Assembly (NCBI RefSeq): GCF_001696615.3
Contig: NZ_CP032279.1
Span: 62,001 to 126,000 of the forward strand
Direction: 5' to 3'
From: Acinetobacter sp. WCHAc010034
GTDB taxonomy: Bacteria; Pseudomonadota; Gammaproteobacteria; Pseudomonadales; Moraxellaceae
DNA length: 64,000 nucleotides
The notes below the pieces were generated by a model. The model was not told the origin of the DNA. It searched no databases and was given only the letters and a program-made list of their open reading frames with translations. The position numbers and the translations under genes are program-made. Shown here piece after piece: positions 1 to 64,000 of the stretch; position 1 is the first letter of the stretch; each line of letters starts with the position of its first letter.

Positions 1-2
1 AA

Positions 3-1124
3 ATGAACACCACAAAAATTTTAGGCGAAGCGGTCGGCATTCAGCGTCAGGACATTATTGACCGCACCGAAGAGCAAATCGCGGAAGGCCTAACGGGCGC
101 CGTGATCTTAGGCCGCTTCAAGCGCGGCCGGGTGGATGCGCCGATGGCCATTCATCAGGGCAATATCCGCGGGCAGCTGGGTCATGATCCTAAGAACCCG
201 GATTATATTGCCGTGCAGGACTGCTTGGATACTGGCGTGCCAAGCGTGCAGGTGCTGCGTTTAGGTCAGAACGAAGAAGATAGCGGCGAAGACCGCTTCG
301 TAATCAGTTGCACGCCTCCAGACGGCCAGCAGCAGATCATTTTAAATAAAGTGCGCAATACACTGCCGTTCCTGACTTTTAGAAACATTACATTTGATAT
401 TTATATCAATGGTACGCTGGCTGCTTCCGACGTTTTAATGCTGGATGAAGATGCTATGGATAGCGTGGGGCTGCAGGTTGAAGACTTGACCGGAAACGGC
501 CGGCAAATATCAATCAAGAATAAAACGGATGAGCGGCGAGCATTCGAGCTTTTCCCTGTTGAGGAGCCTAACTTTGCGAGAGACACTGATATCGAATTGG
601 GTCATGTTGTTGTTGAAAAATACAGTTTCCATTTCTGTTTGGCGGCAGCAGCCAATGATCTGCCCACAACTATCGAATGGAAAATCGAGGGAGATGGAAC
701 TTTATACAGTGACAGGGTGGTAGATGTTACTGAAAGCTCTAAACGCAACCTGAATATTACAGAATTGCTGACTTACAATGGACTTGAAATTATTTCTGCA
801 CAAGCATTTCTGCAGAATAAAATTACATCACTGACTATCGCAGATACGGTTTGGCTTATTGGTCAAAACAGTTTTACCGGAAACAAAATTACAGATCTGG
901 TACTGGGTTCGGGTTTAAAAAGGCTCGGAAATTATGCCTTTAAAGACAATGCCATAAGTGCGGTCACAGTGCATGCTATTATACCGCCGGAATTTGAGTC
1001 TGACAGTTGGCTGCCTTTCGATGGCAATCCTATTGCTTCAATTCGAGTGCCTGCTGAATCAGTGAACGCATATAAAGCTGCGGAAGGCTGGTCGAATTTC
1101 AGCTCTATGATTACGGCAATTTGA
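3..1124 (+). CDS. Phage tail-region protein with LRR-like (BspA-type) C-terminal domain
   Basis: A 373-aa protein that is the first complete gene in the window, just upstream of holin-like and endolysin genes, so it is probably a tail or host-contact protein of a prophage lying to the left. I do not recognise the N-terminal 130 residues. From about residue 255 to 365 the sequence carries consecutive repeats of about 23 residues with the pattern AF-x-x-N-x-I-x-x-L-x-I (for example QAFLQNKITSLTI, NSFTGNKITDLVL, YAFKDNAISAVTV), typical of BspA/LRR_5 leucine-rich repeats. A family N-terminus joined to a repeat C-terminus is the usual layout of variable receptor-binding phage proteins. The role is inferred from context; the repeats are seen directly. 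Confidence 0.6.
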   Translation: MNTTKILGEAVGIQRQDIIDRTEEQIAEGLTGAVILGRFKRGRVDAPMAIHQGNIRGQLGHDPKNPDYIAVQDCLDTGVPSVQVLRLGQNEEDSGEDRFVISCTPPDGQQQIILNKVRNTLPFLTFRNITFDIYINGTLAASDVLMLDEDAMDSVGLQVEDLTGNGRQISIKNKTDERRAFELFPVEEPNFARDTDIELGHVVVEKYSFHFCLAAAANDLPTTIEWKIEGDGTLYSDRVVDVTESSKRNLNITELLTYNGLEIISAQAFLQNKITSLTIADTVWLIGQNSFTGNKITDLVLGSGLKRLGNYAFKDNAISAVTVHAIIPPEFESDSWLPFDGNPIASIRVPAESVNAYKAAEGWSNFSSMITAI

Positions 1125-1206
1125 CTCTGTGTTCCAGCTGGAGTTGTTAACGCTTATCACTTTTGCAATGCCGTAAAACTGCAGCATAATTTTCGCATGT
1201 ACAGAT

Positions 1207-1229
1207 ACCCGCTGCGGCGGGTTTTTTTA
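1207..1229 (+). terminator. Rho-independent terminator after the tail-region gene
   Basis: A 6-bp stem ACCCGC/GCGGGT with the loop TGCG is followed by seven T residues. It separates the tail-region gene from the holin/endolysin pair. Confidence 0.75.
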
Positions 1230-1301
1230 TTGGAACAGGCTTTATTTGCCTGATTGCTTCGGCGACACAATAGCCATATCAAAAATATAGGTGTATTGGG
1301 G

Positions 1302-1679
1302 ATGCAGGAAAGTACAATTCCGTGGGTGATCAAAGTGATTCCGGCCGTCGTCGGCGCGATTCTGGCTTTGGTGCTGAGCGGGGACATTGATAAAACCGGG
1401 AAAATTCAGGTTTCCATGGGCGTCATCGGCAAGTTTCTGGCCAGCGTAACGGTCAGTCTGTATGGCGGTTCGGCATTTATTGAGCATTTTGAAATGCTCA
1501 AAACGTCCACGATGTATCAGGGCTTCATCATGCTTATGTTTGCGGTGTTCGGCCTTTTAGCCATCGGCATTCTGTATCAGTCGATTGCGCTGCTGAAAGG
1601 CAAGCCGCTGCCTGAGGTAATTTCTGAAATTAAAGCGGCATTCCTCGCAATCTGGGGAAATGGCAAAGGGGGAGAATGA
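1302..1679 (+). CDS. Phage holin-like membrane protein
   Basis: A 125-aa protein with three hydrophobic segments (about residues 6-25, 45-63 and 71-93 from the chosen ATG) and a charged C-terminal tail, the topology of a class I holin. It lies 3 bp before a muramidase gene, which is the usual holin-endolysin lysis cassette. The reading frame is open from a TTG at 1254, but the ATG at 1302 gives a clean protein and has an AGGTG about 10 bp upstream, so I prefer it. Holins form membrane lesions that release the endolysin at the end of the lytic cycle. The family assignment rests on topology and position, not on a recognised motif. Confidence 0.6.
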   Translation: MQESTIPWVIKVIPAVVGAILALVLSGDIDKTGKIQVSMGVIGKFLASVTVSLYGGSAFIEHFEMLKTSTMYQGFIMLMFAVFGLLAIGILYQSIALLKGKPLPEVISEIKAAFLAIWGNGKGGE

Positions 1680-1682
1680 TTT

Positions 1683-2270
1683 ATGAGTAAAAAACTGACT
1701 GATGCGCAAATAGGCGCTCAGGCTAAAGCGCTGGGCGTAGAGGCAGCTGCGTTAAAAGCGGTGCACGAAGTTGAGTGCCGGGGATCAGGATTTAATCCAG
1801 ACAGCACTCTGGTAATTCTTTTTGAGCGCCATGTGATGCGCCAGCGCCTGATCGCCGGCAAGCTTTTCAGCATTGCCGAAAAAATGGAAATTGAACAGCC
1901 GAATCTCTGCAGCAAAACGTCCGGCGGCTACGGCCTGTATTCCGTTCAGCACCAGCGCTTGTCTGCAGCCGCTGAATATCACCGCGAATCGGCGCTGGAG
2001 TCTGTAAGCTGGGGCCTTGGGCAGGTGATGGGCTATCACTGGAAATCGCTTGGCTATGAGTCTCTGCAAGCTTTCGTCAATGCAATGTACAAAGACGAAG
2101 CTTCACAGCTTGATGCAATGTGCCGCTACATTAAAGTGAATGGCCTGATCAATGCCTTGAAAAATAAGGACTGGAAGGCATTTGCATTGGGCTATAACGG
2201 CAAGGGATATGCAAAAAACAGCTATGACACAAAGCTGGCCAATGCTTATAAGAAGTGGGCAGCCAAGTGA
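1683..2270 (+). CDS. Prophage endolysin, N-acetylmuramidase (DUF3380 family)
   Basis: A 195-aa protein that hydrolyses the glycan backbone of peptidoglycan to lyse the host. It resembles the N-acetylmuramidase domain PF11860/DUF3380: an early VHEVECRGSGF segment holding the presumed catalytic Glu, then ILFERHVM, SWGLGQVMGYHW and the C-terminal ALGYNGKGY block, in the order usual for phage and prophage lysozymes of this family in Acinetobacter. There is no N-terminal peptidoglycan-binding domain, so this is the short single-domain form. It follows the holin-like gene at once and its stop overlaps a very short downstream reading frame that could be a spanin remnant. Confidence 0.85.
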   Translation: MSKKLTDAQIGAQAKALGVEAAALKAVHEVECRGSGFNPDSTLVILFERHVMRQRLIAGKLFSIAEKMEIEQPNLCSKTSGGYGLYSVQHQRLSAAAEYHRESALESVSWGLGQVMGYHWKSLGYESLQAFVNAMYKDEASQLDAMCRYIKVNGLINALKNKDWKAFALGYNGKGYAKNSYDTKLANAYKKWAAK

Positions 2271-2344
2271 GGCTGGCTGCTTTATTGCTGTGCATTCTGT
2301 TTTCAGGCTACACAGCATATTCTATGTTAATATCCAGTCCGTAA
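2267..2344 (+). CDS. Possible Rz-like spanin remnant (25 aa)
   Basis: A GTG overlapping the endolysin stop (GTGA) opens a 25-codon frame encoding a hydrophobic segment (LAALLLCILFSGYTAYS), which resembles the membrane anchor of an Rz-type spanin. It stops almost at once inside a hairpin (CCGTAAT/ATTACGG). It may be the anchor of a spanin whose remainder was lost when the region to the right was rearranged, or a chance frame. Confidence 0.25.
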   Translation: MRLAALLLCILFSGYTAYSMLISSP

Positions 2345-2432
2345 TGCTCAAAAGTATTACGGATTAGACATTCTTATTGGTGAGAGCACAAACATTGTAA
2401 TATTAAATGGGGCTAAAATCCAATATATAATC

Positions 2433-2800
2433 TTAAGGCTCCCAAAATTTATCACCTTGGGAATTATAAAATTTACTTATGAATTCTTCAAAATTATTGG
2501 CAGCAAGGTACCAATCTTTTCGTTGATCTAAAGGTAAAACTACAAGAATAAAACCGTAATCATCACTATTAGGATCACATCTCACTAACAATAAGTCGGA
2601 ATCCCCATAGAACTCCCCAATGATTAAATCACCTTCAAGCGTATCTTCTGCTCTATCCTGTTGGTAAGTTTTTGAGGCATAAGCTAACTCATTTAGAGAA
2701 TATAATTTTAGCCCCCATTGTCCATATATTTTATCTTTGAATAAATCAGCACCATTTGATATCGAATAAAAATCCTCTAATATTTTGGGTAAAAGAATTT
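2433..2800 (-). pseudogene. SMI1/KNR4-like protein, C-terminal fragment (5' end lost)
   Basis: The minus-strand frame reads LPKILEDFYSISNGADLF, then GQWGLKLYSLNELAYAS, ending GDKFWEP and a stop at 2433. The LP...F...SNGADLF block and the later LYSLNEL and GDSDLLLVR segments are typical of SMI1/KNR4 (SUKH) proteins, which are often immunity proteins or occur in defence loci. There is no start codon; going upstream the frame runs into stops at about 2840. The missing N-terminus is most likely the plus-strand piece starting at 6887 (MSSFLEVIGKIQNEWAEPK), placed there by an inversion. The fragment lies back to back with the truncated AAA ATPase piece. Confidence 0.6.
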
Positions 2801-3136
2801 TGGGGATTAGTGGAGGATTTTTATTTCTTATGTTTTTATCTAGAAAACAATAAAACTATTAGTTATGACTCATTATCATCAGGCGAAAGACAAGTTATTT
2901 ACATTTTCACAAAAGTAATAAATGCAAATGAAAACAATGCATTAATCTTGATGGATGAACCTGAAATATCTTTGCATCTATCTTGGCAAGAAATGTTACT
3001 TTCAGAAATTAGAAAAGTTAATAAAAATAGTCAAATTATTATTGTAACTCACAGTCCAGCAATTGTAATGAATGGTTGGATGGATAGTTTTACTGATATC
3101 AAAGATATTATTAATGAGGCGAAAAATAATGTCTGA
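2756..3136 (+). pseudogene. AAA ATPase, C-terminal half (PARIS AriA-like), severed from its N-terminus
   Basis: The homologous part starts around 2840. It contains the ABC-type signature SLSSGERQ, the Walker B stretch ALILMDEPEISLH and the switch histidine in IIIVTHSPAIV, so it is the C-terminal part of an AAA_15/AAA_21-type ATPase. No Walker A motif is present. The start assigned at 2756 lies in DNA that is really the opposite strand of the SMI1 fragment. The matching N-terminal half, which ends without a signature motif, is on the minus strand at 6952-7671. The stop overlaps the start of the DUF4435 gene (ATGTCTGA), showing the two were translationally coupled. Confidence 0.65.
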
Positions 3137-4121
3137 TTTTCAAAGCTTTCTGACGAATGGTAAATTTATTGGGGCTTATAACGCTAGTAAAGAAGGTAGT
3201 AAAGATTCAGCTCAAAAAGGATTGGTTTATATTGAGGATGATTCAGATCAAGTCTTCTGGGAAAAGTTCATAAACTTTCATTTTCCAAATCAATATAATG
3301 TTCAAGCATCTATCAAAGATCGCCCTAGTGAACGAGGTAAAAGAGCACTGGAAAGACTCTATGAAGGTGCAAATAAAAAAGTTCTAATCGCTGTTGATAG
3401 TGATTATGACATTATCTGCCCTAGAATAAATCCTGAATACTCACAATTCTTAATTAACAATAGATTTATTATACACACTTATGGATTTAGTAGAGAAAGT
3501 GCATTATTAGATAAAAAAAACCTAAATTTATTTTTTAATTCAATAAAACACACAATTCAGCATAATGTTGATATTGAATCTTTTTTAAACAAATTCTCAC
3601 CTATTGCATTTAAAGGTTTAGTATTTTTTTCCAATGAGTTAAATTCAGGAAATACTCAAGGATTTATTGAAAGTGATTTCCATAATTGCTTTAATATTCT
3701 TGGGAAAAAAATTGTAAAAGATGATTTAACCTTAGATGAAAATCTATTAGAAATTATAGAAAATAATCTGTGTTCTTATTTTAATCAATTACAATACAAT
3801 GATGAAAAGATTACTCAGGCAGAGTGTTACTTACAGACTCTAAATATTAACCCTGACAATGCCTATAGATATATTTCAGGGCATACAGTTTATGATCTTA
3901 TTTTCAAAATTCATGAACAATTAATAGATATTCTCTACAGAAAAGAAGTGGATAAAATCAAGGAAAACTTCTCAGGTAAAGCTATTGGAGAACGAATCAG
4001 TCAATTAAACTCATTATTTACAAAGCAATTTCCATTAGAAGCTTTTTGTCATAGCTATCCAATCAATCAGGATGATGAAATTCATAAAGAAATTAAAAAT
4101 AAAGTAGCATCAATATCTTAA
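3129..4121 (+). CDS. DUF4435 domain protein (TOPRIM-like effector, AriB-like)
   Basis: A 330-aa protein. The ATG at 3129 overlaps the ATPase stop by 8 bp and is preferred over the longer frame from 3072. DUF4435 proteins have a TOPRIM-like fold and are the effector (AriB) of the two-gene PARIS anti-phage system, in which an AAA ATPase senses a phage trigger. The expected acidic residues are visible: GLVYIEDDSDQVFW near the N-terminus and KVLIAVDSDYDII about 50 residues later, matching the E ... DxD pattern. The gene looks intact, but its partner ATPase is split across an inversion, so the system is probably inactive here. Other AAA/DUF4435 pairs exist, so the PARIS label is an inference. Confidence 0.65.
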   Translation: MSDFQSFLTNGKFIGAYNASKEGSKDSAQKGLVYIEDDSDQVFWEKFINFHFPNQYNVQASIKDRPSERGKRALERLYEGANKKVLIAVDSDYDIICPRINPEYSQFLINNRFIIHTYGFSRESALLDKKNLNLFFNSIKHTIQHNVDIESFLNKFSPIAFKGLVFFSNELNSGNTQGFIESDFHNCFNILGKKIVKDDLTLDENLLEIIENNLCSYFNQLQYNDEKITQAECYLQTLNINPDNAYRYISGHTVYDLIFKIHEQLIDILYRKEVDKIKENFSGKAIGERISQLNSLFTKQFPLEAFCHSYPINQDDEIHKEIKNKVASIS

Positions 4122-4122
4122 G

Positions 4123-4146
4123 AAAGCGCCTGATGGCGCTTTTTTT
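4123..4146 (+). terminator. Rho-independent terminator after the DUF4435 gene
   Basis: An 8-bp stem AAAGCGCC/GGCGCTTT with the loop TGAT leads into a T-run, directly after the DUF4435 stop codon. Confidence 0.85.
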
Positions 4147-4182
4147 AAACTCTAAAATTTTTATATTTTCTTAGCTAAGAAC

Positions 4183-4848
4183 CTAAGCAACAATATCTAC
4201 GTCCTTATTCTCTTTTTCCTCAATAACATGCACTTTAAAAGCATATTTATTAAAGTCATTAATAAATATGCTTGCATCTACACATCTCTCAACATACTTT
4301 AGGCATAAAAATGCAGCAACTAAACAAATAGTATGTAATGCAACAATAATAAAAATACTTAAGAGCATTCCTTTGTCGTAAAAGCTTAGTATCCAATCCA
4401 TATACTTCTGGGCTTTATAAAAAGGGATTAATCCTACAAAAGCAAAAGCGATATACCCAAAAAGTGATAGCAGAATCGTGTACCACTTAGCCCTAGCTTT
4501 AAACTCAATCAGAATCCCATCTTCATCCCTTTCACGTTTCAATCTATTTCTTACTTTTACATATTCACTTACCCACAGATCTGCATTTTCATACTTGGAA
4601 AAGAATTTAGCCTCACTATATGTGAGAGCTTCATTGTTAAAAAGTGATTTGGCTAACCTATCTTTATACAAAGTTGAACGCTTTTCTAGCTCAGAAGATT
4701 CAAACTCATCTGCTAATTTCAAAGCCTCAGCTTTGCTATCTTTTGAATGTTTTAGATGCGCTAATCTATTGTTCAAATGGGCCAAAAATATCGGTACAAC
4801 GAGAACTGCCAACAACCCACCAATTTTTATTAAAGTTTCCATTATCAT
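4183..4848 (-). CDS. Unrecognised membrane protein with three predicted TM segments
   Basis: A 221-aa protein I do not recognise. It has one hydrophobic segment at the N-terminus (about residues 7-24), a charged, probably helical stretch from about 30 to 120 rich in Lys and Glu, then two further hydrophobic segments (about 122-142 and 158-182) and a soluble C-terminal tail. The start could also be the second ATG two codons later. It is convergent with the DUF4435 gene and AT-rich like it. In the reconstructed pre-inversion order it would lie between the Excalibur gene and the ATPase/DUF4435 operon, so it may be an accessory gene of that island. Confidence 0.5.
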   Translation of the reverse strand: MIMETLIKIGGLLAVLVVPIFLAHLNNRLAHLKHSKDSKAEALKLADEFESSELEKRSTLYKDRLAKSLFNNEALTYSEAKFFSKYENADLWVSEYVKVRNRLKRERDEDGILIEFKARAKWYTILLSLFGYIAFAFVGLIPFYKAQKYMDWILSFYDKGMLLSIFIIVALHTICLVAAFLCLKYVERCVDASIFINDFNKYAFKVHVIEEKENKDVDIVA

Positions 4849-5187
4849 GTTTTTTATAAAATAAAAGTCTGATTTAGGACGATTTTAAGAATTTGTCAAC
4901 CAACTTTTAGGACTCAAACTAGGATTTGTCAACTAAACCATTATTCATACGACGTTCTAACTAGATTCATTGAGCAAACAAGCTGAGAGTTGATAGACTT
5001 CAGCTAATACGCTGACTTAAAAATAATTTATGAAATTTTTACTCATTTTAGTTTTGGGGTTCACTTCCATCCAAGTTTATGCAAAAAAATGCGCTGACTT
5101 TAGTACGCAGCAGCAAGCACAAAAATGGTATGAGCAAAGAAAGAAATCTGGACAGACGGGCTGGAAAAGTTTAGACCGCGACGGTGA

Positions 5188-6566
5188 GAGTTATGGTCAA
5201 ATCTGGTGTACGAGCATCAGGCGGTTTTCCTGTCTGATTGCTCCATTACTTGTTCGCCGTCTTGGAATTTAACGTTATTGACCACGAGGGTTAGCAGTTG
5301 AAATCCTTTCAGGCGGTTCCAGCGCTTCTGCGCTGATTGCAGCAATTTATAAACCATTGCTAGGGTTGTGTTTCTTGAACCGCAATTGCGGGTTTTGCTG
5401 GTTCTTAAACGTACTGTAGCGAAGGCAGATTCAATTGGGTTGGTGGTGCGTATACTCACCCAATGTTCTGCTGGAAAATCGTAGAAAGCCAACATGCTCT
5501 CACGGTCTTTAGCTAAGCATTCCATTGCGCGTGGGTACTTAGCAGTAAACCTTTCCAGCGCTATATCAAAGGCTTTATGAGCCTTCTCACGCGTCTCTGC
5601 CATCCAGATATCATGCAGTGCTTCTTTTACTTTGGGCTGTACTGCTTTGGGCAGTTTGTTGAGCACATTGGCCGTTTTATGCACCCAACAGCGTTGTTGT
5701 TTGGTCTGCGGATAGACCTTACTCAGGGCTTTCCAGAAGCCCAAGGCGCCGTCAGCTATTGCCAGCTTTGGGCAGGTCGTAAGCCCACGCGCAACCAGGC
5801 CATTCAGCAGCTCAAGCCAGCTGGCTTCAGACTCGCGATAGCCTTCCTCAACGGCAATCAGCTCCTTGCGACCATGCTCTGTCACGCCCATCACCACCAG
5901 CAAGCACAAACGGTCATCGAGGCGGACGTTGCTGTAAATACCGTCAACCCAAAGGTACGCGTAGCGCTTGTCACTCAAATCGCGCTGTCGCCACTCTCGG
6001 TGCTCATCAATCCAGCGTTCCTTGAGCCTGGAAATGGTGTTAGCTGACAGACCTTTGGCATTCTCACCCAGCAAGGCTGCAAGGGCTTCTTGGTAGTCTC
6101 CAGTGGAAATACCTTTGAGATACAGCCACGGTAATAACTCTTCAACGCTGCGGGCACGCTTGAGGTATGGCGGTAGCAGTGCGCTGGTAAAACGAATACC
6201 AGAGCCGCTACGATCACGCACTTTTGGCACCTTGATATCAACATCGCCAATGCCCGTTTGGATGCTGCGCTCAGGCAAATAGCCGTTACGCACCACAGCT
6301 TTGCGGCCATCGGGTAAACGCAGTTCTTCATGAGCTTGCAGCAGTTGCTGCAGCTCTACTTCAACTGCTTGCGCAATGAGCTGACGAGCACCATTACGCA
6401 ATAAAGCAGTTAGCACATCAGTGCCAGTTTCATCTGGTTGTGAAAGAACATTCAGGGTAATATTTGTCATGGCGTATCGCTCTACTGTTAATTATTTCTT
6501 GGAGGAAACAATCAACAGGATACGCCACCCTCTTTTCCCCTCATACACCACAAATGACTATAGCTC
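5188..6566. mobile_element. IS256-family insertion sequence, complete, 1379 bp
   Basis: The left end reads GAGTTATGGTCAAATCTGG and the right end, reversed, GAGCTATAGTCATTTGTGG: imperfect terminal inverted repeats of about 27 bp that both continue into GGTGTA(C/T)GAG. The element is flanked by the 9-bp direct repeat CGACGGTGA (5179-5187 and 6567-6575), as expected for this family. It carries one transposase gene on the minus strand. The intact ends and duplication suggest a recent insertion. Confidence 0.92.
5217..6470 (-). CDS. IS256-family (mutator-type) transposase
   Basis: A 417-aa transposase, the normal length for the family. It has the mutator-type order: an N-terminal DNA-binding region, then the DDE core with AYLWVDGIYSNVR (first Asp), a middle block LAIADGALGFWKAL (second Asp), the CWVHKTANVLNKLPK motif that includes the family's C/D-x2-H block, and the third acidic residue in TTNPIESAFATVRLRT. 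It fills almost the whole element and reads opposite to the gene it interrupts. No frameshift or missing catalytic residue is visible, so the element should be able to move. Confidence 0.93.
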   Translation of the reverse strand: MTNITLNVLSQPDETGTDVLTALLRNGARQLIAQAVEVELQQLLQAHEELRLPDGRKAVVRNGYLPERSIQTGIGDVDIKVPKVRDRSGSGIRFTSALLPPYLKRARSVEELLPWLYLKGISTGDYQEALAALLGENAKGLSANTISRLKERWIDEHREWRQRDLSDKRYAYLWVDGIYSNVRLDDRLCLLVVMGVTEHGRKELIAVEEGYRESEASWLELLNGLVARGLTTCPKLAIADGALGFWKALSKVYPQTKQQRCWVHKTANVLNKLPKAVQPKVKEALHDIWMAETREKAHKAFDIALERFTAKYPRAMECLAKDRESMLAFYDFPAEHWVSIRTTNPIESAFATVRLRTSKTRNCGSRNTTLAMVYKLLQSAQKRWNRLKGFQLLTLVVNNVKFQDGEQVMEQSDRKTA

Positions 6567-6618
6567 CGACGGTGATGGTCAGGCATGTGATTTCTTGCCG
6601 GGTCGAAATAGATAGCCC

Positions 6619-6747
6619 TCACTTGAGGGCTTCTCCAATTTCAATCCAGGCATTCACTTTACTGGCGCATTCCGCATGGATCTCAAGGTTTTCAATGTAG
6701 CGGGGGGTAAATCTCCCCCCCATTTTGGCGTGGAACGTAAAAATCAT
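6619..6747 (-). CDS. Small 42-aa protein, phage-type, unrecognised
   Basis: An ATG at 6747 opens a 43-codon frame ending at 6619: MIFTFHAKMGGRFTPRYIEN, then a segment ending ASKVNAWIEIGEALK. The composition is protein-like (charged C-terminal helix, few rare residues), and GC content is higher than in the flanking DNA. Its C-terminal codons overlap the hairpin GCCCTC/GAGGGC that follows the Excalibur gene on the other strand. It may be the tail of a longer phage gene rather than a complete gene. I cannot name a family. Confidence 0.35.
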   Translation of the reverse strand: MIFTFHAKMGGRFTPRYIENLEIHAECASKVNAWIEIGEALK

Positions 6748-6886
6748 TAAAGAAAGCCCAACCTCTTCGGACTAGACTTTCTCTTAACTCTTAAGCTAAT
6801 GATTTATATTAAAATAAAAATAGATTGCGCATAATCGGTATTATGTTAATTTTAGGAAAATTTCAAAATCTTTAGGAACTTAATAA

Positions 6887-6955
6887 ATGAGCAGTTTCCT
6901 TGAAGTTATAGGAAAAATACAAAATGAATGGGCAGAGCCAAAGAAAGCTATTCAT
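6887..6955 (+). pseudogene. SMI1/KNR4-like protein, N-terminal fragment
   Basis: An ATG at 6887 opens a frame reading MSSFLEVIGKIQNEWAEPK, followed by KAIHRG, and then runs into DNA that is the opposite strand of the truncated ATPase. The start resembles the helical N-terminus of SMI1/KNR4 proteins, which precedes the LP...F...NG block by about 25-30 residues. That block is found, without a start, at 2433-2800. The two pieces are in the right orientation to become one gene if the segment between them is inverted back. Alone it is too short to assign. Confidence 0.45.
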
Positions 6956-7671
6956 AGAGGTGTTGAATATTCTTCTATTTTGCAGTGTTCATTAAACCCA
7001 AAGTTACCATCTTGCAGAACTACTTTTTTTTGACTATCTGAAAACATGTTGTTTAAAACAGAAATAAGTTTTTCTATGTTTTCTTGGTGATTTGGGGATT
7101 TTAATAATTTTTGTATTTGCTCTCTAATTTCATAATTTAGAAAATTTACAGTATTTCCATCACTGGTATTAATATTATTAATTGAATTAGCACTCATTGA
7201 TACAGTTGAAATATACTCAACAGGAAGTTCTATTGTATTTTGACTTATAGCTTGTGTATTAACATCGCTATTTACTTCATTGATTATTCTTTTGATAAGT
7301 TCGTTTCTTAGGTCTTTATTGTTTTTATTAATTTTTTGATTTGTTTTTTTAATATTATTAATTATTTGATCTAAAAAATCATCTTTCGTTAAACGATTTA
7401 ACACTTCATCTTGCATTGTAGCAGGGTTAAATAAGTGATTTTTTGCTTCATTTGGTTGATTTTCATCAAAAACAATTTGAATTCCGTGACAAAGCTTTAA
7501 GGCGCGTGAATTTATGTCTTTAGTTACAGATGCTTTTATTAATTCTAAAATTGTAGATTTCCCTAGACCATTTTTTCCGACTAAAACATTTACATCCTTT
7601 ATACTCCAACAAATATTGTGGTTATTAAATAAATCTCTAATATAAATGTTACTAATTTTATTGACGATCAT
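6952..7671 (-). pseudogene. AAA ATPase, N-terminal half (PARIS AriA-like), C-terminus lost
   Basis: A 239-residue frame starting with beta strands and the Walker A motif VLVGKNGLGKST (residues about 28-39), a long Lys/Asn-rich insertion and a Q-loop-like region, ending at KVVLQDGNFGFNEHC and then an abrupt stop. The signature, Walker B and switch regions are missing; the frame breaks off where such a protein would reach LSSGE. That part is on the plus strand at about 2840-3136 and would follow directly after re-inversion. The gene is 48 bp downstream of the ribbon-helix-helix gene, probably in the same former operon. Confidence 0.65.
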
Positions 7672-7719
7672 ACTATTACCTTTGATAAATATTTTTAAAA
7701 ATTAACCTAATCAGTTTTT

Positions 7720-8187
7720 TTAAGAGCTGACATAATGATCTTCAATAATCAGCCAGTTTAGGCTACCAACTCCATCATCTACTATATCTAGATGATTATT
7801 ACCTTGATAGACAAAAACATTTTTGTTGAAAAAAGCTAATCTTTTAAGCAGGGAAGATTCATAAAGCCTTTTTAACGAAAGCTCAATATCGACTTTTAAT
7901 GAATCAAGATCTTGGGTGTAATCAAGATCAAAGGCTTTTAATAGTTTTCCATAAACTAAGCGTTTCATCCCATTTTTAAGATTAATAATTTTTATATCCA
8001 GATCTTCAGGATCAACTCTACTTTCTGCCGCCTTTAAACCATTATCCATAAGTTCAATCATAGCGGTATTAAGAGAAATTTCTTTATTGTCCGCATAAGC
8101 AACAATGTCATCGTATTGATCTTGCGGAATACGTATTTGTGTTCGTTTCCATTCATCTTGATTTTGTGTACGTGTTTTATCTGACAT
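7720..8187 (-). CDS. Arc/CopG-type ribbon-helix-helix regulator with C-terminal extension
   Basis: A 155-aa protein from the ATG at 8187; the frame is open for 10 more codons, but this start follows a GAG motif at suitable spacing and matches Arc-like proteins. Residues about 12-50 (WKRTQIRIPQDQYDDIVAYA, then ISLNTAMIELMDNGL) form a typical ribbon-helix-helix domain: a beta strand with alternating TQIRIP, then two helices. The rest is unrecognised. It is divergent from the antirepressor gene, and two inverted CACTANATTAGTA sites lie between them, the probable operators for autoregulation and for control of the antirepressor. It is followed by the truncated ATPase. Confidence 0.7.
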   Translation of the reverse strand: MSDKTRTQNQDEWKRTQIRIPQDQYDDIVAYADNKEISLNTAMIELMDNGLKAAESRVDPEDLDIKIINLKNGMKRLVYGKLLKAFDLDYTQDLDSLKVDIELSLKRLYESSLLKRLAFFNKNVFVYQGNNHLDIVDDGVGSLNWLIIEDHYVSS

Positions 8188-8210
8188 TCGAAAACTCAAT
8201 AATTTAATTG

Positions 8211-8267
8211 TTGACACTAGATTAGTATCATATTAAAGTGAAGTCAATGTTACTAAATTAGTGACAA
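8211..8267. promoter_or_regulatory. Paired inverted operator sites in the regulator/antirepressor divergent region
   Basis: TTGACACTAGATTAGTATCA (8211-8230) and TGTTACTAAATTAGTGACAA (8248-8267) are inverted copies of one motif (CACTAnATTAGTA, itself nearly palindromic), 37 bp apart. TTGACA at 8211 could be a -35 element for the plus-strand gene. The arrangement suits a ribbon-helix-helix repressor binding as paired dimers. This is seen in sequence; binding is inferred. Confidence 0.5.
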
Positions 8268-8269
8268 AG

Positions 8270-8308
8270 AAGCCTCGAAAACTTTGGACGGCTATCGAGG
8301 CTTTTATC
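8270..8308 (+). terminator. Attenuator-like hairpin in the antirepressor leader
   Basis: AAGCCTCGA (8270-8278) pairs perfectly with TCGAGGCTT (8295-8303), and TTTTAT follows. It lies between the operators and the antirepressor start, so read-through would be needed for expression; it may act as an attenuator. Confidence 0.5.
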
Positions 8309-8331
8309 TAATCCCTGAACGGAGAAAAGAC

Positions 8332-9129
8332 ATGATGAGTCTAACATTCAATGCAATACAATTTCATCCAATACAGCAAAATAATGACCAGATTTGGATC
8401 ATATCATCGGAGTTAGCTTGTGCATTGGGTTACAAACAAGCAGATGCAGTAACCAAAGTATTTAATCGTAAGTCTGATGAATTCACTTCCGATATGACAC
8501 AGATGATTGAGAATCCTCACACGCCCAATTTGGGCGTACGGGTTTTTTCTTTGCGCGGTTGTCATTTGATCGCTATGTTTGCAAAAACACCAGTTGCTAA
8601 AGAATTCCGCAAATGGGTACTTGATGTACTTGATAAAGAAATACAGCAGCAGCAAATCGACACTCGAGTAAAAATTAACGCAGAACAGCAAGCTGAACTT
8701 AAAGATATCGTCGACCGTCGTGCCCAAGGAGAACGAAAAATCTATGCGGAAATGTGGTCGCGTCACAATAAACACTTCCGTATCTCACGTTATAGTGATC
8801 TGTTAGCTATTCATTTTCAGGATGCTGTAGATTATTTGGAAACGATGCAGGTCAAGGCAAAAGGGAGCATCCATATAGATGAAAACCAATCTATAGAAAC
8901 GCTCTGCGGCCATGCTCGACTATTTCAGGCTTGGTGGAATACCCATAGCCCGGCATTTGCCAAGCTGAATCCTCAGCTTGTCTATATGCTGCATGACAAT
9001 ATGTTTTCTATGAGCTATGCTATATCGGATGTTTGTAAAAAGTATGGCATCAAAGTGCCGAGTTATGACTACGACCACATGTTCGAACTTAAAACATTGC
9101 CACATGAAAGATATAGATTGCTCAAGTGA
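8332..9129 (+). CDS. P22-type phage antirepressor (P22_AR_N domain)
   Basis: A 265-aa protein from the ATG at 8332, with GGAGA 5 bp upstream; the longer frame from 8284 runs through the leader hairpin. The N-terminal 110 residues match the P22 antirepressor N-terminal domain: SELACALGYKQADAVTKVF, then SLRGCHLIAMFAKTPVAKEF and RKWVLDVL. The C-terminal part (RISRYSDLLAIHFQDAVDYL and onward) resembles the P22_AR_C region. Such proteins bind and inactivate phage repressors to trigger lytic genes. It is divergent from the ribbon-helix-helix regulator, which probably represses it. A terminator follows. Confidence 0.8.
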   Translation: MMSLTFNAIQFHPIQQNNDQIWIISSELACALGYKQADAVTKVFNRKSDEFTSDMTQMIENPHTPNLGVRVFSLRGCHLIAMFAKTPVAKEFRKWVLDVLDKEIQQQQIDTRVKINAEQQAELKDIVDRRAQGERKIYAEMWSRHNKHFRISRYSDLLAIHFQDAVDYLETMQVKAKGSIHIDENQSIETLCGHARLFQAWWNTHSPAFAKLNPQLVYMLHDNMFSMSYAISDVCKKYGIKVPSYDYDHMFELKTLPHERYRLLK

Positions 9130-9136
9130 CAAATAG

Positions 9137-9158
9137 ACCGCCTTCGGGCGGTTTTTTT
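9137..9158 (+). terminator. Rho-independent terminator after the antirepressor
   Basis: ACCGCC/GGCGGT with a stable TTCG loop, followed by seven T residues. Confidence 0.9.
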
Positions 9159-9240
9159 ATTGATATACGATAATTTATATAATAAAAATAAATATATGTT
9201 TATTAATGGAAAAATAAAATAAGTACAAGTTTTTATCAAA

Positions 9241-9298
9241 AGTATACAAATTTTGAAATAATTTACTTAAAAAAGATTTGTATACTATTTTGTATACT
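9241..9298. repeat. Three TTTGTATACT motifs in the upstream region of the MFS gene
   Basis: AGTATACAAA (9241-9250) is the inverse of TTTGTATACT, which occurs twice in direct orientation (9277-9286 and 9289-9298, 12 bp apart). Clustered copies of a 10-bp motif in AT-rich DNA look like regulator-binding sites, or they may mark the edge of the island, since core genes start just to the right. Confidence 0.35.
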
Positions 9299-9386
9299 GT
9301 TGATTTACTCGTTAGGCGTTTCAGGTACAATGTGATACAACTCTAAAAATAAATAACTCATTGTAAATACAAGGGAATACTGCTTA

Positions 9387-10559
9387 ATGCTCAACCTTCC
9401 AATCCAGCATAAACTAGGCGGTTTTTACTTTTTCTACTATGCGATTGTCGGCACCTTCATGCCGTTCTGGAACCTGTATTTAGAAGATCAGGGCTTTAAT
9501 TATCAGGAAATCGGCATTCTTGCATCCATTGCAATTATTACCCGTTTTTTTGCGCCCTTTATTTGGGGCTGGATTGCAGATAAATCCGGCAAACGCATGC
9601 TGCTGGTGCGCATCGCAACATGGATGGAATCCTGTATTTGGCTTCTGATTTTCATTATTCCCAATGACTTTCAGTCCATTGCTTTGCTGATGCTGATTTT
9701 CAGCTTCTTTCAAAACGCAATTTTGGCGCAATTTGAAGGCGTTACGTTATTCTGGCTGGGAGATCAGCGCGCTGAACTGTATGGAAAAGTGCGCAAATGG
9801 GGCTCTATCGGCTTTATTGCAGGAGTTTTCTGCATCGGCGCATTATTGGAGATCATTCCCATCTCCATGCTGCCGATGCTGCTGCTGTGCATTGCATTCC
9901 TAGCGTTTATTTGGTCATTCAGCATTAAAGAACCCAGCAGCGCGCCGCTTTCACAAAAACAGCTCGAACCGCTGCTGCCCATTTTAAAGCGTCCCGTGGT
10001 TGCATGCTTTTTCAGCATTGAATTTATCCTGCTGTTTTCACATGCGCCGTTTTACAGCTTCTACAGCAATTATCTGCATCAGGCGGGCTATTCAACCAGC
10101 CGGATTGGCCTGCTGTGGTCGGTTGGGGTAATTGCGGAAATCATTATGTTTGCTTATGCAAACCTGTTCCTGCAGCGGTTTTCCTGGCGCATTCTGGTCT
10201 GCGCCTGCCTGCTGCTGACCGGGCTGCGCTGGGTCATCGCTGGGGCATATCCTCAAGTGTTTGCCCTGCAGTTTGCAGCGCAGACCATTCATGCATTCAG
10301 TTTTGGGCTGTTTCATATGATTGCAATGCGCATTATTTTTCAGAACTTTTCTGCGGGACAGCAGGGCCGCGGTCAGGCGCTTTACAGCACCATGTGGGGG
10401 CTGGGCGTTGCCAGCGGCAGCATGCTTGCCGGGCATTATTGGGATCAGCTCTCCGGCGGCAGTATTTTCATCTTGGCTGGCATTTCAACTCTGGCCGGAC
10501 TGTTTTTTATTGCAGGCTTGCCAAAAGATATGCAGGCAGAGTACGGCGCTGGCGCTTAA
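9387..10559 (+). CDS. MFS transporter, HcaT/LacY-like (MFS_1_like)
   Basis: A 390-aa inner-membrane protein with about 12 hydrophobic segments, the standard major facilitator length. The opening GGFYFFYYAIVGTFMPFWNLYLEDQGF and the loop WGWIADKSGKRMLLVR between helices 2 and 3 are characteristic of the MFS_1_like family, which includes the E. coli 3-phenylpropionate transporter HcaT. A second conserved cytoplasmic loop, GKVRKWGSIGFIAGV, is also present. The substrate cannot be told from sequence. The gene begins the core-chromosome segment to the right of the prophage-type region and stands alone, convergent in layout with accC further on. Confidence 0.85.
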   Translation: MLNLPIQHKLGGFYFFYYAIVGTFMPFWNLYLEDQGFNYQEIGILASIAIITRFFAPFIWGWIADKSGKRMLLVRIATWMESCIWLLIFIIPNDFQSIALLMLIFSFFQNAILAQFEGVTLFWLGDQRAELYGKVRKWGSIGFIAGVFCIGALLEIIPISMLPMLLLCIAFLAFIWSFSIKEPSSAPLSQKQLEPLLPILKRPVVACFFSIEFILLFSHAPFYSFYSNYLHQAGYSTSRIGLLWSVGVIAEIIMFAYANLFLQRFSWRILVCACLLLTGLRWVIAGAYPQVFALQFAAQTIHAFSFGLFHMIAMRIIFQNFSAGQQGRGQALYSTMWGLGVASGSMLAGHYWDQLSGGSIFILAGISTLAGLFFIAGLPKDMQAEYGAGA

Positions 10560-10936
10560 TGCCTGCGCCGCTTCATTGGTGGATATACGGATAATATCAG
10601 CTTGCCGAAATGCCGATTTCATTTAGCGCAGGGGATGGCGCTGCTGTGTTTAAAAGCGGTCAGGCGGTGAATATTTTTTGAAATAGCCTAAGCCGTATTT
10701 ACTGACCATATTTCATCAGATCAATTCCTTTCATGCTCTGAAAAGATAAGTTCCTGACAGATTTAAAGAAATCATCAAAAATATTCCGTGCAAAAAACGT
10801 GGCCGTCCAGTCTGGGCGCATGCGCATTTGAGCGCTGTGCACAAAGCGGAATGATTGTTATAAAATGTTGAGAAATTAAGGTTTTATTAAAAAATATGTT
10901 AATTTAGAGCACAGGGTTATATGACTGAATAAACGT
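10560..10936. other. Intergenic region without a recognisable gene
   Basis: 377 bp after the MFS gene. No frame with coding character or clear hairpin terminator was found. A TATAAAATG stretch at about 10860 may be the -10 region of the following secreted-protein gene. Confidence 0.4.
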
Positions 10937-11428
10937 ATGAAAAAAACATATTTAACAGTTTTGCTGATGCTGTGCGCATCGGGCGCAATGGCGTCGTCAG
11001 ACAATAACAATTCTACGCAAGATCAGGCATCAGATGTTCAAGAGCAGGCCAGCAGCACAAACAGCTTCCGGATCACCACGCGGCCTGAAATTGCCGGCCT
11101 GTGGGGCATGGAAATCCCGAATAACCGCAAATGCATCGAATACTATAATTTTAAGAACAATAATGATGTTGTGATTAAAAGCGGTTCGGAATGGTCATCC
11201 GGCATTTATGATTATCAGCCTGCGCGGGACTTGGATGAGCAAATTCCAGCGCTGATTCTGCAAGTTAAATATGATAACAACGAGCCTGACTGCTCTGGAA
11301 ATCAGGAAGATCAGACTGGTGAAATTTCACAGTATTTTGTGAAATGGAAGAATCCGTACACCATTGATTTCTGCAGCAATGCAAAAGCCGAGCAGTGTTT
11401 TGCCACCTTGCGCCGTGTCCTTCCTTAA
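10937..11428 (+). CDS. Small secreted protein of unknown function
   Basis: A 163-aa protein with a clear signal peptide (MKKTYLTVLLMLCASGAMAS, cleavage likely after AMA), so it is exported to the periplasm. A low-complexity Ser/Asn/Gln linker of about 25 residues follows, then a compact domain containing four cysteines (NRKCIEYY, EPDCSGN, IDFCSNAKAEQCFATLRR), which probably form two disulfides. The pattern resembles the small secreted proteins common in Acinetobacter. I cannot assign a function. It is monocistronic and ends in a strong bidirectional terminator shared with accC. Confidence 0.6.
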   Translation: MKKTYLTVLLMLCASGAMASSDNNNSTQDQASDVQEQASSTNSFRITTRPEIAGLWGMEIPNNRKCIEYYNFKNNNDVVIKSGSEWSSGIYDYQPARDLDEQIPALILQVKYDNNEPDCSGNQEDQTGEISQYFVKWKNPYTIDFCSNAKAEQCFATLRRVLP

Positions 11429-11443
11429 AAAATGCAGGAAATT

Positions 11444-11471
11444 AAAAAACCGCTCAGCTGAGCGGTTTTTT
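11444..11471. terminator. Bidirectional terminator between secreted-protein gene and accC
   Basis: A perfect palindrome, AAAAAACCGCTCAG followed by its complement CTGAGCGGTTTTTT, ends both the plus-strand gene and the minus-strand aroQ-accB-accC operon. Confidence 0.9.
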
Positions 11472-11508
11472 AATGCTTTAATGGCGGAAATGTTTCCGCC
11501 ATTAAAAA

Positions 11509-12873
11509 TTATTCTTTGTTTTGATTGGCTTCAAGTTGCTTCAGCAAATGCTTTTCCAGATAGTGGATGTCCATTGCCTGCTTAGTGAAGTTTTTATCTT
11601 CCAGGATCAGATCTTTATGAAGCGGAATGTTGGTTTTAATCCCGGTCAGGATCATTTCTTCCAGCGCCTGCTTCATGCGCGCAATACAAGTCTCGCGGTT
11701 TTTGCCGTGCGAAATCAGCTTGGCAATCATTGAATCGTAGTACGGCGGAATGCTGTAGCCTTGATAGATATGAGAGTCTAAGCGGATACCAGCGCCGCCT
11801 GGCGCATAGAAATGCTCGATTTTACCGGGAGACGGCATGAATGTTGTCGGATCTTCCGCGTTGATGCGGCATTCAATGGCGTGGCCTTGCACTTCAATAT
11901 CGTCCTGCTGCAGCTCTAAGCCTAGGCCGGCAGCAATCAGGAGCTGCTGTTCAATGATGTCAACGCCGGTAACCATCTCAGTCACAGGGTGCTCAACCTG
12001 AACACGGGTGTTCATCTCAATAAAGAAGAACTCGCCATCTTCAAACAGGAACTCAAATGTGCCAGCGCCGCGATACTGCATAAGCTTGCACGCATGCACG
12101 CACGCTTCCAGAATGTCTGCGCGCGCCTGTTCCGGCAGGCCCGGCGCTGGTGCTTCTTCCAAAACTTTTTGATGGCGGCGCTGCAAAGAGCAGTCGCGAT
12201 CATAAAGATGGATTGCATGGCCATTGCCGTCGCCGAGGATCTGAACTTCAACATGGCGCGGCTTTTGCAGGAAACGCTCCATATAGACGGTATCATCGCC
12301 AAACCACATTTCAGCATCACGCTGCGCTGCCTGAACGGATTCAAGCAGGCTGTCAACATTTTCCACAATGCGCATGCCGCGGCCACCGCCGCCGGAAGCC
12401 GCTTTGACAATCAGCGGGAAACCGATTTCTTTGGCTTCTGCAAGGGCATTGTGAATTGTTACAGCATGGTCGCAGCCCGGCACAGTTGGCACGCCGGCTT
12501 TTTTCATGGCGATAATTGCTGAAACTTTGTTGCCCATGAGGCGGATGTGTTCCGGACGCGGGCCAATAAAGATGAAGCCTGAGCTTTCTACAATTTCAGC
12601 AAACTCTGCATTTTCAGATAAAAAACCGTAGCCGGGGTGAATCGCATCTGCGCCTGTAATTTCCGCTGCGGTAATAATCGCAGGGATATTCAGATAGCTT
12701 TCGCTGCTTGCGCCCGGGCCAATGCATACCGCTTCATCGCAGAAGCGCAAATGCATCAGGTCTTTATCTGCATCGGAATAAATACCAACGGTTTTAATTC
12801 CTAAAGTTTTGCACGCCCGTGTGATCCGCAGCGCGATTTCACCACGGTTTGCAATTAAAACTTTTTGCAACAT
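11509..12873 (-). CDS. accC: Biotin carboxylase subunit of acetyl-CoA carboxylase
   Basis: A 454-aa enzyme that carboxylates the biotin of AccB using ATP and bicarbonate, the first half-reaction of malonyl-CoA synthesis for fatty acids. It has the normal length and domain order: N-terminal biotin-carboxylase fold ([17 protein letters not shown]), ATP-grasp with the glycine-rich loop [14 protein letters not shown], the substrate and metal region [20 protein letters not shown], and the C-terminal domain (ECRINAEDP). It is the last gene of aroQ-accB-accC, 17 bp after accB, and ends at a strong terminator. No abnormality is visible. Large frames on the opposite strand are shadows of it. Confidence 0.98.
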
Positions 12874-12890
12874 TATTTTTCCCCGAGGTC

Positions 12891-13307
12891 TTAGGCGCGG
12901 TAGCGGAACAATGGCTGGCCGAATTGAATAACTTCACCATTTTTCACAAGAATCTCTTCAATCACGCCGCTTTGCGTCGCTTCAATCGGGTTCATGATTT
13001 TCATTGCTTCAATAATGCCCAGCGTTTCGCCAGCAGAAATGGTCTGGCCTACTTTAACAAATGTCGGTTCGCCTGGGCTTGGAGCTGCATAGAACACGCC
13101 AACCATCGGCGAAGTTTCAACAGCGCCGCGCGGAGATTTAGCCGCAGGAGCTGGAGCAGATGGCGCAGGCATAGCAGGAACCGCTGCCGCCACGACTGGA
13201 CTGCGTCGAGTTAAAGCAATGGATTGGTCGCCTTCCTTAACTTCAATCGCCTGTAAGTCAGATTCAATCATCAAGTCGATGAGTTTCTTGATTTTACGGA
13301 TATCCAT
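12891..13307 (-). CDS. accB: Biotin carboxyl carrier protein of acetyl-CoA carboxylase
   Basis: A 138-aa protein that carries the biotin accepting carboxyl from AccC and donating it to the transferase AccAD. It has the usual layout: an N-terminal helical domain ([20 protein letters not shown]), an Ala/Pro-rich flexible linker (about residues 38-60) and the C-terminal biotinyl domain with the biotinylated lysine in [13 protein letters not shown]. It lies between aroQ (18 bp upstream) and accC (17 bp downstream), the usual Acinetobacter and Pseudomonas arrangement, so the three are almost certainly cotranscribed. Confidence 0.97.
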
Positions 13308-13325
13308 GAGACAGTATTCCTAGTT

Positions 13326-13781
13326 TTAAGATTGCAAAGTGGGCTGGATTTTATCGATGGCGAAGTCAAGCGCGGCAGCATAGCCTTTCGCGCCTAAACC
13401 GCAAATTACGCCAACGGCTTTGTCCGATAAATAAGAGTGATGGCGGAATGTTTCGCGCGCATGCACATTGGATAAATGAACTTCAATAAACGGGATGGCT
13501 ACGCCAAGCAGCGCGTCCCGCACTGCAACAGAGGTGTGGGTCAATGCTGCAGGATTAATAATGATGAACTGCACGCCTTCCTGCTGAGCCTGATGAATGC
13601 GGTCAACAATTGCGCCTTCCCAGCTGCTTTGGAACGTATTGAGTGAAATTGATGCATTTTGCGCTTGTGCAATGAGCTGCTGATTTATATCCTCAAGGGT
13701 GAGGTATCCATAAACTTCCGGTTCACGCTTTCCCAGCAAATTCAGGTTCGGTCCATGAATGACCAAAATGGTCGAACTCAT
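13326..13781 (-). CDS. aroQ: Type II 3-dehydroquinate dehydratase
   Basis: A 151-aa enzyme converting 3-dehydroquinate to 3-dehydroshikimate in the shikimate pathway. Diagnostic features are [17 protein letters not shown] near the N-terminus (with the catalytic Tyr), [30 protein letters not shown] (anhydride-binding loop and catalytic His region) and the [20 protein letters not shown] block. Length is standard for the dodecameric type II enzyme. It leads the aroQ-accB-accC operon; the intergenic region upstream should contain the promoter. Confidence 0.97.
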
Positions 13782-14053
13782 TCAGCTTGCTCCAATTATA
13801 AGTTGCAAAAGTACTTTGCAAGATGCCTGCAAAGTTTGCTTATTATGGCATAATATTCCACATTTTTTTTATAAATTCATTAAATTGACGTAGAAAGCAT
13901 GTGCCAGAATTGAGCTATATAATGTGAACTTTGCAGAGAATTGGCAATGTTAAAAGATTACAATTTTCAGCGTGGCTGCGGTTTTTTGATGTTTTTCCAA
14001 TTTTAAACGGAATTGGCGAAAACTGTTCATATTATTTATGTAACGGGGCGCAT

Positions 14054-14310
14054 TCAGCCCACTTTCAGCAGCTGATTCCGGCAGGCTGTATAGCGCGGAG
14101 GGCGGTATTTCTGCTTCATTTTCCATGCCTGCTGCGCAGAGGAATATCCCGCCTGAATATAGCCAGCGCCATATTTGCCTTCCATTTCCAGCAGGGTATT
14201 CATCTGCTGACCGAACCGCTGGATTTTCTAAAGCGGATGCCGCAGCTCATTGCTCAGTCGCGCTTTGGCATGCAGCGCGCCGAGCATGACGGAAAGCTTT
14301 ACATGTCCAA
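14054..14310 (-). pseudogene. Decayed small gene, unrecognised, with in-frame stop
   Basis: The minus strand reads a protein-like frame MLGALHAKARLSNELRHPL, then a TAG stop, then KIQRFGQQMNTLLEMEGKYG and YIQAGYSSAQQAWKMKQKYR, ending LLKVG. The second part alone could start at the ATG at 14203 (49 aa). Composition and codon use are like core genes, and the opposite strand is a high-GC shadow frame. I do not recognise the family. It lies between aroQ and another decayed gene. Confidence 0.4.
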
Positions 14311-14436
14311 TATTTTATTTAAATAAAACATTAGTTTGATGAAGGAAGTCAGGACTCAATGCTAGCAGGTCGTCTGCAGTGTATTCCAGCTCTACAGCAT
14401 AGGAAAGGCTTTTTTATCAGGCGGATTCGAGATCTT

Positions 14437-15180
14437 TTAATGCAGCGGCACATGCACGGCGGCGCACAGCAAGCCCTGCGCAGTTAAGCGCTTATGCGCC
14501 CGGTTCAGATGAAAAATAACCGCCTGTTTAATGATGCTTTTATCACATAATGCTGTGGGAAATCTGCGCGAAGAAAGGTGCTGTGGCGGCGGGAGTTCAG
14601 GGGCATTCAGCGCAATGCAGGACTGACCGTTTAGCTCATGGATGGCGAGGGCAGTCAGCGCAGGAAACTGCCTTGCGGGATGGTGCGCATTGGCAAAAGT
14701 TAAATCATAGGCATTTTGAATGTGACAGCTGGCAAGTTTTTTGCCGGTTTTCCGCTCAATCCCCCAAATTTCAGCAAGATTGCAGACGGACTGAAAGCCA
14801 TGTTGCTTCTTGGCAAAATAGTCTGCAAGTTTAGCTTGAGTCTTGCTGTGGCTAATGCCGATGTGCAGGGCAGGCCCAGTCATTTCTCCATAGTCTGGAT
14901 TCAGTCGAAGCAATAGCGCTCAATATCCAGTACAGCGCTGTAGCTACTTAGGCGGATAAAGCATTCATCAATCAAATACGGCGCTAAATCATCGGGGCTG
15001 AAATGCTATTCCATGGCATATCTGCGGTACTGTATATAGCTTCTGGAAAACACCTGTATATTGGCCTGTGGCGCTGTTTAACTTCATACTACGTACAGCC
15101 ATGCCGATATTCAGCGCTGCGGATCAGCCAGCCAATCGCGCGGCGCACCTGAAATAGCTCTTTAGCCGGACCGGGCGGAT
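14437..15180 (-). pseudogene. Decayed gene, unrecognised, in three frames
   Basis: Three protein-like segments follow each other in different minus-strand frames. The first (about 15167-15088) contains PPGPAKELFQVRRAIGWLIR. The second (about 15063-14916) contains QVFSRSYIQYRRYAME, a stop, then HFSPDDLAPYLIDECFIRLS and LDIERYCFD. The third (14913-14437, 158 codons) contains LADYFAKKQHGFQS, EIWGIERKTGKKL and a long C-terminal part. At least two frameshifts and one stop separate them, so a gene of about 240 codons has decayed. The third piece alone lacks a convincing start. No function can be proposed. Confidence 0.5.
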
Positions 15181-15254
15181 TATCTTTTTAGCGAAAGTCC
15201 GCTAGAATGAAGGCAGATTTAGGCCATATTCGGCATTCACAATAGAGGGGAAGA

Positions 15255-15728
15255 ATGAAAAAATTAACCAGTCTGATGCTTGGCGCCGTGCTGATTTCCG
15301 GTTGCGCAGCGATGCCGGAAAGTGAAAACATCGGCACCCGCGGTTTGCTGCTGTGTGAAGCCAATGAATTATGTCCTGCTGTGACGGTAAGCTGGAATGA
15401 ACAGAAAAAAGACCTGCTGGAAATGCAGATCAGCCTAAACAGCGTCAAGCATGATTTTGAGATTAAGCATGTCAGCTTCAGCAATGGCCAAAAGTCTTTC
15501 GGTTTTGCTCCGGCAGGCGCGACGGAACATGAAGTGCTGTTCGGCATGCACCGTTCCAGAAATTCGGTTATTGCTCCAGTCCGGCTGATGGCCGATCTTG
15601 ACGGTAAAAAACCGGGGCAGAAAATCACCATGAGCCTTGAAACAGACAAAGGCACCATTACCCGCTATGTGCTGAATGACGGCAAAGAATCACTGCTTTA
15701 CCAGCAGTTCAAGGCTGTTTATAAGTAA
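15255..15728 (+). CDS. Predicted lipoprotein of unknown function
   Basis: A 157-aa protein with a lipoprotein signal: MKKLTSLMLGAVLISGCAAM, with lipobox LISGC and lipidation expected at Cys17. The residue after the Cys is Ala, so outer-membrane sorting is expected. The mature part is a single mixed domain with no motif I recognise (for example VSWNEQKKDLLEMQISLNSV). A purine-rich GAGGGGAAGA ribosome site precedes the ATG, and a clear terminator follows, so the gene is monocistronic. Confidence 0.7.
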   Translation: MKKLTSLMLGAVLISGCAAMPESENIGTRGLLLCEANELCPAVTVSWNEQKKDLLEMQISLNSVKHDFEIKHVSFSNGQKSFGFAPAGATEHEVLFGMHRSRNSVIAPVRLMADLDGKKPGQKITMSLETDKGTITRYVLNDGKESLLYQQFKAVYK

Positions 15729-15741
15729 ACGTAATCATTCC

Positions 15742-15772
15742 AAAGCGCTGTTCATTAGTTCAGCGCTTTTTT
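15742..15772 (+). terminator. Rho-independent terminator after the lipoprotein gene
   Basis: AAAGCGCTG/CAGCGCTTT (9 bp) with a 10-nt loop, followed by T residues. Confidence 0.85.
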
Positions 15773-16039
15773 ATTGTGTGCTAGGCGCATATACCAGGTT
15801 GCCACGCCCCAAATGATCAGCTGCTCTATTTAGCAGAGTGCATTTGCCTGATAAAGGCCTTTTATCGACTGATCTTTTAGCGTATAGCATCCTTCAATCT
15901 TCTGTGGCTGATTCACTATAGGCTATAGGAGAATAAATAGGGCAGAAATAGTCTGGCGGTTTTTGCGCAGAGGCTCACCTTATGCAGCATTGATCGGCTA
16001 CAATAGGCTTCACAAATAGATGATGAATGCCCTAGAGCT
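15773..16039. other. Intergenic region without a recognisable gene
   Basis: 267 bp between the lipoprotein terminator and the next start. No coding frame or strong hairpin was found; it presumably holds the promoter of the two-gene unit that follows. Confidence 0.35.
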
Positions 16040-16381
16040 ATGGATCAAGAGCTGATTGAAGAACAGAAACTGGTATGCGAAGAATTCGGTTCAGCATACC
16101 GCCCTCTAAAAGAAACTGATGTTGTTGCAGTTGCGCTGCATACCCTGAACAAAGAACCAATCGTCGGCCTGCGCAAATTGCCGGATGAAAATAGTGTGTC
16201 CTGGTTTATCTACGGCGGCGAGCTGGATGATGGCGAAGAATTCTTTGAAATCATTACAGTGAAAGCGCTGGAAAAAGAATTCCCGGATGCGCTGCCGTAT
16301 TTAGCTTTGGACACCGGCTACCGCTTTATGATTGATGCAGATGATTATGAAGATGTCTGGAAAGAAGGCGATGAGGCTTAA
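16040..16381 (+). CDS. Imm33/DUF2185-like protein
   Basis: A 113-aa, strongly acidic cytoplasmic protein. The core WFIYGGELDDGEEFF, followed by a helix and LALDTGYRFMIDADDYEDVW, resembles the DUF2185/Imm33 immunity-protein family (a GGE...G-x-RF...D pattern). Imm33 proteins neutralise polymorphic toxins, but many orphan copies occur in Acinetobacter chromosomes with no toxin nearby, and none is seen here. Its last 11 bp overlap the next gene, so the two are translationally coupled. Family assignment is from the motif pattern only. Confidence 0.5.
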   Translation: MDQELIEEQKLVCEEFGSAYRPLKETDVVAVALHTLNKEPIVGLRKLPDENSVSWFIYGGELDDGEEFFEIITVKALEKEFPDALPYLALDTGYRFMIDADDYEDVWKEGDEA

Positions 16382-16733
16382 GCGGGCGCTCACGCTGGCA
16401 TTCTGCGCTGTTGGCTTCCATGCGCATGCGGAACCGTTGCCGCAGCAGGATTATGACCGGCAGATTCAGCACTACACTCAGCTGATACAGAAAACAAAAG
16501 CCATTCTGGATGAGCCGGATTCTGCGGCGGATGCAGATACGCAGAGCCAGGCCTTTTGCGACCGGCTGAATGCCTATCAGCAAATCGCCAAGCTTTCTCA
16601 GGAAAACCTGAAATTAGACCTTGCGCCGATGATGCTGAAGATCTCTCAGGCGTATTTGGACAAGCAGCAGCAGAGCCTGAGCAGCTCGGGGATGACTGCC
16701 GGCGTGTTTTGCGCTGGAAAAATCAAGCCATAA
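16371..16733 (+). CDS. Small exported protein of unknown function
   Basis: A 120-aa protein from the ATG at 16371, chosen because it starts a good signal peptide (RLKRALTLAFCAVGFHAHA, cleavage after AHA) and has GAAGG just upstream; the frame open from 16332 lies inside the previous gene. The mature part is almost all helical and Gln-rich (DYDRQIQHYTQLIQKTK), with two cysteines. The periplasmic location is predicted; the function is unknown. A terminator follows. Confidence 0.6.
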   Translation: MRLKRALTLAFCAVGFHAHAEPLPQQDYDRQIQHYTQLIQKTKAILDEPDSAADADTQSQAFCDRLNAYQQIAKLSQENLKLDLAPMMLKISQAYLDKQQQSLSSSGMTAGVFCAGKIKP

Positions 16734-16741
16734 GCCGTTTT

Positions 16742-16766
16742 AAAGCCGCTGCAGAGCGGCTTTTTT
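16742..16766 (+). terminator. Rho-independent terminator
   Basis: AAAGCCGCT/AGCGGCTTT with the loop GCAG and a T-run. Confidence 0.9.
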
Positions 16767-16868
16767 ACGCCGCCAGCCAGTACGGATACACTGCTGAATA
16801 AATAGACAAATTAAGCCAGTATGCTAAGATAGGAAAAACACATGCGGGTCAATTGCAGGAGTTGTTGA

Positions 16869-17129
16869 ATGACAGCTTATACTTCGGTCATCAAAGCGGG
16901 CAAATATGAGGACGATATGATCCCTAAGCTTGCCATTCATGCCTTCCGGCATGCGTTTGAGCACGCTTGCGCATCTTCTGAGGTGCTGTATGTGAAAAAT
17001 CAGCAGCTTATGCGCCGTATGCAGAACGGTCAGGAAACCGCAGTGAAAGACTTGTCGCAAGCCTATGTGGCTGTGAGCTATCTGCCTAAAATGCTGAAAC
17101 GCAAGAAAAAGCTAGAAGAAATCGTATAA
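16869..17129 (+). CDS. Small protein upstream of zeta-like toxin, possible antitoxin
   Basis: An 86-aa, helical, basic protein (IPKLAIHAFRHAFEHACAS in the first half, MLKRKKKLEEIV at the end). It lies 3 bp upstream of the zeta-toxin-like gene, the usual place of a cognate antitoxin. It does not look like the classical epsilon antitoxin, and I do not recognise its family; similar small partners accompany chromosomal zeta-like genes in other gammaproteobacteria. The antitoxin role is inferred from position only. Confidence 0.55.
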   Translation: MTAYTSVIKAGKYEDDMIPKLAIHAFRHAFEHACASSEVLYVKNQQLMRRMQNGQETAVKDLSQAYVAVSYLPKMLKRKKKLEEIV

Positions 17130-17132
17130 CGC

Positions 17133-17885
17133 ATGCCTCGACAGCCCCGCATCAGGATGTTTGCAGGTCCGAATGGTTCAGGAAAAAGCACCGTTAAGGA
17201 ATATTTATTGCCCCATCACATTGGGGCATATTTAAATGCGGACGAACTGGAACAGCAGCTGAATCAGACACAGCGCCTTGATTTGCAGGCTTATCATCCT
17301 GCATTGAAAGCGCAGGATTTAATTGAGTTTTTGCAGCAGAAAAAGCGCCCCAAAGCCGGCGGCTATGTTCCTTTGCTTACCCAAGCGCCCACCTTGCTGG
17401 ATGAATGGAAAGTTCAGTTCGATGCCGGTGAAATTGACTCTTACCTCTGCGCCAGAATTATTGACTATATCCGCCTGGCATTTCTGGATTTAAAAGTCAG
17501 CTTTACCTTTGAAACGGTGATGTCGCATATCTCTAAAGTTGAGTTTCTGCAAGAAGCCCAGCGCAAAGGCTACCGCACCTATTTATATTTTGTTTCTACT
17601 GTTGACCCGATGATCAATGTCGCCCGCGTGCAGTACCGGGTACAGGCGGGCGGGCATGGCGTGCCTGAGCAGAAAATCAAAGAACGCTATTACCGGAGCA
17701 TGGACCTGCTGATGCCGGCCGTAGAGGCGGCTGACCGCACCTATATTTTTGATAATTCTGCAGATGGCCAGCAGGCGTCTTTTATTGCGGAAATTGACTC
17801 TGCCGAAATTCTGAAAATCAACCAAAGCTTGAAAGCGTTGCCGAAATGGTTTGCCGATAAAGTCTTAAAGGACTTTGAAGCTTAG
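17133..17885 (+). CDS. Zeta-toxin-like P-loop kinase
   Basis: A 250-aa protein of the zeta toxin/UDP-GlcNAc kinase superfamily. Walker A is MFAGPNGSGKST at residues about 8-19; YLNADELEQQL holds the NADE acidic motif; SFTFETVMSH is the substrate-loop block; and GGHGVPEQKIKERYYRSM contains the Arg residues that close over ATP. Family members phosphorylate UDP-N-acetylglucosamine and poison cell-wall synthesis, but long chromosomal relatives may have other substrates. The insertion at about residues 70-95 is longer than in classical zeta. It forms a two-gene unit with the 86-aa protein. Confidence 0.75.
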   Translation: MPRQPRIRMFAGPNGSGKSTVKEYLLPHHIGAYLNADELEQQLNQTQRLDLQAYHPALKAQDLIEFLQQKKRPKAGGYVPLLTQAPTLLDEWKVQFDAGEIDSYLCARIIDYIRLAFLDLKVSFTFETVMSHISKVEFLQEAQRKGYRTYLYFVSTVDPMINVARVQYRVQAGGHGVPEQKIKERYYRSMDLLMPAVEAADRTYIFDNSADGQQASFIAEIDSAEILKINQSLKALPKWFADKVLKDFEA

Positions 17886-17948
17886 AATGAACATCCAGCC
17901 AGCGCCGTATATGAACTGAATAATCATCAAAAACGGGTCAAGAAAATT

Positions 17949-18113
17949 ATGACAAAAAATGAAGAACCGGAAATTGGCGCAGCTGAAGCCGGAGAACAGG
18001 AAGAGGCGAAAGAACAGCAATCCAGCTCAGCTGATGTTTTGGAATTGGGCGCAAATGCACTGCAATGGATTGGTGAGGCTTTAAGCAATATTGATATTGA
18101 TCTTAATTTTTAA
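17949..18113 (+). CDS. Small acidic protein, unrecognised (54 aa)
   Basis: An ATG at 17949 opens a 54-codon frame: a Glu/Ala/Gln-rich disordered N-terminus (MTKNEEPEIGAAEAGEQEEA) followed by a short amphipathic helix (VLELGANALQWIGEALSNI) and an acidic end. It lies 63 bp after the zeta-like gene, with AAGAAAA before the start. Codon use is normal for this genome. It may be a third member of the toxin unit or an independent small protein. Confidence 0.45.
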   Translation: MTKNEEPEIGAAEAGEQEEAKEQQSSSADVLELGANALQWIGEALSNIDIDLNF

Positions 18114-18382
18114 GCATAACTTTACAAAAAACACCAAAGTCAAAAAATCCTCGGGGATATATTCCGCATAATTTTAGAATTGGTTAATTAAGATAAACAA
18201 TAAAGTGCAGAAAACTGAAGAGCGGATGACTATCCACCGGTTTTTTGAACAGTCTATCGCGCCTATTTGACAGCATTTTCCGTTTAGAAAAATGCTGAAT
18301 ACAGTTTTGCAAAAAATAGCACTTGAATAATAGGCAGAATAACATATTATAAAAACATATAATGTTTAAGAGGTGAACTAAG
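18114..18382. promoter_or_regulatory. Promoter region of the sulfur cluster with AT-rich palindrome
   Basis: Just before the first transporter gene, 18342-18366 reads ACATATTATAAAAACATATAATGT, with inverted half sites CATATTAT/ATATAATG. AT-rich palindromes like this are bound by BigR/SqrR-type ArsR repressors that control the same gene set (YeeE, YeeE, MBL dioxygenase) in other bacteria. No such repressor gene is in the window, so this is a suggestion. Confidence 0.4.
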
Positions 18383-18802
18383 GTGCATGATTTTATATCT
18401 GCCTTTCTCGGCGGCGCACTGTTGGGCTTATCCGCCGTGGGCTATCTTTATGTGCACGGAAAAATTGCCGGAATCAGCGGCTTAGTCGGACAGCTTTTCA
18501 GTGTCAATCAGCTGCTGCAGCGTCCCGCCTTTTGGTTTCTGTTGGGACTGTTCACTGTGCCGTTTATCTATGGCATTTTTGTACAGCCCGAAATTACCGT
18601 CAAGGCCAGCCCGTGGATGCTGATAATCGCCGGCCTGCTGGTAGGCTTTGGCACAAGGCTAGGTTCAGGCTGCACCAGCGGGCACGGCATCTGCGGCATC
18701 AGCCGGCTATCTAAGCGTTCAATTGCCGCAACGGCGCTGTTTATGGCTGCCGGCATGATCACGGTATTTGTAATGCGCCATCTATTGGGAGCAGCAGCAT
18801 GA
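18383..18802 (+). CDS. YeeE/YedE-family sulfur transporter, first half
   Basis: A 139-aa membrane protein with four hydrophobic segments. It starts at a GTG because AGGTGA lies 7 bp upstream and no in-frame ATG is nearby. The motif TRLGSGCTSGHGICGISRLS carries the conserved cysteines of the YeeE/YedE (TsuA) thiosulfate-transport family. Two short YeeE proteins together make one transporter; the second gene overlaps this stop by 4 bp. With the MBL gene they form a sulfide/persulfide detoxification unit like that controlled by BigR. The function is inferred from family and operon. Confidence 0.8.
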   Translation: MHDFISAFLGGALLGLSAVGYLYVHGKIAGISGLVGQLFSVNQLLQRPAFWFLLGLFTVPFIYGIFVQPEITVKASPWMLIIAGLLVGFGTRLGSGCTSGHGICGISRLSKRSIAATALFMAAGMITVFVMRHLLGAAA

Positions 18803-19218
18803 AGAATTTACTCGCATTTGCCTTTGGCGGATTATTTTCTGTAGGCCTCATGCTTTCCGGCATGTCTAACCCGGAAAAAGTGCTGAACTTTCTGGATATT
18901 GCAGGGCAGTGGGACCCGAGCCTGGCTTTTGTTATGGCTGGCGCAATCTGCGTGGCATTTATTCCGTTTCAGCGCGCCGTGCGCCGCCCGGTTAAAACCG
19001 TGTATGGAGAGCCTATTGAATTGCCTAAAAACAGCCGTTTAGATGCTAAACTGGCGGCAGGGAGCTGCCTGTTCGGCATAGGCTGGGGCATTGCAGGCAT
19101 CTGTCCGGCGCCGGGCTTTACCTTAATTGGCTTGGGCCATTATCAGGCGGTTTATTTTCTGGCGGCGATGTTCGCTGGCGTATGGCTGCACCGCTTATGG
19201 GCTGGAGGGAATTCATGA
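18799..19218 (+). CDS. YeeE/YedE-family sulfur transporter, second half (DUF6691)
   Basis: A 139-aa membrane protein with about four hydrophobic segments, overlapping the previous gene (ATGA) and the next one (ATGA). It contains the diagnostic LSGMSNPEKVLNFLDIAGQW near the N-terminus and GWGIAGICPAPGFTLIG, where the Cys-Pro motif belongs to the sulfur-relay cysteines of this family. It is expected to work as a heteromeric partner of the upstream protein for uptake or export of a reduced sulfur compound. Confidence 0.82.
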   Translation: MKNLLAFAFGGLFSVGLMLSGMSNPEKVLNFLDIAGQWDPSLAFVMAGAICVAFIPFQRAVRRPVKTVYGEPIELPKNSRLDAKLAAGSCLFGIGWGIAGICPAPGFTLIGLGHYQAVYFLAAMFAGVWLHRLWAGGNS

Positions 19219-20090
19219 GCAACCAACCTTGGGTACAGGATTTTTTTGATGAAAATACCAATACCTACAGCTATGTGGTGGCTGATCCGCAAACCCGGAA
19301 ATGCGCCGTAATAGACAGCGTGCTGGATTATGACGCCGCCTCCGCCACCACGCAAACTGCGCATGCAGACCAGATTCTAGCCTTTATTCAGCAAAATAGC
19401 CTAAGCATAGAATGGATTTTAGAAACTCATGTGCATGCAGACCATCTGACAGCTTCCCAGTACATTAAAGAGCAGGCCGGCGGAAAAACCGCAATCAGCA
19501 GTAAAATTGCAGTTGTACAGAAAACTTTCAGCGACATTTACAACTTGGATGTAAAGCGCTTCAATTCACAGCCAGTCTTTGATCATTTGTTTGAAGATCA
19601 TGAGGCTTTCCAAATAGGGGAGATGCAGGCTTACAATATCCCTACGCCTGGGCATACCCCCGCATGCCTCAGCTATGTGATTGGCGACGCCGTATTTGTT
19701 GGAGATACGCTGTTCATGCCGGATTACGGGACGGCGCGCTGCGACTTCCCGAAGGGCAGCGCCTCCGCGCTATTTGACTCTGTGCAGTTGCTGTACCGCT
19801 TGCCGGAGCAGACCCGGGTGTATTTATGCCATGACTATTTGCCCGAAGGCCGGCAGCAGTACCAGTGCCAAACCACGATTCAGGCGCAGAAGCAGGGCAA
19901 TATTCATATTCATGCAGGCGCGGACAAAGGCGAATTTGTCGCCATGCGCAGCCGCCGTGACGCATCTTTAGCTATGCCGAAGCTGATTCTGCCGGCCATT
20001 CAGATCAATATGGATGCGGGCCGGATGCCGGAACCGGAACAAAACGGCATCCGCTATTTAAAGCTGCCGCTGAATTATTTCCTCAAATAA
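19215..20090 (+). CDS. Metallo-beta-lactamase-fold persulfide dioxygenase-like protein (Blh/ETHE1-like)
   Basis: A 291-aa protein from the ATG at 19215, which overlaps the transporter stop. The MBL signature is ETHVHADHLTA (HxHxDH), followed by the metal ligands in TPGHTPACLSYV and FVGDTLFMPDYGTARCDFPK. The N-terminal FDENTNTYSYVVADPQTRKC is typical of the Blh/ETHE1 branch, which oxidises glutathione persulfide to sulfite in sulfide detoxification. The GDTLF...D-x-G-x-x-R-x-D pattern also supports the dioxygenase group. A fused rhodanese is absent. Confidence 0.82.
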   Translation: MSNQPWVQDFFDENTNTYSYVVADPQTRKCAVIDSVLDYDAASATTQTAHADQILAFIQQNSLSIEWILETHVHADHLTASQYIKEQAGGKTAISSKIAVVQKTFSDIYNLDVKRFNSQPVFDHLFEDHEAFQIGEMQAYNIPTPGHTPACLSYVIGDAVFVGDTLFMPDYGTARCDFPKGSASALFDSVQLLYRLPEQTRVYLCHDYLPEGRQQYQCQTTIQAQKQGNIHIHAGADKGEFVAMRSRRDASLAMPKLILPAIQINMDAGRMPEPEQNGIRYLKLPLNYFLK

Positions 20091-20246
20091 AGCCCAAAAT
20101 CCGGAACATCAAAGCCTTCCGGGTTTCCCATATGTCAAAATAGCCTAAGCAAAAAATGATTTTTTATCAAAAGGCAATTGATTAAATACCTTCATCACCT
20201 CATCATTCCATTATCTTAAAAGCAATCAGAAAAATTTAGCTAAGCC

Positions 20247-21011
20247 ATGATCCTCAATTACGAAATACAGCAAAACAGCAATTCAGCGCATGCGCCCATC
20301 GTTTTTATTCACGGCCTGTTTGGCAGCCTAAGTAATTTGGGCATGCTGGCGCGCGCATTCATGGATACGCATACGGTTGTGCAGCTGGATGTGCGCAATC
20401 ACGGAAAATCAGCGCATGCGCCAGAAATGAATTATGACCTGATGGCGCAGGATGTCATTGAAACAATGGATCATCTTGGACTGCAGCAGGCCAGTTTGGT
20501 TGGGCATTCTATGGGCGGAAAAATTGCCATGCGCACAGCCAGCCTTGTGCCTGAACGCATTGCTCATTTAGCCGTGCTGGATATTGCACCTTATGCTTAT
20601 CAGCAAAATCATCACGATCAGATTTTTAAGGCGCTGTTTGCTGCAGCACAGGCCAATGTGCAGTCACGCCAGCAGGCGGTTGATATCATGAAGCAGTATT
20701 TCTCTGAAGAAATGGTGATTCAGTTTCTGCTGAAGTCTTTTTCCAAAGGGCAATGGCTGTTCAATGTTCCGGCGCTTTATGAGCACTATTCAGAAATTCT
20801 GGGCTGGACTGCGCAGCCGGCGTGGGAGAAACCCGCTCTATTCCTGCGGGGCACGGCGTCGCCTTATGTCAGCAAGCCTGAACATTATGAAGCCATTCAG
20901 CAGCAATTTCCGCAGGCTGAAATTTGCGAAATTGAAGGCGCAGGGCACTGGCTGCATGCGGAACAGCCGGCGGCCGTACTGCAGCAGCTGCAGCTTTATT
21001 TAAAATCTTGA
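20247..21011 (+). CDS. Alpha/beta hydrolase, YbfF-like esterase
   Basis: A 254-aa hydrolase. The oxyanion region is VFIHGLFGSLSNLGMLAR, the nucleophile elbow is VGHSMGGKIAM (Ser about 95), and the catalytic His is in EGAGHWLHAEQP. VVQLDVRNHGKSAHA matches the DVRNHG signature of the YbfF family, which hydrolyses short-chain and acyl-CoA-type esters. Length and order are standard. The preceding 156 bp hold its promoter; a decayed gene lies downstream on the other strand. Confidence 0.88.
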   Translation: MILNYEIQQNSNSAHAPIVFIHGLFGSLSNLGMLARAFMDTHTVVQLDVRNHGKSAHAPEMNYDLMAQDVIETMDHLGLQQASLVGHSMGGKIAMRTASLVPERIAHLAVLDIAPYAYQQNHHDQIFKALFAAAQANVQSRQQAVDIMKQYFSEEMVIQFLLKSFSKGQWLFNVPALYEHYSEILGWTAQPAWEKPALFLRGTASPYVSKPEHYEAIQQQFPQAEICEIEGAGHWLHAEQPAAVLQQLQLYLKS

Positions 21012-21068
21012 AGAAATCAGCACATAGCCAGCACGGCGCTTTTTTAAGATTGCGCCTTGTTAAGCGGT

Positions 21069-21292
21069 TTATTCTGCTGCGGAAAAATTTCCGGCCTGCA
21101 GCTGGCCTTCAGAGGTCAGCTGCGCCGCCATTTCAGGGGTTTTCTTCAAGCCGGGCATGCGGTATTCAGTATGGCCCACGGATCGCGCTCCGAAATCACC
21201 ACTTCGCCATTGCGTTTAAAGACTATGTCGGCTGCCAACAGCTCCTGCTATGCGGAATACTGCCGAAGGTGTTGATCAGCCGCTTCCTCCAT
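21069..21292 (-). pseudogene. Decayed gene, unrecognised
   Basis: The minus strand reads MEEAADQHLRQYSA, a TAG stop, then QELLAADIVFKRNGEVVISE and RDPWAILNTA; after a one-base frame change it continues MPGLKKTPEMAAQLTSEGQL and QAGNFSAAE, then a stop. The pieces are clearly protein-like and consecutive, so this is the 3' remnant of a longer gene. The plus-strand frames here are shadows. Confidence 0.45.
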
Positions 21293-21556
21293 ATGACATA
21301 AAATCGCCATAGAAAACCGGAAAAAGTAAAGCAAAATTCCTGCAGAGCGCCTGAGCGCAGAAGGCTTTGGCTCAAATCAGCCCGTTGCAGACAATGCAAC
21401 AGCTGAAGGACGCAGGAAAAACCGGCGCATAGAATTTGAAGTGCTGTAGCCGGATTTATATTTTAGCGCTGAAGCAGGAGAATCCGCTTTTCAGGCCACT
21501 TCTCCTTTCTTTTGAATAATGGAAATTTCACATTCACCATAAAACAGCAATTAAGG

Positions 21557-22984
21557 CTATTTATCCGAACCTTGTATACGGCGCCACGGCTGCGCTTTTT
21601 CAATTGCATAAGCCAGTTCAATGAGTGTCTTTTCATCGCCGATATTGGCGGAAATCTGCATGCTGATGGGCAGTCCATCAATTTTTGTTTCACCCATTGG
21701 AATCGATATTGCCGGCGCGCCGGCGACATTTTGAATCGGCGTAAACGTGACATAGCGCTGAATGCGTTCAAAAAGCTCATCAAAAGGCAGCTGCGGCGAC
21801 AAATAGCCGATTTTTGGTGTGGTATGCGCAAGTACTGGCGAAAGCAGCACATCAAAATGATCGAACATGCGCATATAGTCCTGCTGAATTTTTTTCAGTC
21901 GGAATAGGAAAGCAGGGGTTTTATAAAAGTTTTTCTTATAAAGGCCCGATAAGCCTAGAGTTAAATTATCCAGTTCCTGCGCGTTAAAGCTTGGCCCAAA
22001 GGCCTGTTTGCCCAGATTCTGCAGCATAAAGGCCAGAAATCCCCAATACTGGCTGAAATCATTCACAAAACTGGCTGCAATCGGCAGCCTGAACTCGCTG
22101 ACATGATGGCCTAGATTTTCTAAAAGCTGCGCTGTCTGGTACAGCGTTGCGGTTGTTTCTTCATCCACCTGGCCGGTAATCGATTGCGGGACTAAGCCAA
22201 TGCGCAGCTTGCGCCCGGACGGATGTTCAATAAGGCCGATTGCAGGCAATTTCGGATTCTGAAAGCTTCTTTCCATGCCGGCAAAGAAATGAGCTGTATC
22301 CCGGACGCTGCGTGTGACAACGCCTTCAGAAATAATATTGATGGGCAATGATTTTGACGCATCGCTGCTGAATGTGCGGCCGCGTGTCGGTTTGAGGCCA
22401 ATCAAGCCGCAGCAGGCCGCCGGTATCCGTATTGAACCGCCGCCGTCATTTGCATGCGCAATCGGTATCACGCCAGCGGCGACCAGCGCTGCTGAACCTC
22501 CGGACGACGCGCCGCAGGAGTATTCTGTATGCCATGGATTCAGTGTAGCGGAGCCGTCCTTAAATTCTGTGCTGGCGTTTAAGCCGAATTCAGGCAGTGT
22601 GCTTTTGCCTAAAACCACAAAACCTTGATCCAGCAACTGCCGGCTTAATTTCGGATTATTTGCCGCATTGCCGGGGCGGACGGCTTTTGAGCCATGATGT
22701 GAAGGCATGCCGGCATAATCAGTATTGTCTTTAAAGAAAAATGGAACCCCGGAAAACTGGCGGTTGATGCTGAATTTAGGATCATTCAGCGCTTGCTCAA
22801 AATAGTCGGTTTCTATGGCATTGATATGCGGATTGATTTTTTTAGCGCGGTCTACGGCGGCCTGAGTGACTTCCTGAACAGAAATTTCTTTGTTTTGAAT
22901 GAGCTGCGCAATTTTGACTGCATCATAATCTGCCAATGCATCATTTGTAAAAGCATGTATGCGCTTTAATTTATGTCCATTCAT
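21557..22984 (-). CDS. Amidase (amidase signature family)
   Basis: A 475-aa enzyme of the amidase signature family, which hydrolyses carboxamides with a Ser-cisSer-Lys triad. The catalytic Lys is in VPFFFKDNTDYAG, the signature block YSCGASSGGSAALVAAGV contains the cis-Ser, and the nucleophile is in ANDGGGSIRIPAACCGLIG. Length is usual for 6-aminohexanoate-cyclic-dimer-hydrolase-like or general amidases; there is no GatB-type context, so it is not GatA. The start is supported by AGGAAA 5 bp upstream. It is monocistronic. The substrate is unknown. Confidence 0.9.
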   Translation of the reverse strand: MNGHKLKRIHAFTNDALADYDAVKIAQLIQNKEISVQEVTQAAVDRAKKINPHINAIETDYFEQALNDPKFSINRQFSGVPFFFKDNTDYAGMPSHHGSKAVRPGNAANNPKLSRQLLDQGFVVLGKSTLPEFGLNASTEFKDGSATLNPWHTEYSCGASSGGSAALVAAGVIPIAHANDGGGSIRIPAACCGLIGLKPTRGRTFSSDASKSLPINIISEGVVTRSVRDTAHFFAGMERSFQNPKLPAIGLIEHPSGRKLRIGLVPQSITGQVDEETTATLYQTAQLLENLGHHVSEFRLPIAASFVNDFSQYWGFLAFMLQNLGKQAFGPSFNAQELDNLTLGLSGLYKKNFYKTPAFLFRLKKIQQDYMRMFDHFDVLLSPVLAHTTPKIGYLSPQLPFDELFERIQRYVTFTPIQNVAGAPAISIPMGETKIDGLPISMQISANIGDEKTLIELAYAIEKAQPWRRIQGSDK

Positions 22985-23627
22985 ATAATTTCCTTTTGAT
23001 TTCTAAGATTTTTTTATTTAAGTATGGATACTGCTGGAAAATTTTGCCTATGGTTTAAGGTAAGCTTAGCTTATTTTTGACAATAATAATTGTCAATTAC
23101 TATTTCTGCATGAAGGAAATAAAACGCTTTGATAGAGCAGGGTTTTATTCTTATTTTTCAAGGTAAAACAAATAGATAAACTGCGATAATAGGCATTGGA
23201 ATTATTAATTCAAGTACTGAAAGAAAAATAAGCTCACTTCAGATCTGCGCGGCCGGATTGTGGCAGCAGATCTAAGCTTGGGCATAATTTGACTTTACGG
23301 CATTTTCTCTCAGCGCTGAAGAATCAATCAATTTGCTTTGCAGCTCGAATCTCCACCAACTAATGCAAAGCGTTTAAATCATGCACTTATAATTTTTTGG
23401 AGAATGCAGTGGATGCATCTAAAGCAAAAGTCTTAATCGCTATGGTTGCTGATTTTAAACCTGCTGACAGTTTAATGGCCATGTCATTTTGTATTAGGGA
23501 GTTTCAATAGATTTATTCAACTAACGTAATTGGAAACTGGCTGAATCTTAAAACAAATACATAGGATTTCGTATAATATATATTATGTTAAATAGAATAT
23601 CCGGGACTGTGGCCTATGCAAAGCATC
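22985..23627. other. Intergenic region left of the transposon
   Basis: 643 bp between the amidase start and the transposon. The right-most 27 bp (from CCGGG at 23601) are the left part of an intergenic repeat that the transposon split. A GTG at about 23409, with GGAG before it, opens a 33-codon frame (beginning VDASKAKVLIAMVADFKP) that looks like the truncated start of a lost gene. Nothing else is recognisable. Confidence 0.4.
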
Positions 23628-23674
23628 CGTCACGCGACACATAAGTTGTCATTTGCGACAGATGTTATGTCATT
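23628..23674 (+). repeat. Left end of the transposon: terminal repeat and two TnsB-type sites
   Basis: Two tandem 20-bp sites with a 21-bp period, GCGACACATAAGTTGTCATT (from 23634) and GCGACAGATGTTATGTCATT (from 23655), follow the terminal CGTCAC. Related sites occur in inverted orientation at the right end. Multiple TnsB-binding repeats are the rule in Tn7-like ends. Confidence 0.75.
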
Positions 23675-24268
23675 CACATGAATTTCATGGTCTGACTCTT
23701 AGACTCAACTTTTCTCTTATTTTCCATAACGTCCTACCCAAGGCTCCTAGCAATTTTTTAGCTCTAATAAAATACTACTTGGCTTCTGTTTTATTAAAAA
23801 AGCTCCTGAATATTTCATATTTATAAAAAAGATTTTAGGAAAATGTAATAAAATATTTCAATGTCTTAAAATACTTTTATCCCTTTTCCTAGGCTTTTTA
23901 AAATATATTCATGAAGCGTTAAAAGTATTGTTGGGGTTTAATAAAAATGTATTTAAATCACTCTATCTTTATTAAGTATATAAAAATCTTAGAAAATTAA
24001 TTCTGCTTAAAACCTTAGCTAAAAATTGATAATAAGTATCTAAAAAAATTAAACTTAGCTCTTAAACCCTTGAATACATTTTAAGACTAGATATCAAAGT
24101 CTTTGACTTTAAAAATGCATATTTAGATAATAAAAACAAAGCCTTGTGTGTAATTTAGACTCTATTTTTTATTTTTTATGGAAAATTTTGGTCTTAAACA
24201 AGAAATATGGAAAATTGTAGTTTTTATAAAATTACTATATTTTTATAAAAAATTTAGGAGCTTTCGAG
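23675..24268. other. AT-rich non-coding stretch inside the left end
   Basis: About 590 bp, very AT-rich, without a frame of coding character on either strand. It separates the transposase-binding sites from the first gene. Poly-T and TAAAA runs are frequent; no clear repeat was found. Confidence 0.45.
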
Positions 24269-24448
24269 ATGATTAAAAGTATCCAGCAAGTAAAAGAAGA
24301 ATTTAATAGTTCTGGTATATCAATTGCGGAATGGTCAAGGGAGAATAATTTCCCTGCTCAATTGGTCTACCAAATATTGAATCACACACGCATTCCACAA
24401 AGAGGAAAAAGCCATCTGATCGCAGTGAAGCTAGGTATAAAGCAATAG
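24269..24448 (+). CDS. BcepMu gp16-like small DNA-binding protein
   Basis: A 59-aa protein from an ATG with AGGAG 8 bp upstream. The pattern VKEEFNSSGISIAEWSREN followed by FPAQLVYQILN and GKSHLIAVKLGIK is that of the phage-associated BcepMu gp16 family, small helix-turn-helix proteins common in Mu-like phages and transposons. It is the first gene of the transposon and lies before the structured leader of tnsA, so it probably regulates transposition genes. The target is unknown. Confidence 0.65.
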   Translation: MIKSIQQVKEEFNSSGISIAEWSRENNFPAQLVYQILNHTRIPQRGKSHLIAVKLGIKQ

Positions 24449-24478
24449 AAATTTATTCTTATAGGTTTATATAAAAGA

Positions 24479-24655
24479 AAACGACTTATGTTTGCAGACA
24501 TAAGTCGTTTGATTCCAATACAGAAATATTGAAACCTCTTACTCAAAGTATCTTCTGTATTGGGCAATTCGTCAAGCCCCTACATTTTGTTTTTTACAAA
24601 GTGAATAAATAGGCTCGTTTCTGAATAGCAGCCCTGCTGTTTTTTCAAACGAGTT
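24479..24655 (+). promoter_or_regulatory. Structured leader before tnsA with three hairpins
   Basis: Hairpin 1: a perfect 13-bp stem AAACGACTTATGT/ACATAAGTCGTTT (24479-24491, 24498-24510) with a 6-nt loop. Hairpin 2: CCAATACAGAA/TTCTGTATTGG (24515-24525, 24553-24563). Hairpin 3: CTCGTTT/AAACGAG (24614-24620, 24647-24653) enclosing AGCAG/CTGCT. The tnsA start follows 16 bp later. It could be an attenuator, a small RNA or protein-binding DNA. Confidence 0.5.
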
Positions 24656-24671
24656 AAGGAAGGTACTCAAC

Positions 24672-25382
24672 ATGAAAAAATATAAAGATGATCCAAACTC
24701 AAATCTTCATGAGCAGATCGAACTCGCTTTTAAACGGGGCTCTGATATTGCAGGTGTCTTGCACGGCATCAGGAAAATTCATCAAGGTAGCGTTGGTAAG
24801 CGTACCTCGTTATTTCCTAGTAAGAAAAATGCTGGAATGATACCTATTGAAAGTAATTTGGAATTAGCATATGCAATTGAATTAGAGAGAGATCTTTCTG
24901 TTGTTTCCTATCGGACACAAGCATTAAAAATCCAATTAAGCCAATATGAATCAAATTATCCTGACTTTTTAGTTAAATACTCTGATGGCCGTGTTGAAGT
25001 CCATGAAGTAAAACCAGATAAACATAATTTGACAGAAAAAAAAGCTAAGAAACACCATCGAATTAAAAAAATAATAAATTACCATAACATACAATATAAG
25101 GTAGTCGATAAAAATGATGTTGTGTTGGGATTTAACCAAACTGCATTATTATATTTTTATCAACGCATAGGAATACAATCGTGGACAGATCAGCTGATAG
25201 ATAAAGCAATAAAAGTCATTCCTACGCATGGTAAATTACTATTCACAGAAATACAAAAAATAATTGAAAACAATAGTTTGCCTGTTGATATAGCATATTA
25301 CTTAATATTTTATAAATATATTCCTATGCCAGTTTACATCCCAGCTCTAGTAGAAGCAGTCAGATCTCGGGGGCTACTATGA
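24672..25382 (+). CDS. tnsA: TnsA-like transposon endonuclease
   Basis: A 236-aa protein of the TnsA endonuclease family, which cuts the 5' ends of a Tn7-like element so that it moves by cut-and-paste. The restriction-enzyme-like core is visible: the Glu in IESNLELAYAIELERD, the Asp in YESNYPDFLVKYSDG and the ExK of VEVHEVKPDK. The C-terminal part is a predicted winged-helix region for contact with TnsC. Its stop overlaps the tnsB start by 4 bp (ATGA), so the two are coupled. No defect is visible. It corresponds to the gene called tniC in AbaR-type elements. Confidence 0.85.
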   Translation: MKKYKDDPNSNLHEQIELAFKRGSDIAGVLHGIRKIHQGSVGKRTSLFPSKKNAGMIPIESNLELAYAIELERDLSVVSYRTQALKIQLSQYESNYPDFLVKYSDGRVEVHEVKPDKHNLTEKKAKKHHRIKKIINYHNIQYKVVDKNDVVLGFNQTALLYFYQRIGIQSWTDQLIDKAIKVIPTHGKLLFTEIQKIIENNSLPVDIAYYLIFYKYIPMPVYIPALVEAVRSRGLL

Positions 25383-27292
25383 ACTCACATTTGTTAATTC
25401 CAAAGATAGGGTTAAGATTTTTACTAACTGGAACCTCCTTTGAAGTTAGTTGGACAAGTCAAGGGATGGTACGTTACTCAGCAATCACTGGGGGAAAAAT
25501 CTACTCAATTAGTATCGAAAAATTTACTGAAAAATATCATTCAGGTGAGATCAAATTAAATGGAGATTTATCTGACTCGGTATTAAGTAAGGAAAAAACT
25601 AGAGATCTATTGAGAAAACAAGAATACATTAAAACCGTGTTAAATTCAGTTAGTCATCCCTATTCACATCCTAATGTTTATAAGACAATTATCGATGTTT
25701 CAAGACGAATAAAGGACCATTCTCCTCCCTCACCCCGTTCAGTCATGAGATGGATAAAACTGTATTTAGATAATGACAAGGATCTCTATGTTTTAAATAA
25801 AATCAAGCCGGGAAATAAATTCCTTCGCTTTAATATTGAGATTGAACAAATTATAACTCTTGCAATTAGAGAGTGCTATCTAGAACCGAAAGAACATCGA
25901 AGCAGCATTGATGTTATAGCATTTATCAAAGCAAAAATGCTTGAGCAAGATATAAACGTTAATCAATGTCCATCATTACGTACTATTCAACGAAGAATTA
26001 AGCAGCTGGATCCGTACGTCGTAATACGAGCAAAAAAAGGCGCGAGAATCGCAAATACAACATTTAAAGCTGCTGGAATAAAAAAAGAAAGCCCTTTTGT
26101 AATGGCAATAGTCGAAATTGATACTCATTATTTAGACATATTTATTATCGATGAAGAATCAAAAGATGTTATGGGGCGTCCTTTTCTAACTTGTGCTATT
26201 GATATCTTTACTCGTTGTATTGTTGGATGGTATCTAAGTATGTTACCTGTTAATGCTTCGAGTACTCTTGCAACTTTTAAAGATATGTTGAATAGACCAC
26301 ATAATGGTCTTCCAGGTGGAATTCCTGCTTTAATTATCCCTGATAATGGTGTGGAATTTAAAAACAATACAATGAGCAAAATATGCTGTGAACTAGGCAT
26401 TACGATTCAGCCAGCTCAAAATAGAACACCAGACGATAAAGCTAAAATTGAACGTTTTTTTGGGACAATAACTCATAACCTGATTCAAAAGATAAGGGGG
26501 ACCACATTTTCAAATCCTCGAGAAAAGGCCGATTATGATCCACAAAAAAATGCTAGCATTACTTTAGCTAAATTAAGATCCTATCTAACTGAATGGATTG
26601 ACGAAATTTATCATAAGACTATACATTCAAGTATAAGTCGAGCTCCCATACTGGCATGGGGAGATGCTGTTAAAATAACCCCTCCTATTCTGCTCTCAAA
26701 ATTTCAGATTGATGTCATTACACGAAAAACTGTTAAAAGAAATATAAATCATGGTCAGGTTAAATTTCTGTATCTTACTTATAAATCTCACGTACTCACA
26801 ACATTGTCAGCTCAGGGGATACTTGAAGTTATCCTTATGGTGGATGAATCAAATCTAGAATATGTTTATTTTCAAGATCCATTTGATAGTAGTAATTATA
26901 TTCGAGCTGATTCAACTGATCCAACCTATACAAGAGGATTAACATTGTATGAACATGAGATGGTTCTCGAAGAAAAAAAGAAAATATCAAAAGTAGATAA
27001 AGAAAAATTGGGTGAACATGTAACAGATTTTGCACGATGGGCTTTACATCAGCGTATTCAATCGGAGGTTAAGTTAAATAAAAAAGCGAAACAACTTAAG
27101 ATTGAGCTGCCAAATCATTTAAAAGTTCTTTTGGAGGATCCAATAGAATTTAATCTAGATGAACAAAAAATAGATAGTTTCAGTACTTTACCGCTGATGT
27201 CATCACAAGCCAAAGACTTAGTTTTAGATAGTTTATCTGATAAGAAAGATAACTATTCAGATTTTTTGACTTGGGAGTTTGATGATGAATAG
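25379..27292 (+). CDS. tnsB: TnsB-like DDE transposase
   Basis: A 637-aa transposase with an integrase (rve) core and Mu-transposase-like C-terminal domain. It joins the 3' ends to target DNA and binds the end repeats. Catalytic residues are the Asp in AIVEIDTHYLDIF, the Asp in PALIIPDNGVEFKNN and the Glu in TPDDKAKIERFFGTI. Two N-terminal helix-turn-helix regions (about residues 75-200) precede the core and serve for end recognition. Length is as expected. It overlaps tnsC by 14 bp. Confidence 0.92.
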   Translation: MNSHLLIPKIGLRFLLTGTSFEVSWTSQGMVRYSAITGGKIYSISIEKFTEKYHSGEIKLNGDLSDSVLSKEKTRDLLRKQEYIKTVLNSVSHPYSHPNVYKTIIDVSRRIKDHSPPSPRSVMRWIKLYLDNDKDLYVLNKIKPGNKFLRFNIEIEQIITLAIRECYLEPKEHRSSIDVIAFIKAKMLEQDINVNQCPSLRTIQRRIKQLDPYVVIRAKKGARIANTTFKAAGIKKESPFVMAIVEIDTHYLDIFIIDEESKDVMGRPFLTCAIDIFTRCIVGWYLSMLPVNASSTLATFKDMLNRPHNGLPGGIPALIIPDNGVEFKNNTMSKICCELGITIQPAQNRTPDDKAKIERFFGTITHNLIQKIRGTTFSNPREKADYDPQKNASITLAKLRSYLTEWIDEIYHKTIHSSISRAPILAWGDAVKITPPILLSKFQIDVITRKTVKRNINHGQVKFLYLTYKSHVLTTLSAQGILEVILMVDESNLEYVYFQDPFDSSNYIRADSTDPTYTRGLTLYEHEMVLEEKKKISKVDKEKLGEHVTDFARWALHQRIQSEVKLNKKAKQLKIELPNHLKVLLEDPIEFNLDEQKIDSFSTLPLMSSQAKDLVLDSLSDKKDNYSDFLTWEFDDE

Positions 27293-28235
27293 TGATCAAA
27301 ATATTTTAGATAAAATTAATAAAATCATGCAACTAGTTATAGTTTCATCTGAATTTAATACAGCGTATAAAGGGATTTTACTTTGTGCAGAAAAAAATAA
27401 AACATACGCTCAGCCATTTGGTTGCTTGTTATTAGCAAAAGGTGGATTAGGAAAAACAACGCTCTGCCAAACTATTGTGAAAAAGCATCCCCCTACTTAT
27501 CGGACTGAGGAGGGATTTAAGAAGTCTATAGTCCCTGTGTTTTATATAGAAGTACCCTCACCAGCTACTGTGAAATCTGTTGCAAGTTGTATGCTAAATG
27601 CTTTGCATGATCCAGCTCCTTTTTCAGGGAGCACAGCGCAGATGAATCACAAACTTGTAGCACTGTTAAAAGTATGTGAAACAAGGCTGATATTTATGGA
27701 TGAATTTCATCATTTGTTTGATCTTCAAACTTCGACTAAACGAATGAATACAGTGGTATGCAACTGGATAAAAACCTTGGTAAATGAAACTGGTATTTGC
27801 TTTTGCCTAGTAGGTCTACCTGAGTTTGAGTCGTTATTGAAGATTGACAGTCAGCTTGCACGAAGATTCTCACAAACCTTTAAGCTGAATCAGCTTAGAG
27901 TTACAAAAATAGATGAACCAGGGACATTACATGCTTTCCTTCATCAGATTTCATTAAATATAGAAAAATATTTACATATTAAATTTGAACCTTCTTTAAC
28001 AAGTCAGCTATTAGCTTTACAGATTTATATAGCTACAAATGGTCATCATGCCTACCTAATGCTTCTTTTAGAAAATTGTCTTTTCCAAGTGATGAAAAAA
28101 GATAAATATATAATAACGATTGAAGAGTTTATTAAAGCATGGGATGACGGTATTACTTCCTATGTAAGTAAAACTAAATCAAATCCATTTCGTCTAGATA
28201 TGACTAGTATTTCTTCGAAAATAAGAAACTCTTAG
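27279..28235 (+). CDS. tnsC: TnsC/TniB-like AAA+ regulator ATPase
   Basis: A 318-aa AAA+ ATPase that assembles on target DNA and activates the transposase. Walker A is LLLAKGGLGKTTLCQ, Walker B is TRLIFMDEFHHLFDL and the arginine-finger region is DSQLARRFSQTFKL. Size and motif order match the shorter TniB/TnsC branch. It is overlapped by tnsB and followed 47 bp later by tniQ, the standard order. It appears intact. Confidence 0.9.
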   Translation: MMMNSDQNILDKINKIMQLVIVSSEFNTAYKGILLCAEKNKTYAQPFGCLLLAKGGLGKTTLCQTIVKKHPPTYRTEEGFKKSIVPVFYIEVPSPATVKSVASCMLNALHDPAPFSGSTAQMNHKLVALLKVCETRLIFMDEFHHLFDLQTSTKRMNTVVCNWIKTLVNETGICFCLVGLPEFESLLKIDSQLARRFSQTFKLNQLRVTKIDEPGTLHAFLHQISLNIEKYLHIKFEPSLTSQLLALQIYIATNGHHAYLMLLLENCLFQVMKKDKYIITIEEFIKAWDDGITSYVSKTKSNPFRLDMTSISSKIRNS

Positions 28236-29250
28236 CTCTGATTATATGTGTAATCATACTTTCATTAAGTAGAGTAAAAGCAATGGATAAGCCAAATTTT
28301 AATAGAAAATTTCTTGTCATCCCTATACCAGAAGAAGATGAATTTATTCTGAGTTTTTTAAACCGTATAAAAATAGCTAATGCTTACCCTTCACTAAATT
28401 CTGTTATAAAAACAATTTTTGATAAGAAGATAAATATTATTAATATAGTTAAAGGAAATTTTGACAAGTCGGTTTTTTACAAATTTACAGACTTAGCAGA
28501 AGATGACATAAATAAATTATGTATAACTAATAAAAACAATTTTTATATAGTTAGTTGTCTATTAATTTGTCCATATTGTATTAAGCAGAACTGTTATGTC
28601 TCTCTTACTGGATATAAAAGAAATGCGATATGCCCCACCCACTCGATTCCATATATAAGTAGGTGTCCCCACTGTAATAAGTTGTTAGATTGGAATGCTG
28701 AAAAAATTGAAATCTGTAAATTCTGCAAAATTTCTGTTTATTCAAATATTAGTGATTATATCGTTGAATATGATGAAAAAATAAGCCAAAATGATATTTT
28801 TATAATTTATAATGATTTTTTAGATTTGAAAGGTATATCGCCTAGCAGGAGTGAGCAGTATAGTTTAAATAATTTATATAAAGGATTAAGAAAGTCTATT
28901 GATTTTTTAATGCAACCCGATCTGTTTATGATCAAAGAGTTTAGAAAGTTATTCATAAGAACTGATATTCGATTTCCTAATTGTAAAGTAGTTAGATATG
29001 AATTTTTCTTATTAGTGCTTAGAATAATTAGATTGATAAATAGCATTTCTTTAATTGGTTTGAAAATTAGAGAGAGTCTTTCGAATATTGTGGGATTTGA
29101 GTTGGTTGAAAATATTTCTAATAATTACGACAAAGAGTTATATAACTTTTTGAATTATTACGATGAAAATTTTGGTCAAAGAAAAGTAGATTTAAATGTA
29201 AGAAAAATATTGAACACAACTGATGATGTTTCAGATTTAATAATTAATAA

Positions 29251-29982
29251 GGCTCTAGACTAGCAGATTTACACTTAATTTTACCTAATGAGGTTCCACA
29301 GCTCAGTTGCTAACTCATTAGGTTCCCTCATCCAACGCCATTCAGTTTCTTTAAGATGATAATCAAAGTACTCTTTTGATATGCCGTTAAACTTTGCTAG
29401 CCTTCTTTTACAAAAGCTCCAAAATGATTCTATTCCATTTATATGGCATTGTCCTCTAGCAAACTCATTTGCTCCGTGATTTACCCTAAAATGCTTTGAA
29501 TAACCCACATCAACAAGACCATTATAGCCACGCCATCCATCACTATAAATCACACTCTCAAGTGAAACTTTACCAATGATAACCTCTTGTAAAGTCTTCA
29601 TTTTACAGTCAGGTACGATTTCAGTATAGACGCGCCCATTACGTTCGAATATTCCAAATACTGGCTGTTTTAGAGTCCCACGACCACGCTTTAACTTTCC
29701 ATGAAACCCACGTTGCCTTTTCGCTCCAAAATAGCTTTCATCTACTTCTATTAAACCAACAAACTTAGCTCTTAAATCTGTTTGATGATCATAGATAGTT
29801 TCTCTAAAAAGCATGTACCAATAATTAATCGTATTACGATTTAAATTGAGTAATAAGGCTGTTTTGGAAGCAGGAATATCAACACAAAAGCATTGAATAA
29901 TTTTTTTAATCTTGTAGTGACTTAATTTACTGTTTTCTATCATTATTCTAGACTAACATAATTATTCTGCTAGTCTAGAGCC
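29251..29982. mobile_element. IS1595-family insertion sequence, 732 bp
   Basis: Terminal inverted repeats GGCTCTAGACTAGCAGA are identical at both ends for at least 17 bp. The element is flanked by the 7-bp direct repeat TTAATAA (the family norm is 8 bp). It holds one transposase gene, and it interrupts tniQ. Confidence 0.9.
29281..29943 (-). CDS. IS1595-family transposase (ISXO2-like)
   Basis: A 220-aa transposase of the short IS1016-type group of IS1595, without the N-terminal zinc ribbon found in longer members. The DDE residues are in GLIEVDESYFGAKRQRG (the family VDE motif), VIYSDGWRGYNGL and HINGIESFWSFCKRRL. The helix-turn-helix is in the first 50 residues. It fills the element and reads against tniQ. 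All motifs are intact, so the element should be mobile. Confidence 0.92.
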   Translation of the reverse strand: MIENSKLSHYKIKKIIQCFCVDIPASKTALLLNLNRNTINYWYMLFRETIYDHQTDLRAKFVGLIEVDESYFGAKRQRGFHGKLKRGRGTLKQPVFGIFERNGRVYTEIVPDCKMKTLQEVIIGKVSLESVIYSDGWRGYNGLVDVGYSKHFRVNHGANEFARGQCHINGIESFWSFCKRRLAKFNGISKEYFDYHLKETEWRWMREPNELATELWNLIR

Positions 29983-30399
29983 TTAATAAATATTTTGAAA
30001 AAAGCGATAAAAATAATACTATTAAATTAGAGGATTTTATTCATTTTTGTAAAAGTTTATCTAGAAATTTAAGCTTTAAATATATTAATGATGACTTTAT
30101 TTTTCTTCATGAATTTTTACCAAGCAAACAATTAGAATTGCTTGATAAAATATTTTATGGACCAACTTTTTTGTATAACTTTAATTATGAAGACGTTTTA
30201 TTAGGGGTTAAAATAAAAAGAAAAGATTTAAATTTGGTCGAAAATAGTCATTAAATTTAATTAAGAGTTATGTAAAAAATAGATACTATTTAAACTTTTT
30301 GATATCGCTTCGTGATTTATTCTGTTCAAGGTATTTTTTTCAAAACAAGTAAATATAAATAAATGGAACCCGCATAAAGAATGCGAGCTCTATATCGTC

Positions 30400-30564
30400 T
30401 TAGGGCTTTCTTGGTGGAGATGTAGTTTGTTGAGATGAATTTGATGTGTTCCCCCCAGAAGATCTGGTTGGTTGATAACCAAATTTATCTGAATCAGAAA
30501 TAGATCCAGAAGGTTTCGGACTGTAACTATCATTTATGTTTTCAGGATTTTTAATATTAGACAT
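30400..30564 (-). CDS. Small Pro/Ser-rich protein C with GYQP...PPRKP tail (54 aa)
   Basis: The third of three tandem small genes. The protein starts MSNIKNPENINDSYSPKPSG and ends with FGYQPTRSSGGNT and TTSPPRKP. It shares with its two upstream neighbours the motif GYQP, then 16-19 residues rich in Ser, Thr, Asn, Gln and Pro, then an almost identical C-terminus PP(K/R)KP. It also has a second SYSP motif matching GYSP of protein B. It starts 9 bp after protein B stops. No cysteine, membrane segment or folded domain is evident. A hairpin with CGCAT/ATGCG stem follows. Confidence 0.6.
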   Translation of the reverse strand: MSNIKNPENINDSYSPKPSGSISDSDKFGYQPTRSSGGNTSNSSQQTTSPPRKP

Positions 30565-30573
30565 TTCGATTCC

Positions 30574-30735
30574 TTAGGGTTTTTTAGGTGGAGATGTAGG
30601 TGCTTGAGGATTACTCGGGTTAGTTCCTTTCGATTTTTCTGGTTGATAACCTGCACCAGGCATTGGGTTGTGTGGTTTTATTACAGCTGGACTATAACCA
30701 TCACCAACAGGCACTCTTTGAGTTTTATCATTCAT
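30574..30735 (-). CDS. Small Pro-rich protein B with GYQP...PPKKP tail (53 aa)
   Basis: The middle gene of the trio. It begins MNDKTQRVPVGDGYSPAVIK, continues through PHNPMPGAGYQPEKSKG and ends APTSPPKKP. Compared with A it has an extra GYSP motif; with C it shares both motif positions, so B and C look like duplicates and A a shorter relative. It starts 19 bp after A stops and ends 9 bp before C, so all three are likely cotranscribed with the DUF6338 and JAB genes upstream. The sequence is too short and low in complexity for a beta-grasp fold. Confidence 0.6.
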   Translation of the reverse strand: MNDKTQRVPVGDGYSPAVIKPHNPMPGAGYQPEKSKGTNPSNPQAPTSPPKKP

Positions 30736-30754
30736 AATTAATCTCGCTCTAAAA

Positions 30755-30880
30755 TTAAGGTTTTTTAGGGGGTTGAGTATTCGACGAATTTTGTGAAGTC
30801 ACCTTTTGTGGTTGGTAACCTCTCGTTTGTAAGTCGCTTGGTATACTCTGAATATTAGTTTTTAAATCTTTAGTTGACAT
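30755..30880 (-). CDS. Small Pro/Gln-rich protein A with GYQP...PPKKP tail (41 aa)
   Basis: The first and shortest of three tandem small genes. It starts MSTKDLKTNIQSIPSDLQTR, then GYQPQKVTSQNSSN, and ends TQPPKKP. The start is 21 bp after the stop of the DUF6338 gene, in the same direction. The conserved C-terminal half (GYQP to PPKKP) and variable N-terminus suggest the tail is what a partner enzyme reads. The upstream gene for a JAB peptidase with the remnant of an E1-like domain makes conjugation or processing of these peptides a reasonable hypothesis. Confidence 0.6.
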   Translation of the reverse strand: MSTKDLKTNIQSIPSDLQTRGYQPQKVTSQNSSNTQPPKKP

Positions 30881-30901
30881 TGATAACTCCATAGATAAAT
30901 A

Positions 30902-31495
30902 TTAGGGATGTTGAAAAAATTCAATACTTTGAATGTCTTTGGATAATATTAGAATTCCTTCAGATTGCTCACGTATTCTTTCAAAACCACCCTCAGCACT
31001 AACCTCCCATGCTTTTTCTAAGTAGATTTGCGGATCTTCAGGGAAACTCGATGTAAATGATTTCTCTGAATATTCTCCTGCTAGTTTTTTCCCATCAGAT
31101 AATGTAACTAAAACAAAATATTCTTTTCTCTGAGAAAAAATATAGTCCCATGCCCTTGGTGTAGGATGAGGAGCATTCTTTTTAAAAAACTCCATATTTC
31201 TTAACTTTAACCATCCCCAAGCTAAAAATGCTGGAAAAACGAGCATGACAAATGAATAAAAGATAATTGTAAAAAAAGGACAAATAAAATCCCATTTTTT
31301 ACTAAAAATCATCATATAAATAAAAGGTCCTAATAAAGCATAGTTCAAACAACTATATGTAATGGCATCAATAATTAGCTTTGTACTATCTTTTTCATGA
31401 TTTGGGCACAGTAACGAATAGGTTTTTATTGAAATAAAGCCTGGAATTGCAAAAATAATAAATAGAACAAGCTTACTAGATTCAAAGATTTCCAT
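30902..31495 (-). CDS. DUF6338-family membrane protein
   Basis: A 197-aa protein. Three hydrophobic segments fill the first 110 residues (about 9-29, 42-66 and 70-96), followed by a soluble domain of about 95 residues (KEYFVLVTLSDGKKLAGEYS and a C-terminal IESIEFF-like strand, read here as DIQSIEFFQHP). The opening helix with FAIPGFISIKTYSLL is typical of DUF6338, a family of unknown function often seen in conflict-type gene neighbourhoods. It lies 14 bp after the JAB gene and 21 bp before small protein A. It may be a membrane effector or anchor of the same system. Confidence 0.65.
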   Translation of the reverse strand: MEIFESSKLVLFIIFAIPGFISIKTYSLLCPNHEKDSTKLIIDAITYSCLNYALLGPFIYMMIFSKKWDFICPFFTIIFYSFVMLVFPAFLAWGWLKLRNMEFFKKNAPHPTPRAWDYIFSQRKEYFVLVTLSDGKKLAGEYSEKSFTSSFPEDPQIYLEKAWEVSAEGGFERIREQSEGILILSKDIQSIEFFQHP

Positions 31496-31509
31496 AATAA
31501 TCCCTTATA

Positions 31510-32125
31510 TTAAAGATAAAAACTGACTTTATTAGAATTTATGATAGCCATTAAAACAGGATCATCTGGATCATCTATCTTATTTTGTAAATCGGTTAGT
31601 AATACTTCATCCAACGCACTGGGGCTTGTCGATACATGGTCAGGATGAGAATGCCAATCACCAATATAACGAACAATATGAGCTGTTTTTTCTCTACATA
31701 GGTCAATGTAATCTGAAAGGCCTTCACTTCCTCTTATGAAAGTGGTTGGTGTTGCAATGCTATCGTGAGGTGCCTCACAAACATCCACAATATAGATACT
31801 TTTTAATTTCTGGTCGATGTATCCTAAAATCACACCACCTGTTTCTTTCGGCAGTTCTTTTGCTCTAATTTCAAATAGTTTTTGATGAATAAAATTATCA
31901 TAAACTATTGTCCAGCCATTATCTAAGAGGACTTTCTTTTGAGGTGATACTTCTACAATGTGAGAATTTACTTGTCCTGTCGAATCATCTAAAGACCAAA
32001 CTTTGATCTGGGCTTGGTTATTGAGTCTTCCTAAACGAATTTGTCGTGCCAATATGGCGCTGTGTAATTTAATCAGCTCATCAGAAATAACCATTGAAAT
32101 ATCACGGCAACCTCCGCCTGTTTTA
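31510..32125 (-). pseudogene. E1/JAB fusion, N-terminal E1 domain deleted; JAB peptidase domain intact
   Basis: The C-terminal 120 residues are a JAB/MPN metalloprotease: the catalytic Glu in RAKELPKETGGVILGY and the JAMM residues in YIGDWHSHPDHVSTSPSALDE, split here as GDWHSHPDH and STSPSALDE. JAB enzymes remove ubiquitin-like or peptide tags. Upstream of the ATG at 32094 the frame stays open to the edge of the IS903-like element and reads KTGGGCRDIS, like the end of a ThiF/E1 domain; residues 1-60 also look like an E1 tail. The E1 part is not found beyond the element, which lacks a target duplication, so it was probably deleted. A shorter protein from 32094 may be made. Confidence 0.65.
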
Positions 32126-33163
32126 GGCTTTGTTGCACAAACCTATCTGTAAAGGCTTTTTCAGCGATATAATTTTCAAATGAAGAAGCCTATACACAAA
32201 ATCTATCGCACAACCAATTGGCCCGCATATAACCGAGCACTCATGAGTCGCGGAAATATTGCCATTTGGTTTGATCCTGCTACGCAATGGTATGCTCCAT
32301 CAAAAGGCAAACAAGGGCGAAATCAAACCTACTCCGACGCAGCTATCCAATGCTGCTTAATGATTAAATCCTTATTCCGTCTATCTTTACGTATGGTCAC
32401 TGGCTTTGTGCAAAGTCTGATTAAACTTTGTGGATTAAATTGGACCGCACCAGATTACAGTACGCTTTGCAGAAGACAAAAACATATTGATATTGCGATT
32501 AATTATCAAAAAAGCAGTGGTGGGCTTAACTTGCTGGTAGACTCTACCGGTCTAAAGTTTTTAGGTGAAGGTGAATGGAAAAGGAAGAAACATGGACCTG
32601 AATATCGTCGCCAATGGCGTAAACTTCATATTGGTATAGATGCTGAAACCCTTCAAATACGCGCCATTCAACTCACTACAAATAATGTGAGTGATTCACA
32701 AGTGCTTGGTGATTTACTCGATCAGATTCCACAAGATGAGCAGATTGACTCTGTTTATACCGATGGAGCTTATGACACCAAGCAATGCCGTCAGGTCATT
32801 GCAGATCGGCAAGCGCATGCGGTGATTCCACCTAGAAAAAATGCGAAACCATGGAAAGATACAAAGATCAGCTCGCTAGCGCGAAATGAATTACTTCGAA
32901 CAGTTAAACGTTTAGGCAGGACATTATGGAAAAAATGGTCCGGCTATCATTGCCGAAGTTTGGTCGAAACTAAGATGCATTGCATCAAATTATTGGGGGA
33001 TAAACTCAGTGCAAGAAAATTTGATAGCCAAGTCAATGAAATTCATGCACGTGTAGCAGTCCTCAACAGATTTACGGAATTAGGTCGACCACTTACCCAA
33101 GTTACGCCTTAAATTTGGCTCAATTAGGGGGCTTTGTATTTCAAATCTTTGTGCAACAAAGCC
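32126..33163. mobile_element. IS5-family (IS903-group) insertion sequence, 1038 bp
   Basis: Terminal inverted repeats GGCTTTGTTGCACAAA are identical at both ends, of the type seen in the IS903 group. The 9 bp to the left (CCTGTTTTA) and right (AAAAATTCC) differ, so there is no target duplication and the flanks were probably altered by deletion or recombination. A remnant of a related copy lies at 44039-44287 in the same orientation. Confidence 0.9.
32180..33112 (+). CDS. IS5-family transposase (IS903 group)
   Basis: A 310-aa DDE transposase of normal length. Typical blocks are NWPAYNRALMSRGNIAIW at the start, LLVDSTGLKFLGEGEW (first Asp), SVYTDGAYDTKQCR (second Asp) and YHCRSLVETKMHCIKLLG, where the Glu of the YREK-like motif is seen. 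It begins just inside the left terminal repeat and ends just before the right one. It is intact, so the element can probably transpose. Confidence 0.93.
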   Translation: MKKPIHKIYRTTNWPAYNRALMSRGNIAIWFDPATQWYAPSKGKQGRNQTYSDAAIQCCLMIKSLFRLSLRMVTGFVQSLIKLCGLNWTAPDYSTLCRRQKHIDIAINYQKSSGGLNLLVDSTGLKFLGEGEWKRKKHGPEYRRQWRKLHIGIDAETLQIRAIQLTTNNVSDSQVLGDLLDQIPQDEQIDSVYTDGAYDTKQCRQVIADRQAHAVIPPRKNAKPWKDTKISSLARNELLRTVKRLGRTLWKKWSGYHCRSLVETKMHCIKLLGDKLSARKFDSQVNEIHARVAVLNRFTELGRPLTQVTP

Positions 33164-33227
33164 AAAAATTCCTACAATAGTGAATCACACCGAATTAGAA
33201 TTTTTTAAAATCATATAAGATTAAGAT

Positions 33228-33452
33228 TTATTCTTTAGTAATATTTAATTCCTGCCGTTTATTTAAGAGATCTATCTCTTCTTCAATAGTTGTTTCTCCA
33301 TTTAGTATTCTTCTTAATCTTGAATTTGAATTTTTTCTACAAGCATTGACTACCTTTTCTGGAAATACTTGTCGAGCATTCGAGTGCGAAATTAACCATG
33401 CACTTCTAATTTTCTTTTTTTCAAGAGTTAAGTTTTCAAAGGCTATTTGCAT
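33228..33452 (-). CDS. Small unrecognised protein after the ISL3-like transposase
   Basis: A 74-aa charged helical protein (MQIAFENLTLEKKKIRSAWL ... RRILNGETTIEEEIDLLNKR). Its ATG overlaps the transposase stop (TAATG), so translation is coupled. The family is not recognised. Accessory genes after ISL3-family transposases are known in some elements, but it could also be the last gene of the restriction operon. The IS903-like element ends 64 bp beyond its stop. Confidence 0.5.
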   Translation of the reverse strand: MQIAFENLTLEKKKIRSAWLISHSNARQVFPEKVVNACRKNSNSRLRRILNGETTIEEEIDLLNKRQELNITKE

Positions 33453-34801
33453 TATATGGTTGAAATTACTTCTTCATCTAAATATTCATCACCGCCATAC
33501 AATTCAACCAAGGTTGGAATATAAGCGCCATATTCCAACTTAGTATTCTCTTGCTTGGTTGGAAATGCAGTTAAACCCTCATAACCTTCGGTTGATTTTA
33601 ATGAAGATGATGGAGTCTTTAAAGTTGTAATAGATCGAGCAACTTTGTTATATAACATTTTTGCTCGAAGCACTTCAAAAGTATAGCCACGCCCCATTCG
33701 GTTCGCTACTCTTGTAATACCATTATGCCCCTCAGTATAAGCATTGGTAATTCTTATTGGCGCATCCCAATAGGTGAATATATCCTCAAAGTGATTATTC
33801 ACAGTTTTAGCAACGTCACGGAAAGACTTTAAATATTTGGGAATACTACTTTCCCATTCATGAAACCTTTGTATGGCATTGTCTTTGGTTGTTGCTTCAT
33901 AAATATTATAAAACTGCTCTTTGAGGTCATAAGCTTCCTTAAATTCAGGATGCCATTTTTCTAAATTTCCTAAAATTCTTTGTTGATCTTCGGTCAATGA
34001 ATTTGGTCGTCTAAGCAGTATCCACCGTAAATGTTTTTTCATATTCAATCGGGCATCACGATCCAAACTACTTTGTAAAGCTTTATGTTCAGTGTCTAAG
34101 GCTTCACTTACCATTCTCACTACATGAAACTTATCAATAACCAACTTGGCATTTGGTAGGTGCAGACGGAATGACTTTTTGAAGGGTCGCCACATATCAC
34201 TACAAATCCATTCTACTTTTTCTGCATCAGGCAGTTTGGCAAAGTATGGTATCAATGTATCTTGAGTTCTTTCAGGCAACATATCATATAAGCTGTTCAT
34301 GGCAAGGTTGGTGATGACACAGCGATATGTTCCCATCAATTTAAGTTCATCAATACCCATAATCGTTGGAGTTTCAAACTTAATATCTCGTTCTAATTCC
34401 TCCACGAAATCGAGCGTAATGTTTTTAATGGTGTTCACGACTACACCCGTATCTTCGGCAAGCTGCGTAAAGGTTCGATCTAAGCAACGCTTGCGTACTT
34501 GCTGAATCAGCCGATGGGTCGCTCTACGTTTTTCATCCAAGAAGCTAAGTTGATGGGTAATCATGCTTTTGCATTCAGAACAGCGATAGCGTGTTCGTAT
34601 CACCTCAATTTTTACTGGTTGCATCTGCAAAGGGGTATCAGCAAAATGATTGATACGCTGACCGTGCTTATATAAGCGTCCACCGCATTCAGGGCATGTT
34701 TGCAAATGCTCACCGCTTGGCTGTACGGTAATCATAATACAGCCATCTTCATTACGGTAATCTATCGGTTGTACACCTTCCAGTTGCAGAATATCAATCA
34801 T
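33452..34801 (-). CDS. ISL3-family transposase, last-but-one gene of the type I RM operon
   Basis: A 449-aa ISL3-type protein. It has an N-terminal zinc ribbon (TCPECGGRLYKHG, then RYRCSECKSM), a helix-turn-helix, and the DDE core with TIMGIDELKLMG, VEWICSDMWRPFKKSF with KLVIDKFHVVRMV, and ITNAYTEGHNGITRVANRMG. It starts only 12 bp after the hsdR stop with a CGGAG ribosome site, in the same direction. Terminal inverted repeats typical of ISL3 are not visible on either side. It is either an insertion that has lost its ends or a transposase-derived gene kept with the restriction genes. Confidence 0.8.
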   Translation of the reverse strand: MIDILQLEGVQPIDYRNEDGCIMITVQPSGEHLQTCPECGGRLYKHGQRINHFADTPLQMQPVKIEVIRTRYRCSECKSMITHQLSFLDEKRRATHRLIQQVRKRCLDRTFTQLAEDTGVVVNTIKNITLDFVEELERDIKFETPTIMGIDELKLMGTYRCVITNLAMNSLYDMLPERTQDTLIPYFAKLPDAEKVEWICSDMWRPFKKSFRLHLPNAKLVIDKFHVVRMVSEALDTEHKALQSSLDRDARLNMKKHLRWILLRRPNSLTEDQQRILGNLEKWHPEFKEAYDLKEQFYNIYEATTKDNAIQRFHEWESSIPKYLKSFRDVAKTVNNHFEDIFTYWDAPIRITNAYTEGHNGITRVANRMGRGYTFEVLRAKMLYNKVARSITTLKTPSSSLKSTEGYEGLTAFPTKQENTKLEYGAYIPTLVELYGGDEYLDEEVISTI

Positions 34802-34813
34802 TCCAATACTCCG

Positions 34814-37800
34814 TTATGTTAGACGATGCACATCAATGGTTTCACCATCTTTAAGCAATTTATACAGCACCTTGATCACGTTCTGCATCGCTTGTGCATC
34901 GGTCTTGAGCAACAATGCTGATAAGTCTTGATGTGAGGTCAGAGCTTGAATAATTGCGCCTTTCGTTGCCGATGGCAAATTACCTTGCAAGGCTGTGGAT
35001 TCAGGATTATTTTCAATCTGAGCCATAACTACATCGTTATTTCGTAGAATAGTTACTAAATGATTGATATAAACCACTTGTTCTTCACGGGTGGAAATAT
35101 CGCCAAAGGTCTGTGCAATTAGCTCGATCACTTCTTTGAGATAAGTCATTTTGGTTGGCTGCACATCGCCATTGGCTGTACCTTGGATCGGAACTAAAGG
35201 TTGGGGTTCATCCGCTTCAGGATGGTCTGTATCATCGGTTTTAAGTTTCTTTTTAAAGATGCCAAAGCCAGTCAATACCAAGCCTGAAATATCAATTTCT
35301 TTAGCAGACATACCATTTAATCGTTTGGATAAGAGCTTGGTAAATGCCGAGAAGTTTTCAAGTTCAGGATCGCCAAAGTCAATAAGCTGTGCCACATAGG
35401 AATAAATACGGCTAAACTTATCCAAATTGCCCTTAAAGCGCATCAAGGTTTGTAATTCTACGTCTAACTGCTTGCGCTCAAATTCCGCTTTTTCTGCGCC
35501 TTCATCATTACCGTCTGCTTTGGCTTGATCAAATGCGGTTTCCTGTAGCTCAATCGCCTGTTTGAGCATTTTCAGCTTTTGGTTAAATAGTCGGGCGACA
35601 CGATCAGTTGCTTTAAACAGGTCGGGATGCGTGGTTTCTTTGAAATCATGATTGCTAATATCGCGAATAGTTTTAAAACGAGCTGCTTTAAACTCCTCCA
35701 AATCATCCTCGGTAATCAGATCAAGTTCTTCAATATTGTCTTTGATGGTATAAACCACATTCGGGTCTTGTACATCCACTATTTTTGCCCCGTTGTCGTA
35801 CTTCTTGAAGCACTTTAAAATCCATTCAGGGTCATTTACAAAGTCAATCACAAAGGTTTGATCTTTGCCTGTGGTGGTGCGGTTTAAGCGTGACAAGGTT
35901 TGTACCACTTCAACTTCATTGGCAATGACTTTATCAAGGTACATAGCGCATAGTTTGGGTTGGTCAAAGCCTGTTTGGAATTTATTCGCCACCACCATTA
36001 AACGATATTCAGGGCGGTCAAATGCAATGCGTAAATCAGAATTAGGTGCATCGGCATTCATATTGGCTTCGGTAAATTCAGCATCTTCACCGACCTTAAA
36101 TAGCGCACCATTTTCTGTATCGTCATCAGCTTCATGGCTGATCTGCTTGCCCGTAAGTTTGCCTGAGAATGCCACCAAGACACGGTAGGCACTGTATTCA
36201 GGGTTATCTTCAATATATTTTTCCAAGGCAATTTTATAACGTGCTGCCGCAGGGCGAGAACTGGTCACAATCATCGCTTTGGCTTGACCATTCAGTAAGT
36301 TGGCGACATTGTGGTGAAAGTGTTGAATAATAAACTGCACCTTTTGCGTGACATTGGTCGCGTGTAAAGCCATCCAACGGGCTAAAGCTTTCTTGGCTGC
36401 TTTAGAATTGACCCGTTTATCATCATCAACAGCTTCACCGCCAAGTTTAAAAGCTGTTTTATAAGGCACGTAGCCTTGCAATACATCTAAAATAAAGCCT
36501 TCTTCAATGGCTTGACGTTGCGGATAGAGATGGAAGGATTCAGGCAAGTTGTCATCACTGGCAGGCTCACCATTTTTGGTACGGCCAAACAGCATTTTAG
36601 TCGAGTGTTTTGGGGTTGCAGTAAAGGCAAAGTGACTGATGTTTTTGGACTGTACACGGGCTTTTTGAATCTGCTCAAGCAATTCCTCAACAGTCAGATT
36701 CGCCATTGCTTCACCCGACTGCAATGCCAATGTCGCTTGCAGTTTAGATGCTGTTGAGCCTGTTTGCGAGGTATGCGCTTCATCAATCACAATACCGTAG
36801 TTACGGTCGCTTAAACTGGTATTGGTCAGAATCGCTTCCATCACATGCGGGAAAGTCTGAATGGTCACAATAATGATCTGTTTATTGGATAACAGTGCAT
36901 CTTCAAGCTGTTTGCTTTTCGATTTGCCTGCATGTTCTTTGTCATCACGGTTAATTGCAGCAATTAAGCCTTTCTGATGGTCTAATTGTTGAATGGCTTC
37001 CTGTAACTGGTCATCCAGTACCGTTCTGTCTGTCACCACAATGACGGAGTTATAAAACGGTGTACCGTCATTGTGACGCAAACGCACCAGTGAATGACAC
37101 ACCCAAGAGATTGTCGATGTTTTGCCTGAGCCTGCACTGTGTTCACACAGATAATTCAGTCCTACGCCTTTTTCTTGCACATCGGCAATGATTTTATTCA
37201 CCGCATCAAACTGATGGTAACGCGGGAAAATCAGGCGTTCCTGTACCGTCCAATTACCATATAGATCGACTTTGTTTTTCTTTTCCACATAGACAAAGTT
37301 ATGGAAAATTTTCAGCCAATTATCACGTTGGCAAACATAATCCCAAAAATACGCCACAGGATAATCCTCACCTTTGGCTGCATCCGCAGGAGGGTTGCCT
37401 GCATGTCCCTGATTACCTTTATTAAACGGCAAGAAATAGGTGCTTTCACCATCTAAAGCGGTGGTCATGGCAATTTCAGATTCAGACAAGGCAAAATGCA
37501 CAATTGCACCACGCTTGGGTGTTAACAATGGCTCTTTACGTCTTGTTTTAGGGTCTATCGGCTTACGGTCATTTTTATACTGTTCAATGGCATCTTCTAA
37601 AGACTGGTTAAACTCGGTCTTAATTTCTACCGTTGCCATTGGCAAGCCATTAATAAAGAACACAAGGTCCAAAATGCCTGCATCTTTGGATGGATGATAT
37701 TTGAGTTGTGGGACAACACGTAGAATATTGGCGTTATAGCGGTCAATGACGGCTTGATTGCGTCCATCTTCGGGTGCGCTTTCACTGAGGTCGATTGTGC

Positions 37801-38098
37801 CTGCGCCCGCCATGCTAAAGCCATTACGGAAGATATGGATTGTGCCTTTCTTATTCAGTTCATCATCCAAGCGGTCGATGATGCGTTTTTCGGTATTACT
37901 ACCATTCAGTGCTTGCAGTTTTTCCCACTTTTCAGGCTGTGTAGCTTGAATCCATGTGATTAAATCTTCGGGATAGAGTGCATATTCGGTATGATAATTT
38001 TTACTTTGCCCAACCACCCAACCTTGCGCTTGCAGTTTTTGCACAATATAGGCTTCTAAGTGACTTTCGTAATGGGCTTTGTCTGCCAAAATATTCAT
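34814..38098 (-). CDS. hsdR: Type I restriction enzyme, R subunit
   Basis: A 1094-aa motor and nuclease subunit. The ATG at 38098 is preferred; the frame is open 21 codons further, overlapping the Abi gene. The N-terminal nuclease has AGILDLVFFINGLPMATVEIK (split: AGILDLVFF and ATVEIK, the PD...ExK core). The helicase has Walker A HSAGSGKTSTISW, DEAH box GIVIDEAHTSQTG and motif VI-type QTLSRLNRTT. The C-terminal helical region contacts HsdM. It works with HsdM and HsdS to translocate and cut unmodified DNA such as phage genomes. Confidence 0.95.
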   Translation of the reverse strand: MNILADKAHYESHLEAYIVQKLQAQGWVVGQSKNYHTEYALYPEDLITWIQATQPEKWEKLQALNGSNTEKRIIDRLDDELNKKGTIHIFRNGFSMAGAGTIDLSESAPEDGRNQAVIDRYNANILRVVPQLKYHPSKDAGILDLVFFINGLPMATVEIKTEFNQSLEDAIEQYKNDRKPIDPKTRRKEPLLTPKRGAIVHFALSESEIAMTTALDGESTYFLPFNKGNQGHAGNPPADAAKGEDYPVAYFWDYVCQRDNWLKIFHNFVYVEKKNKVDLYGNWTVQERLIFPRYHQFDAVNKIIADVQEKGVGLNYLCEHSAGSGKTSTISWVCHSLVRLRHNDGTPFYNSVIVVTDRTVLDDQLQEAIQQLDHQKGLIAAINRDDKEHAGKSKSKQLEDALLSNKQIIIVTIQTFPHVMEAILTNTSLSDRNYGIVIDEAHTSQTGSTASKLQATLALQSGEAMANLTVEELLEQIQKARVQSKNISHFAFTATPKHSTKMLFGRTKNGEPASDDNLPESFHLYPQRQAIEEGFILDVLQGYVPYKTAFKLGGEAVDDDKRVNSKAAKKALARWMALHATNVTQKVQFIIQHFHHNVANLLNGQAKAMIVTSSRPAAARYKIALEKYIEDNPEYSAYRVLVAFSGKLTGKQISHEADDDTENGALFKVGEDAEFTEANMNADAPNSDLRIAFDRPEYRLMVVANKFQTGFDQPKLCAMYLDKVIANEVEVVQTLSRLNRTTTGKDQTFVIDFVNDPEWILKCFKKYDNGAKIVDVQDPNVVYTIKDNIEELDLITEDDLEEFKAARFKTIRDISNHDFKETTHPDLFKATDRVARLFNQKLKMLKQAIELQETAFDQAKADGNDEGAEKAEFERKQLDVELQTLMRFKGNLDKFSRIYSYVAQLIDFGDPELENFSAFTKLLSKRLNGMSAKEIDISGLVLTGFGIFKKKLKTDDTDHPEADEPQPLVPIQGTANGDVQPTKMTYLKEVIELIAQTFGDISTREEQVVYINHLVTILRNNDVVMAQIENNPESTALQGNLPSATKGAIIQALTSHQDLSALLLKTDAQAMQNVIKVLYKLLKDGETIDVHRLT

Positions 38099-38115
38099 GC
38101 TTTTTCCCCTAATTT

Positions 38116-39153
38116 TTAATTCTGTTGTAATGCCTGTTGCCAAAACGGGTCTTGATGCCATAACTCAGGCATTCCCATATTGGCTTTAGAGAGTGATGGA
38201 TACTGCTCAATTAAATCTTTGAGTCGTTTTGCCCATGTTGAATTTGGGCTGATCTTATAAAGTAAGGTTTGTATTGCCACCAAAAGCATATAGGTACGCT
38301 TCTCATAGCGAATCGCGGTATTACTCAATATGATTGGTTGTTGAAGCCATTGAATTGCATTTGAAGTTGGAATCTTAATGCTGCGCCCATGTTCTTTATT
38401 CCATAGTCGGCTATGGTGGGCGCAAATATTGCGTACATCATTCAGCGTTTTCAGCCATGATTCTAAAACTTCGGCATGTAATCCTAAGTTTTGAGCAATC
38501 TGTTTTTTGGCTTGAGTCGATTTGAGTCCAACATAAAGATGGCTGAGTTCGCCCCAAGTCAGCATTTCGATCATCATCCATGAAGGCGGTAATTTCGGGC
38601 TGTCATATTTAGATAAGTAGTGGCGTAAAAAATTTTCTTTACGCACTTTATCTTTCAACACATCTTTGTCAGCTTGCGAGAGTGGACGTTTATCAATGGC
38701 TTTCTCGTCACGTATCAAGCGTTCTTTTTCATCTAATAATTGCCGTTCAATACTGGCAAGCAAGCGCATGTGGGCATAGTTGTGGCTAAAATTCTGTTCA
38801 TCGGTATACCAAAAGGCATTACCCGATTGATCGCACAACACATTGCAAATTTGCGCCCGTATTGCAACCTCTATACGCTCAATTGCATCCATGACCAAGA
38901 GCCTTAGCTCCCGATCAAAGATATACAGATTCAGTACATCATCAAATGAAGTATTGGCTTTGAACTGATGCAATACGTTTGAATTGGCTGTAACCGTTTG
39001 CTGAAAAGGAATGGTATAGGCAGATAGGCGATAGTAGCCAATAAAGCTCAGATAACGGTCTGCTCTTGCAAGATCAGGAATGAGCAATCCACGTTGCTGC
39101 CATATTTGAATATGGTCTTGGTTGCTTTTTGCCTGTTTAATAAATTGAACCAT
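38116..39153 (-). CDS. Abi_2-family (AbiD/AbiF-like) abortive infection protein
   Basis: A 345-aa protein of the Abi_2 family. Characteristic blocks are the N-terminal HIQIWQQRGLLIPD, then RYLSFIGYYRLSAYTIPF and YIFDRELRLLVMDAIERIEV. The C-terminal NDVRNICAHHSRLWN is the R-x4-H motif of a HEPN ribonuclease fold. Abi_2 proteins stop growth on phage infection, and many are regulated by an adjacent RM system. It sits between hsdS and hsdR in the same direction, 17 bp from hsdR, a position that recurs in type I RM operons and suggests a backup response when restriction fails. Confidence 0.85.
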   Translation of the reverse strand: MVQFIKQAKSNQDHIQIWQQRGLLIPDLARADRYLSFIGYYRLSAYTIPFQQTVTANSNVLHQFKANTSFDDVLNLYIFDRELRLLVMDAIERIEVAIRAQICNVLCDQSGNAFWYTDEQNFSHNYAHMRLLASIERQLLDEKERLIRDEKAIDKRPLSQADKDVLKDKVRKENFLRHYLSKYDSPKLPPSWMMIEMLTWGELSHLYVGLKSTQAKKQIAQNLGLHAEVLESWLKTLNDVRNICAHHSRLWNKEHGRSIKIPTSNAIQWLQQPIILSNTAIRYEKRTYMLLVAIQTLLYKISPNSTWAKRLKDLIEQYPSLSKANMGMPELWHQDPFWQQALQQN

Positions 39154-39293
39154 AGCAATTTCTCAGGCAAAAAAAACCTGCCGATTTGTGCATGAACAAG
39201 CGAACTTGAACATAGGCATGGCAGGTATGTTGGTGAGAATAATGACAAAAGCACTTATTGAAGTAAAGCTAAATTTACAATTTTGTAAAAAAT

Positions 39294-40586
39294 TCATGCG
39301 GTGAACTCCCTTACGTCAATTTTACCTGTAACCGCATGGGAGATAATTGAAGAACGATATTCTTTAAGTTTTTCGATTAAAGATTTTTGTTTATAAGTCA
39401 GATTATCAATTTTATTCTTTTCTTTATCCAAATATTCAACAATTTCTTGCTGTTCTGACTTTGGAGGTAATACTAATTTAACCTGAGAAAAGTTATTAAA
39501 ACGTAATGCTTGACCATCACGTATTAAGTTAGAAGTTGATTGTAAAGATTGAATATACCTTGGGGTTTTGAATAAATATTTGAAATATTCAGTATTAATA
39601 AGCGATAAATCAGGTTTCAACATTACATAAGCTGAACTAATTGAACCCTCTAAAGAACTTAGTTCAAGTCCACCTTGAAAGCTACGCATACTAATTACAA
39701 AATCATTTGGTCGCACTTTTTTTAATATTTCAGGATTTTTCATAACAACCATAACACGACCATTTTCGGCTATGAATTCATCTTGATAGATAATGCCATG
39801 CTTTTGCGATGCTGTTAGCTGTTTATCAGCATTAACAGCTTTTTCTTTTCGTTCAGTAAAATAAAATTTACTTGGAATAACATCCCAATGCTTAGGCACG
39901 TCCCCCAACCATTCCACACCACTGTCTTTCATCGGTGCATTAGGATTTAAACCTTTAGTGACAGCATGAGAAATAATCGACTTACGCTGTTCTTCCAAAA
40001 GCTCAATTAACTTTTCTTGCTTGGTAATGAGGTTGTCAATTCGGGTGGTTTCAGTGTCGAGAAATGAAACGATTTTATGTTGATCAGATTTAGGTGGTAA
40101 AACCAATTTTACTTGAGAAAAGTTATTAAAACGTAGGGCTTGTCCATCACGTATTAAATTCGATGTTGATTGTAAGGATTGAATATATCTTGGGGTTTTG
40201 AATAAATACTTAAAATATTCTATATCTACTACATGTAAATTTGGCTTTAACATCACATAAGCTGAACTAATTGAACCTTCTAAATAGCTAAGCTCAAGCC
40301 CCCCTTGGAAGCTACGCATACTAATTACAAAATCATTTGGTCGCACTTTTTTTAATATTTCAGGATTTTTCATCACAACCATGACACGACCATTTTCAGC
40401 CATGAAGTCTTCTTGAAAAACAATTCCATACTTTTGAGAAGCAGTAAGTTGTTTATCTTTATTTTCTGCTTTCTCTTTACGTTCAATAAAATAAAACTTA
40501 CTTGGAATAACAGACCAATGCTTAGGTACATCACCTAACCATTCCACACCACTTGGTTTATAACTTGGGTATTGCTTAAATTGCAT
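39294..40586 (-). CDS. hsdS: Type I restriction-modification specificity subunit with duplicated TRD
   Basis: A 430-aa specificity subunit. It has two target-recognition domains (about residues 12-175 and 225-388), each followed by a coiled-coil spacer (for example ITKQEKLIELLEEQRKSIIS). Unusually, the two domains are nearly identical: both contain SGVEWLGDVPKHW, ENGRVMVVMKNPEILKKVRP, FVISMRSFQGGLEL and IRDGQALRFNNFSQVKLVLP. Each domain normally reads a different half-site, so this enzyme should recognise a symmetric split site. Normal length, no frameshift. It is 2 bp after hsdM. Confidence 0.95.
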   Translation of the reverse strand: MQFKQYPSYKPSGVEWLGDVPKHWSVIPSKFYFIERKEKAENKDKQLTASQKYGIVFQEDFMAENGRVMVVMKNPEILKKVRPNDFVISMRSFQGGLELSYLEGSISSAYVMLKPNLHVVDIEYFKYLFKTPRYIQSLQSTSNLIRDGQALRFNNFSQVKLVLPPKSDQHKIVSFLDTETTRIDNLITKQEKLIELLEEQRKSIISHAVTKGLNPNAPMKDSGVEWLGDVPKHWDVIPSKFYFTERKEKAVNADKQLTASQKHGIIYQDEFIAENGRVMVVMKNPEILKKVRPNDFVISMRSFQGGLELSSLEGSISSAYVMLKPDLSLINTEYFKYLFKTPRYIQSLQSTSNLIRDGQALRFNNFSQVKLVLPPKSEQQEIVEYLDKEKNKIDNLTYKQKSLIEKLKEYRSSIISHAVTGKIDVREFTA

Positions 40587-40588
40587 TT

Positions 40589-42592
40589 TTAAACCTCCCC
40601 AAGTAATTGCGCAACTTCGGCAGACAACTCTTTGATCTCCGCCATAATTTCATTTGGGTGGCGTGGCTGCTCGAACACATAGAAATAACGGTTAAAGTTA
40701 ATTTCATAACCCACTACACCTACTTGACCGTCTTTGGCATCGGTATAAGTGGTGTCAATTACCGCATCAGGCGCATGGGGAAGTACCTCTTTTGCCATAT
40801 AGTCCTCAATATCTTGATTGAGTGGGATGTTCTCGTAATCGGTAAGTTCACTGTCCATTTGCACTTCACCGTTAATTTCTACGGCTTCGGCATCAGGATT
40901 TTGCACACCAAACGCAGCGAGCAAGGCATTTTTTAAACCTTTGCTGACTTTGCTGAGTGGTAGATTTTTCAGGAATGTATTGTCAAACCAAGCATAGTCT
41001 TTGCTGTCACCAAACTGCTGCTCAATATAAGCTGATACCGTGTTTTGGTCGCTGTCTGATAACTTGCCAAACTCTTTTGATGCTTTAAACGATTCCAGTT
41101 TTTCCGCATCAAATTGAAGATCAATGCGTAGAGGGCGCAAGACTTTGACTCGGCGATAGCCAAAATCAGTATAGTCAAAGATTTTACTGACCGAACTTTC
41201 TTCAAAATCGGCATAAATACGGCTAATTTCATCAATCGAATTTTGGTCAATAAACTTGCGCTTGTTGCCCTCATTCTTGCGCATAGATGAGGCCATGCCT
41301 GTAGCATCAATGAGCTGTACTTTGCCTTTGCGCTGTTCAGGTTTACGGTTTGAGATCAACCAAATATATGTACCAATACCTGTACGGAAGAAAATATCAG
41401 TCGGCAATGCCACAATTGCTTCGAGATAATCATTTTCTAAAATGAAGCGTCTAATCTCCGACTCGCCTGAACCTGCACCACCGTTAAACAATGGTGAACC
41501 TGATAGCACAATCGCACCACGACCACCACCATTTTCAGGCAGTTCTAGTTTGGAAATCAGATTTTGTAAAAACAGCATTGAACCGTCACTGACTTTAGGC
41601 AAGCCCGCACCAAAACGCCCATTTAAGCCTTTTTCTTTATGCTCTAATTGAACCGCACTGGCATCCTTCGCCCATGACATACCAAAAGGCGGGTTAGAAC
41701 ATTGATAGTGGAAACGCTGTCCTGCAAATAAGTCATTACTGAGTGTACTGCCCAATTTAATATTCTGCGATAAATCACGGCTTGGGTCAGATTCCAGTTT
41801 TTTGAGCAACATAGAACCCAATGCGACCGCATGAGTTTCAGGCTGCAATTCCTGTCCGTGGGGTACAAGTACAGGGGCAACTTTATAGCGGTCTTTAAAG
41901 CCATCTACATAGTTCATCATGTCGGTTAGGAAGCCCGATGTACCACACGTTTGATCATAGATAGTTCTGATTAAACCATTCTTTTGTTCAAACAGCTCAT
42001 TATCAGGCTCAAGCAATAAAGTCGCTGCCAAATGTACAATATCACGCGGGGTCATAAAGTCCTCTGATCCCGTACCGACTTCTGCACCAAATCTAGCGAT
42101 TAAATGTTCATAGACATTACTCATGGTGCGGTCAGGAACAACATTCGGATGTAAGTCGATGGCAGCGAAATTATTGCAAATGCGTAGCAGTAAATTCGCT
42201 TTAGAAAGCTTATTAATTGTTGTATTGAAATCAAACTGTTCAAAGATCACACGCACGTTTTCAGAAAAATTGGAAATGTAATCTTCAAGGTTGGCTTTAG
42301 TTTTTGTACCGCCTAAATTGGAAAGGTTATAGGTTGATTTGTTATAAAATGGATTGCCGCTTACGTTAGTAAGAATATCGTCAAGCGCCATCCCTTGATC
42401 TTTGAATTGCTCATAAGTATTGAGAACAGCATCTTTCGTTGGCTCAAGTACACATTCCAAACGTCTTAATACCGTAAAGGGCAAAATGATTTTACCGAAC
42501 TCTGTATGCGGAAAATCCCCCCAAAGATCATTCGCATTGTTCCAAATAAAACTTGCCAGTGTAGATTCGGTATTGTTTGGTGCAGAAGCCAT
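40589..42592 (-). CDS. hsdM: Type I restriction-modification DNA methyltransferase subunit
   Basis: A 667-aa N6-adenine methyltransferase of the long HsdM form. The ATG at 42592 is preferred; a TTG four codons upstream is also open. The SAM-binding motif I is YDQTCGTSGFLTDMM (the first Cys/Thr positions vary from the usual DPACGTGGF), and the catalytic NPPF is in YQCSNPPFGMSW. The N-terminal helical HsdM domain (LASFIWNNANDLWGDF) and a C-terminal region for HsdS contact are present. It is the first gene of hsdM-hsdS-abi-hsdR; repeats at 42597-42680 overlap its promoter region. Confidence 0.95.
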   Translation of the reverse strand: MASAPNNTESTLASFIWNNANDLWGDFPHTEFGKIILPFTVLRRLECVLEPTKDAVLNTYEQFKDQGMALDDILTNVSGNPFYNKSTYNLSNLGGTKTKANLEDYISNFSENVRVIFEQFDFNTTINKLSKANLLLRICNNFAAIDLHPNVVPDRTMSNVYEHLIARFGAEVGTGSEDFMTPRDIVHLAATLLLEPDNELFEQKNGLIRTIYDQTCGTSGFLTDMMNYVDGFKDRYKVAPVLVPHGQELQPETHAVALGSMLLKKLESDPSRDLSQNIKLGSTLSNDLFAGQRFHYQCSNPPFGMSWAKDASAVQLEHKEKGLNGRFGAGLPKVSDGSMLFLQNLISKLELPENGGGRGAIVLSGSPLFNGGAGSGESEIRRFILENDYLEAIVALPTDIFFRTGIGTYIWLISNRKPEQRKGKVQLIDATGMASSMRKNEGNKRKFIDQNSIDEISRIYADFEESSVSKIFDYTDFGYRRVKVLRPLRIDLQFDAEKLESFKASKEFGKLSDSDQNTVSAYIEQQFGDSKDYAWFDNTFLKNLPLSKVSKGLKNALLAAFGVQNPDAEAVEINGEVQMDSELTDYENIPLNQDIEDYMAKEVLPHAPDAVIDTTYTDAKDGQVGVVGYEINFNRYFYVFEQPRHPNEIMAEIKELSAEVAQLLGEV

Positions 42593-42596
42593 TTTG

Positions 42597-42680
42597 TTTT
42601 TCAACCTTATTTTGCAATAGTTAAATATTATGCAATTAAAGCAGATTTTTCAACCTTGAAATGCAATATTTAAAAATTTC
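42597..42680. repeat. Two 30-bp repeats upstream of hsdM
   Basis: TTTTTCAACCTTATTTTGCAA (21 positions from 42597; core AACCTTATTTTGCAA) and TTTTTCAACCTTGAAATGCA (from 42646) continue into TTTAAA-like AT-rich ends. The start-to-start spacing is 49 bp. Two more copies follow the next gene, at 43433-43505. Confidence 0.55.
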
Positions 42681-42760
42681 AAATCTGACTAATTTTTTAT
42701 TTCAGAATAAAGACTTAATGTTAAAATTTATCACAGGAGAATCATTAGGCTTGGTGTGAG

Positions 42761-43426
42761 ATGCCAAATAAGCAAGAAAAAATGACAGCATTTGGACAGT
42801 TTCGTATCTTAAAAATTGGAACAAAGTATATTCAAGCTGAACTGATCGGTAGTGTAAAAAATTACCAAGCCCAACTTGTCAAAAATGCCGTGCTATCAGA
42901 TATAGAAATAGGTGCAACCATTTTTCTGCGAGTAAATGATCAATCTACCCAAAACAGATACGGCACTAAAGTTCAGTTTGAACCAATTGAGCTTTTAACC
43001 GACCAAGCTGAAATTGAGAAATACATTTTGGCTGACAGGAAGCGAGTAGCAGAAATTTACATTCAAGCAGCACAAGAAAATTTGGATAAAGGTTGGTATA
43101 GCGGTGATGCCATAGATAAGGCACTATTTTTTAGCGCAAGCCATCCAACTTATAAACCAATCAATATTGAGCTACGCCACAGACGACTCAAAAATATCAT
43201 TCATGCTTGTTGTCATTATCAACACAAAACAACAGAACACTTCATTCATTTGTGTCGAGCAACTATAGATATGTACAAAGATGAACAACGATTGAGTGAT
43301 TTGGAATTGAGCCAGTTTGAACAAAGCATCATTAAGATTCAATCCGATTTAAATTTATCAGAAGAAAATTCTCAACAAAAAGCAAATGAGTATTTGAGTC
43401 AACTAAAAGGATTATTAAAAAGCTAA
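42761..43426 (+). CDS. Unrecognised protein divergent from hsdM, bracketed by 30-bp repeats
   Basis: A 221-aa soluble protein. The N-terminal 85 residues are probably a beta-rich, OB-like domain (FRILKIGTKYIQAELIGSVK, then TKVQFEPIELL); the rest is helical (LADRKRVAEIYIQAAQENLD to NEYLSQLKGLLKS). No family is recognised. It is transcribed away from the RM operon and lies exactly between two pairs of 30-bp repeats, so it could be a regulator binding these repeats, or the payload of a small unit. CAGGAG lies about 20 bp upstream, with a closer GGTGTGAG. Confidence 0.5.
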   Translation: MPNKQEKMTAFGQFRILKIGTKYIQAELIGSVKNYQAQLVKNAVLSDIEIGATIFLRVNDQSTQNRYGTKVQFEPIELLTDQAEIEKYILADRKRVAEIYIQAAQENLDKGWYSGDAIDKALFFSASHPTYKPINIELRHRRLKNIIHACCHYQHKTTEHFIHLCRATIDMYKDEQRLSDLELSQFEQSIIKIQSDLNLSEENSQQKANEYLSQLKGLLKS

Positions 43427-43432
43427 ATTCAC

Positions 43433-43505
43433 TTTCAACCTTATAATGCAAATTTTAAAAATGATTAGCTCAAGTAGTTTTTAACCTTAGATTGTAAAAT
43501 TAGAG
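43433..43505. repeat. Two further 30-bp repeats downstream of the unrecognised gene
   Basis: ACTTTCAACCTTATAATGCA (from 43433) and GTTTTTAACCTTAGATTGTA (from 43477) match the pair upstream of hsdM in the same orientation, with 44 bp spacing. Confidence 0.5.
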
Positions 43506-43514
43506 TTTGTTAAG

Positions 43515-43928
43515 TTAAAAAATAAGGTGAGATTTATAAAAATCCCACCCTAAAATGCAAATAGCCTTTTCAAATTTACATTTTGCTTGATATAACCATT
43601 CTTTTACATGATTGGATTGTTCTTGTGGTAAAAGCTTTATGGCTTTCTCAAGTAGCTCATAGACACGTAGTTTATCGGTATCTTCTGGTATATAGTCATT
43701 AAAATCATGTAATAAAATATATCTAAATAGTTTACTGCCATTTAGTTCTATAGCCAAAAATGCTTCTGCAATAATTTTATCAGCAATTGCTCTAGCATGT
43801 GGTGCAGCATAGACTGTTGGTGAAAAAATTGGAATTCCCATTGTCCGTAAGATTTCACTAGCTTCAAAGACTCCCTCTTCACCTAAATATACATTTGTAT
43901 CAAATAAAGCAATTTTTCCTTTTCCCAT
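43515..43928 (-). CDS. Unrecognised protein, possible PIN-like fragment
   Basis: A 137-aa protein beginning MGKGKIALFDTNVYLGEEGV. The FDTNVYL stretch looks like the first strand and Asp of a PIN-domain nuclease, but the remaining PIN acidic residues are not convincing and the rest is helical (AIADKIIAEAFLAIELNGSK, then YELLEKAIKLLPQEQSNHVK). No good ribosome site is visible upstream, so the start is uncertain. It is convergent with the preceding gene and lies beside an IS remnant. I cannot assign a function. Confidence 0.45.
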   Translation of the reverse strand: MGKGKIALFDTNVYLGEEGVFEASEILRTMGIPIFSPTVYAAPHARAIADKIIAEAFLAIELNGSKLFRYILLHDFNDYIPEDTDKLRVYELLEKAIKLLPQEQSNHVKEWLYQAKCKFEKAICILGWDFYKSHLIF

Positions 43929-44038
43929 GATATGAAAGGAACTTAAATTAGAATCAGGATGCCATGTCTCTTTTACATGCTAATCACCTGTTAAAAATTT
44001 ATAGTCATTGATATTTAAAGCTCTGATACTACTTATGG

Positions 44039-44287
44039 GCTTTGTTGCACAAACCTATCTCTAAAGGCTTATTCCACAATGTAACGCAATGAGTTGCTTC
44101 GAACGGTTAAGCGTAGGAAGATCTAATTTGGAAGAAATGGTCATCAGGCTATCATCGGCGAAGTTTGATTGAAACCAAGATGCATTGCATCAAATTATTA
44201 GGAGATAAACTCACTGTGAGAAACTTTCAAAGCCAAGTTAATGAGATTCATGCACGTGTGGCAGTATTAAATAAATTTACGGAATGA
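44039..44287 (+). mobile_element. Remnant of an IS903-group element
   Basis: It begins with the same terminal repeat as the complete element at 32126 (GGCTTTGTTGCACAAACCTA), then jumps after about 45 bp to the last third of the transposase (NELLRTVKR, with stops and frame changes, then ETKMHCIKLLGDKL and NEIHARVAVLNKFTE). The right terminal repeat is missing. Internal deletion and decay make it immobile. It has the same orientation as the complete copy. Confidence 0.8.
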
Positions 44288-44320
44288 GGAAATGGACTGC
44301 CACCACTCTCCTAGACAAAT

Positions 44321-44803
44321 TTAGTCTATTCTTTTTGCATAGGAGAGAACCTTATGGGCATGCTTCAATGCATAATCTATGCTCAAAGCTCTAGCATCAG
44401 CTAACGCATTGTGAGGAATCATAGAATTCTTTGTCGTAAGTGACAAATCAAGTAAGAAGCCCAATACAGGTACATTGATACATTGCCCTTGTCCTAAGAG
44501 TAAAATACGGTTAAATAACTCTATATCTGAAGGATAGTCAGCTACGATAGTAATGTGATCCTCTTCTTGAGAGTTAACTTCCCATAAGAAATTGCACAGC
44601 TTCTTCACTAACTCCCACATAGGAATAGCGGATTGCCCTAACTTTGGAAGTACATGTTGTACGACAAAAGGACTAGGATTCTTACAGTTTACCACCTCAT
44701 AAAACTCATATTTACCATCAATAGACACCAATCCTAATGAAATCAAATCACCTGTACCTTGATCATGCCAACCATTAAATTCACAATCTAAAAATAAATA
44801 CAT
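44321..44803 (-). CDS. DEDDh 3'-5' exonuclease-like protein
   Basis: A 160-aa protein of the DEDD exonuclease fold. FLDCEFNGWHDQG holds the first Asp and Glu, TIVADYPSDIELFNRILLL the second Asp block, and MIPHNALADARALSIDYAL the final His and Asp. It resembles the small single-domain exoribonucleases of the Rv2179c/3'-5' exonuclease type. Such enzymes occur as cargo in defence islands but also in housekeeping RNA turnover. It is the last gene before the right end of the transposon. Confidence 0.75.
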   Translation of the reverse strand: MYLFLDCEFNGWHDQGTGDLISLGLVSIDGKYEFYEVVNCKNPSPFVVQHVLPKLGQSAIPMWELVKKLCNFLWEVNSQEEDHITIVADYPSDIELFNRILLLGQGQCINVPVLGFLLDLSLTTKNSMIPHNALADARALSIDYALKHAHKVLSYAKRID

Positions 44804-45188
44804 TTCTCATCTCTAATTTGGATAGTTGGTTCTTAAATATAAGAAGAAAGCTCGCTTAAATTCAAGTGAGGTTGGCCAGATGCTTACGATACACGCTCGC
44901 TTGATACGAAACAACCTAGTGTCTAACGCTATAATAAACTTCATCTATTTTAGCTTTTAAGACAACATAAACTGACATTATTGATAAAATACATATTGCT
45001 ATCGTGAATGAAGATCGAGCAATTTTTTGAAACCCCTCCTCCTGTAATAAATAAATTAAAGACCGTAACTAGGGCTGAGCAAAATCAGCAACTTCACCTT
45101 CTTGATAAAAGATGTTTTGCATAGCAAATGAAGTCTTAATTTTTTTTGAAACATTTTATGCAAGCATTTGAATACATTGAATATAAAA
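44804..45188. other. AT-rich non-coding stretch inside the right end
   Basis: About 385 bp between the exonuclease start and the inner TnsB-type site. No coding frame was found. It presumably contains the exonuclease promoter and, as in other Tn7-like ends, spacer DNA. Confidence 0.4.
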
Positions 45189-45291
45189 ATGACAGCTTAT
45201 GTGTCGCAAATAATTGTTCCTGATTGTCATCAAGCACTCTAAGTCTTTGATTATTTGTATATGAAAATGTCAACTCATGTGTCGCATGACG
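45189..45291 (-). repeat. Right end of the transposon: terminal repeat and two TnsB-type sites
   Basis: An inner site AATGACAGCTTATGTGTCGC (45189-45208) and an outer site AATGTCAACTCATGTGTCGC (45266-45285) match the left-end sites in inverted orientation; the end is ATGACG at 45291. The two sites are 77 bp apart, unlike the tandem left end, so the ends are asymmetric as in Tn7. Confidence 0.75.
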
Positions 45292-45350
45292 GCATCTGCC
45301 GCCACAGCTCAGCAACGCGAATTACAATCGCAGATATTCGCGTTGCTGAG
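45292..45350. repeat. Right part of the intergenic repeat split by the transposon
   Basis: It starts GCATCTGCCGCCACAGCTCA and contains a perfect 14-bp stem CTCAGCAACGCGAA/TTCGCGTTGCTGAG with a 15-nt loop. The left part is 23601-23627. Related copies are at about 50899 and 56098. Confidence 0.6.
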
Positions 45351-45561
45351 TATCCTAAGTAACATAATATACGTTATGCCGAAATCTACGCGCGCAGCCT
45401 ATCGATGTGATAATCTAGTTTTATAAAAAACTGTTTAAACTGATTTATTTCTGCAGCTTTGTCTAGTTCTGAATTTTGCAGTTGTTCCAGCACGCTCGTA
45501 GATCGCGCATGTACAGATAATCAGCCTTGGTTAAAACACCCTTCTCTTAGGAAAATGAATT

Positions 45562-46002
45562 GTGGCTATTGGATTATTTTGCCTAATTTTAGGATTTATC
45601 GTTGGGTATCTCTGGAGAGATTCGCGTGCAGAAAAAACACAAGCACTAACCCAAAAATCAAGGAATGTATATTTAAGCTATAACGAAAGGCAGCGTGAAA
45701 AAATACGCTATCAAAATGATGCAGATAGAATACGGCAATTAAATCTGCTTTCACCAAATGAGAGTAGATTTATGCGGCTGCTGCAACATCAGTTTGAAAA
45801 TCATAAATTAATCGTAAAAGACAGACGGTTTTATATTGCAGATCAGGACAGCTACCCTATTGCTATATTTGAATACCGGGATGGCACAAAAGAATTAAGG
45901 GTAAAGGATGCAGAAGATGGAATTCCTGTATTTCTGTACAAGGCCATTCTCTCCAGTGAAGCAATTGCAGAAGATAAACTATCGCTCTCAAATGCAGCAT
46001 AA
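45562..46002 (+). CDS. Small membrane-anchored protein of unknown function
   Basis: A 146-aa protein starting at a GTG, with TTAGGA about 9 bp upstream. One N-terminal hydrophobic segment (AIGLFCLILGFIVGYLW) is followed by a basic, Arg-rich helix and then a mixed domain (RFYIADQDSYPIAIFEYRDG), which resembles a small DUF2726-like or nuclease-like domain but without clear catalytic residues. The topology is a single-pass inner-membrane protein facing the cytoplasm. It is the first core gene to the right of the transposon. Confidence 0.55.
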   Translation: MAIGLFCLILGFIVGYLWRDSRAEKTQALTQKSRNVYLSYNERQREKIRYQNDADRIRQLNLLSPNESRFMRLLQHQFENHKLIVKDRRFYIADQDSYPIAIFEYRDGTKELRVKDAEDGIPVFLYKAILSSEAIAEDKLSLSNAA

Positions 46003-46165
46003 TGTCATTATTATGTTAAATAAATATCATCAGGTATAAGCTCTTAAATATTGATACAGAGTAAATTTCGCTCTATTTACTGTTAAGTTTTACGTGAGAA
46101 AACTTATGCTAACTCAAAGACATAGACAGCATTTTCTCCACAATGACCTTAATAGCAAATTGAAA

Positions 46166-47104
46166 TTATAAAAAATACTCTGTATCACTCTGAATTTTAG
46201 GTGAAATATGCTGCTCAACCCATGTTAGCCATGCTCTTGTTTTAGCATCAATAAAATGACGCGATGGTAGTAAAGTATAAACCCCAATATCTGGTGATCT
46301 CCAGTCTGCTAAGACACGGCGTAACCGTCCAGTACGTATAGCCTCAATCACAGCAAAGGTTGGAAGCAGTGCGATGCCCATATCTTGCTGCACCATGTCC
46401 AGTAATAGTTCTGGTGAATCTGCAATCAATGGCCCTGTAATATCGATTTGATACGAACAGCTATTTTCACTGACAAGATGCCATTGCGGTGTAATAGATG
46501 GGTTCACCAATCTTAAACATGCGTGTTTTTGCAGATCATCTAATGATTTTGGTTCGCCATATTTTTCTAAATAAGCTGGTGATGCGCAAAGCAATGAAAA
46601 TATTGTCCCAATTCGGCGGGCAACAAATCTTGAGTCAGCTAAAGATTCCGTGAGATACAAACTGACGTCAATTCCTTTGCCTAAAAGGTCGGGTACATTC
46701 TGGGAAGTGCGGTATTCAACCGTAAGCTCTGGATAGGTTTGACAGAACTCGGCCATCATCGGGGACACATAATGATGCCCAAAACTCGCCATACTCAAAA
46801 CACGCAACCTGCCCTGCGGTTTGGCTGCCATCCCCATTGCTTGAGCTTCGGCTTCTTCCACCATTGCCAGCACTTGACGGCACTGCTCTGCATAAGCTGC
46901 ACCAATATCGGTCAACGCGTGCTGTCTCGTAGACCGCTGTAGTAATTTTGTTCCTAAGCGCCCCTCTAACTCGCTAATGAGCCGAGACACTTGCGCTGTT
47001 GTCAGTTCCATCTGCTCTGCGGCGGCCGTAAAGCTTCCGCTATCAATGACTTTTAGGAAAGCATGCATTGCATGGAGTAATCCGCCATCAAGATTTTTGC
47101 GCAT
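46166..47104 (-). CDS. LysR-family transcriptional regulator
   Basis: A 312-aa regulator with the N-terminal winged helix (LHAMHAFLKVIDSGSFTAAA, then LTTAQVSRLISELEGRLGTK and LLQRSTRQHALTDIG) and the C-terminal periplasmic-binding-like effector domain. The domain order and length are standard. It is divergent from the indolepyruvate oxidoreductase gene with 202 bp between, so it probably controls that gene. The effector is unknown; aromatic 2-oxoacids or amino acids are plausible given the target. Confidence 0.92.
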   Translation of the reverse strand: MRKNLDGGLLHAMHAFLKVIDSGSFTAAAEQMELTTAQVSRLISELEGRLGTKLLQRSTRQHALTDIGAAYAEQCRQVLAMVEEAEAQAMGMAAKPQGRLRVLSMASFGHHYVSPMMAEFCQTYPELTVEYRTSQNVPDLLGKGIDVSLYLTESLADSRFVARRIGTIFSLLCASPAYLEKYGEPKSLDDLQKHACLRLVNPSITPQWHLVSENSCSYQIDITGPLIADSPELLLDMVQQDMGIALLPTFAVIEAIRTGRLRRVLADWRSPDIGVYTLLPSRHFIDAKTRAWLTWVEQHISPKIQSDTEYFL

Positions 47105-47306
47105 AACGTAAATATCTTTTTCTTAATTACGCATTGTTGCACCGGTATGGATCAACCACAATGACATTAATGTACATAGATTGAGCAGCTCTGTTGTCTG
47201 CAATGAACTGATCAATCTCTTTCTCAGTATGCCGTTTACTCCAAATATTCAACCGGATGTTGAAAAAAGAAAGTAGCTCGAACTACAAAATTCTAAGGAG
47301 ACATAA

Positions 47307-50300
47307 ATGAATATCGCGACAAAATTTACTCCACATAAGATTCCAACCAAGGATGTATCACTTGAAGATAAGTATCTCAGTGATAGCGGTACTGCTTATA
47401 TGACAGGTATTCAGGCCATGGTGCGCTTACCGCTCGCGCAAACACGGTGGGATACTTTAAACGGTTATCATACGGCTGGTTTTATTTCCGGTTATCGCGG
47501 CTCCCCTGTGGGAAATTACGATAATTTTCTCTGGCAAGTTGAAGGCATACTCAAAGACCATCATGTTGTTTTTCAACCCGGCGTAAATGAAGATCTCGCT
47601 GCTACTGCAATCTGGGGTACCCAACAAGCCAATCTCGCAGGTCAAGGCAAATATGATGGTGTAACCGCCTGGTGGTATGGCAAAGGCCCAGGGGTAGACC
47701 GTTCTGGAGATGTTCTGCGTCATGCCAACCTTGCAGGAACAGCAGAACGAGGCGGTGTAGTTGCCTTCTTTGGTGATGACCATTCTTGTAAATCTTCGAG
47801 TATTCCGCACCAGTCAGAGCACGTCATGATCGGCTGCGGTATTCCAATTTTTTACCCGACCTCAATACAGCAAATTCTTGATTTAGGCGTTCATGCGGTC
47901 GCTATGTCACGCTTTGCGGGTATATGGACGTCGATGAAGCTGGTCAGTGAAATTGTTGAAACTTCTGCTTCTGTTCATGTGGATTTGGATCGAGTCACTC
48001 CTACTTTACCCAAAAATGTTCAAATGCCTGTAGATGGTGTCAATATTCGCTGGCCTGATCACGGCATTCAACAGGAAGAACGCCTTTATAAATACCGCTT
48101 ACCCGCTGTATTGGCTTATGCGCGTGAAAATCAATTGAATCAGGTGACATGGCATTGTCCAGATGCGCGTATTGGTATCACCGCAAGCGGTAAAGGCTAT
48201 TTAGATACCATTGAAGCCTTACGCATTCTCGGAATTGAAGGTGAAACGGCCCAGCAGCTCGGACTGCGAGTGTATCAAGTTGCTTTAATTTGGCCCTTAG
48301 AACCGCAAGGTCTGCGTGAATTTGCCGAAGGCTTAGAAGAACTGATTGTTGTAGAAGAAAAACGTCCGATTCTTGAAGCACAAATTAAAGATGAACTCTA
48401 TGCGCTTCCAGATGGCAAACGCCCTCGTATCATCGGTAAAGCGAGTGACGGAAAAGGCGAATGGAGTACATCGATTGATGAAGCGCCTTTGATTGGTCAC
48501 TATGAGTTTCAACCTGAACCTATTGCAAAAATGTTGGCCGCTCGATTCTTAAAATTAGATCTTCCAGAAAGCTTAAAAACGCAAATTCAAAATAGACTTG
48601 AGCTGTTGCAAAAAGCAGAGCACGAGTCACGGCGTGTTCTGGATATTGCAGAACGTAAACCTTTCTTTTGCAGCGGCTGCCCTCACAATTCATCAACAGC
48701 ATTACCCGAAGGCAGCCGCGCATTAGGTGGCATCGGTTGTCATTTTATTGCGGTCTCACTGGATCGCGGCACAGAAACTTTCTCGCATATGGGTGGCGAA
48801 GGCGTAAGTTGGGCTGGCGCTTCCCATTTCACCAATGAAAAGCATATTTTTGCCAATCTAGGCGATGGAACCTATTTCCATTCAGGCTATCTTGCAATCC
48901 GCCAAGCGATCGCAGCAAAACTCAATATGACCTACAAAATTCTCTATAACGATGCAGTTGCAATGACGGGTGGACAGCATGTCGATGGTCATCTCAGTGT
49001 GGCACAGTTAACACGACAATTGGATGCTGAAGGAATCACAAAGCAAGTCATTGTCACCGATGAACCTGAGTTGATTCATGCTGAAGAAGGTATTGCTGCT
49101 CACGTGGAGATTTACCACAGAAATGAGCTAGATGATGTGCAACGCAAATTACGTGAAATTTCTGGTGTTACGGCGTTAATTTATGTTCAAACCTGTGCCA
49201 GTGAAAAACGCCGTCGCCGTAAACGCAATGCTTATCCAGATGTCGCTGAACGAGTTTTTATCAATAGTGGGATTTGTGAAGGTTGCGGTGATTGTTCTAA
49301 ACAATCGAACTGTTTATCGATTGAACCCGTTGAAACAGCGTTAGGCACTAAACGTCAAATTAATCAAAGCAGCTGCAACAAAGACTTCTCTTGTGTCGAA
49401 GGTTTCTGTCCAAGTTTTGTGACCGTACATACCCGCGATATGAAACGTCCAGAAATATTCAAAGGTATCGAAGCTGGCTGGCCAGAAAAACCAATCCTTC
49501 CTGAACTTGATCATCACCCCATCCGCATCATGGTTGGTGGTGTGGGCGGTACAGGTGTGGTGACAGCAGGTGCTTTACTGGGAATGGCTGCTCATTTGGA
49601 GGGTAAAGCCGCACGTATTATGGATATGGCTGGACTTGCTCAAAAAGGTGGTACGGTTTATTCCTACATACAACTTGCGACTGAAGATGACCAAATCTCT
49701 GCAACCAAAATCCCTGCGGGTCAATGTGATGTTTTAATCGGTGCAGATGCCATTGTCGCAGGCAGTAATGCAGCACTTTCTCGCTTAAAAGCTGATGCTG
49801 TGGTCATCGTCAATGAAGATGGTTCCCCTACTTCTGAATTCCTTGAGTCTCGTGATTGGTATGCGCCTATTACAGATTTGATTCAGCGGCTTCGTGGTCG
49901 AACTGCACAAGGAAAACTCACCTCTTTACCTGCAACACGTATTGCCACACAAGTACTGGGTGATGCGATCTTTGCAAATCAAATCTTGCTTGGCATGGCT
50001 TGGCAAGCAGGTCAGATTCCGTTGAAGCGTGAAAGTATTGAGCAGGCAATTCGTCTGAATGGTACGGCTGCTGAAAAAAACCTTGAAGCTTTCCGCATCG
50101 GTTGCCATCTGATGAATGACCCTGACTTAGCCAAACGCATTATTGCAACCATACCAACGACGCGTAAACCAACCACGTTGGCTGAACTCGTTGAAGATCG
50201 TTCTGCACGTCTGGTCGAGTATTGGAATCAAGATTATGCCACTCAGTATCGAACTTTGGTGGAACAAGCTGCCAAAGTATTGCCTGAAGAACTCGCTGAA

Positions 50301-50786
50301 ACAATTGCGACACAGCTCTATAGAGTCATGGCGTATAAAGATGAATATGAAGTTGCGCGCTTACTCACAGGAAAAAACTTTCAACAATCAATTGAAACGC
50401 AGTTTGGTCAAGGTCTACGTTTGACCTATCACTTAGCCCCTCCTGCTTTGGGTGCTCATGGCGTCATACGCAAACGTGCTTTTGGATATTGGATGCGTAT
50501 TCCGATGATGATTCTTGCTCGTCTACAGTGGCTTAGAGAAACTTTCCTTGATCCATTTGCTTTACAGCAAGAACGTCAAAAAGAACATGCTTGGCGTGAT
50601 CGTTATATCGCATTTGTGAAAACCATCAGTTCTACACCTGAAAATTATAACTTATCTGTTGCTGAGCAAATCGCTCAATTACCAGCAGATGTACGAGGTT
50701 TTGGTCATGTCAAAATACAAGCGATGGACGCAGCGATACAACGTTGGGATGAGCTTGAATTGAATCTTCGTAAAGAACATGAATAA
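47307..50786 (+). CDS. Indolepyruvate:ferredoxin oxidoreductase, fused subunits
   Basis: An 1159-aa enzyme fusing the alpha and gamma-type parts of 2-oxoacid:ferredoxin oxidoreductases; it oxidatively decarboxylates aryl- or branched-chain 2-oxoacids to acyl-CoA. The N-terminal pyrimidine-binding region (FISGYRGSPVGNYDNFLW) is followed by the TPP-binding region (FANLGDGTYFHSGYLAIRQA), the iron-sulfur motif INSGICEGCGDCSKQSNC with CVEGFC, and the C-terminal POR domain (MVGGVGGTGVVTAGALLGMA). It is monocistronic, with AAGGAG before the start. Similar proteins serve amino acid catabolism in aerobic proteobacteria. Confidence 0.92.
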   Translation: MNIATKFTPHKIPTKDVSLEDKYLSDSGTAYMTGIQAMVRLPLAQTRWDTLNGYHTAGFISGYRGSPVGNYDNFLWQVEGILKDHHVVFQPGVNEDLAATAIWGTQQANLAGQGKYDGVTAWWYGKGPGVDRSGDVLRHANLAGTAERGGVVAFFGDDHSCKSSSIPHQSEHVMIGCGIPIFYPTSIQQILDLGVHAVAMSRFAGIWTSMKLVSEIVETSASVHVDLDRVTPTLPKNVQMPVDGVNIRWPDHGIQQEERLYKYRLPAVLAYARENQLNQVTWHCPDARIGITASGKGYLDTIEALRILGIEGETAQQLGLRVYQVALIWPLEPQGLREFAEGLEELIVVEEKRPILEAQIKDELYALPDGKRPRIIGKASDGKGEWSTSIDEAPLIGHYEFQPEPIAKMLAARFLKLDLPESLKTQIQNRLELLQKAEHESRRVLDIAERKPFFCSGCPHNSSTALPEGSRALGGIGCHFIAVSLDRGTETFSHMGGEGVSWAGASHFTNEKHIFANLGDGTYFHSGYLAIRQAIAAKLNMTYKILYNDAVAMTGGQHVDGHLSVAQLTRQLDAEGITKQVIVTDEPELIHAEEGIAAHVEIYHRNELDDVQRKLREISGVTALIYVQTCASEKRRRRKRNAYPDVAERVFINSGICEGCGDCSKQSNCLSIEPVETALGTKRQINQSSCNKDFSCVEGFCPSFVTVHTRDMKRPEIFKGIEAGWPEKPILPELDHHPIRIMVGGVGGTGVVTAGALLGMAAHLEGKAARIMDMAGLAQKGGTVYSYIQLATEDDQISATKIPAGQCDVLIGADAIVAGSNAALSRLKADAVVIVNEDGSPTSEFLESRDWYAPITDLIQRLRGRTAQGKLTSLPATRIATQVLGDAIFANQILLGMAWQAGQIPLKRESIEQAIRLNGTAAEKNLEAFRIGCHLMNDPDLAKRIIATIPTTRKPTTLAELVEDRSARLVEYWNQDYATQYRTLVEQAAKVLPEELAETIATQLYRVMAYKDEYEVARLLTGKNFQQSIETQFGQGLRLTYHLAPPALGAHGVIRKRAFGYWMRIPMMILARLQWLRETFLDPFALQQERQKEHAWRDRYIAFVKTISSTPENYNLSVAEQIAQLPADVRGFGHVKIQAMDAAIQRWDELELNLRKEHE

Positions 50787-50898
50787 AAGAAATAGATTTA
50801 TCTAAATAAGCAGCTGATACAGGATCAAACTGGGGATGTATTGATCATGTTCAGCTGCTTCATATTTATAATCTAAAGGCTCTGAGGCAGTAATATAT

Positions 50899-50990
50899 CC
50901 GGGCCAATGCAAAAGCATCTTCCGCTACAGCTCATCAACGTGAATCCAGGAAAGCTTACGCAAATCTGTGTGGCTATGACTTCAAGAGGA
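50899..50990. repeat. Second copy of the intergenic repeat
   Basis: CCGGGCCAATGCAAAAGCAT followed by CTTCCGCTACAGCTCATCAA matches the split copy at the transposon edges (CCGGG ... ATGCAAAGCATC | GCATCTGCCGCCACAGCTCA). The stem is degraded. This copy is uninterrupted and shows what the target looked like. Confidence 0.55.
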
Positions 50991-51269
50991 TTATTGATAA
51001 GTCTTAATTTCAGCCATAAGTTTTCGAATAGATGCTCTATCGTGAATTTGTAGATGATCTCTTATATATATGAGTTTATTTATATTTTTTTGGAATATAT
51101 CCTGCTGTTCTGAGTTTTCTAATTTCGCCTGCCTGCTTAATTTAAATATCAAACTGCAAATGCCTTCCCTGACTATTTCATAGCTAACGATATCTTGATA
51201 TTCAACATTTTGCTGATCTAATTGAAATTTTTCCAAACTATCTAAGTTAAACTGAATAAGCTGCATCAT
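50991..51269 (-). CDS. Small helical protein of unknown function
   Basis: A 92-aa, almost all-helical protein (MQLIQFNLDSLEKFQLDQQN to HDRASIRKLMAEIKTYQ), with no cysteine and no membrane segment. The composition is typical of small regulatory or partner proteins. The family is not recognised. It is alone between the oxidoreductase and the DUF1826 gene, on the opposite strand to both; AGATCATATG surrounds the start. Confidence 0.5.
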   Translation of the reverse strand: MMQLIQFNLDSLEKFQLDQQNVEYQDIVSYEIVREGICSLIFKLSRQAKLENSEQQDIFQKNINKLIYIRDHLQIHDRASIRKLMAEIKTYQ

Positions 51270-51428
51270 ATGATCTCAAGCTGAGGATCGAAACGTTGCC
51301 AACGATAACAAATATTTCCCATCAATGGAAAGTCCGCCTCTATGATTAAATCCTCCCCATAATAATCATGAATTAGATTAAGTTAAGGTATATTATTAGG
51401 CACGCTTTATGATTGATTTAACTCTAAT

Positions 51429-52127
51429 ATGACAAATACGCTTACGGACAACAATCAAATTAAAGTGATTTCTAGTTTCTCTGAACTTATAAATACGAAT
51501 TTCCAAGGAGAAATTAATGCTCTTTGCTGGTCTAGAAGTTTGGCTGGCGATTTTAAAGAAATTGTGAATAAACTTGAGTTAAAAGAAAATATTACAGAAG
51601 TTTCAGTTGACGATCTTTTAGCATTACAACTTTCAGAACATGGTAATTTTGCACGGGAAATTATCCTAAAAGATATTCAGCTATTAACTGATTTCGGCGC
51701 ATCCCCTTCGCTTAATTTACTGAAAAGCTACGAACGGGATGATGAGCTAGATTTTATTTCAACAGATGTATATTCCTATCATATTGATCGCTCACCCATC
51801 GAAACAGATACGTTTTTATGCACCTATCACGGCGCGGCAAGCGATATCCTGCCCAATGATCAAGTAGAACAAAAGATTTTGATTCCAGAAATCCGAGAAA
51901 AACTTAAAAAATTACATGACGGCACAGAAGCAGAATTTGAAACTTTTCTAGAAGAGTATTTTTTTGATTTACATTATCAAGCTAAACCGAATGCAAAACC
52001 TGTGAATTTAGGCTTAGGGCATCTTTGGCGGCTGGCGGTAGATCATCCAACGCAACAGGTTTTACCCTGTGTGCATAGAGCGCCTGCCGAAAATGAAGGT
52101 GAGTACAGGTTGTTATTGATTTGTTAA
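51429..52127 (+). CDS. DUF1826 domain protein
   Basis: A 232-aa cytoplasmic protein. The blocks YSYHIDRSPIETDTFLCTYH and LPCVHRAPAENEGEYRLLLI match DUF1826 (an H-x-D ... TY-x-G region and HR-x-P ... RLLL end). The histidines and aspartate suggest a metal- or substrate-binding cupin-like site. DUF1826 genes often accompany zinc-responsive loci, but no zinc-related neighbour or Zur site is visible here. The function is unknown. Confidence 0.7.
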   Translation: MTNTLTDNNQIKVISSFSELINTNFQGEINALCWSRSLAGDFKEIVNKLELKENITEVSVDDLLALQLSEHGNFAREIILKDIQLLTDFGASPSLNLLKSYERDDELDFISTDVYSYHIDRSPIETDTFLCTYHGAASDILPNDQVEQKILIPEIREKLKKLHDGTEAEFETFLEEYFFDLHYQAKPNAKPVNLGLGHLWRLAVDHPTQQVLPCVHRAPAENEGEYRLLLIC

Positions 52128-52283
52128 ATATTTATTTGATATTAAGAGTTTTTTAATCCTCCCCAACCCTCCTTTTTCAAAGGAGGGAGCATTTTGAAAT
52201 TCAATACGGTATTGAATTCAAAGGGGAGATTTATTAATCAGTCATAATGAAATTACACTTAATAGGAATTAACAAAATCTATC
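52128..52283. terminator. Hairpins between the DUF1826 and TSUP genes
   Basis: CCCTCCTTT/AAAGGAGGG (52167-52175, 52179-52187) is a 9-bp stem with a 3-nt loop, followed by AGCATTTT; a second inverted repeat AATTCAATAC/GTATTGAATT follows. The convergent genes may share it as a terminator. Confidence 0.5.
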
Positions 52284-53084
52284 TCAGCGCAATCCCTTAA
52301 AAAGGAAAAAGCATCCTACGACAAATAACAAGATGGCAAAGCATTTTTTCAGTACGATTGGCGATAAAGCATGCGCTGCTTTTGCACCGAACTTGGCTGT
52401 AAAAAAACTCATTGAGCTTATGCCAATAAAAGCATAAATATGCACAAAGCCAATAGTATTTGGAATATTGACCTGCTCTTTCATACCGAAAAACATAAAG
52501 CCCAAAGCGCCGGCAATGGCTATAGGCAAACCGCATGCAGCGGATGTTCCAACAGCTTTTTGCATGATGACGCCATAATGATTGAGATAAGGCACAGTTA
52601 AGCTTCCTCCCCCAATTCCAAAAATTGCGGATGCAACGCCAATCCCAGTGCCTGCAAATACTTGCTTAGGCGCTGATGGAAGCGCTTTACTCTGATCTAC
52701 TGCCTTTTTTGCGCCAGCAAACATCTGATATGCAACCCAGATCACAAAAACGCCAATGATCAGCTGCAAATGTGTCCCCGAAAGCAATCCGGCAATGCCG
52801 GCGCCGAGAAAAGATCCGATGACCAGCCCAGGCGCCAGATTTTTGAATACAGGCCAAATGACCGCGCCATTTTTATGATGAGCCATCAATGAACTGATAG
52901 ATGTCACGATAATGGTCGCTAATGAAGTTCCTAAAGCTAGATGCATGATAACTTCAGGATCAAAGCCCATTTGCGTAAAGACTGCATACAGCAGCGGCAC
53001 GATGATCAGCCCACCGCCAACACCAAAGAGCCCAGCAGCAAATCCGGCTAATGCGCCTATTGCTAAAAAAATGATTAATTCCAC
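52284..53084 (-). CDS. TSUP (TauE/SafE) family membrane transporter
   Basis: A 266-aa membrane protein with eight hydrophobic segments and the internal repeat of the family: GFAAGLFGVGGGLIIVPLLY in the first half and IGVASAIFGIGGGSLTVPYL in the second. TSUP proteins move sulfonates, sulfite or other small organic anions. It lies 48 bp after the flavin reductase gene in the same direction and so may belong to the mesX-mesD unit, possibly handling sulfur compounds. The substrate is unknown. Confidence 0.88.
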   Translation of the reverse strand: MELIIFLAIGALAGFAAGLFGVGGGLIIVPLLYAVFTQMGFDPEVIMHLALGTSLATIIVTSISSLMAHHKNGAVIWPVFKNLAPGLVIGSFLGAGIAGLLSGTHLQLIIGVFVIWVAYQMFAGAKKAVDQSKALPSAPKQVFAGTGIGVASAIFGIGGGSLTVPYLNHYGVIMQKAVGTSAACGLPIAIAGALGFMFFGMKEQVNIPNTIGFVHIYAFIGISSMSFFTAKFGAKAAHALSPIVLKKCFAILLFVVGCFFLFKGLR

Positions 53085-53131
53085 GGCGTACTTACTTAAG
53101 AGTTTATGTTAAAGAAATGGATGCAGTGAGG

Positions 53132-53626
53132 TTAAGCGGTTTCCGTCTGCCCCACCTGATGATAAGCGCGGTTAAAATAAACTAAGCTTTGATCCTGCTG
53201 GCTTTGCTGAATCGCGACAATACGGCACATGAAAACCGTATGCGTGCCAACTTCTTGAATGTCATCAATCTCACAGTCAAAATTGACCAAAGCATCCTTT
53301 AAAACCGGTGCGCCAGTTTCCAGCTCTGTCCAAACGCCGTGTTTAAAGCGCTCTTCAGAAGTCATTTTGGATGCAAAGACATTGGAAATATGCTGATGCT
53401 GTGCGCCTAAAACATTCACGGTTAAAATTTTATTGTCGACAAAATGTGCATGTGACCGAGACGCTTTATTCATACAGACCAATAATGTCGGCGGTGTATC
53501 CGTAACGCTGCACACAGCCGATGCAGTGAATCCATGACGATCAGCCATGCCTGCCGTAGTCACGACACTCACTGCACTGGTTAACAAAGACATTGCATCT
53601 CTAAAGTCTGTTGCTTCGATCATCAT
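53132..53626 (-). CDS. Flavin reductase (HpaC/RutF-like)
   Basis: A 164-aa protein from the ATG at 53626, with GAGGA 5 bp upstream; the frame is open 8 codons further. FRDAMSLLTSAVSVVTTAG, then GFTASAVCSVTDTPPTLLVC and the later FDCEIDDIQEVGTHTVFMCR are the standard blocks of the flavin-reductase-like FMN-binding domain, which supplies reduced flavin to a two-component monooxygenase. It lies directly downstream of mesD. Since the MesD/MesX methionine synthase needs oxygen, a link to reduced flavin is plausible but not shown. Confidence 0.88.
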   Translation of the reverse strand: MMIEATDFRDAMSLLTSAVSVVTTAGMADRHGFTASAVCSVTDTPPTLLVCMNKASRSHAHFVDNKILTVNVLGAQHQHISNVFASKMTSEERFKHGVWTELETGAPVLKDALVNFDCEIDDIQEVGTHTVFMCRIVAIQQSQQDQSLVYFNRAYHQVGQTETA

Positions 53627-53705
53627 TTTATTCCTCAGTAGAACGGACACATGCTTTTAAATGGAATACGAGCTACCCATTTATCAAACGGGCAGCCCAT
53701 TCGTA

Positions 53706-54752
53706 TTACGCGCTTGCTGCGTATGAAGCTGAAAGCTCTTTACGGATGATTTCCGCGCCTGCGCTTAAGGCATTCAGCTTGCCTCTTGCCACGTGGCGAG
53801 CTAAAGGCGCCATGCCGCAGTTGGTCGAAGGATAGAGTTTATCTGCATCGACAAACTGAAGCGCTTTGCGCAGCGTATTCGCAACTTCCTCAGGTGTTTC
53901 AATGCTATTGCTTGCCACATCAATCGCACCGACCATCACTTTTTTACCGCGGATCAGTTCAATCAGATCCATTGGCACACGAGAGTTTTGGCATTCGAGT
54001 GAAATAATATCAAGCTTAGATTTTTGCAGTTTAGGGAATGATTCTTCGTATTGACGCCATTCATTGCCTAAAGTTTGTTTCCAATCAGTATTGGCTTTAA
54101 TACCATAACCGTAGCAAATGTGTACCGCAGTTTCACATTTCAAACCTTCAAGCGCACGTTCTAAAGTTGCAATACCCCAGTCATTCACTTCATCAAAGAA
54201 TACATTAAATGCGGGTTCATCAAACTGGATAATGTCAACGCCTGCTGCTTCTAACTCTAAAGCTTCTTGGTTGAGGATTTTGGCAAATTCCCAAGCCAAT
54301 TTTTCACGGCTCTTATAATGACCATCAAATAATGTATCAATCATGGTCATTGGACCAGGTAGTGCCCATTTAATTGGCTGTGTGGTCTGGCTACGTAAAA
54401 ACTTGGCATCATTAACAAATACAGGTTGCTTACGAGATACTTCACCCACAACAGATGGCACACTGGCATCGTAACGATTACGAATTCGCATAGTTTCACG
54501 TTTTTCGAAATCGACACCTTCAAGATGTTCAATAAAAGTAGTGACAAAATGCTGGCGGGTTTGCTCGCCATCGCTGACGATATCAATCCCAGCGTGTTGT
54601 TGTTCTTGCAGTGACAAACGTAAAGCATCTTGTTTCGCTTCGAGTAATGCCTCACCTTCGAGTTTCCAAGGTGACCAAAGTTTTTCAGGCTCTGCAAGCC
54701 AAGACGGTTTCGGTAAGCTGCCAGCCGTTGATGTCGGTAATAAAATTGCCAT
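53706..54752 (-). CDS. mesD: Core-type folate-independent methionine synthase MesD
   Basis: A 348-aa protein equivalent to the catalytic C-terminal barrel of MetE, without the N-terminal folate domain. Zinc ligands are seen in CETAVHICYGYGI (His-x-Cys), the Glu in DIISLECQNSR and the Cys in KLYPSTNCGMAPL; IVSDGEQTRQHFV is the homocysteine-binding block. Price and co-workers described core methionine synthases of this type (MesD) that need the DUF1852 partner MesX and oxygen, in Acinetobacter. The mesX gene is directly upstream (36 bp), so the assignment is strong. The methyl donor is unknown. Confidence 0.85.
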   Translation of the reverse strand: MAILLPTSTAGSLPKPSWLAEPEKLWSPWKLEGEALLEAKQDALRLSLQEQQHAGIDIVSDGEQTRQHFVTTFIEHLEGVDFEKRETMRIRNRYDASVPSVVGEVSRKQPVFVNDAKFLRSQTTQPIKWALPGPMTMIDTLFDGHYKSREKLAWEFAKILNQEALELEAAGVDIIQFDEPAFNVFFDEVNDWGIATLERALEGLKCETAVHICYGYGIKANTDWKQTLGNEWRQYEESFPKLQKSKLDIISLECQNSRVPMDLIELIRGKKVMVGAIDVASNSIETPEEVANTLRKALQFVDADKLYPSTNCGMAPLARHVARGKLNALSAGAEIIRKELSASYAASA

Positions 54753-54788
54753 TTTAAATCTCTATTTCTATATTCTGTTTCAGATAAA

Positions 54789-55781
54789 TTAAGCAGCGTT
54801 GCTGTCTGCGGTGTAATTGGCAGCCCATTGCTCAAGAACGTCTTGATAAGGCTTGATAAAGTTTTCTTCCGTCCATTTGCCTTGCTTGACTGCGAGCTGG
54901 CCGCGTTCAACACGGTCATAGACGATTCGCGTTAATGAGTAATCCGGGTACTCCAGGCTGGCCTGATAGACTTGCGCCGCTGATGAATTTGCGTTGTAGA
55001 TTTCAGGGCGATAAATCTTTTGGAAGGTTTCCATGGTGCTGATCGCGCTGATCAGCTCAAAGTCGGTGTAATCGCGCAGCAAATCGCCCGCAAAATAGAA
55101 TGCTAAAGGCGCAGCGCTGCCTTTCGGCATAAAGAAGCGGACCTGTAGGCCCATTTTATGGAAATACTCATCGGTACGGGAGTATTGGTCTTGCTTATAC
55201 TCAACACCCAAAATCGGATGTTCATTGGTCGTGCGGTGATAAGTCCGGGCCGTTGAAACACTCAGGCAAATCACAGGCTGCTGATTAAACGCTGCTTTAA
55301 AAGTTTCTGAGTTCACCAAGTATTGATACAGCTTGCCATGCAAATCGCCAAAACCTTCAGGCGCATACGAAGTCGAGTTCTCTTTATTATGCTCTTTAAG
55401 CACCACGCTGAAATCATAGTCACGCACATAAGATGAAAAGCTGTTGCCAATCATGCCCTCAATACGCTGATTGGTGTGATGATCTGTAATTGTGCTTTTC
55501 AGCATTTCAATGATCGGGAACGCGTTGCCATTGCCTTCAATATCTAAATCTGCAGAAATGATGTCAATTTCAAGTGAATAGCGGTCGCCATTCGGGTTGT
55601 CTGATTGCGCTAAGGCATTGAAGCGGTTATTAATCATGCGAAGCGTATTGCGCAGGTTCTGCTCACGGCTTTCACCGCGCGCCAAGTTGGCAAAGTTAGT
55701 TGTTAGGCGTGTGCTATCTGCTGGCTGATAGTTTTCATCAAAACGAATGCGTTTAATTGAACATGCAAACTCTGTACTCAT
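54789..55781 (-). CDS. mesX: DUF1852 protein, MesD partner MesX
   Basis: A 330-aa DUF1852 protein, normal length (opening STEFACSIKRIRFDENYQPA; later MINNRFNALAQSDNPNGDRY and FEDLI-like region seen as FELISAISTMETFQKIYRPE). MesX is required for methionine synthesis by MesD in aerobic bacteria and may help deliver the methyl group. It heads the unit mesX-mesD-flavin reductase-TSUP. A DUF1852/MetE-core neighbour pair is diagnostic. No recognisable catalytic motif is present. Confidence 0.85.
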   Translation of the reverse strand: MSTEFACSIKRIRFDENYQPADSTRLTTNFANLARGESREQNLRNTLRMINNRFNALAQSDNPNGDRYSLEIDIISADLDIEGNGNAFPIIEMLKSTITDHHTNQRIEGMIGNSFSSYVRDYDFSVVLKEHNKENSTSYAPEGFGDLHGKLYQYLVNSETFKAAFNQQPVICLSVSTARTYHRTTNEHPILGVEYKQDQYSRTDEYFHKMGLQVRFFMPKGSAAPLAFYFAGDLLRDYTDFELISAISTMETFQKIYRPEIYNANSSAAQVYQASLEYPDYSLTRIVYDRVERGQLAVKQGKWTEENFIKPYQDVLEQWAANYTADSNAA

Positions 55782-56261
55782 GGTGATCCGCTACCCTAAT
55801 TTCTAAAATAAAAGCAAAATTTCTGTATGCAGTAATTTATACTTGAAACAGAACATGAATAAAAATGATTTAATCTAACACCAAGATGAGCAGAATTCAT
55901 GTTTGAGAATTCTGCTGTAATTTTTGAGAAGGAATTTCACAAACAGGCAAATCAGATGGTTCGAGATGAATGCTGTGGTTTAAATCAAAAATAAATTAAT
56001 AAGCATTTGAATTATATGTATTATTTTTCTTCTTAAGTTATGAGCTGAATTTTAGCTAAGCATAAGTTAAATGAGGTTCAGGATAGGTGCGCTGCGCAAG
56101 GCATCTGCCGACTACAGCTCAGCATTATGAATCTGCATAAACAGCATCCACAATGCCAAGCTGAGCAAGCTGATAGACTTTATCTAATTCAAAGCCCTGA
56201 AATAAAAATCAATCAAAAGTTTTGGCCAGCGCTTTAAGCCTGATCAGGCTTAATCCTTAAA
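55782..56261. other. Intergenic region with a third copy of the intergenic repeat
   Basis: 480 bp between mesX and the TonB receptor. From about 56098, GGCATCTGCCGACTACAGCT followed by CAGCATTATGAATC is a copy of the repeat that the transposon interrupts elsewhere, with a weak GCTCAGC/GCTGAGC stem. The promoter of mesX should lie near 55790-55900. No gene is seen. Confidence 0.5.
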
Positions 56262-58865
56262 TTAAAATTTCTGAGAAATGCTTAATTTATAATCCCGGCC
56301 GGTACCGGTCATATATTCTCCCAAATACATTTTGTAGTCCCGGTTAAATAGGTTGTCGATAGAGAAGTTCAGGACAGGCCCCTTTTCCCCAGCCGGCTGC
56401 CATTCTGCGTATACGCTATGCAGTGAATAGCCTTTTGTTTTTGGTAAAGAAAATGAGGTTGCGGATATCGATTTATCATGATCAGAAAGGCGCCGGTTTT
56501 GAGCATCAACAAAAGTTCCCCGCCATCCCATAGTTAAATGATGTTCTAGAACATTTACCCCCAAAGTAGCCGTTGCTTTCTTCGGTGGAATATCAATCAT
56601 CCATGTTTTTTGGTCAAACCACGGGTTCACAGGTGAATTGTCATGCTGGCCGCGAATATAGGAATACGTTAAGCCAGTAAACCAAGTCGGCTGGTTGTAG
56701 AAAACCTCAGCTTCATAGGCTTTAACCGTATAATCTGTGGCATTGCGATAGCCGCTGCTGTCATGATTGCCATTGCACGCATCTGCATTTGATGAGCCGC
56801 CTTGCGCAATAATATCCGCCTGCGCTTTACACAAAACGGAACGGGTGCGGAAAATCTGGTCCGAACCGCGGTTGCGGTGATAAGTTAAGCGCACCTGCAA
56901 ATGGTCGTCATCTGCCAATACATCATCAAAGTTCATCTCACTGCCTAAGCGGACTGCCAGCATTTTTTCAGGTTTCAAAGATAAGCTCGTTGCTGCGATT
57001 TTTCCGCCTGGCGCATCGACAGAATACTGTTCATCAATGCGCGGAGCGCGCCATGTTTTGCTTATATTGGCAAACCAGGTTAAATAATCCGCCTGCTGCC
57101 AGGCCAAAGCTAAGCGCGGAGACCATCCTGTATAAGTTTTATCTGCATAAATATGCCCTGAAGAAACGGTATTGAACCTTGGGGCTTTGTTGCCGTAGCC
57201 TTGATTTTTAATCGCATCGTACCGCAGAGAAGGCGTAATCGTCACGGCGCCAATTTGATATTGATCCTCCGCAAATGCGCTATACATTTGCTGATCACCG
57301 GCAGGCATGTAGTTTGGCTCATAATAGCCGTAATTATATTCTGCATCGTTATCTTTGGATTTCACATGCATCAAAGATTTTTGCTTCATCTTCTGATACT
57401 GTGCGCCCACTTTAACTTTATGCGTCCCATACGCCGTTTTAAAATCACTGATATTCAATAACTTTAAAGCCGTATTGGCATAATTGACCCAGCTTTCATT
57501 GCCTAAATTCCCTACGGCGCCTGCAGTAGAGCTAGGCAAGCGGGTATCATGCTGCTTGGTTTCAGAATATGAAGCCGTTGCTTTAAAGTTTAAATAAGGA
57601 TTGTCGGCGGGGTCCAGCTCATAGCTTGCAGAATAGCTGGTATCTGTTTGATCGCGGTAAACTAATTTGCGTTTCCAGGCTTCATCATAGCCGTATTTTT
57701 TAATATCCGTTTCTGTTGGAACCGCATCCTGATCGCGCATGGCCGCAAAAGGTTCCCAGCCCCGATGCCCGCTGCGCATGGCATTTAAAGAGATTTTTTG
57801 GCCGTCTGCAGGGTGGAGATTGAGTTTCGCCAAATAAGTATCCTGCTCCTGTGCAGAATATAAAAATTTGCTGCCGTCAGGCCGCTTTACGTCCCCGCTG
57901 TCCCGCTTGGTGTAATAAAGCATGCCGTCAGCCAACTGATTCTCAGCCCGGCCATATACGGCGCCGGTATAGGTGTTTTGACTGTTATTTGAAAAACGCG
58001 AATATTTTAAGAATGTGCCAAAATTTTTATCCTCTTTCAGCAAATCAGCGGCGTCTTTAGTTTCTAAAGTAACTTTGCCGCCGAAACCGCCATTTCCGAC
58101 TTTAACATTATGCGGGCCTTTATCTACGGTGATTTTCTTTAAAATTTCAGGCTCAATAAATACTGAACCCTGCCGGTATTTATCAAAACTTTTAACGGAA
58201 TCATCCAGCGTAATGGGAACATCCGCCACTCCGCCCATGCCTAAGATGTTAATGGTTTGGCCGCCCGGACGCGGAGACCCTGCCGAACCGACACTGGGCA
58301 TATTATCCAGAAACTGCGCGACATTGTTCGCCTGATAGCGGTCAATCGCTTTCTGGTTCAGCACGCTCTGCCCGAATTTTATGGTGTCTTTCTGCTCCGC
58401 CTCAACCACAATCGGCGTCATCTGATAAGTCTGATTCTGGCCGCTTATGCTGGACGGCGCCGCCGGCTTTGACGCTTCTGCTTTAGCGGCGGTATTGGCT
58501 GAGGCTAAAGCAGCCGGTTGCGCCGCAGGCTTTTCCGTCAGCACATACCCGGCTGCGGTTTTTTGAATCTCAAATGGCGTATTCTGCACCAGTACAGCAA
58601 AGAGCTGATCCGGCGTATATCTGCCCTTAAGTGCCTGAACTTGATAGCGGCCGGTTTTTGCGGAATTCAGCAATAGCGACACATTGGCCTGCTGCGCCAA
58701 GCTGTTTAAAGCCTGCGTGAGTGATCCGCTTTGGACTTGGTAGAAAGCTGCCGGCGCAGCGGCATCAGCATAAGTTTGCGTGCTGATGACGCCCATGGAT
58801 AAGGCTATGGCCGCTGCCAGCGCGAGCGGCTTGACTGCAATTTTTTGATACAGGGATTGAGGCAT
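56262..58865 (-). CDS. TonB-dependent receptor with STN domain (heme/siderophore uptake)
   Basis: An 867-aa outer-membrane receptor from the ATG at 58865. After a signal peptide (LALAAAIALSMGVISTQTYA) comes an N-terminal STN signalling domain (YQVQSGSLTQALNSLAQQA ... PFEIQKTAAGYVL), then a plug (VVEAEQKDTIKFGQ; VDKGPHNVKVGNGGFGGKV) and a 22-strand barrel ending in a terminal Phe (YKLSISQKF). The STN domain transmits ligand binding to FecR. The plug region and barrel resemble the heme-receptor branch. A Fur-type box lies about 20 bp upstream, so expression is iron-repressed. It follows fecI-fecR. Confidence 0.88.
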   Translation of the reverse strand: MPQSLYQKIAVKPLALAAAIALSMGVISTQTYADAAAPAAFYQVQSGSLTQALNSLAQQANVSLLLNSAKTGRYQVQALKGRYTPDQLFAVLVQNTPFEIQKTAAGYVLTEKPAAQPAALASANTAAKAEASKPAAPSSISGQNQTYQMTPIVVEAEQKDTIKFGQSVLNQKAIDRYQANNVAQFLDNMPSVGSAGSPRPGGQTINILGMGGVADVPITLDDSVKSFDKYRQGSVFIEPEILKKITVDKGPHNVKVGNGGFGGKVTLETKDAADLLKEDKNFGTFLKYSRFSNNSQNTYTGAVYGRAENQLADGMLYYTKRDSGDVKRPDGSKFLYSAQEQDTYLAKLNLHPADGQKISLNAMRSGHRGWEPFAAMRDQDAVPTETDIKKYGYDEAWKRKLVYRDQTDTSYSASYELDPADNPYLNFKATASYSETKQHDTRLPSSTAGAVGNLGNESWVNYANTALKLLNISDFKTAYGTHKVKVGAQYQKMKQKSLMHVKSKDNDAEYNYGYYEPNYMPAGDQQMYSAFAEDQYQIGAVTITPSLRYDAIKNQGYGNKAPRFNTVSSGHIYADKTYTGWSPRLALAWQQADYLTWFANISKTWRAPRIDEQYSVDAPGGKIAATSLSLKPEKMLAVRLGSEMNFDDVLADDDHLQVRLTYHRNRGSDQIFRTRSVLCKAQADIIAQGGSSNADACNGNHDSSGYRNATDYTVKAYEAEVFYNQPTWFTGLTYSYIRGQHDNSPVNPWFDQKTWMIDIPPKKATATLGVNVLEHHLTMGWRGTFVDAQNRRLSDHDKSISATSFSLPKTKGYSLHSVYAEWQPAGEKGPVLNFSIDNLFNRDYKMYLGEYMTGTGRDYKLSISQKF

Positions 58866-58884
58866 TCGATATTCACCGCAAGTC

Positions 58885-58903
58885 AAATGATAATCATTAA
58901 CTT
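58885..58903 (-). promoter_or_regulatory. Fur box upstream of the TonB receptor
   Basis: AAATGATAATCATTAACTT contains the core TGATAATCATTA, close to the 19-bp Fur consensus GATAATGATAATCATTATC. It lies 20 bp before the receptor start. Confidence 0.7.
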
Positions 58904-58956
58904 TGTTCAGTTGTAAAAAATAATCTGTGTTCTAAGCTGTATGACGAAGCAGACAG

Positions 58957-58987
58957 CAAAAAACCGCAATGAATTGCGGTTTTTTTT
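58957..58987 (-). terminator. Terminator between fecR and the receptor gene
   Basis: ACCGCAAT/ATTGCGGT with a 2-nt (GA) centre and A/T runs on both sides works in either direction. It separates the fecI-fecR unit from the receptor, which then needs its own (Fur-controlled) promoter. Confidence 0.85.
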
Positions 58988-59003
58988 AAAAAAAATTTAA
59001 GAT

Positions 59004-59993
59004 TTATTCATTTGCTGTTATCCAAATCACACCGCTGCCAAGCTTTCTGATGTTTAACTGCGGGTGCTGAACCATCAGCAGGCTCAGGGTTTTATCCAAG
59101 TCCTGCCGGGTATTAATGACGCCGCTGACTTTGTAGCGGCTTAGCGCGGAATGATTGAATACTAGGTACTGATGATGATAGCGCCCTAAGCGCGTGAGCA
59201 GGTCGGGCAGCGGCAGATTATCCGCCAGTATCTGATGCTTTTGCCAAGCCAGCTCAGCCGATGGAATATTCAAGGCGGATATTTCACTCAGGCCCTGCGC
59301 ATCCGCAGTTATGGCTTCACCCTGCTGAACCACTTTCAGCGCATGGCTTGCACCAGATGAACGGGTTTCCACTTTGGAATGCAGCATGCTTAAAGTGCTG
59401 CTGCTTGCATACTGATGAACAATAAACCGCGTGCCCAGCGCCTTAAAATCCGCCTGAGGCGTATGAATGACCAAAGGCCGGTTTCGGTCTTTGGCGACAT
59501 CAATATATAGGTCGCCCTGCACTAAATTGATCTGCCTTTTTTCAGGCTTAAAATCCAGCTTAATCGCCGATTTTGCGCCTAAAGTAATTTTGGAGCCGTC
59601 TTCCAGAATAAATGACTGCATCTCTCCAGTATCGGTTTTAAAGTCTGCAGTATAGTAAGAAAAAACAGCTGAATTGTGCGCGATGTATCCCGCGGCCCCC
59701 ACGCAGAGGCAAAGCATGAATGCCTTGGTGAAGAGCTGCTGAATCTGCCGTGCGCTTTGCCGGCTCACCTGCATGGAGCTCTGAATATTCTGGCTGGCAA
59801 TGCCGTGAGTGACTGAAAGCTGCTGCATGGTTTCAGAAAAATTCAGCATCTGATCCAATTGGCCCTGATATTCCGGATGCCGGCTTTTCCAGGCTTCAAA
59901 CTCAATTTGCGCTTGCTGGCGTTCATCCGGGTCATCCGCATTTAAGCGGATAATCCATAACGCCATGTCTTTGCGCAGCTGTTTAGCGTCCAT
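59004..59993 (-). CDS. fecR: FecR-type anti-sigma factor/signal transducer
   Basis: A 329-aa inner-membrane protein from the ATG at 59993 (GGGAAAA upstream); the frame opens 12 codons earlier. The N-terminal cytoplasmic domain (KDMALWIIRLNADDPDERQQ) is the DUF4880-type part that binds the sigma factor, one hydrophobic segment at about 92-110 follows, and the periplasmic part contains the FecR domain (SFILEDGSKITLGAKSAIKL, then VQGDLYIDVAKDRNRPLVI). It relays the receptor STN signal to FecI. It overlaps fecI by 11 bp, so the two are coupled. Confidence 0.92.
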   Translation of the reverse strand: MDAKQLRKDMALWIIRLNADDPDERQQAQIEFEAWKSRHPEYQGQLDQMLNFSETMQQLSVTHGIASQNIQSSMQVSRQSARQIQQLFTKAFMLCLCVGAAGYIAHNSAVFSYYTADFKTDTGEMQSFILEDGSKITLGAKSAIKLDFKPEKRQINLVQGDLYIDVAKDRNRPLVIHTPQADFKALGTRFIVHQYASSSTLSMLHSKVETRSSGASHALKVVQQGEAITADAQGLSEISALNIPSAELAWQKHQILADNLPLPDLLTRLGRYHHQYLVFNHSALSRYKVSGVINTRQDLDKTLSLLMVQHPQLNIRKLGSGVIWITANE

Positions 59994-60531
59994 TTTTCCC
60001 AAGCTCAGGCAGGTTATTTCCCGCCTCATAGCAGAGTTGCAGGCATTCGGCCAAATACAGCTGCGTTGTGCGTAAAGATTTCCCTATTTCCGCTGCAACC
60101 TCACTTTGGCTGCAGCCTTCAAAGTAATACAGCAGAAAAGCTTTCCGGGTGAGCGCCGCCGTATTCTGCAAAGCAACGGTCAGGAAGTCTAAGATGAGTA
60201 CCGCCTCTTCAATCTGATTTGAGGAAATCAGCATCTCCTGATCATCCGCCTGCTGCTTCAGCGTTTCCAGATAATTCTGTTCCAGCATATAGCGGCGCTG
60301 CTTATCAATAAGCAGATGTTTTGCAACATTGACCAAATAAGCGCGCGGTTCCTGAATGGCAAGCAGCTGTTTGGTTTGCAGCAGTTTTACAAAAGTATCC
60401 TGAACTAGATCGGCAGCATTGAACGGATGGCGGATGCGCCGGCTCAGCCACTGCTGCAGCCAGTCATGATGGTCTAAATACATGTCTTGCAGCAGCTGCT
60501 GCCTTGATTGAGTTGAGGGCGCTTGAATCAT
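59983..60531 (-). CDS. fecI: FecI-type ECF sigma factor
   Basis: A 182-aa extracytoplasmic-function sigma factor. Region 2 is HPFNAADLVQDTFVKLLQTK and region 4 is AFLLYYFEGCSQSEVAAEIG followed by KSLRTTQLYLAECLQLCYEA, both typical of the FecI group. The ATG at 60531 is chosen; a TTG at 60555 is also open. It should direct RNA polymerase to the promoter of the receptor gene when the receptor is occupied. A Fur-like box lies just upstream, so the whole circuit is iron-regulated. Confidence 0.93.
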   Translation of the reverse strand: MIQAPSTQSRQQLLQDMYLDHHDWLQQWLSRRIRHPFNAADLVQDTFVKLLQTKQLLAIQEPRAYLVNVAKHLLIDKQRRYMLEQNYLETLKQQADDQEMLISSNQIEEAVLILDFLTVALQNTAALTRKAFLLYYFEGCSQSEVAAEIGKSLRTTQLYLAECLQLCYEAGNNLPELGKNGR

Positions 60532-60554
60532 GGGGAGAAATACAGGGAGATACA

Positions 60555-60576
60555 AATAATAATAATTATCGTTTAC
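60555..60576 (-). promoter_or_regulatory. Fur-like box upstream of fecI
   Basis: Read on the minus strand, GATAATTATTATTATT matches the repeated GATAAT hexamers of Fur sites. It overlaps the 5' leader of fecI. Confidence 0.55.
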
Positions 60577-60698
60577 ATATTTGGTTTTGTAAATGATCTT
60601 CTGCTAAAGAACTTTTTTGGCTAAAAAATGCGGTTCCTATTGCGCATTATTGAGCGCTCATTCGTCATAGCCTAGGTATCCCCTTGTTTAAATAAACT

Positions 60699-60721
60699 AA
60701 GGCCACTTTAAAGCGGCCTTT
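60699..60721. terminator. Hairpin between the hydrolase operon and fecI
   Basis: AAGGCC/GGCCTT with an inner CTTTAAAG palindrome. It lies downstream of the 60757 hydrolase gene and is a likely terminator for that unit. Confidence 0.55.
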
Positions 60722-60756
60722 CGAAATAGCTTAAAAGGAAATGAAAGTATTGATCG

Positions 60757-61674
60757 TTAAAGCTTTTCAGTAAAAAATGGCGCCAACTGGCCAAGCGCTT
60801 CATCAACAAAGCTTAATCTGTCATACAGTGACATATGGTTGGCGCCGTCTACCGTATAGAGCTGTTTATCGGCGCTTGCTGCGCGCTGCATCAGATCTTC
60901 ACTCATCCATTTGCTGCCCGCGGCGCTTCCCACAACAGCCAGTAGCGGTTGTGTAAAAAATGCTTCTGCTTTGTTATAGGCATCGTAAGTGATGATCTGG
61001 GTCAAGCTGCGCGCTGTGGCAAAGCCGGGCGCGTTGGGATGTTCGCAGCGCGGCGTATGGTAATATTCCCACGCTTCACGCAGCTCTTCATTCGGCGCAT
61101 CTTCCTCTTTGAGCGGCGCAAGTGGAATGATCGCAATATCAGCGCTTTTGGCATCTGCAGTCCGGGCATCTGAACCTGCTTGAATATACGGAATTGCATC
61201 CGCATCTTTTACATTATTTTCCCAGCCGTTACGGAACATTGAACCAATGTTTACTGCACTGACCATCCCCACAGCTTTGATACGATGGTCATTAATCGCT
61301 GCATTTGCGGTATAGCCAGCGCCTGCACAGATGCCCATCGCCCCGATGCGGCTGCTGTCTACATAAGGCAAGGTTGTTAAATAATCAATAACGGCACTGA
61401 CATCTTCAGTGCGGATATAGGGGTTTTCGAGCTGGCGCGGCAGCCCAGTGCTTGCGCCTTGATACGATGCATCATAAGCAATGGTGACAAAGCCATGCGC
61501 TGCCAGTTTCCGCGCATATAAACCTGCAGCCTGTTCTTTCACGCCGCCGCCGGGATGGCTCACCACAATTGCCGGATAAGTTTTGCTTTCATCGAAACCT
61601 TCTGGAAAGTTGATCACGGCAGCAAGGGTAATGCCTTGGCCATTATGATTTTGAATGCTGATTTCTTTTGACAT
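60757..61674 (-). CDS. Dienelactone-hydrolase-like alpha/beta hydrolase
   Basis: A 305-aa hydrolase of the YcjY/dienelactone type. VVSHPGGGVKEQAAGLYARK is the oxyanion region; the nucleophile elbow is IGAMGICAGAGYTANAA, with Cys in the nucleophile position instead of Ser (G-x-C-x-G), as in dienelactone hydrolases; and the catalytic His is in TVDGANHMSLYDRL. It is a paralogue of the gene 41 bp upstream (about half of positions alike), and both are probably cotranscribed and controlled by the AraC regulator further upstream. The substrate is unknown. Confidence 0.8.
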   Translation of the reverse strand: MSKEISIQNHNGQGITLAAVINFPEGFDESKTYPAIVVSHPGGGVKEQAAGLYARKLAAHGFVTIAYDASYQGASTGLPRQLENPYIRTEDVSAVIDYLTTLPYVDSSRIGAMGICAGAGYTANAAINDHRIKAVGMVSAVNIGSMFRNGWENNVKDADAIPYIQAGSDARTADAKSADIAIIPLAPLKEEDAPNEELREAWEYYHTPRCEHPNAPGFATARSLTQIITYDAYNKAEAFFTQPLLAVVGSAAGSKWMSEDLMQRAASADKQLYTVDGANHMSLYDRLSFVDEALGQLAPFFTEKL

Positions 61675-61715
61675 TTCTCTATTCCCTTCTTAATTCACTA
61701 GGAATGGCTTAACAA

Positions 61716-62660
61716 TTAAAGATATTCTTTAAAAAATGGAATGGCTTTGGCTAAGGCTTTAGCTACAGGCTCAGGCTGGTCATACAGTTCATAATGAGAT
61801 GTATTTTCTAAGACCAGCAGCTCTTTTTGCTTCGATGCAGCGCGGCGTATGACTTCATGGCCATCACGATAAGCGCCAAATGCGCCCGGTTTGTCGCCAA
61901 TCACCACTAAAATCGGCTGAGTCAATAAAACTTCTGCTAAATGGAATGCATCCCAGCCCAAAGCGGCGCTCATCCGCGAGAATAAAGCGCTGGTTGCGCC
62001 ATTCGGCTGCTGGCCGCGCGCTGTTTTGTAGTACTCAGTTGCTTCTAAAGGGTCAATATCGCTAATTCCCGCTTTTTTAGCTTCTTCAACCGAAGGCGGC
62101 AAAAGGTCATTCACCAGATATTCTGCACCGCGCGCTTCCGCCGTATGCTGCTGCGCAACCGCTTCCAGGCCGTCAATTAAAGCCTGCCCTGTCCCGCCAT
62201 AACCTTCACGCGTCATGCGGCCAAAATTGACGCCTGTAATTGAAGTCACTGCTTTAATACGGCGCTCGGTCATCGCTGCATTCAGCACATAAGCACCACC
62301 GCCGCAGATGCCTAACGCGCCAATCCGATTTTCATCGACATAAGGAAGCGTCACTAAATAATCTGCAGCATAGCGGATGTCTTCGACACGGTGGTAAGGG
62401 TTCTCAATAAAACGCGGCTCGCCGCCGCTTTCGCCCTGGAAAGAAGCATCAATGATTAAAACCACAAAACCTGCTTCAGTCAGCGCCTTGCCATAAATAT
62501 TGCCTGAAGTCTGCTCTTTACAGCTGCCAATAGGATGAACGCTGATGATTGCAGGATATTTTTTACTTTCATCAAAGCCATTTGGGAATAAGATATTTGC
62601 TGCTGACTCCCAAGCTAAGTTTTTATACTTTACCGTCTTCACGTTGAACACCTCACTCAA
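61716..62660 (-). CDS. Dienelactone-hydrolase-like alpha/beta hydrolase, paralogue
   Basis: A 314-aa hydrolase with the same architecture as its downstream neighbour: SVHPIGSCKEQTSGNIYGKA, then VVLIIDASFQGESGGEPRFI, the elbow IGALGICGGGAYVLNAA (Cys nucleophile) and the His in LENTSHYELYDQPEP. The tandem pair suggests duplication with a change of specificity. A GTG or ATG start near 62660 is followed closely by FNVKTVKYKN. It is the first gene of the two-gene unit. Confidence 0.8.
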   Translation of the reverse strand: MSEVFNVKTVKYKNLAWESAANILFPNGFDESKKYPAIISVHPIGSCKEQTSGNIYGKALTEAGFVVLIIDASFQGESGGEPRFIENPYHRVEDIRYAADYLVTLPYVDENRIGALGICGGGAYVLNAAMTERRIKAVTSITGVNFGRMTREGYGGTGQALIDGLEAVAQQHTAEARGAEYLVNDLLPPSVEEAKKAGISDIDPLEATEYYKTARGQQPNGATSALFSRMSAALGWDAFHLAEVLLTQPILVVIGDKPGAFGAYRDGHEVIRRAASKQKELLVLENTSHYELYDQPEPVAKALAKAIPFFKEYL

Positions 62661-63032
62661 TGATTAGCCTGCAATCTGCTTTTGGATTGGAAGCCTTAAT
62701 TTATATTCTCAGTATAAAATTGGAGTGTATCGATGCCTTGCCTATTTCAACGGGAAGTTTGCCTATTTTGTTAATTATTATTTATCATAAATTTATTTTA
62801 TTTTTCATAAAGATAAACAAAAAACATCCTCGGTTTATAGACAGTCGGATCTTATTGAAATCATCAAATGCATTATCTATAAAAGCTGTAAGCCTGAATA
62901 TTAAGCCTAAATATCCTGTTGTGGCGCAGCGCTGAATAAGCGTGAAGATTCACGGCTGATTGATGAATCGCCATCAGTTTAAATAAGGCGATTCACCCTA
63001 TTTGCCAATCCGCTAATGATTAACAGCATCTT
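62661..63032. other. Intergenic region without a recognisable gene
   Basis: 372 bp between the hydrolase operon and the AraC gene. A plus-strand frame of 91 codons is present but has no ribosome site and a composition typical of AT-rich shadow. It presumably carries the hydrolase promoter and AraC sites. Confidence 0.4.
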
Positions 63033-63944
63033 TCAAGATAAGCCTTGCCGCATGCGCTGAATATCCCGCTGCGGCGGCTCACCAAACAGGCGGCTGTATT
63101 CTCGGCTGAACTGCGAAGCGCTTTCATAGCCTACCAGCCCAGCGGCGCGCCCTGCATCGACGTTTTGATTAAACATCAAATGCCGCGCTTCCTGTAGGCG
63201 CAGCTGCTTTTGATACTGCAATGGGCTCATGCCTGTAGCCGTACGGAAATGCTGTCTAAATGCCGATGGACTCATAAATGCTTTATCCGCTAAGTCATCC
63301 ATACGCATCGGCTGAACATAGTTATGCTTTAACCAATTCACCACTTGGTGAATCTTTTGATTTGCTGAGCCTGATTTCACTAACTGGCGCAAATAGATCC
63401 CGTGCGGGCCATTGAGCAGCCGTACAATAACTTCTTTTTGGATTAAAGGCGCAAGATGCGGAATCATCAAGGGCTCATCCAGTACCTTAGCCAGCCTTAA
63501 AAAAGCATCAATCAAAGGTGCATCGGCTGACTCGACTGAAAAAGAGTGATGAGCGGCATCAGAAATGGCGAAGTCCTCTGCAGGCATCTCCGCCGCCACC
63601 TGATTCACTGTCTGCAGATCCAGCAATAATAAGACAGCCAAAAATGGCTTCTGTGCGGATGCCTGCACAATATGCGAGGTAACAGGCAAGTCAATGGTCG
63701 TTAGCATGCTCTGCCCTTCATGGCAGTGATAGACCTGATCGCCTATAACGACTTCTTTTTCGCCCTGCAAAATAATGCCGATACCTAAGTTATAAATGCA
63801 ATGCGTACTGTCAACAGGACGCATTCGGCTGTGGAAGGAAAGCTGGGGAATTACAGATACATAATCACCTTGCACCTCAGCCAGACGCGAAACAATGCGG
63901 GTGAGCTGCTCAGCATTCGTATTTCTTTCAACAGGGCTTGCCAT
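63033..63944 (-). CDS. AraC-family transcriptional regulator
   Basis: A 303-aa regulator with an AraC_N-type sensor domain (YNLGIGIILQGEKEVVIGDQ, a cupin strand pattern) and a C-terminal double helix-turn-helix (MRMDDLADKAFMSPSAFRQH, then ATGMSPLQYQKQLRLQEARH and GLVGYESASQFSREYSRLFG, which includes the AraC signature). This branch usually activates neighbouring alcohol, aldehyde or hydrolase genes, so the two hydrolases downstream are its likely targets. The gene is complete; the window ends 56 bp beyond its start. Confidence 0.93.
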   Translation of the reverse strand: MASPVERNTNAEQLTRIVSRLAEVQGDYVSVIPQLSFHSRMRPVDSTHCIYNLGIGIILQGEKEVVIGDQVYHCHEGQSMLTTIDLPVTSHIVQASAQKPFLAVLLLLDLQTVNQVAAEMPAEDFAISDAAHHSFSVESADAPLIDAFLRLAKVLDEPLMIPHLAPLIQKEVIVRLLNGPHGIYLRQLVKSGSANQKIHQVVNWLKHNYVQPMRMDDLADKAFMSPSAFRQHFRTATGMSPLQYQKQLRLQEARHLMFNQNVDAGRAAGLVGYESASQFSREYSRLFGEPPQRDIQRMRQGLS

Positions 63945-64000
63945 AGCGGGGTATTTTGTCCTTCTAAAAATCTGCAGAAAAATGCACGGCGCCCAGCTTA

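Follow-up and report, generated by a model that had tools for sequence, protein, structure and literature searches.

Short proline-rich proteins as probable partners of DUF6338 membrane proteins in a mobile, often defense-associated module

The closest described counterpart of the locus analyzed here comes from Pseudomonas stutzeri ATCC 14405, in which a DUF6338 gene is followed, in a putative operon, by three short, proline-rich SEPs, all of them detected at the protein level by proteomics with 44-114 PSMs (PMC10433244, 2023). That paper calls the SEPs not conserved beyond the species and possible de novo genes, and it raises an antimicrobial role as a possibility (PMC10433244). Our Acinetobacter locus has the same layout of one DUF6338 gene and three proline-rich proteins; in contrast to the "not conserved" of that paper, the family we describe is widespread and tied to DUF6338. 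Architecture, rather than the SEP sequences themselves, suggests that the P. stutzeri proteins are family members; if they are, our data argue against a de novo origin, and these small proteins look, by their layout, like part of an old, horizontally spread family.

Three anti-phage systems offer further points of comparison. The JAB fragment in our locus corresponds to the last quarter of the cap2_3 protein of 6A-MBL, but the DUF6338/peptide pair is not a core part of that system: of 313 plasmid records that hold a cap2_3 relative, at least 293 have no DUF6338 match. In TIR-caspase systems, which we take to be those named type IV Thoeris, ThsB-like TIR and caspase genes abut the module in Proteus, Photobacterium, and Lysobacter, where DUF6338 and its peptides would be extra to the described pair. 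As for CBASS with a SLATT/2TM effector, a SMODS nucleotidyltransferase gene and a 2TM effector gene lie directly before DUF6338 and its peptide in Mesorhizobium; a SMODS gene next to DUF6338 was not found in the other neighborhoods scanned.

"DUF6338" occurred in one paper of the literature searched, which was mostly outside subscription journals, and "PF19865" in none. DUF6338 matched no PADLOC family at E values up to 0.1 and had no NCBIfam match; in PHROGs, DUF6338 had a single weak match (E 0.058), and the peptides had none. Judged by that literature, with its few subscription journals, and by Pfam, PADLOC, PHROGs, and NCBIfam, the DUF6338/peptide module is undescribed.

The window locus and its E1/JAB fragment

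The window is the whole stretch of 64,000 nucleotides that was analyzed. Its relevant features are as follows.

30755-30880, minus strand: small GYxP/PP-tail protein 1 (ORF1), 41 aa, ATG-TCA start
30574-30735, minus strand: small GYxP/PP-tail protein 2 (ORF2), 53 aa
30400-30564, minus strand: small GYxP/PP-tail protein 3 (ORF3), 54 aa
30902-31495, minus strand: DUF6338 membrane protein (Pfam PF19865; AlphaFold2; fold searches)
31510-32124, minus strand: E2-E1-JAB (cap2_3) remnant of the anti-phage 6A-MBL system, residues 561-764 of 764
31510-32094, minus strand: JAB ORF within the cap2_3 remnant, Prok-JAB PF14464 (Pfam)
32180-33112, plus strand: transposase-like ORF of an insertion sequence, recognized by eye
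24672-28235, plus strand: Tn7-like transposition genes (TnsA-like, TnsB-like, TnsC/TniB-like), adjoining the module
28283-30251, plus strand: split gene, TniQ-like by position and without a family match
29281-29943, minus strand: IS1595-type transposase ORF inside the TniQ-like gene, whose pieces are 28283-29260 and 29982-30251

Coordinates and translations agree with the original prediction of three consecutive minus-strand small ORFs, which are separated by 19 and 9 bp and share GYQP and a terminal PP(K/R)KP. The encoded proteins (41-54 aa) are rich in Pro, Ser, Thr, Gln, and Asn and had no match in a Pfam search. A Shine-Dalgarno-like sequence that looks good by eye precedes two of the three starts; for ORF1, GGAG lies upstream of the 41-codon start, and an alternative upstream ATG would yield 45 aa. 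Of the proposed common tail with variable heads, the tail is confirmed, but the heads are not wholly unrelated, since a (G/S)YSP motif occurs nearer the N-terminus in both ORF2 and ORF3. The predicted neighbors were likewise recovered: a DUF6338 gene (PF19865, 127.7 bits against a Pfam cut-off of 26.5) and a JAB gene (PF14464) that keeps the end of an E1 domain. The E1-derived frame, including TGGGCRDIS, extends to about position 32124, and the fragment represents the last 204 residues (561-764) of a 764-aa E2-E1-JAB protein.

The complete E1-JAB gene that was to be sought in relatives does exist: an intact 764-aa protein with Prok-E2_A, ThiF, and Prok-JAB domains is encoded in A. ursingii plasmid pRIVM0002 and in A. 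venetianus RAG-1, within a block ordered WYL regulator, MBL-fold enzyme, E2-E1-JAB, DUF6338, and three peptides. The intact Acinetobacter relative matches NCBIfam NF058523 (cap2_3) with 598 bits (cut-off 320), and its MBL-fold partner matches NF058524 (6A-MBL enzyme) with 427 bits (cut-off 220). Because only residues 561-764 are present, homology to intact 6A-MBL loci ends at 32125 beside the IS transposase gene, MBL and WYL genes gave no tblastn match at 1e-5 within the window, and the remnant is the single cap2_3 match in the whole genome, the window E1/JAB gene is, on sequence comparison, a leftover of the known anti-phage 6A-MBL system. The window contains no complete cap2_3 and, from a search within it, no MBL-fold partner gene. 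The best explanation of the arrangement appears to be that the module is cargo beside a Tn7-like transposon and that, of the 6A-MBL system next to it, all but the 3' end is gone.

On the far side of the insertion sequence, an ISL3-family transposase gene (33452-34801; Pfam) lies between the module and a cluster of type I restriction-like R, S, and M genes (34814-42604; named by eye). A 345-aa protein called Abi-like by eye (38116-39153) sits between the R and S genes and has no NCBIfam match. In two A. ursingii RIVM_C011601 plasmid loci (L008 and L128), several genes of the block appear to be in fragments in both copies, perhaps through sequencing errors rather than decay.

Linkage of the peptides to DUF6338

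DUF6338 loci were gathered regardless of peptides: 56 from named genomes and 52 from viral contigs, plus others from plasmids, E. coli, and other genomes. Counts were made on 127 loci with a DUF6338 gene (E. coli records excluded), which were reduced to 97 clusters by grouping at 90% identity; for L119, the first scan yielded no usable DUF6338. Our detector, which accepts short ORFs directly downstream on the same strand if they contain G[YWFH]xP motifs or PPP runs, was positive in 86 of 97 DUF6338 loci versus 9 of 744 control ORFs, the controls being other ORFs of at least 200 aa. One peptide was counted in 64 loci, two in 11, three in 9, and four in 2; as counted ORFs overlap in 5 of the 97 loci (L040, L070, L076, L122, and L123), these numbers and the catalog total of 121 are upper bounds. 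Peptide relatives are visible in 4 of the 11 detector-negative loci, and no peptide was found in 7 of the 97, one of which (L064) lies beside a candidate defense gene. A narrower rule, which asked for a GxxP motif, a Pro-rich end, and a start within 120 nt, gave 72 of 97 versus 10 of 744, and a looser one that also admits any Pro-rich ORF gave 77 of 97 versus 74 of 744; since the looser rule matches so many controls, it is the motif, not proline alone, that carries the signal.

The positive loci span several phyla and include prophages, plasmids, and Tn7-like elements. In a far branch of DUF6338 from Gammaproteobacteria, the partner is of another type, though just as rich in proline (SNPPPP...PPPPPPKK). 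At L065 (8001-9586), DUF6338 genes from the two distant branches stand in tandem, each with its own peptide type: a GYQP-branch copy, broken in frame, with a GYQP peptide, and then the far-branch copy with an SNPPPP peptide. In databases, 331 proteins match our peptide profile (A3), and exactly three motifs occur in 113 of the best 120 of these matches, typically laid out as NEGYQP - KGYQP - GGYQP - PP(K/G)x, although the profile was built mainly from multi-motif members and favors such matches. A search for natural DUF6338-tail fusions returned a single case, P0114, on a 1060-bp metagenomic contig. Overall, the results link a domain to which Pfam assigns no function with a widespread, often unannotated peptide family.

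This distribution bears directly on the original prediction that the small proteins are tags or substrates conjugated and removed by the E1/JAB enzyme at the membrane. In its favor, some Acinetobacter loci carry intact E2-E1-JAB, DUF6338, and peptide genes consecutively and in the same direction. Against it, the peptides follow DUF6338, and among the DUF6338 loci compared by tblastn the 6A-MBL E2-E1-JAB protein was found only in some Acinetobacter and, on the opposite strand, in L019. On plasmids, E2-E1-JAB relatives occur in 313 records (208 at 80% coverage) and DUF6338 in 20, so that no more than 20 of the 313 could also match DUF6338; at least six accessions are common to both lists, among the best 40 matches of the longer one. 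At the plasmid level, then, E1-JAB genes usually occur without the small genes, an outcome that the prediction itself had named as contrary to the tag reading. DUF6338 with peptides occurs without E1/JAB in the stretches examined of A. pittii p2_005046 and A. baumannii pA52-2. E1-type activation normally uses a C-terminal glycine; the window peptides end in -KP, and glycine ends only 2 of the 121 cataloged peptide ORFs. We therefore reject the tag reading on linkage, regard it as largely refuted, and consider it highly improbable. As far as gene linkage indicates, the three small proteins belong with the DUF6338 membrane protein and not with E1/JAB.

The peptides are under purifying selection in Acinetobacter, with a pooled dN/dS of about 0.2: pooled values were 0.051/0.223 for the window versus A. 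soli, 0.040/0.199 for two other Acinetobacter loci, and 0.229/1.079 for a third pair, two of the five pairs compared being near or beyond saturation and left out. Single peptide ORFs in the three quoted pairs ranged from about 0.04 to 0.44, and DUF6338 is more constrained than the peptides. Frames without conservation had been named in advance as evidence against the original prediction; the small frames turned out to be conserved. Chance or de novo ORFs without function would account for sequences that are short, of low complexity, and often unannotated, yet such ORFs should not recur in 86 of 97 loci versus 9 of 744 controls, show this dN/dS, or have hundreds of relatives (331), and mass-spectrometric detection is reported in one species (PMC10433244). 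We reject the de novo or noncoding reading on conservation and consider it almost certainly wrong. Ribosome stalling at PPP is not supported either, as many tails lack PPP.

We assigned tails to classes (PPKKP, PPGDE, PPKER, PPKKK/R, PPxGSG, and other, with 14 unclassified rows as their own group) and mapped them on a quick DUF6338 tree of 82 of the 86 peptide-positive clusters that passed length limits. Tail class changes 14 times on these 82 rows against a shuffled mean of 47.4, which on this tree shows tail type to be inherited with the DUF6338 lineage; the PPKKK/R group taken alone is weakly clustered (6 changes against a shuffled mean of 9.6). Host groups are intermixed on the same tree, for example a Chloroflexota MAG beside Halomonas, which fits horizontal spread. 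DUF6338 is patchy: within the class, 8 of 369 genomes exceed the cut-off, and within the genus it was found in 4 of 175. Of 14 control genomes, Haloferax volcanii alone had a DUF6338 match that exceeded the cut-off.

Predicted structure of DUF6338 and tails in phage genes

AlphaFold2 models of DUF6338 show three membrane helices and a C-terminal barrel, with mean pLDDT of 77 and 82 in two models. The C-terminal domain is predicted to resemble an Sm/LSm small beta-barrel with an N-terminal helix; Foldseek against the PDB gave no match at E 0.001 or better (best 0.019) and a match list that is not purely Sm, and the best fold-search Z is not far above the level reachable by unrelated models. By eye, the DUF6338 consensus has glycines at places comparable to those of Sm proteins and lacks the FDxxhN/RG residues of the Sm1/Sm2 motifs, which include those that bind uridine; Pfam gave no Sm match, and classic Sm motifs are not evident. 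The likeness to Sm/LSm/Hfq thus lies in the predicted fold of this domain, and the difference is that the DUF6338 barrel is fused to three membrane helices and paired with Pro-rich peptides, not with a known RNA. An MscS-like channel, which likewise combines three membrane helices with an Sm-like domain, is a conceivable reading; DUF6338 had no MscS match in Pfam, and none was among the fold-search matches listed. Loop charge, judged from the two short loops, is not enough on its own to fix the topology.

Frequent adjacency of the genes across several phyla, the selection seen in Acinetobacter, inheritance of the tails, and the predicted architecture form the basis on which we lean, on balance, toward the following reading: DUF6338 and one to four short, probably disordered G[YW]xP/PP(K/G)x peptides make up a conserved, mobile two-component module, often attached to defense, in which cytosolic peptides set the activity of the barrel. 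A physical pairing and a role in defense or as a moron are likely. For the gating mechanism, we hypothesize that the barrel lies on the cytosolic side, probably in a ring-shaped assembly, and that the peptides would be cytosolic multivalent ligands docking on it through their GYxP motifs and tail. Docked peptides may then set the activity of the membrane protein, either holding it inactive or building its working form. The module could thereby serve as an accessory, probably membrane-acting part of mobile anti-phage defense and moron regions, either alone or attached to different sensors (TIR-caspase, IetAS, CBASS, RT, restriction, or 6A-MBL). If peptides do gate the membrane protein, this would be a new way of controlling a bacterial membrane effector.

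Similar tails also occur apart from DUF6338. A PPPKKP-stop DNA pattern matched 117 viral-contig stretches, of which 80, with 89 matches, were examined. In these 80, PPPKKP ORFs with at least two GxxP motifs have DUF6338 in the same stretch in 21 of 22 cases; in the exception, L167, the second motif lies within a membrane segment. Among short PPPKKP ORFs without a nearby DUF6338, 11 of 28 have GYQP in their last 35 residues versus 0 of 4218 other short ORFs, although the 11 include several that are closely related. The 11 GYQP...PPPKKP ORFs without DUF6338 in the record are in L143, L150, L167, L175, L177, L181, L186, L188, L205, L208, and L211. DUF6338 was found elsewhere in none of 14 tail-bearing phage records, no record being rated 90% complete. 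The N-termini of the tail-bearing phage ORFs differ (Cys-rich, a single membrane segment, and others), and several lie, judged by eye, near lysozyme-, spanin-, or terminase-like genes; a homolog of the L211 ORF in Aeromonas phage vB_AsaM-56 has an annotated lysozyme nearby. The tail is, from these ORFs, apparently portable, and phages seem to use the GYQP/PPPKKP tail independently. Since phage genes bear the tail in records that lack DUF6338, it may bind another partner as well.

A bolder version of the gating idea makes DUF6338 an Sm-ring membrane effector closed by GYxP/PP-tail peptides, which caspase, the subtilase IetS, JAB, or other sensors would remove or displace to open it, with the phage tails on unrelated proteins near lysis and terminase genes acting as mimics that bind the same barrel. 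We regard this version as quite doubtful. Its logic would resemble that of gasdermin, with a brake that is separate and disordered. If gating is real, the unlinked phage tail genes offer a direct test of counter-defense.

In the related phages L175 and L188, two different heads are joined to a nearly identical tail, and the ORFs are similarly placed. Another dialect of the tail, NPPPP...KP.P.P.PPPKKP, occurs in phage ORFs of L144, L158, L201, L204, and L208 and is similar to the peptide that accompanies the far branch of DUF6338 (L131-L133); in L208, both dialects are found within one protein.

Genomic context and alternative roles

A known or candidate defense gene lies near DUF6338 in 15 of 43 scanned loci, the neighbors scanned being mostly the longest ORF close by and not a random sample. 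The positive loci are as follows.

L009, L021, L039: TIR-caspase
L020, L044: TIR
L056: caspase
L019: IetAS
L121: SMODS + 2TM effector
L022: retron-type RT
L038: UG17-like RT
L032: type IIG enzyme
L059: type I R subunit, two genes away
L047: AAA ATPase near AriA/HEC
L064: PDC-S31, at a locus where no peptide was found
L005: 6A-MBL

The other 28 loci have no clear defense neighbor, and several have housekeeping genes; weak or annotation-only cases (L011, L030, L035, L040, L053, L124, and E. coli L258) were counted as non-positive. TIR-caspase is the strongest case of association with defense: the pair is downstream of the module in Proteus and Lysobacter and upstream in Photobacterium, and among 274 genomes of the class, only 55 have any caspase gene. 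The findings as a whole suggest that an Sm-like protein anchored in the membrane has Pro-rich ligands of its own, and they place the pair beside several anti-phage systems.

Alternatively, the module could be a phage-borne moron for superinfection exclusion, in which DUF6338 alters the envelope against competing phages, the peptides are its subunits, and proximity to defense genes reflects shared hotspots. In E. coli, the module belongs to prophage regions, where it is found either close to an integrase, together with TIR (and once also SIR2), or at the ends of P2/186-like elements (type judged by eye); these positions and the 52 viral-contig loci speak for such a role. It accounts less well for the repeated, close linkage to TIR-caspase pairs, which occurs in either gene order, and for the operon-like placement of the module after IetS and after a CBASS effector, and we think it unlikely, if still worth weighing.

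The peptides might instead be of a cytosolic antimicrobial type, proline-rich and binding ribosomes or chaperones, with DUF6338 as immunity or export partner. Their proline content (16.8% in the catalog of 121 ORFs) is high enough to invite this comparison, and such a role is the one raised as a possibility in the P. stutzeri paper (PMC10433244). The cataloged sequences have no leader that we could see by eye, however, acidic tails (PPGDE) are common, and the three motifs that are the rule among the best 120 of 331 relatives fit partner binding better; we judge an antimicrobial role very unlikely.

A Castellaniella island (L019) combines IetAS, DUF6338, and its peptide with a 6A-MBL set, the last encoded on the opposite strand. 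At L030, a gene for an 8xMP family membrane protein (PF24838; 7230-7892) stands immediately before DUF6338.
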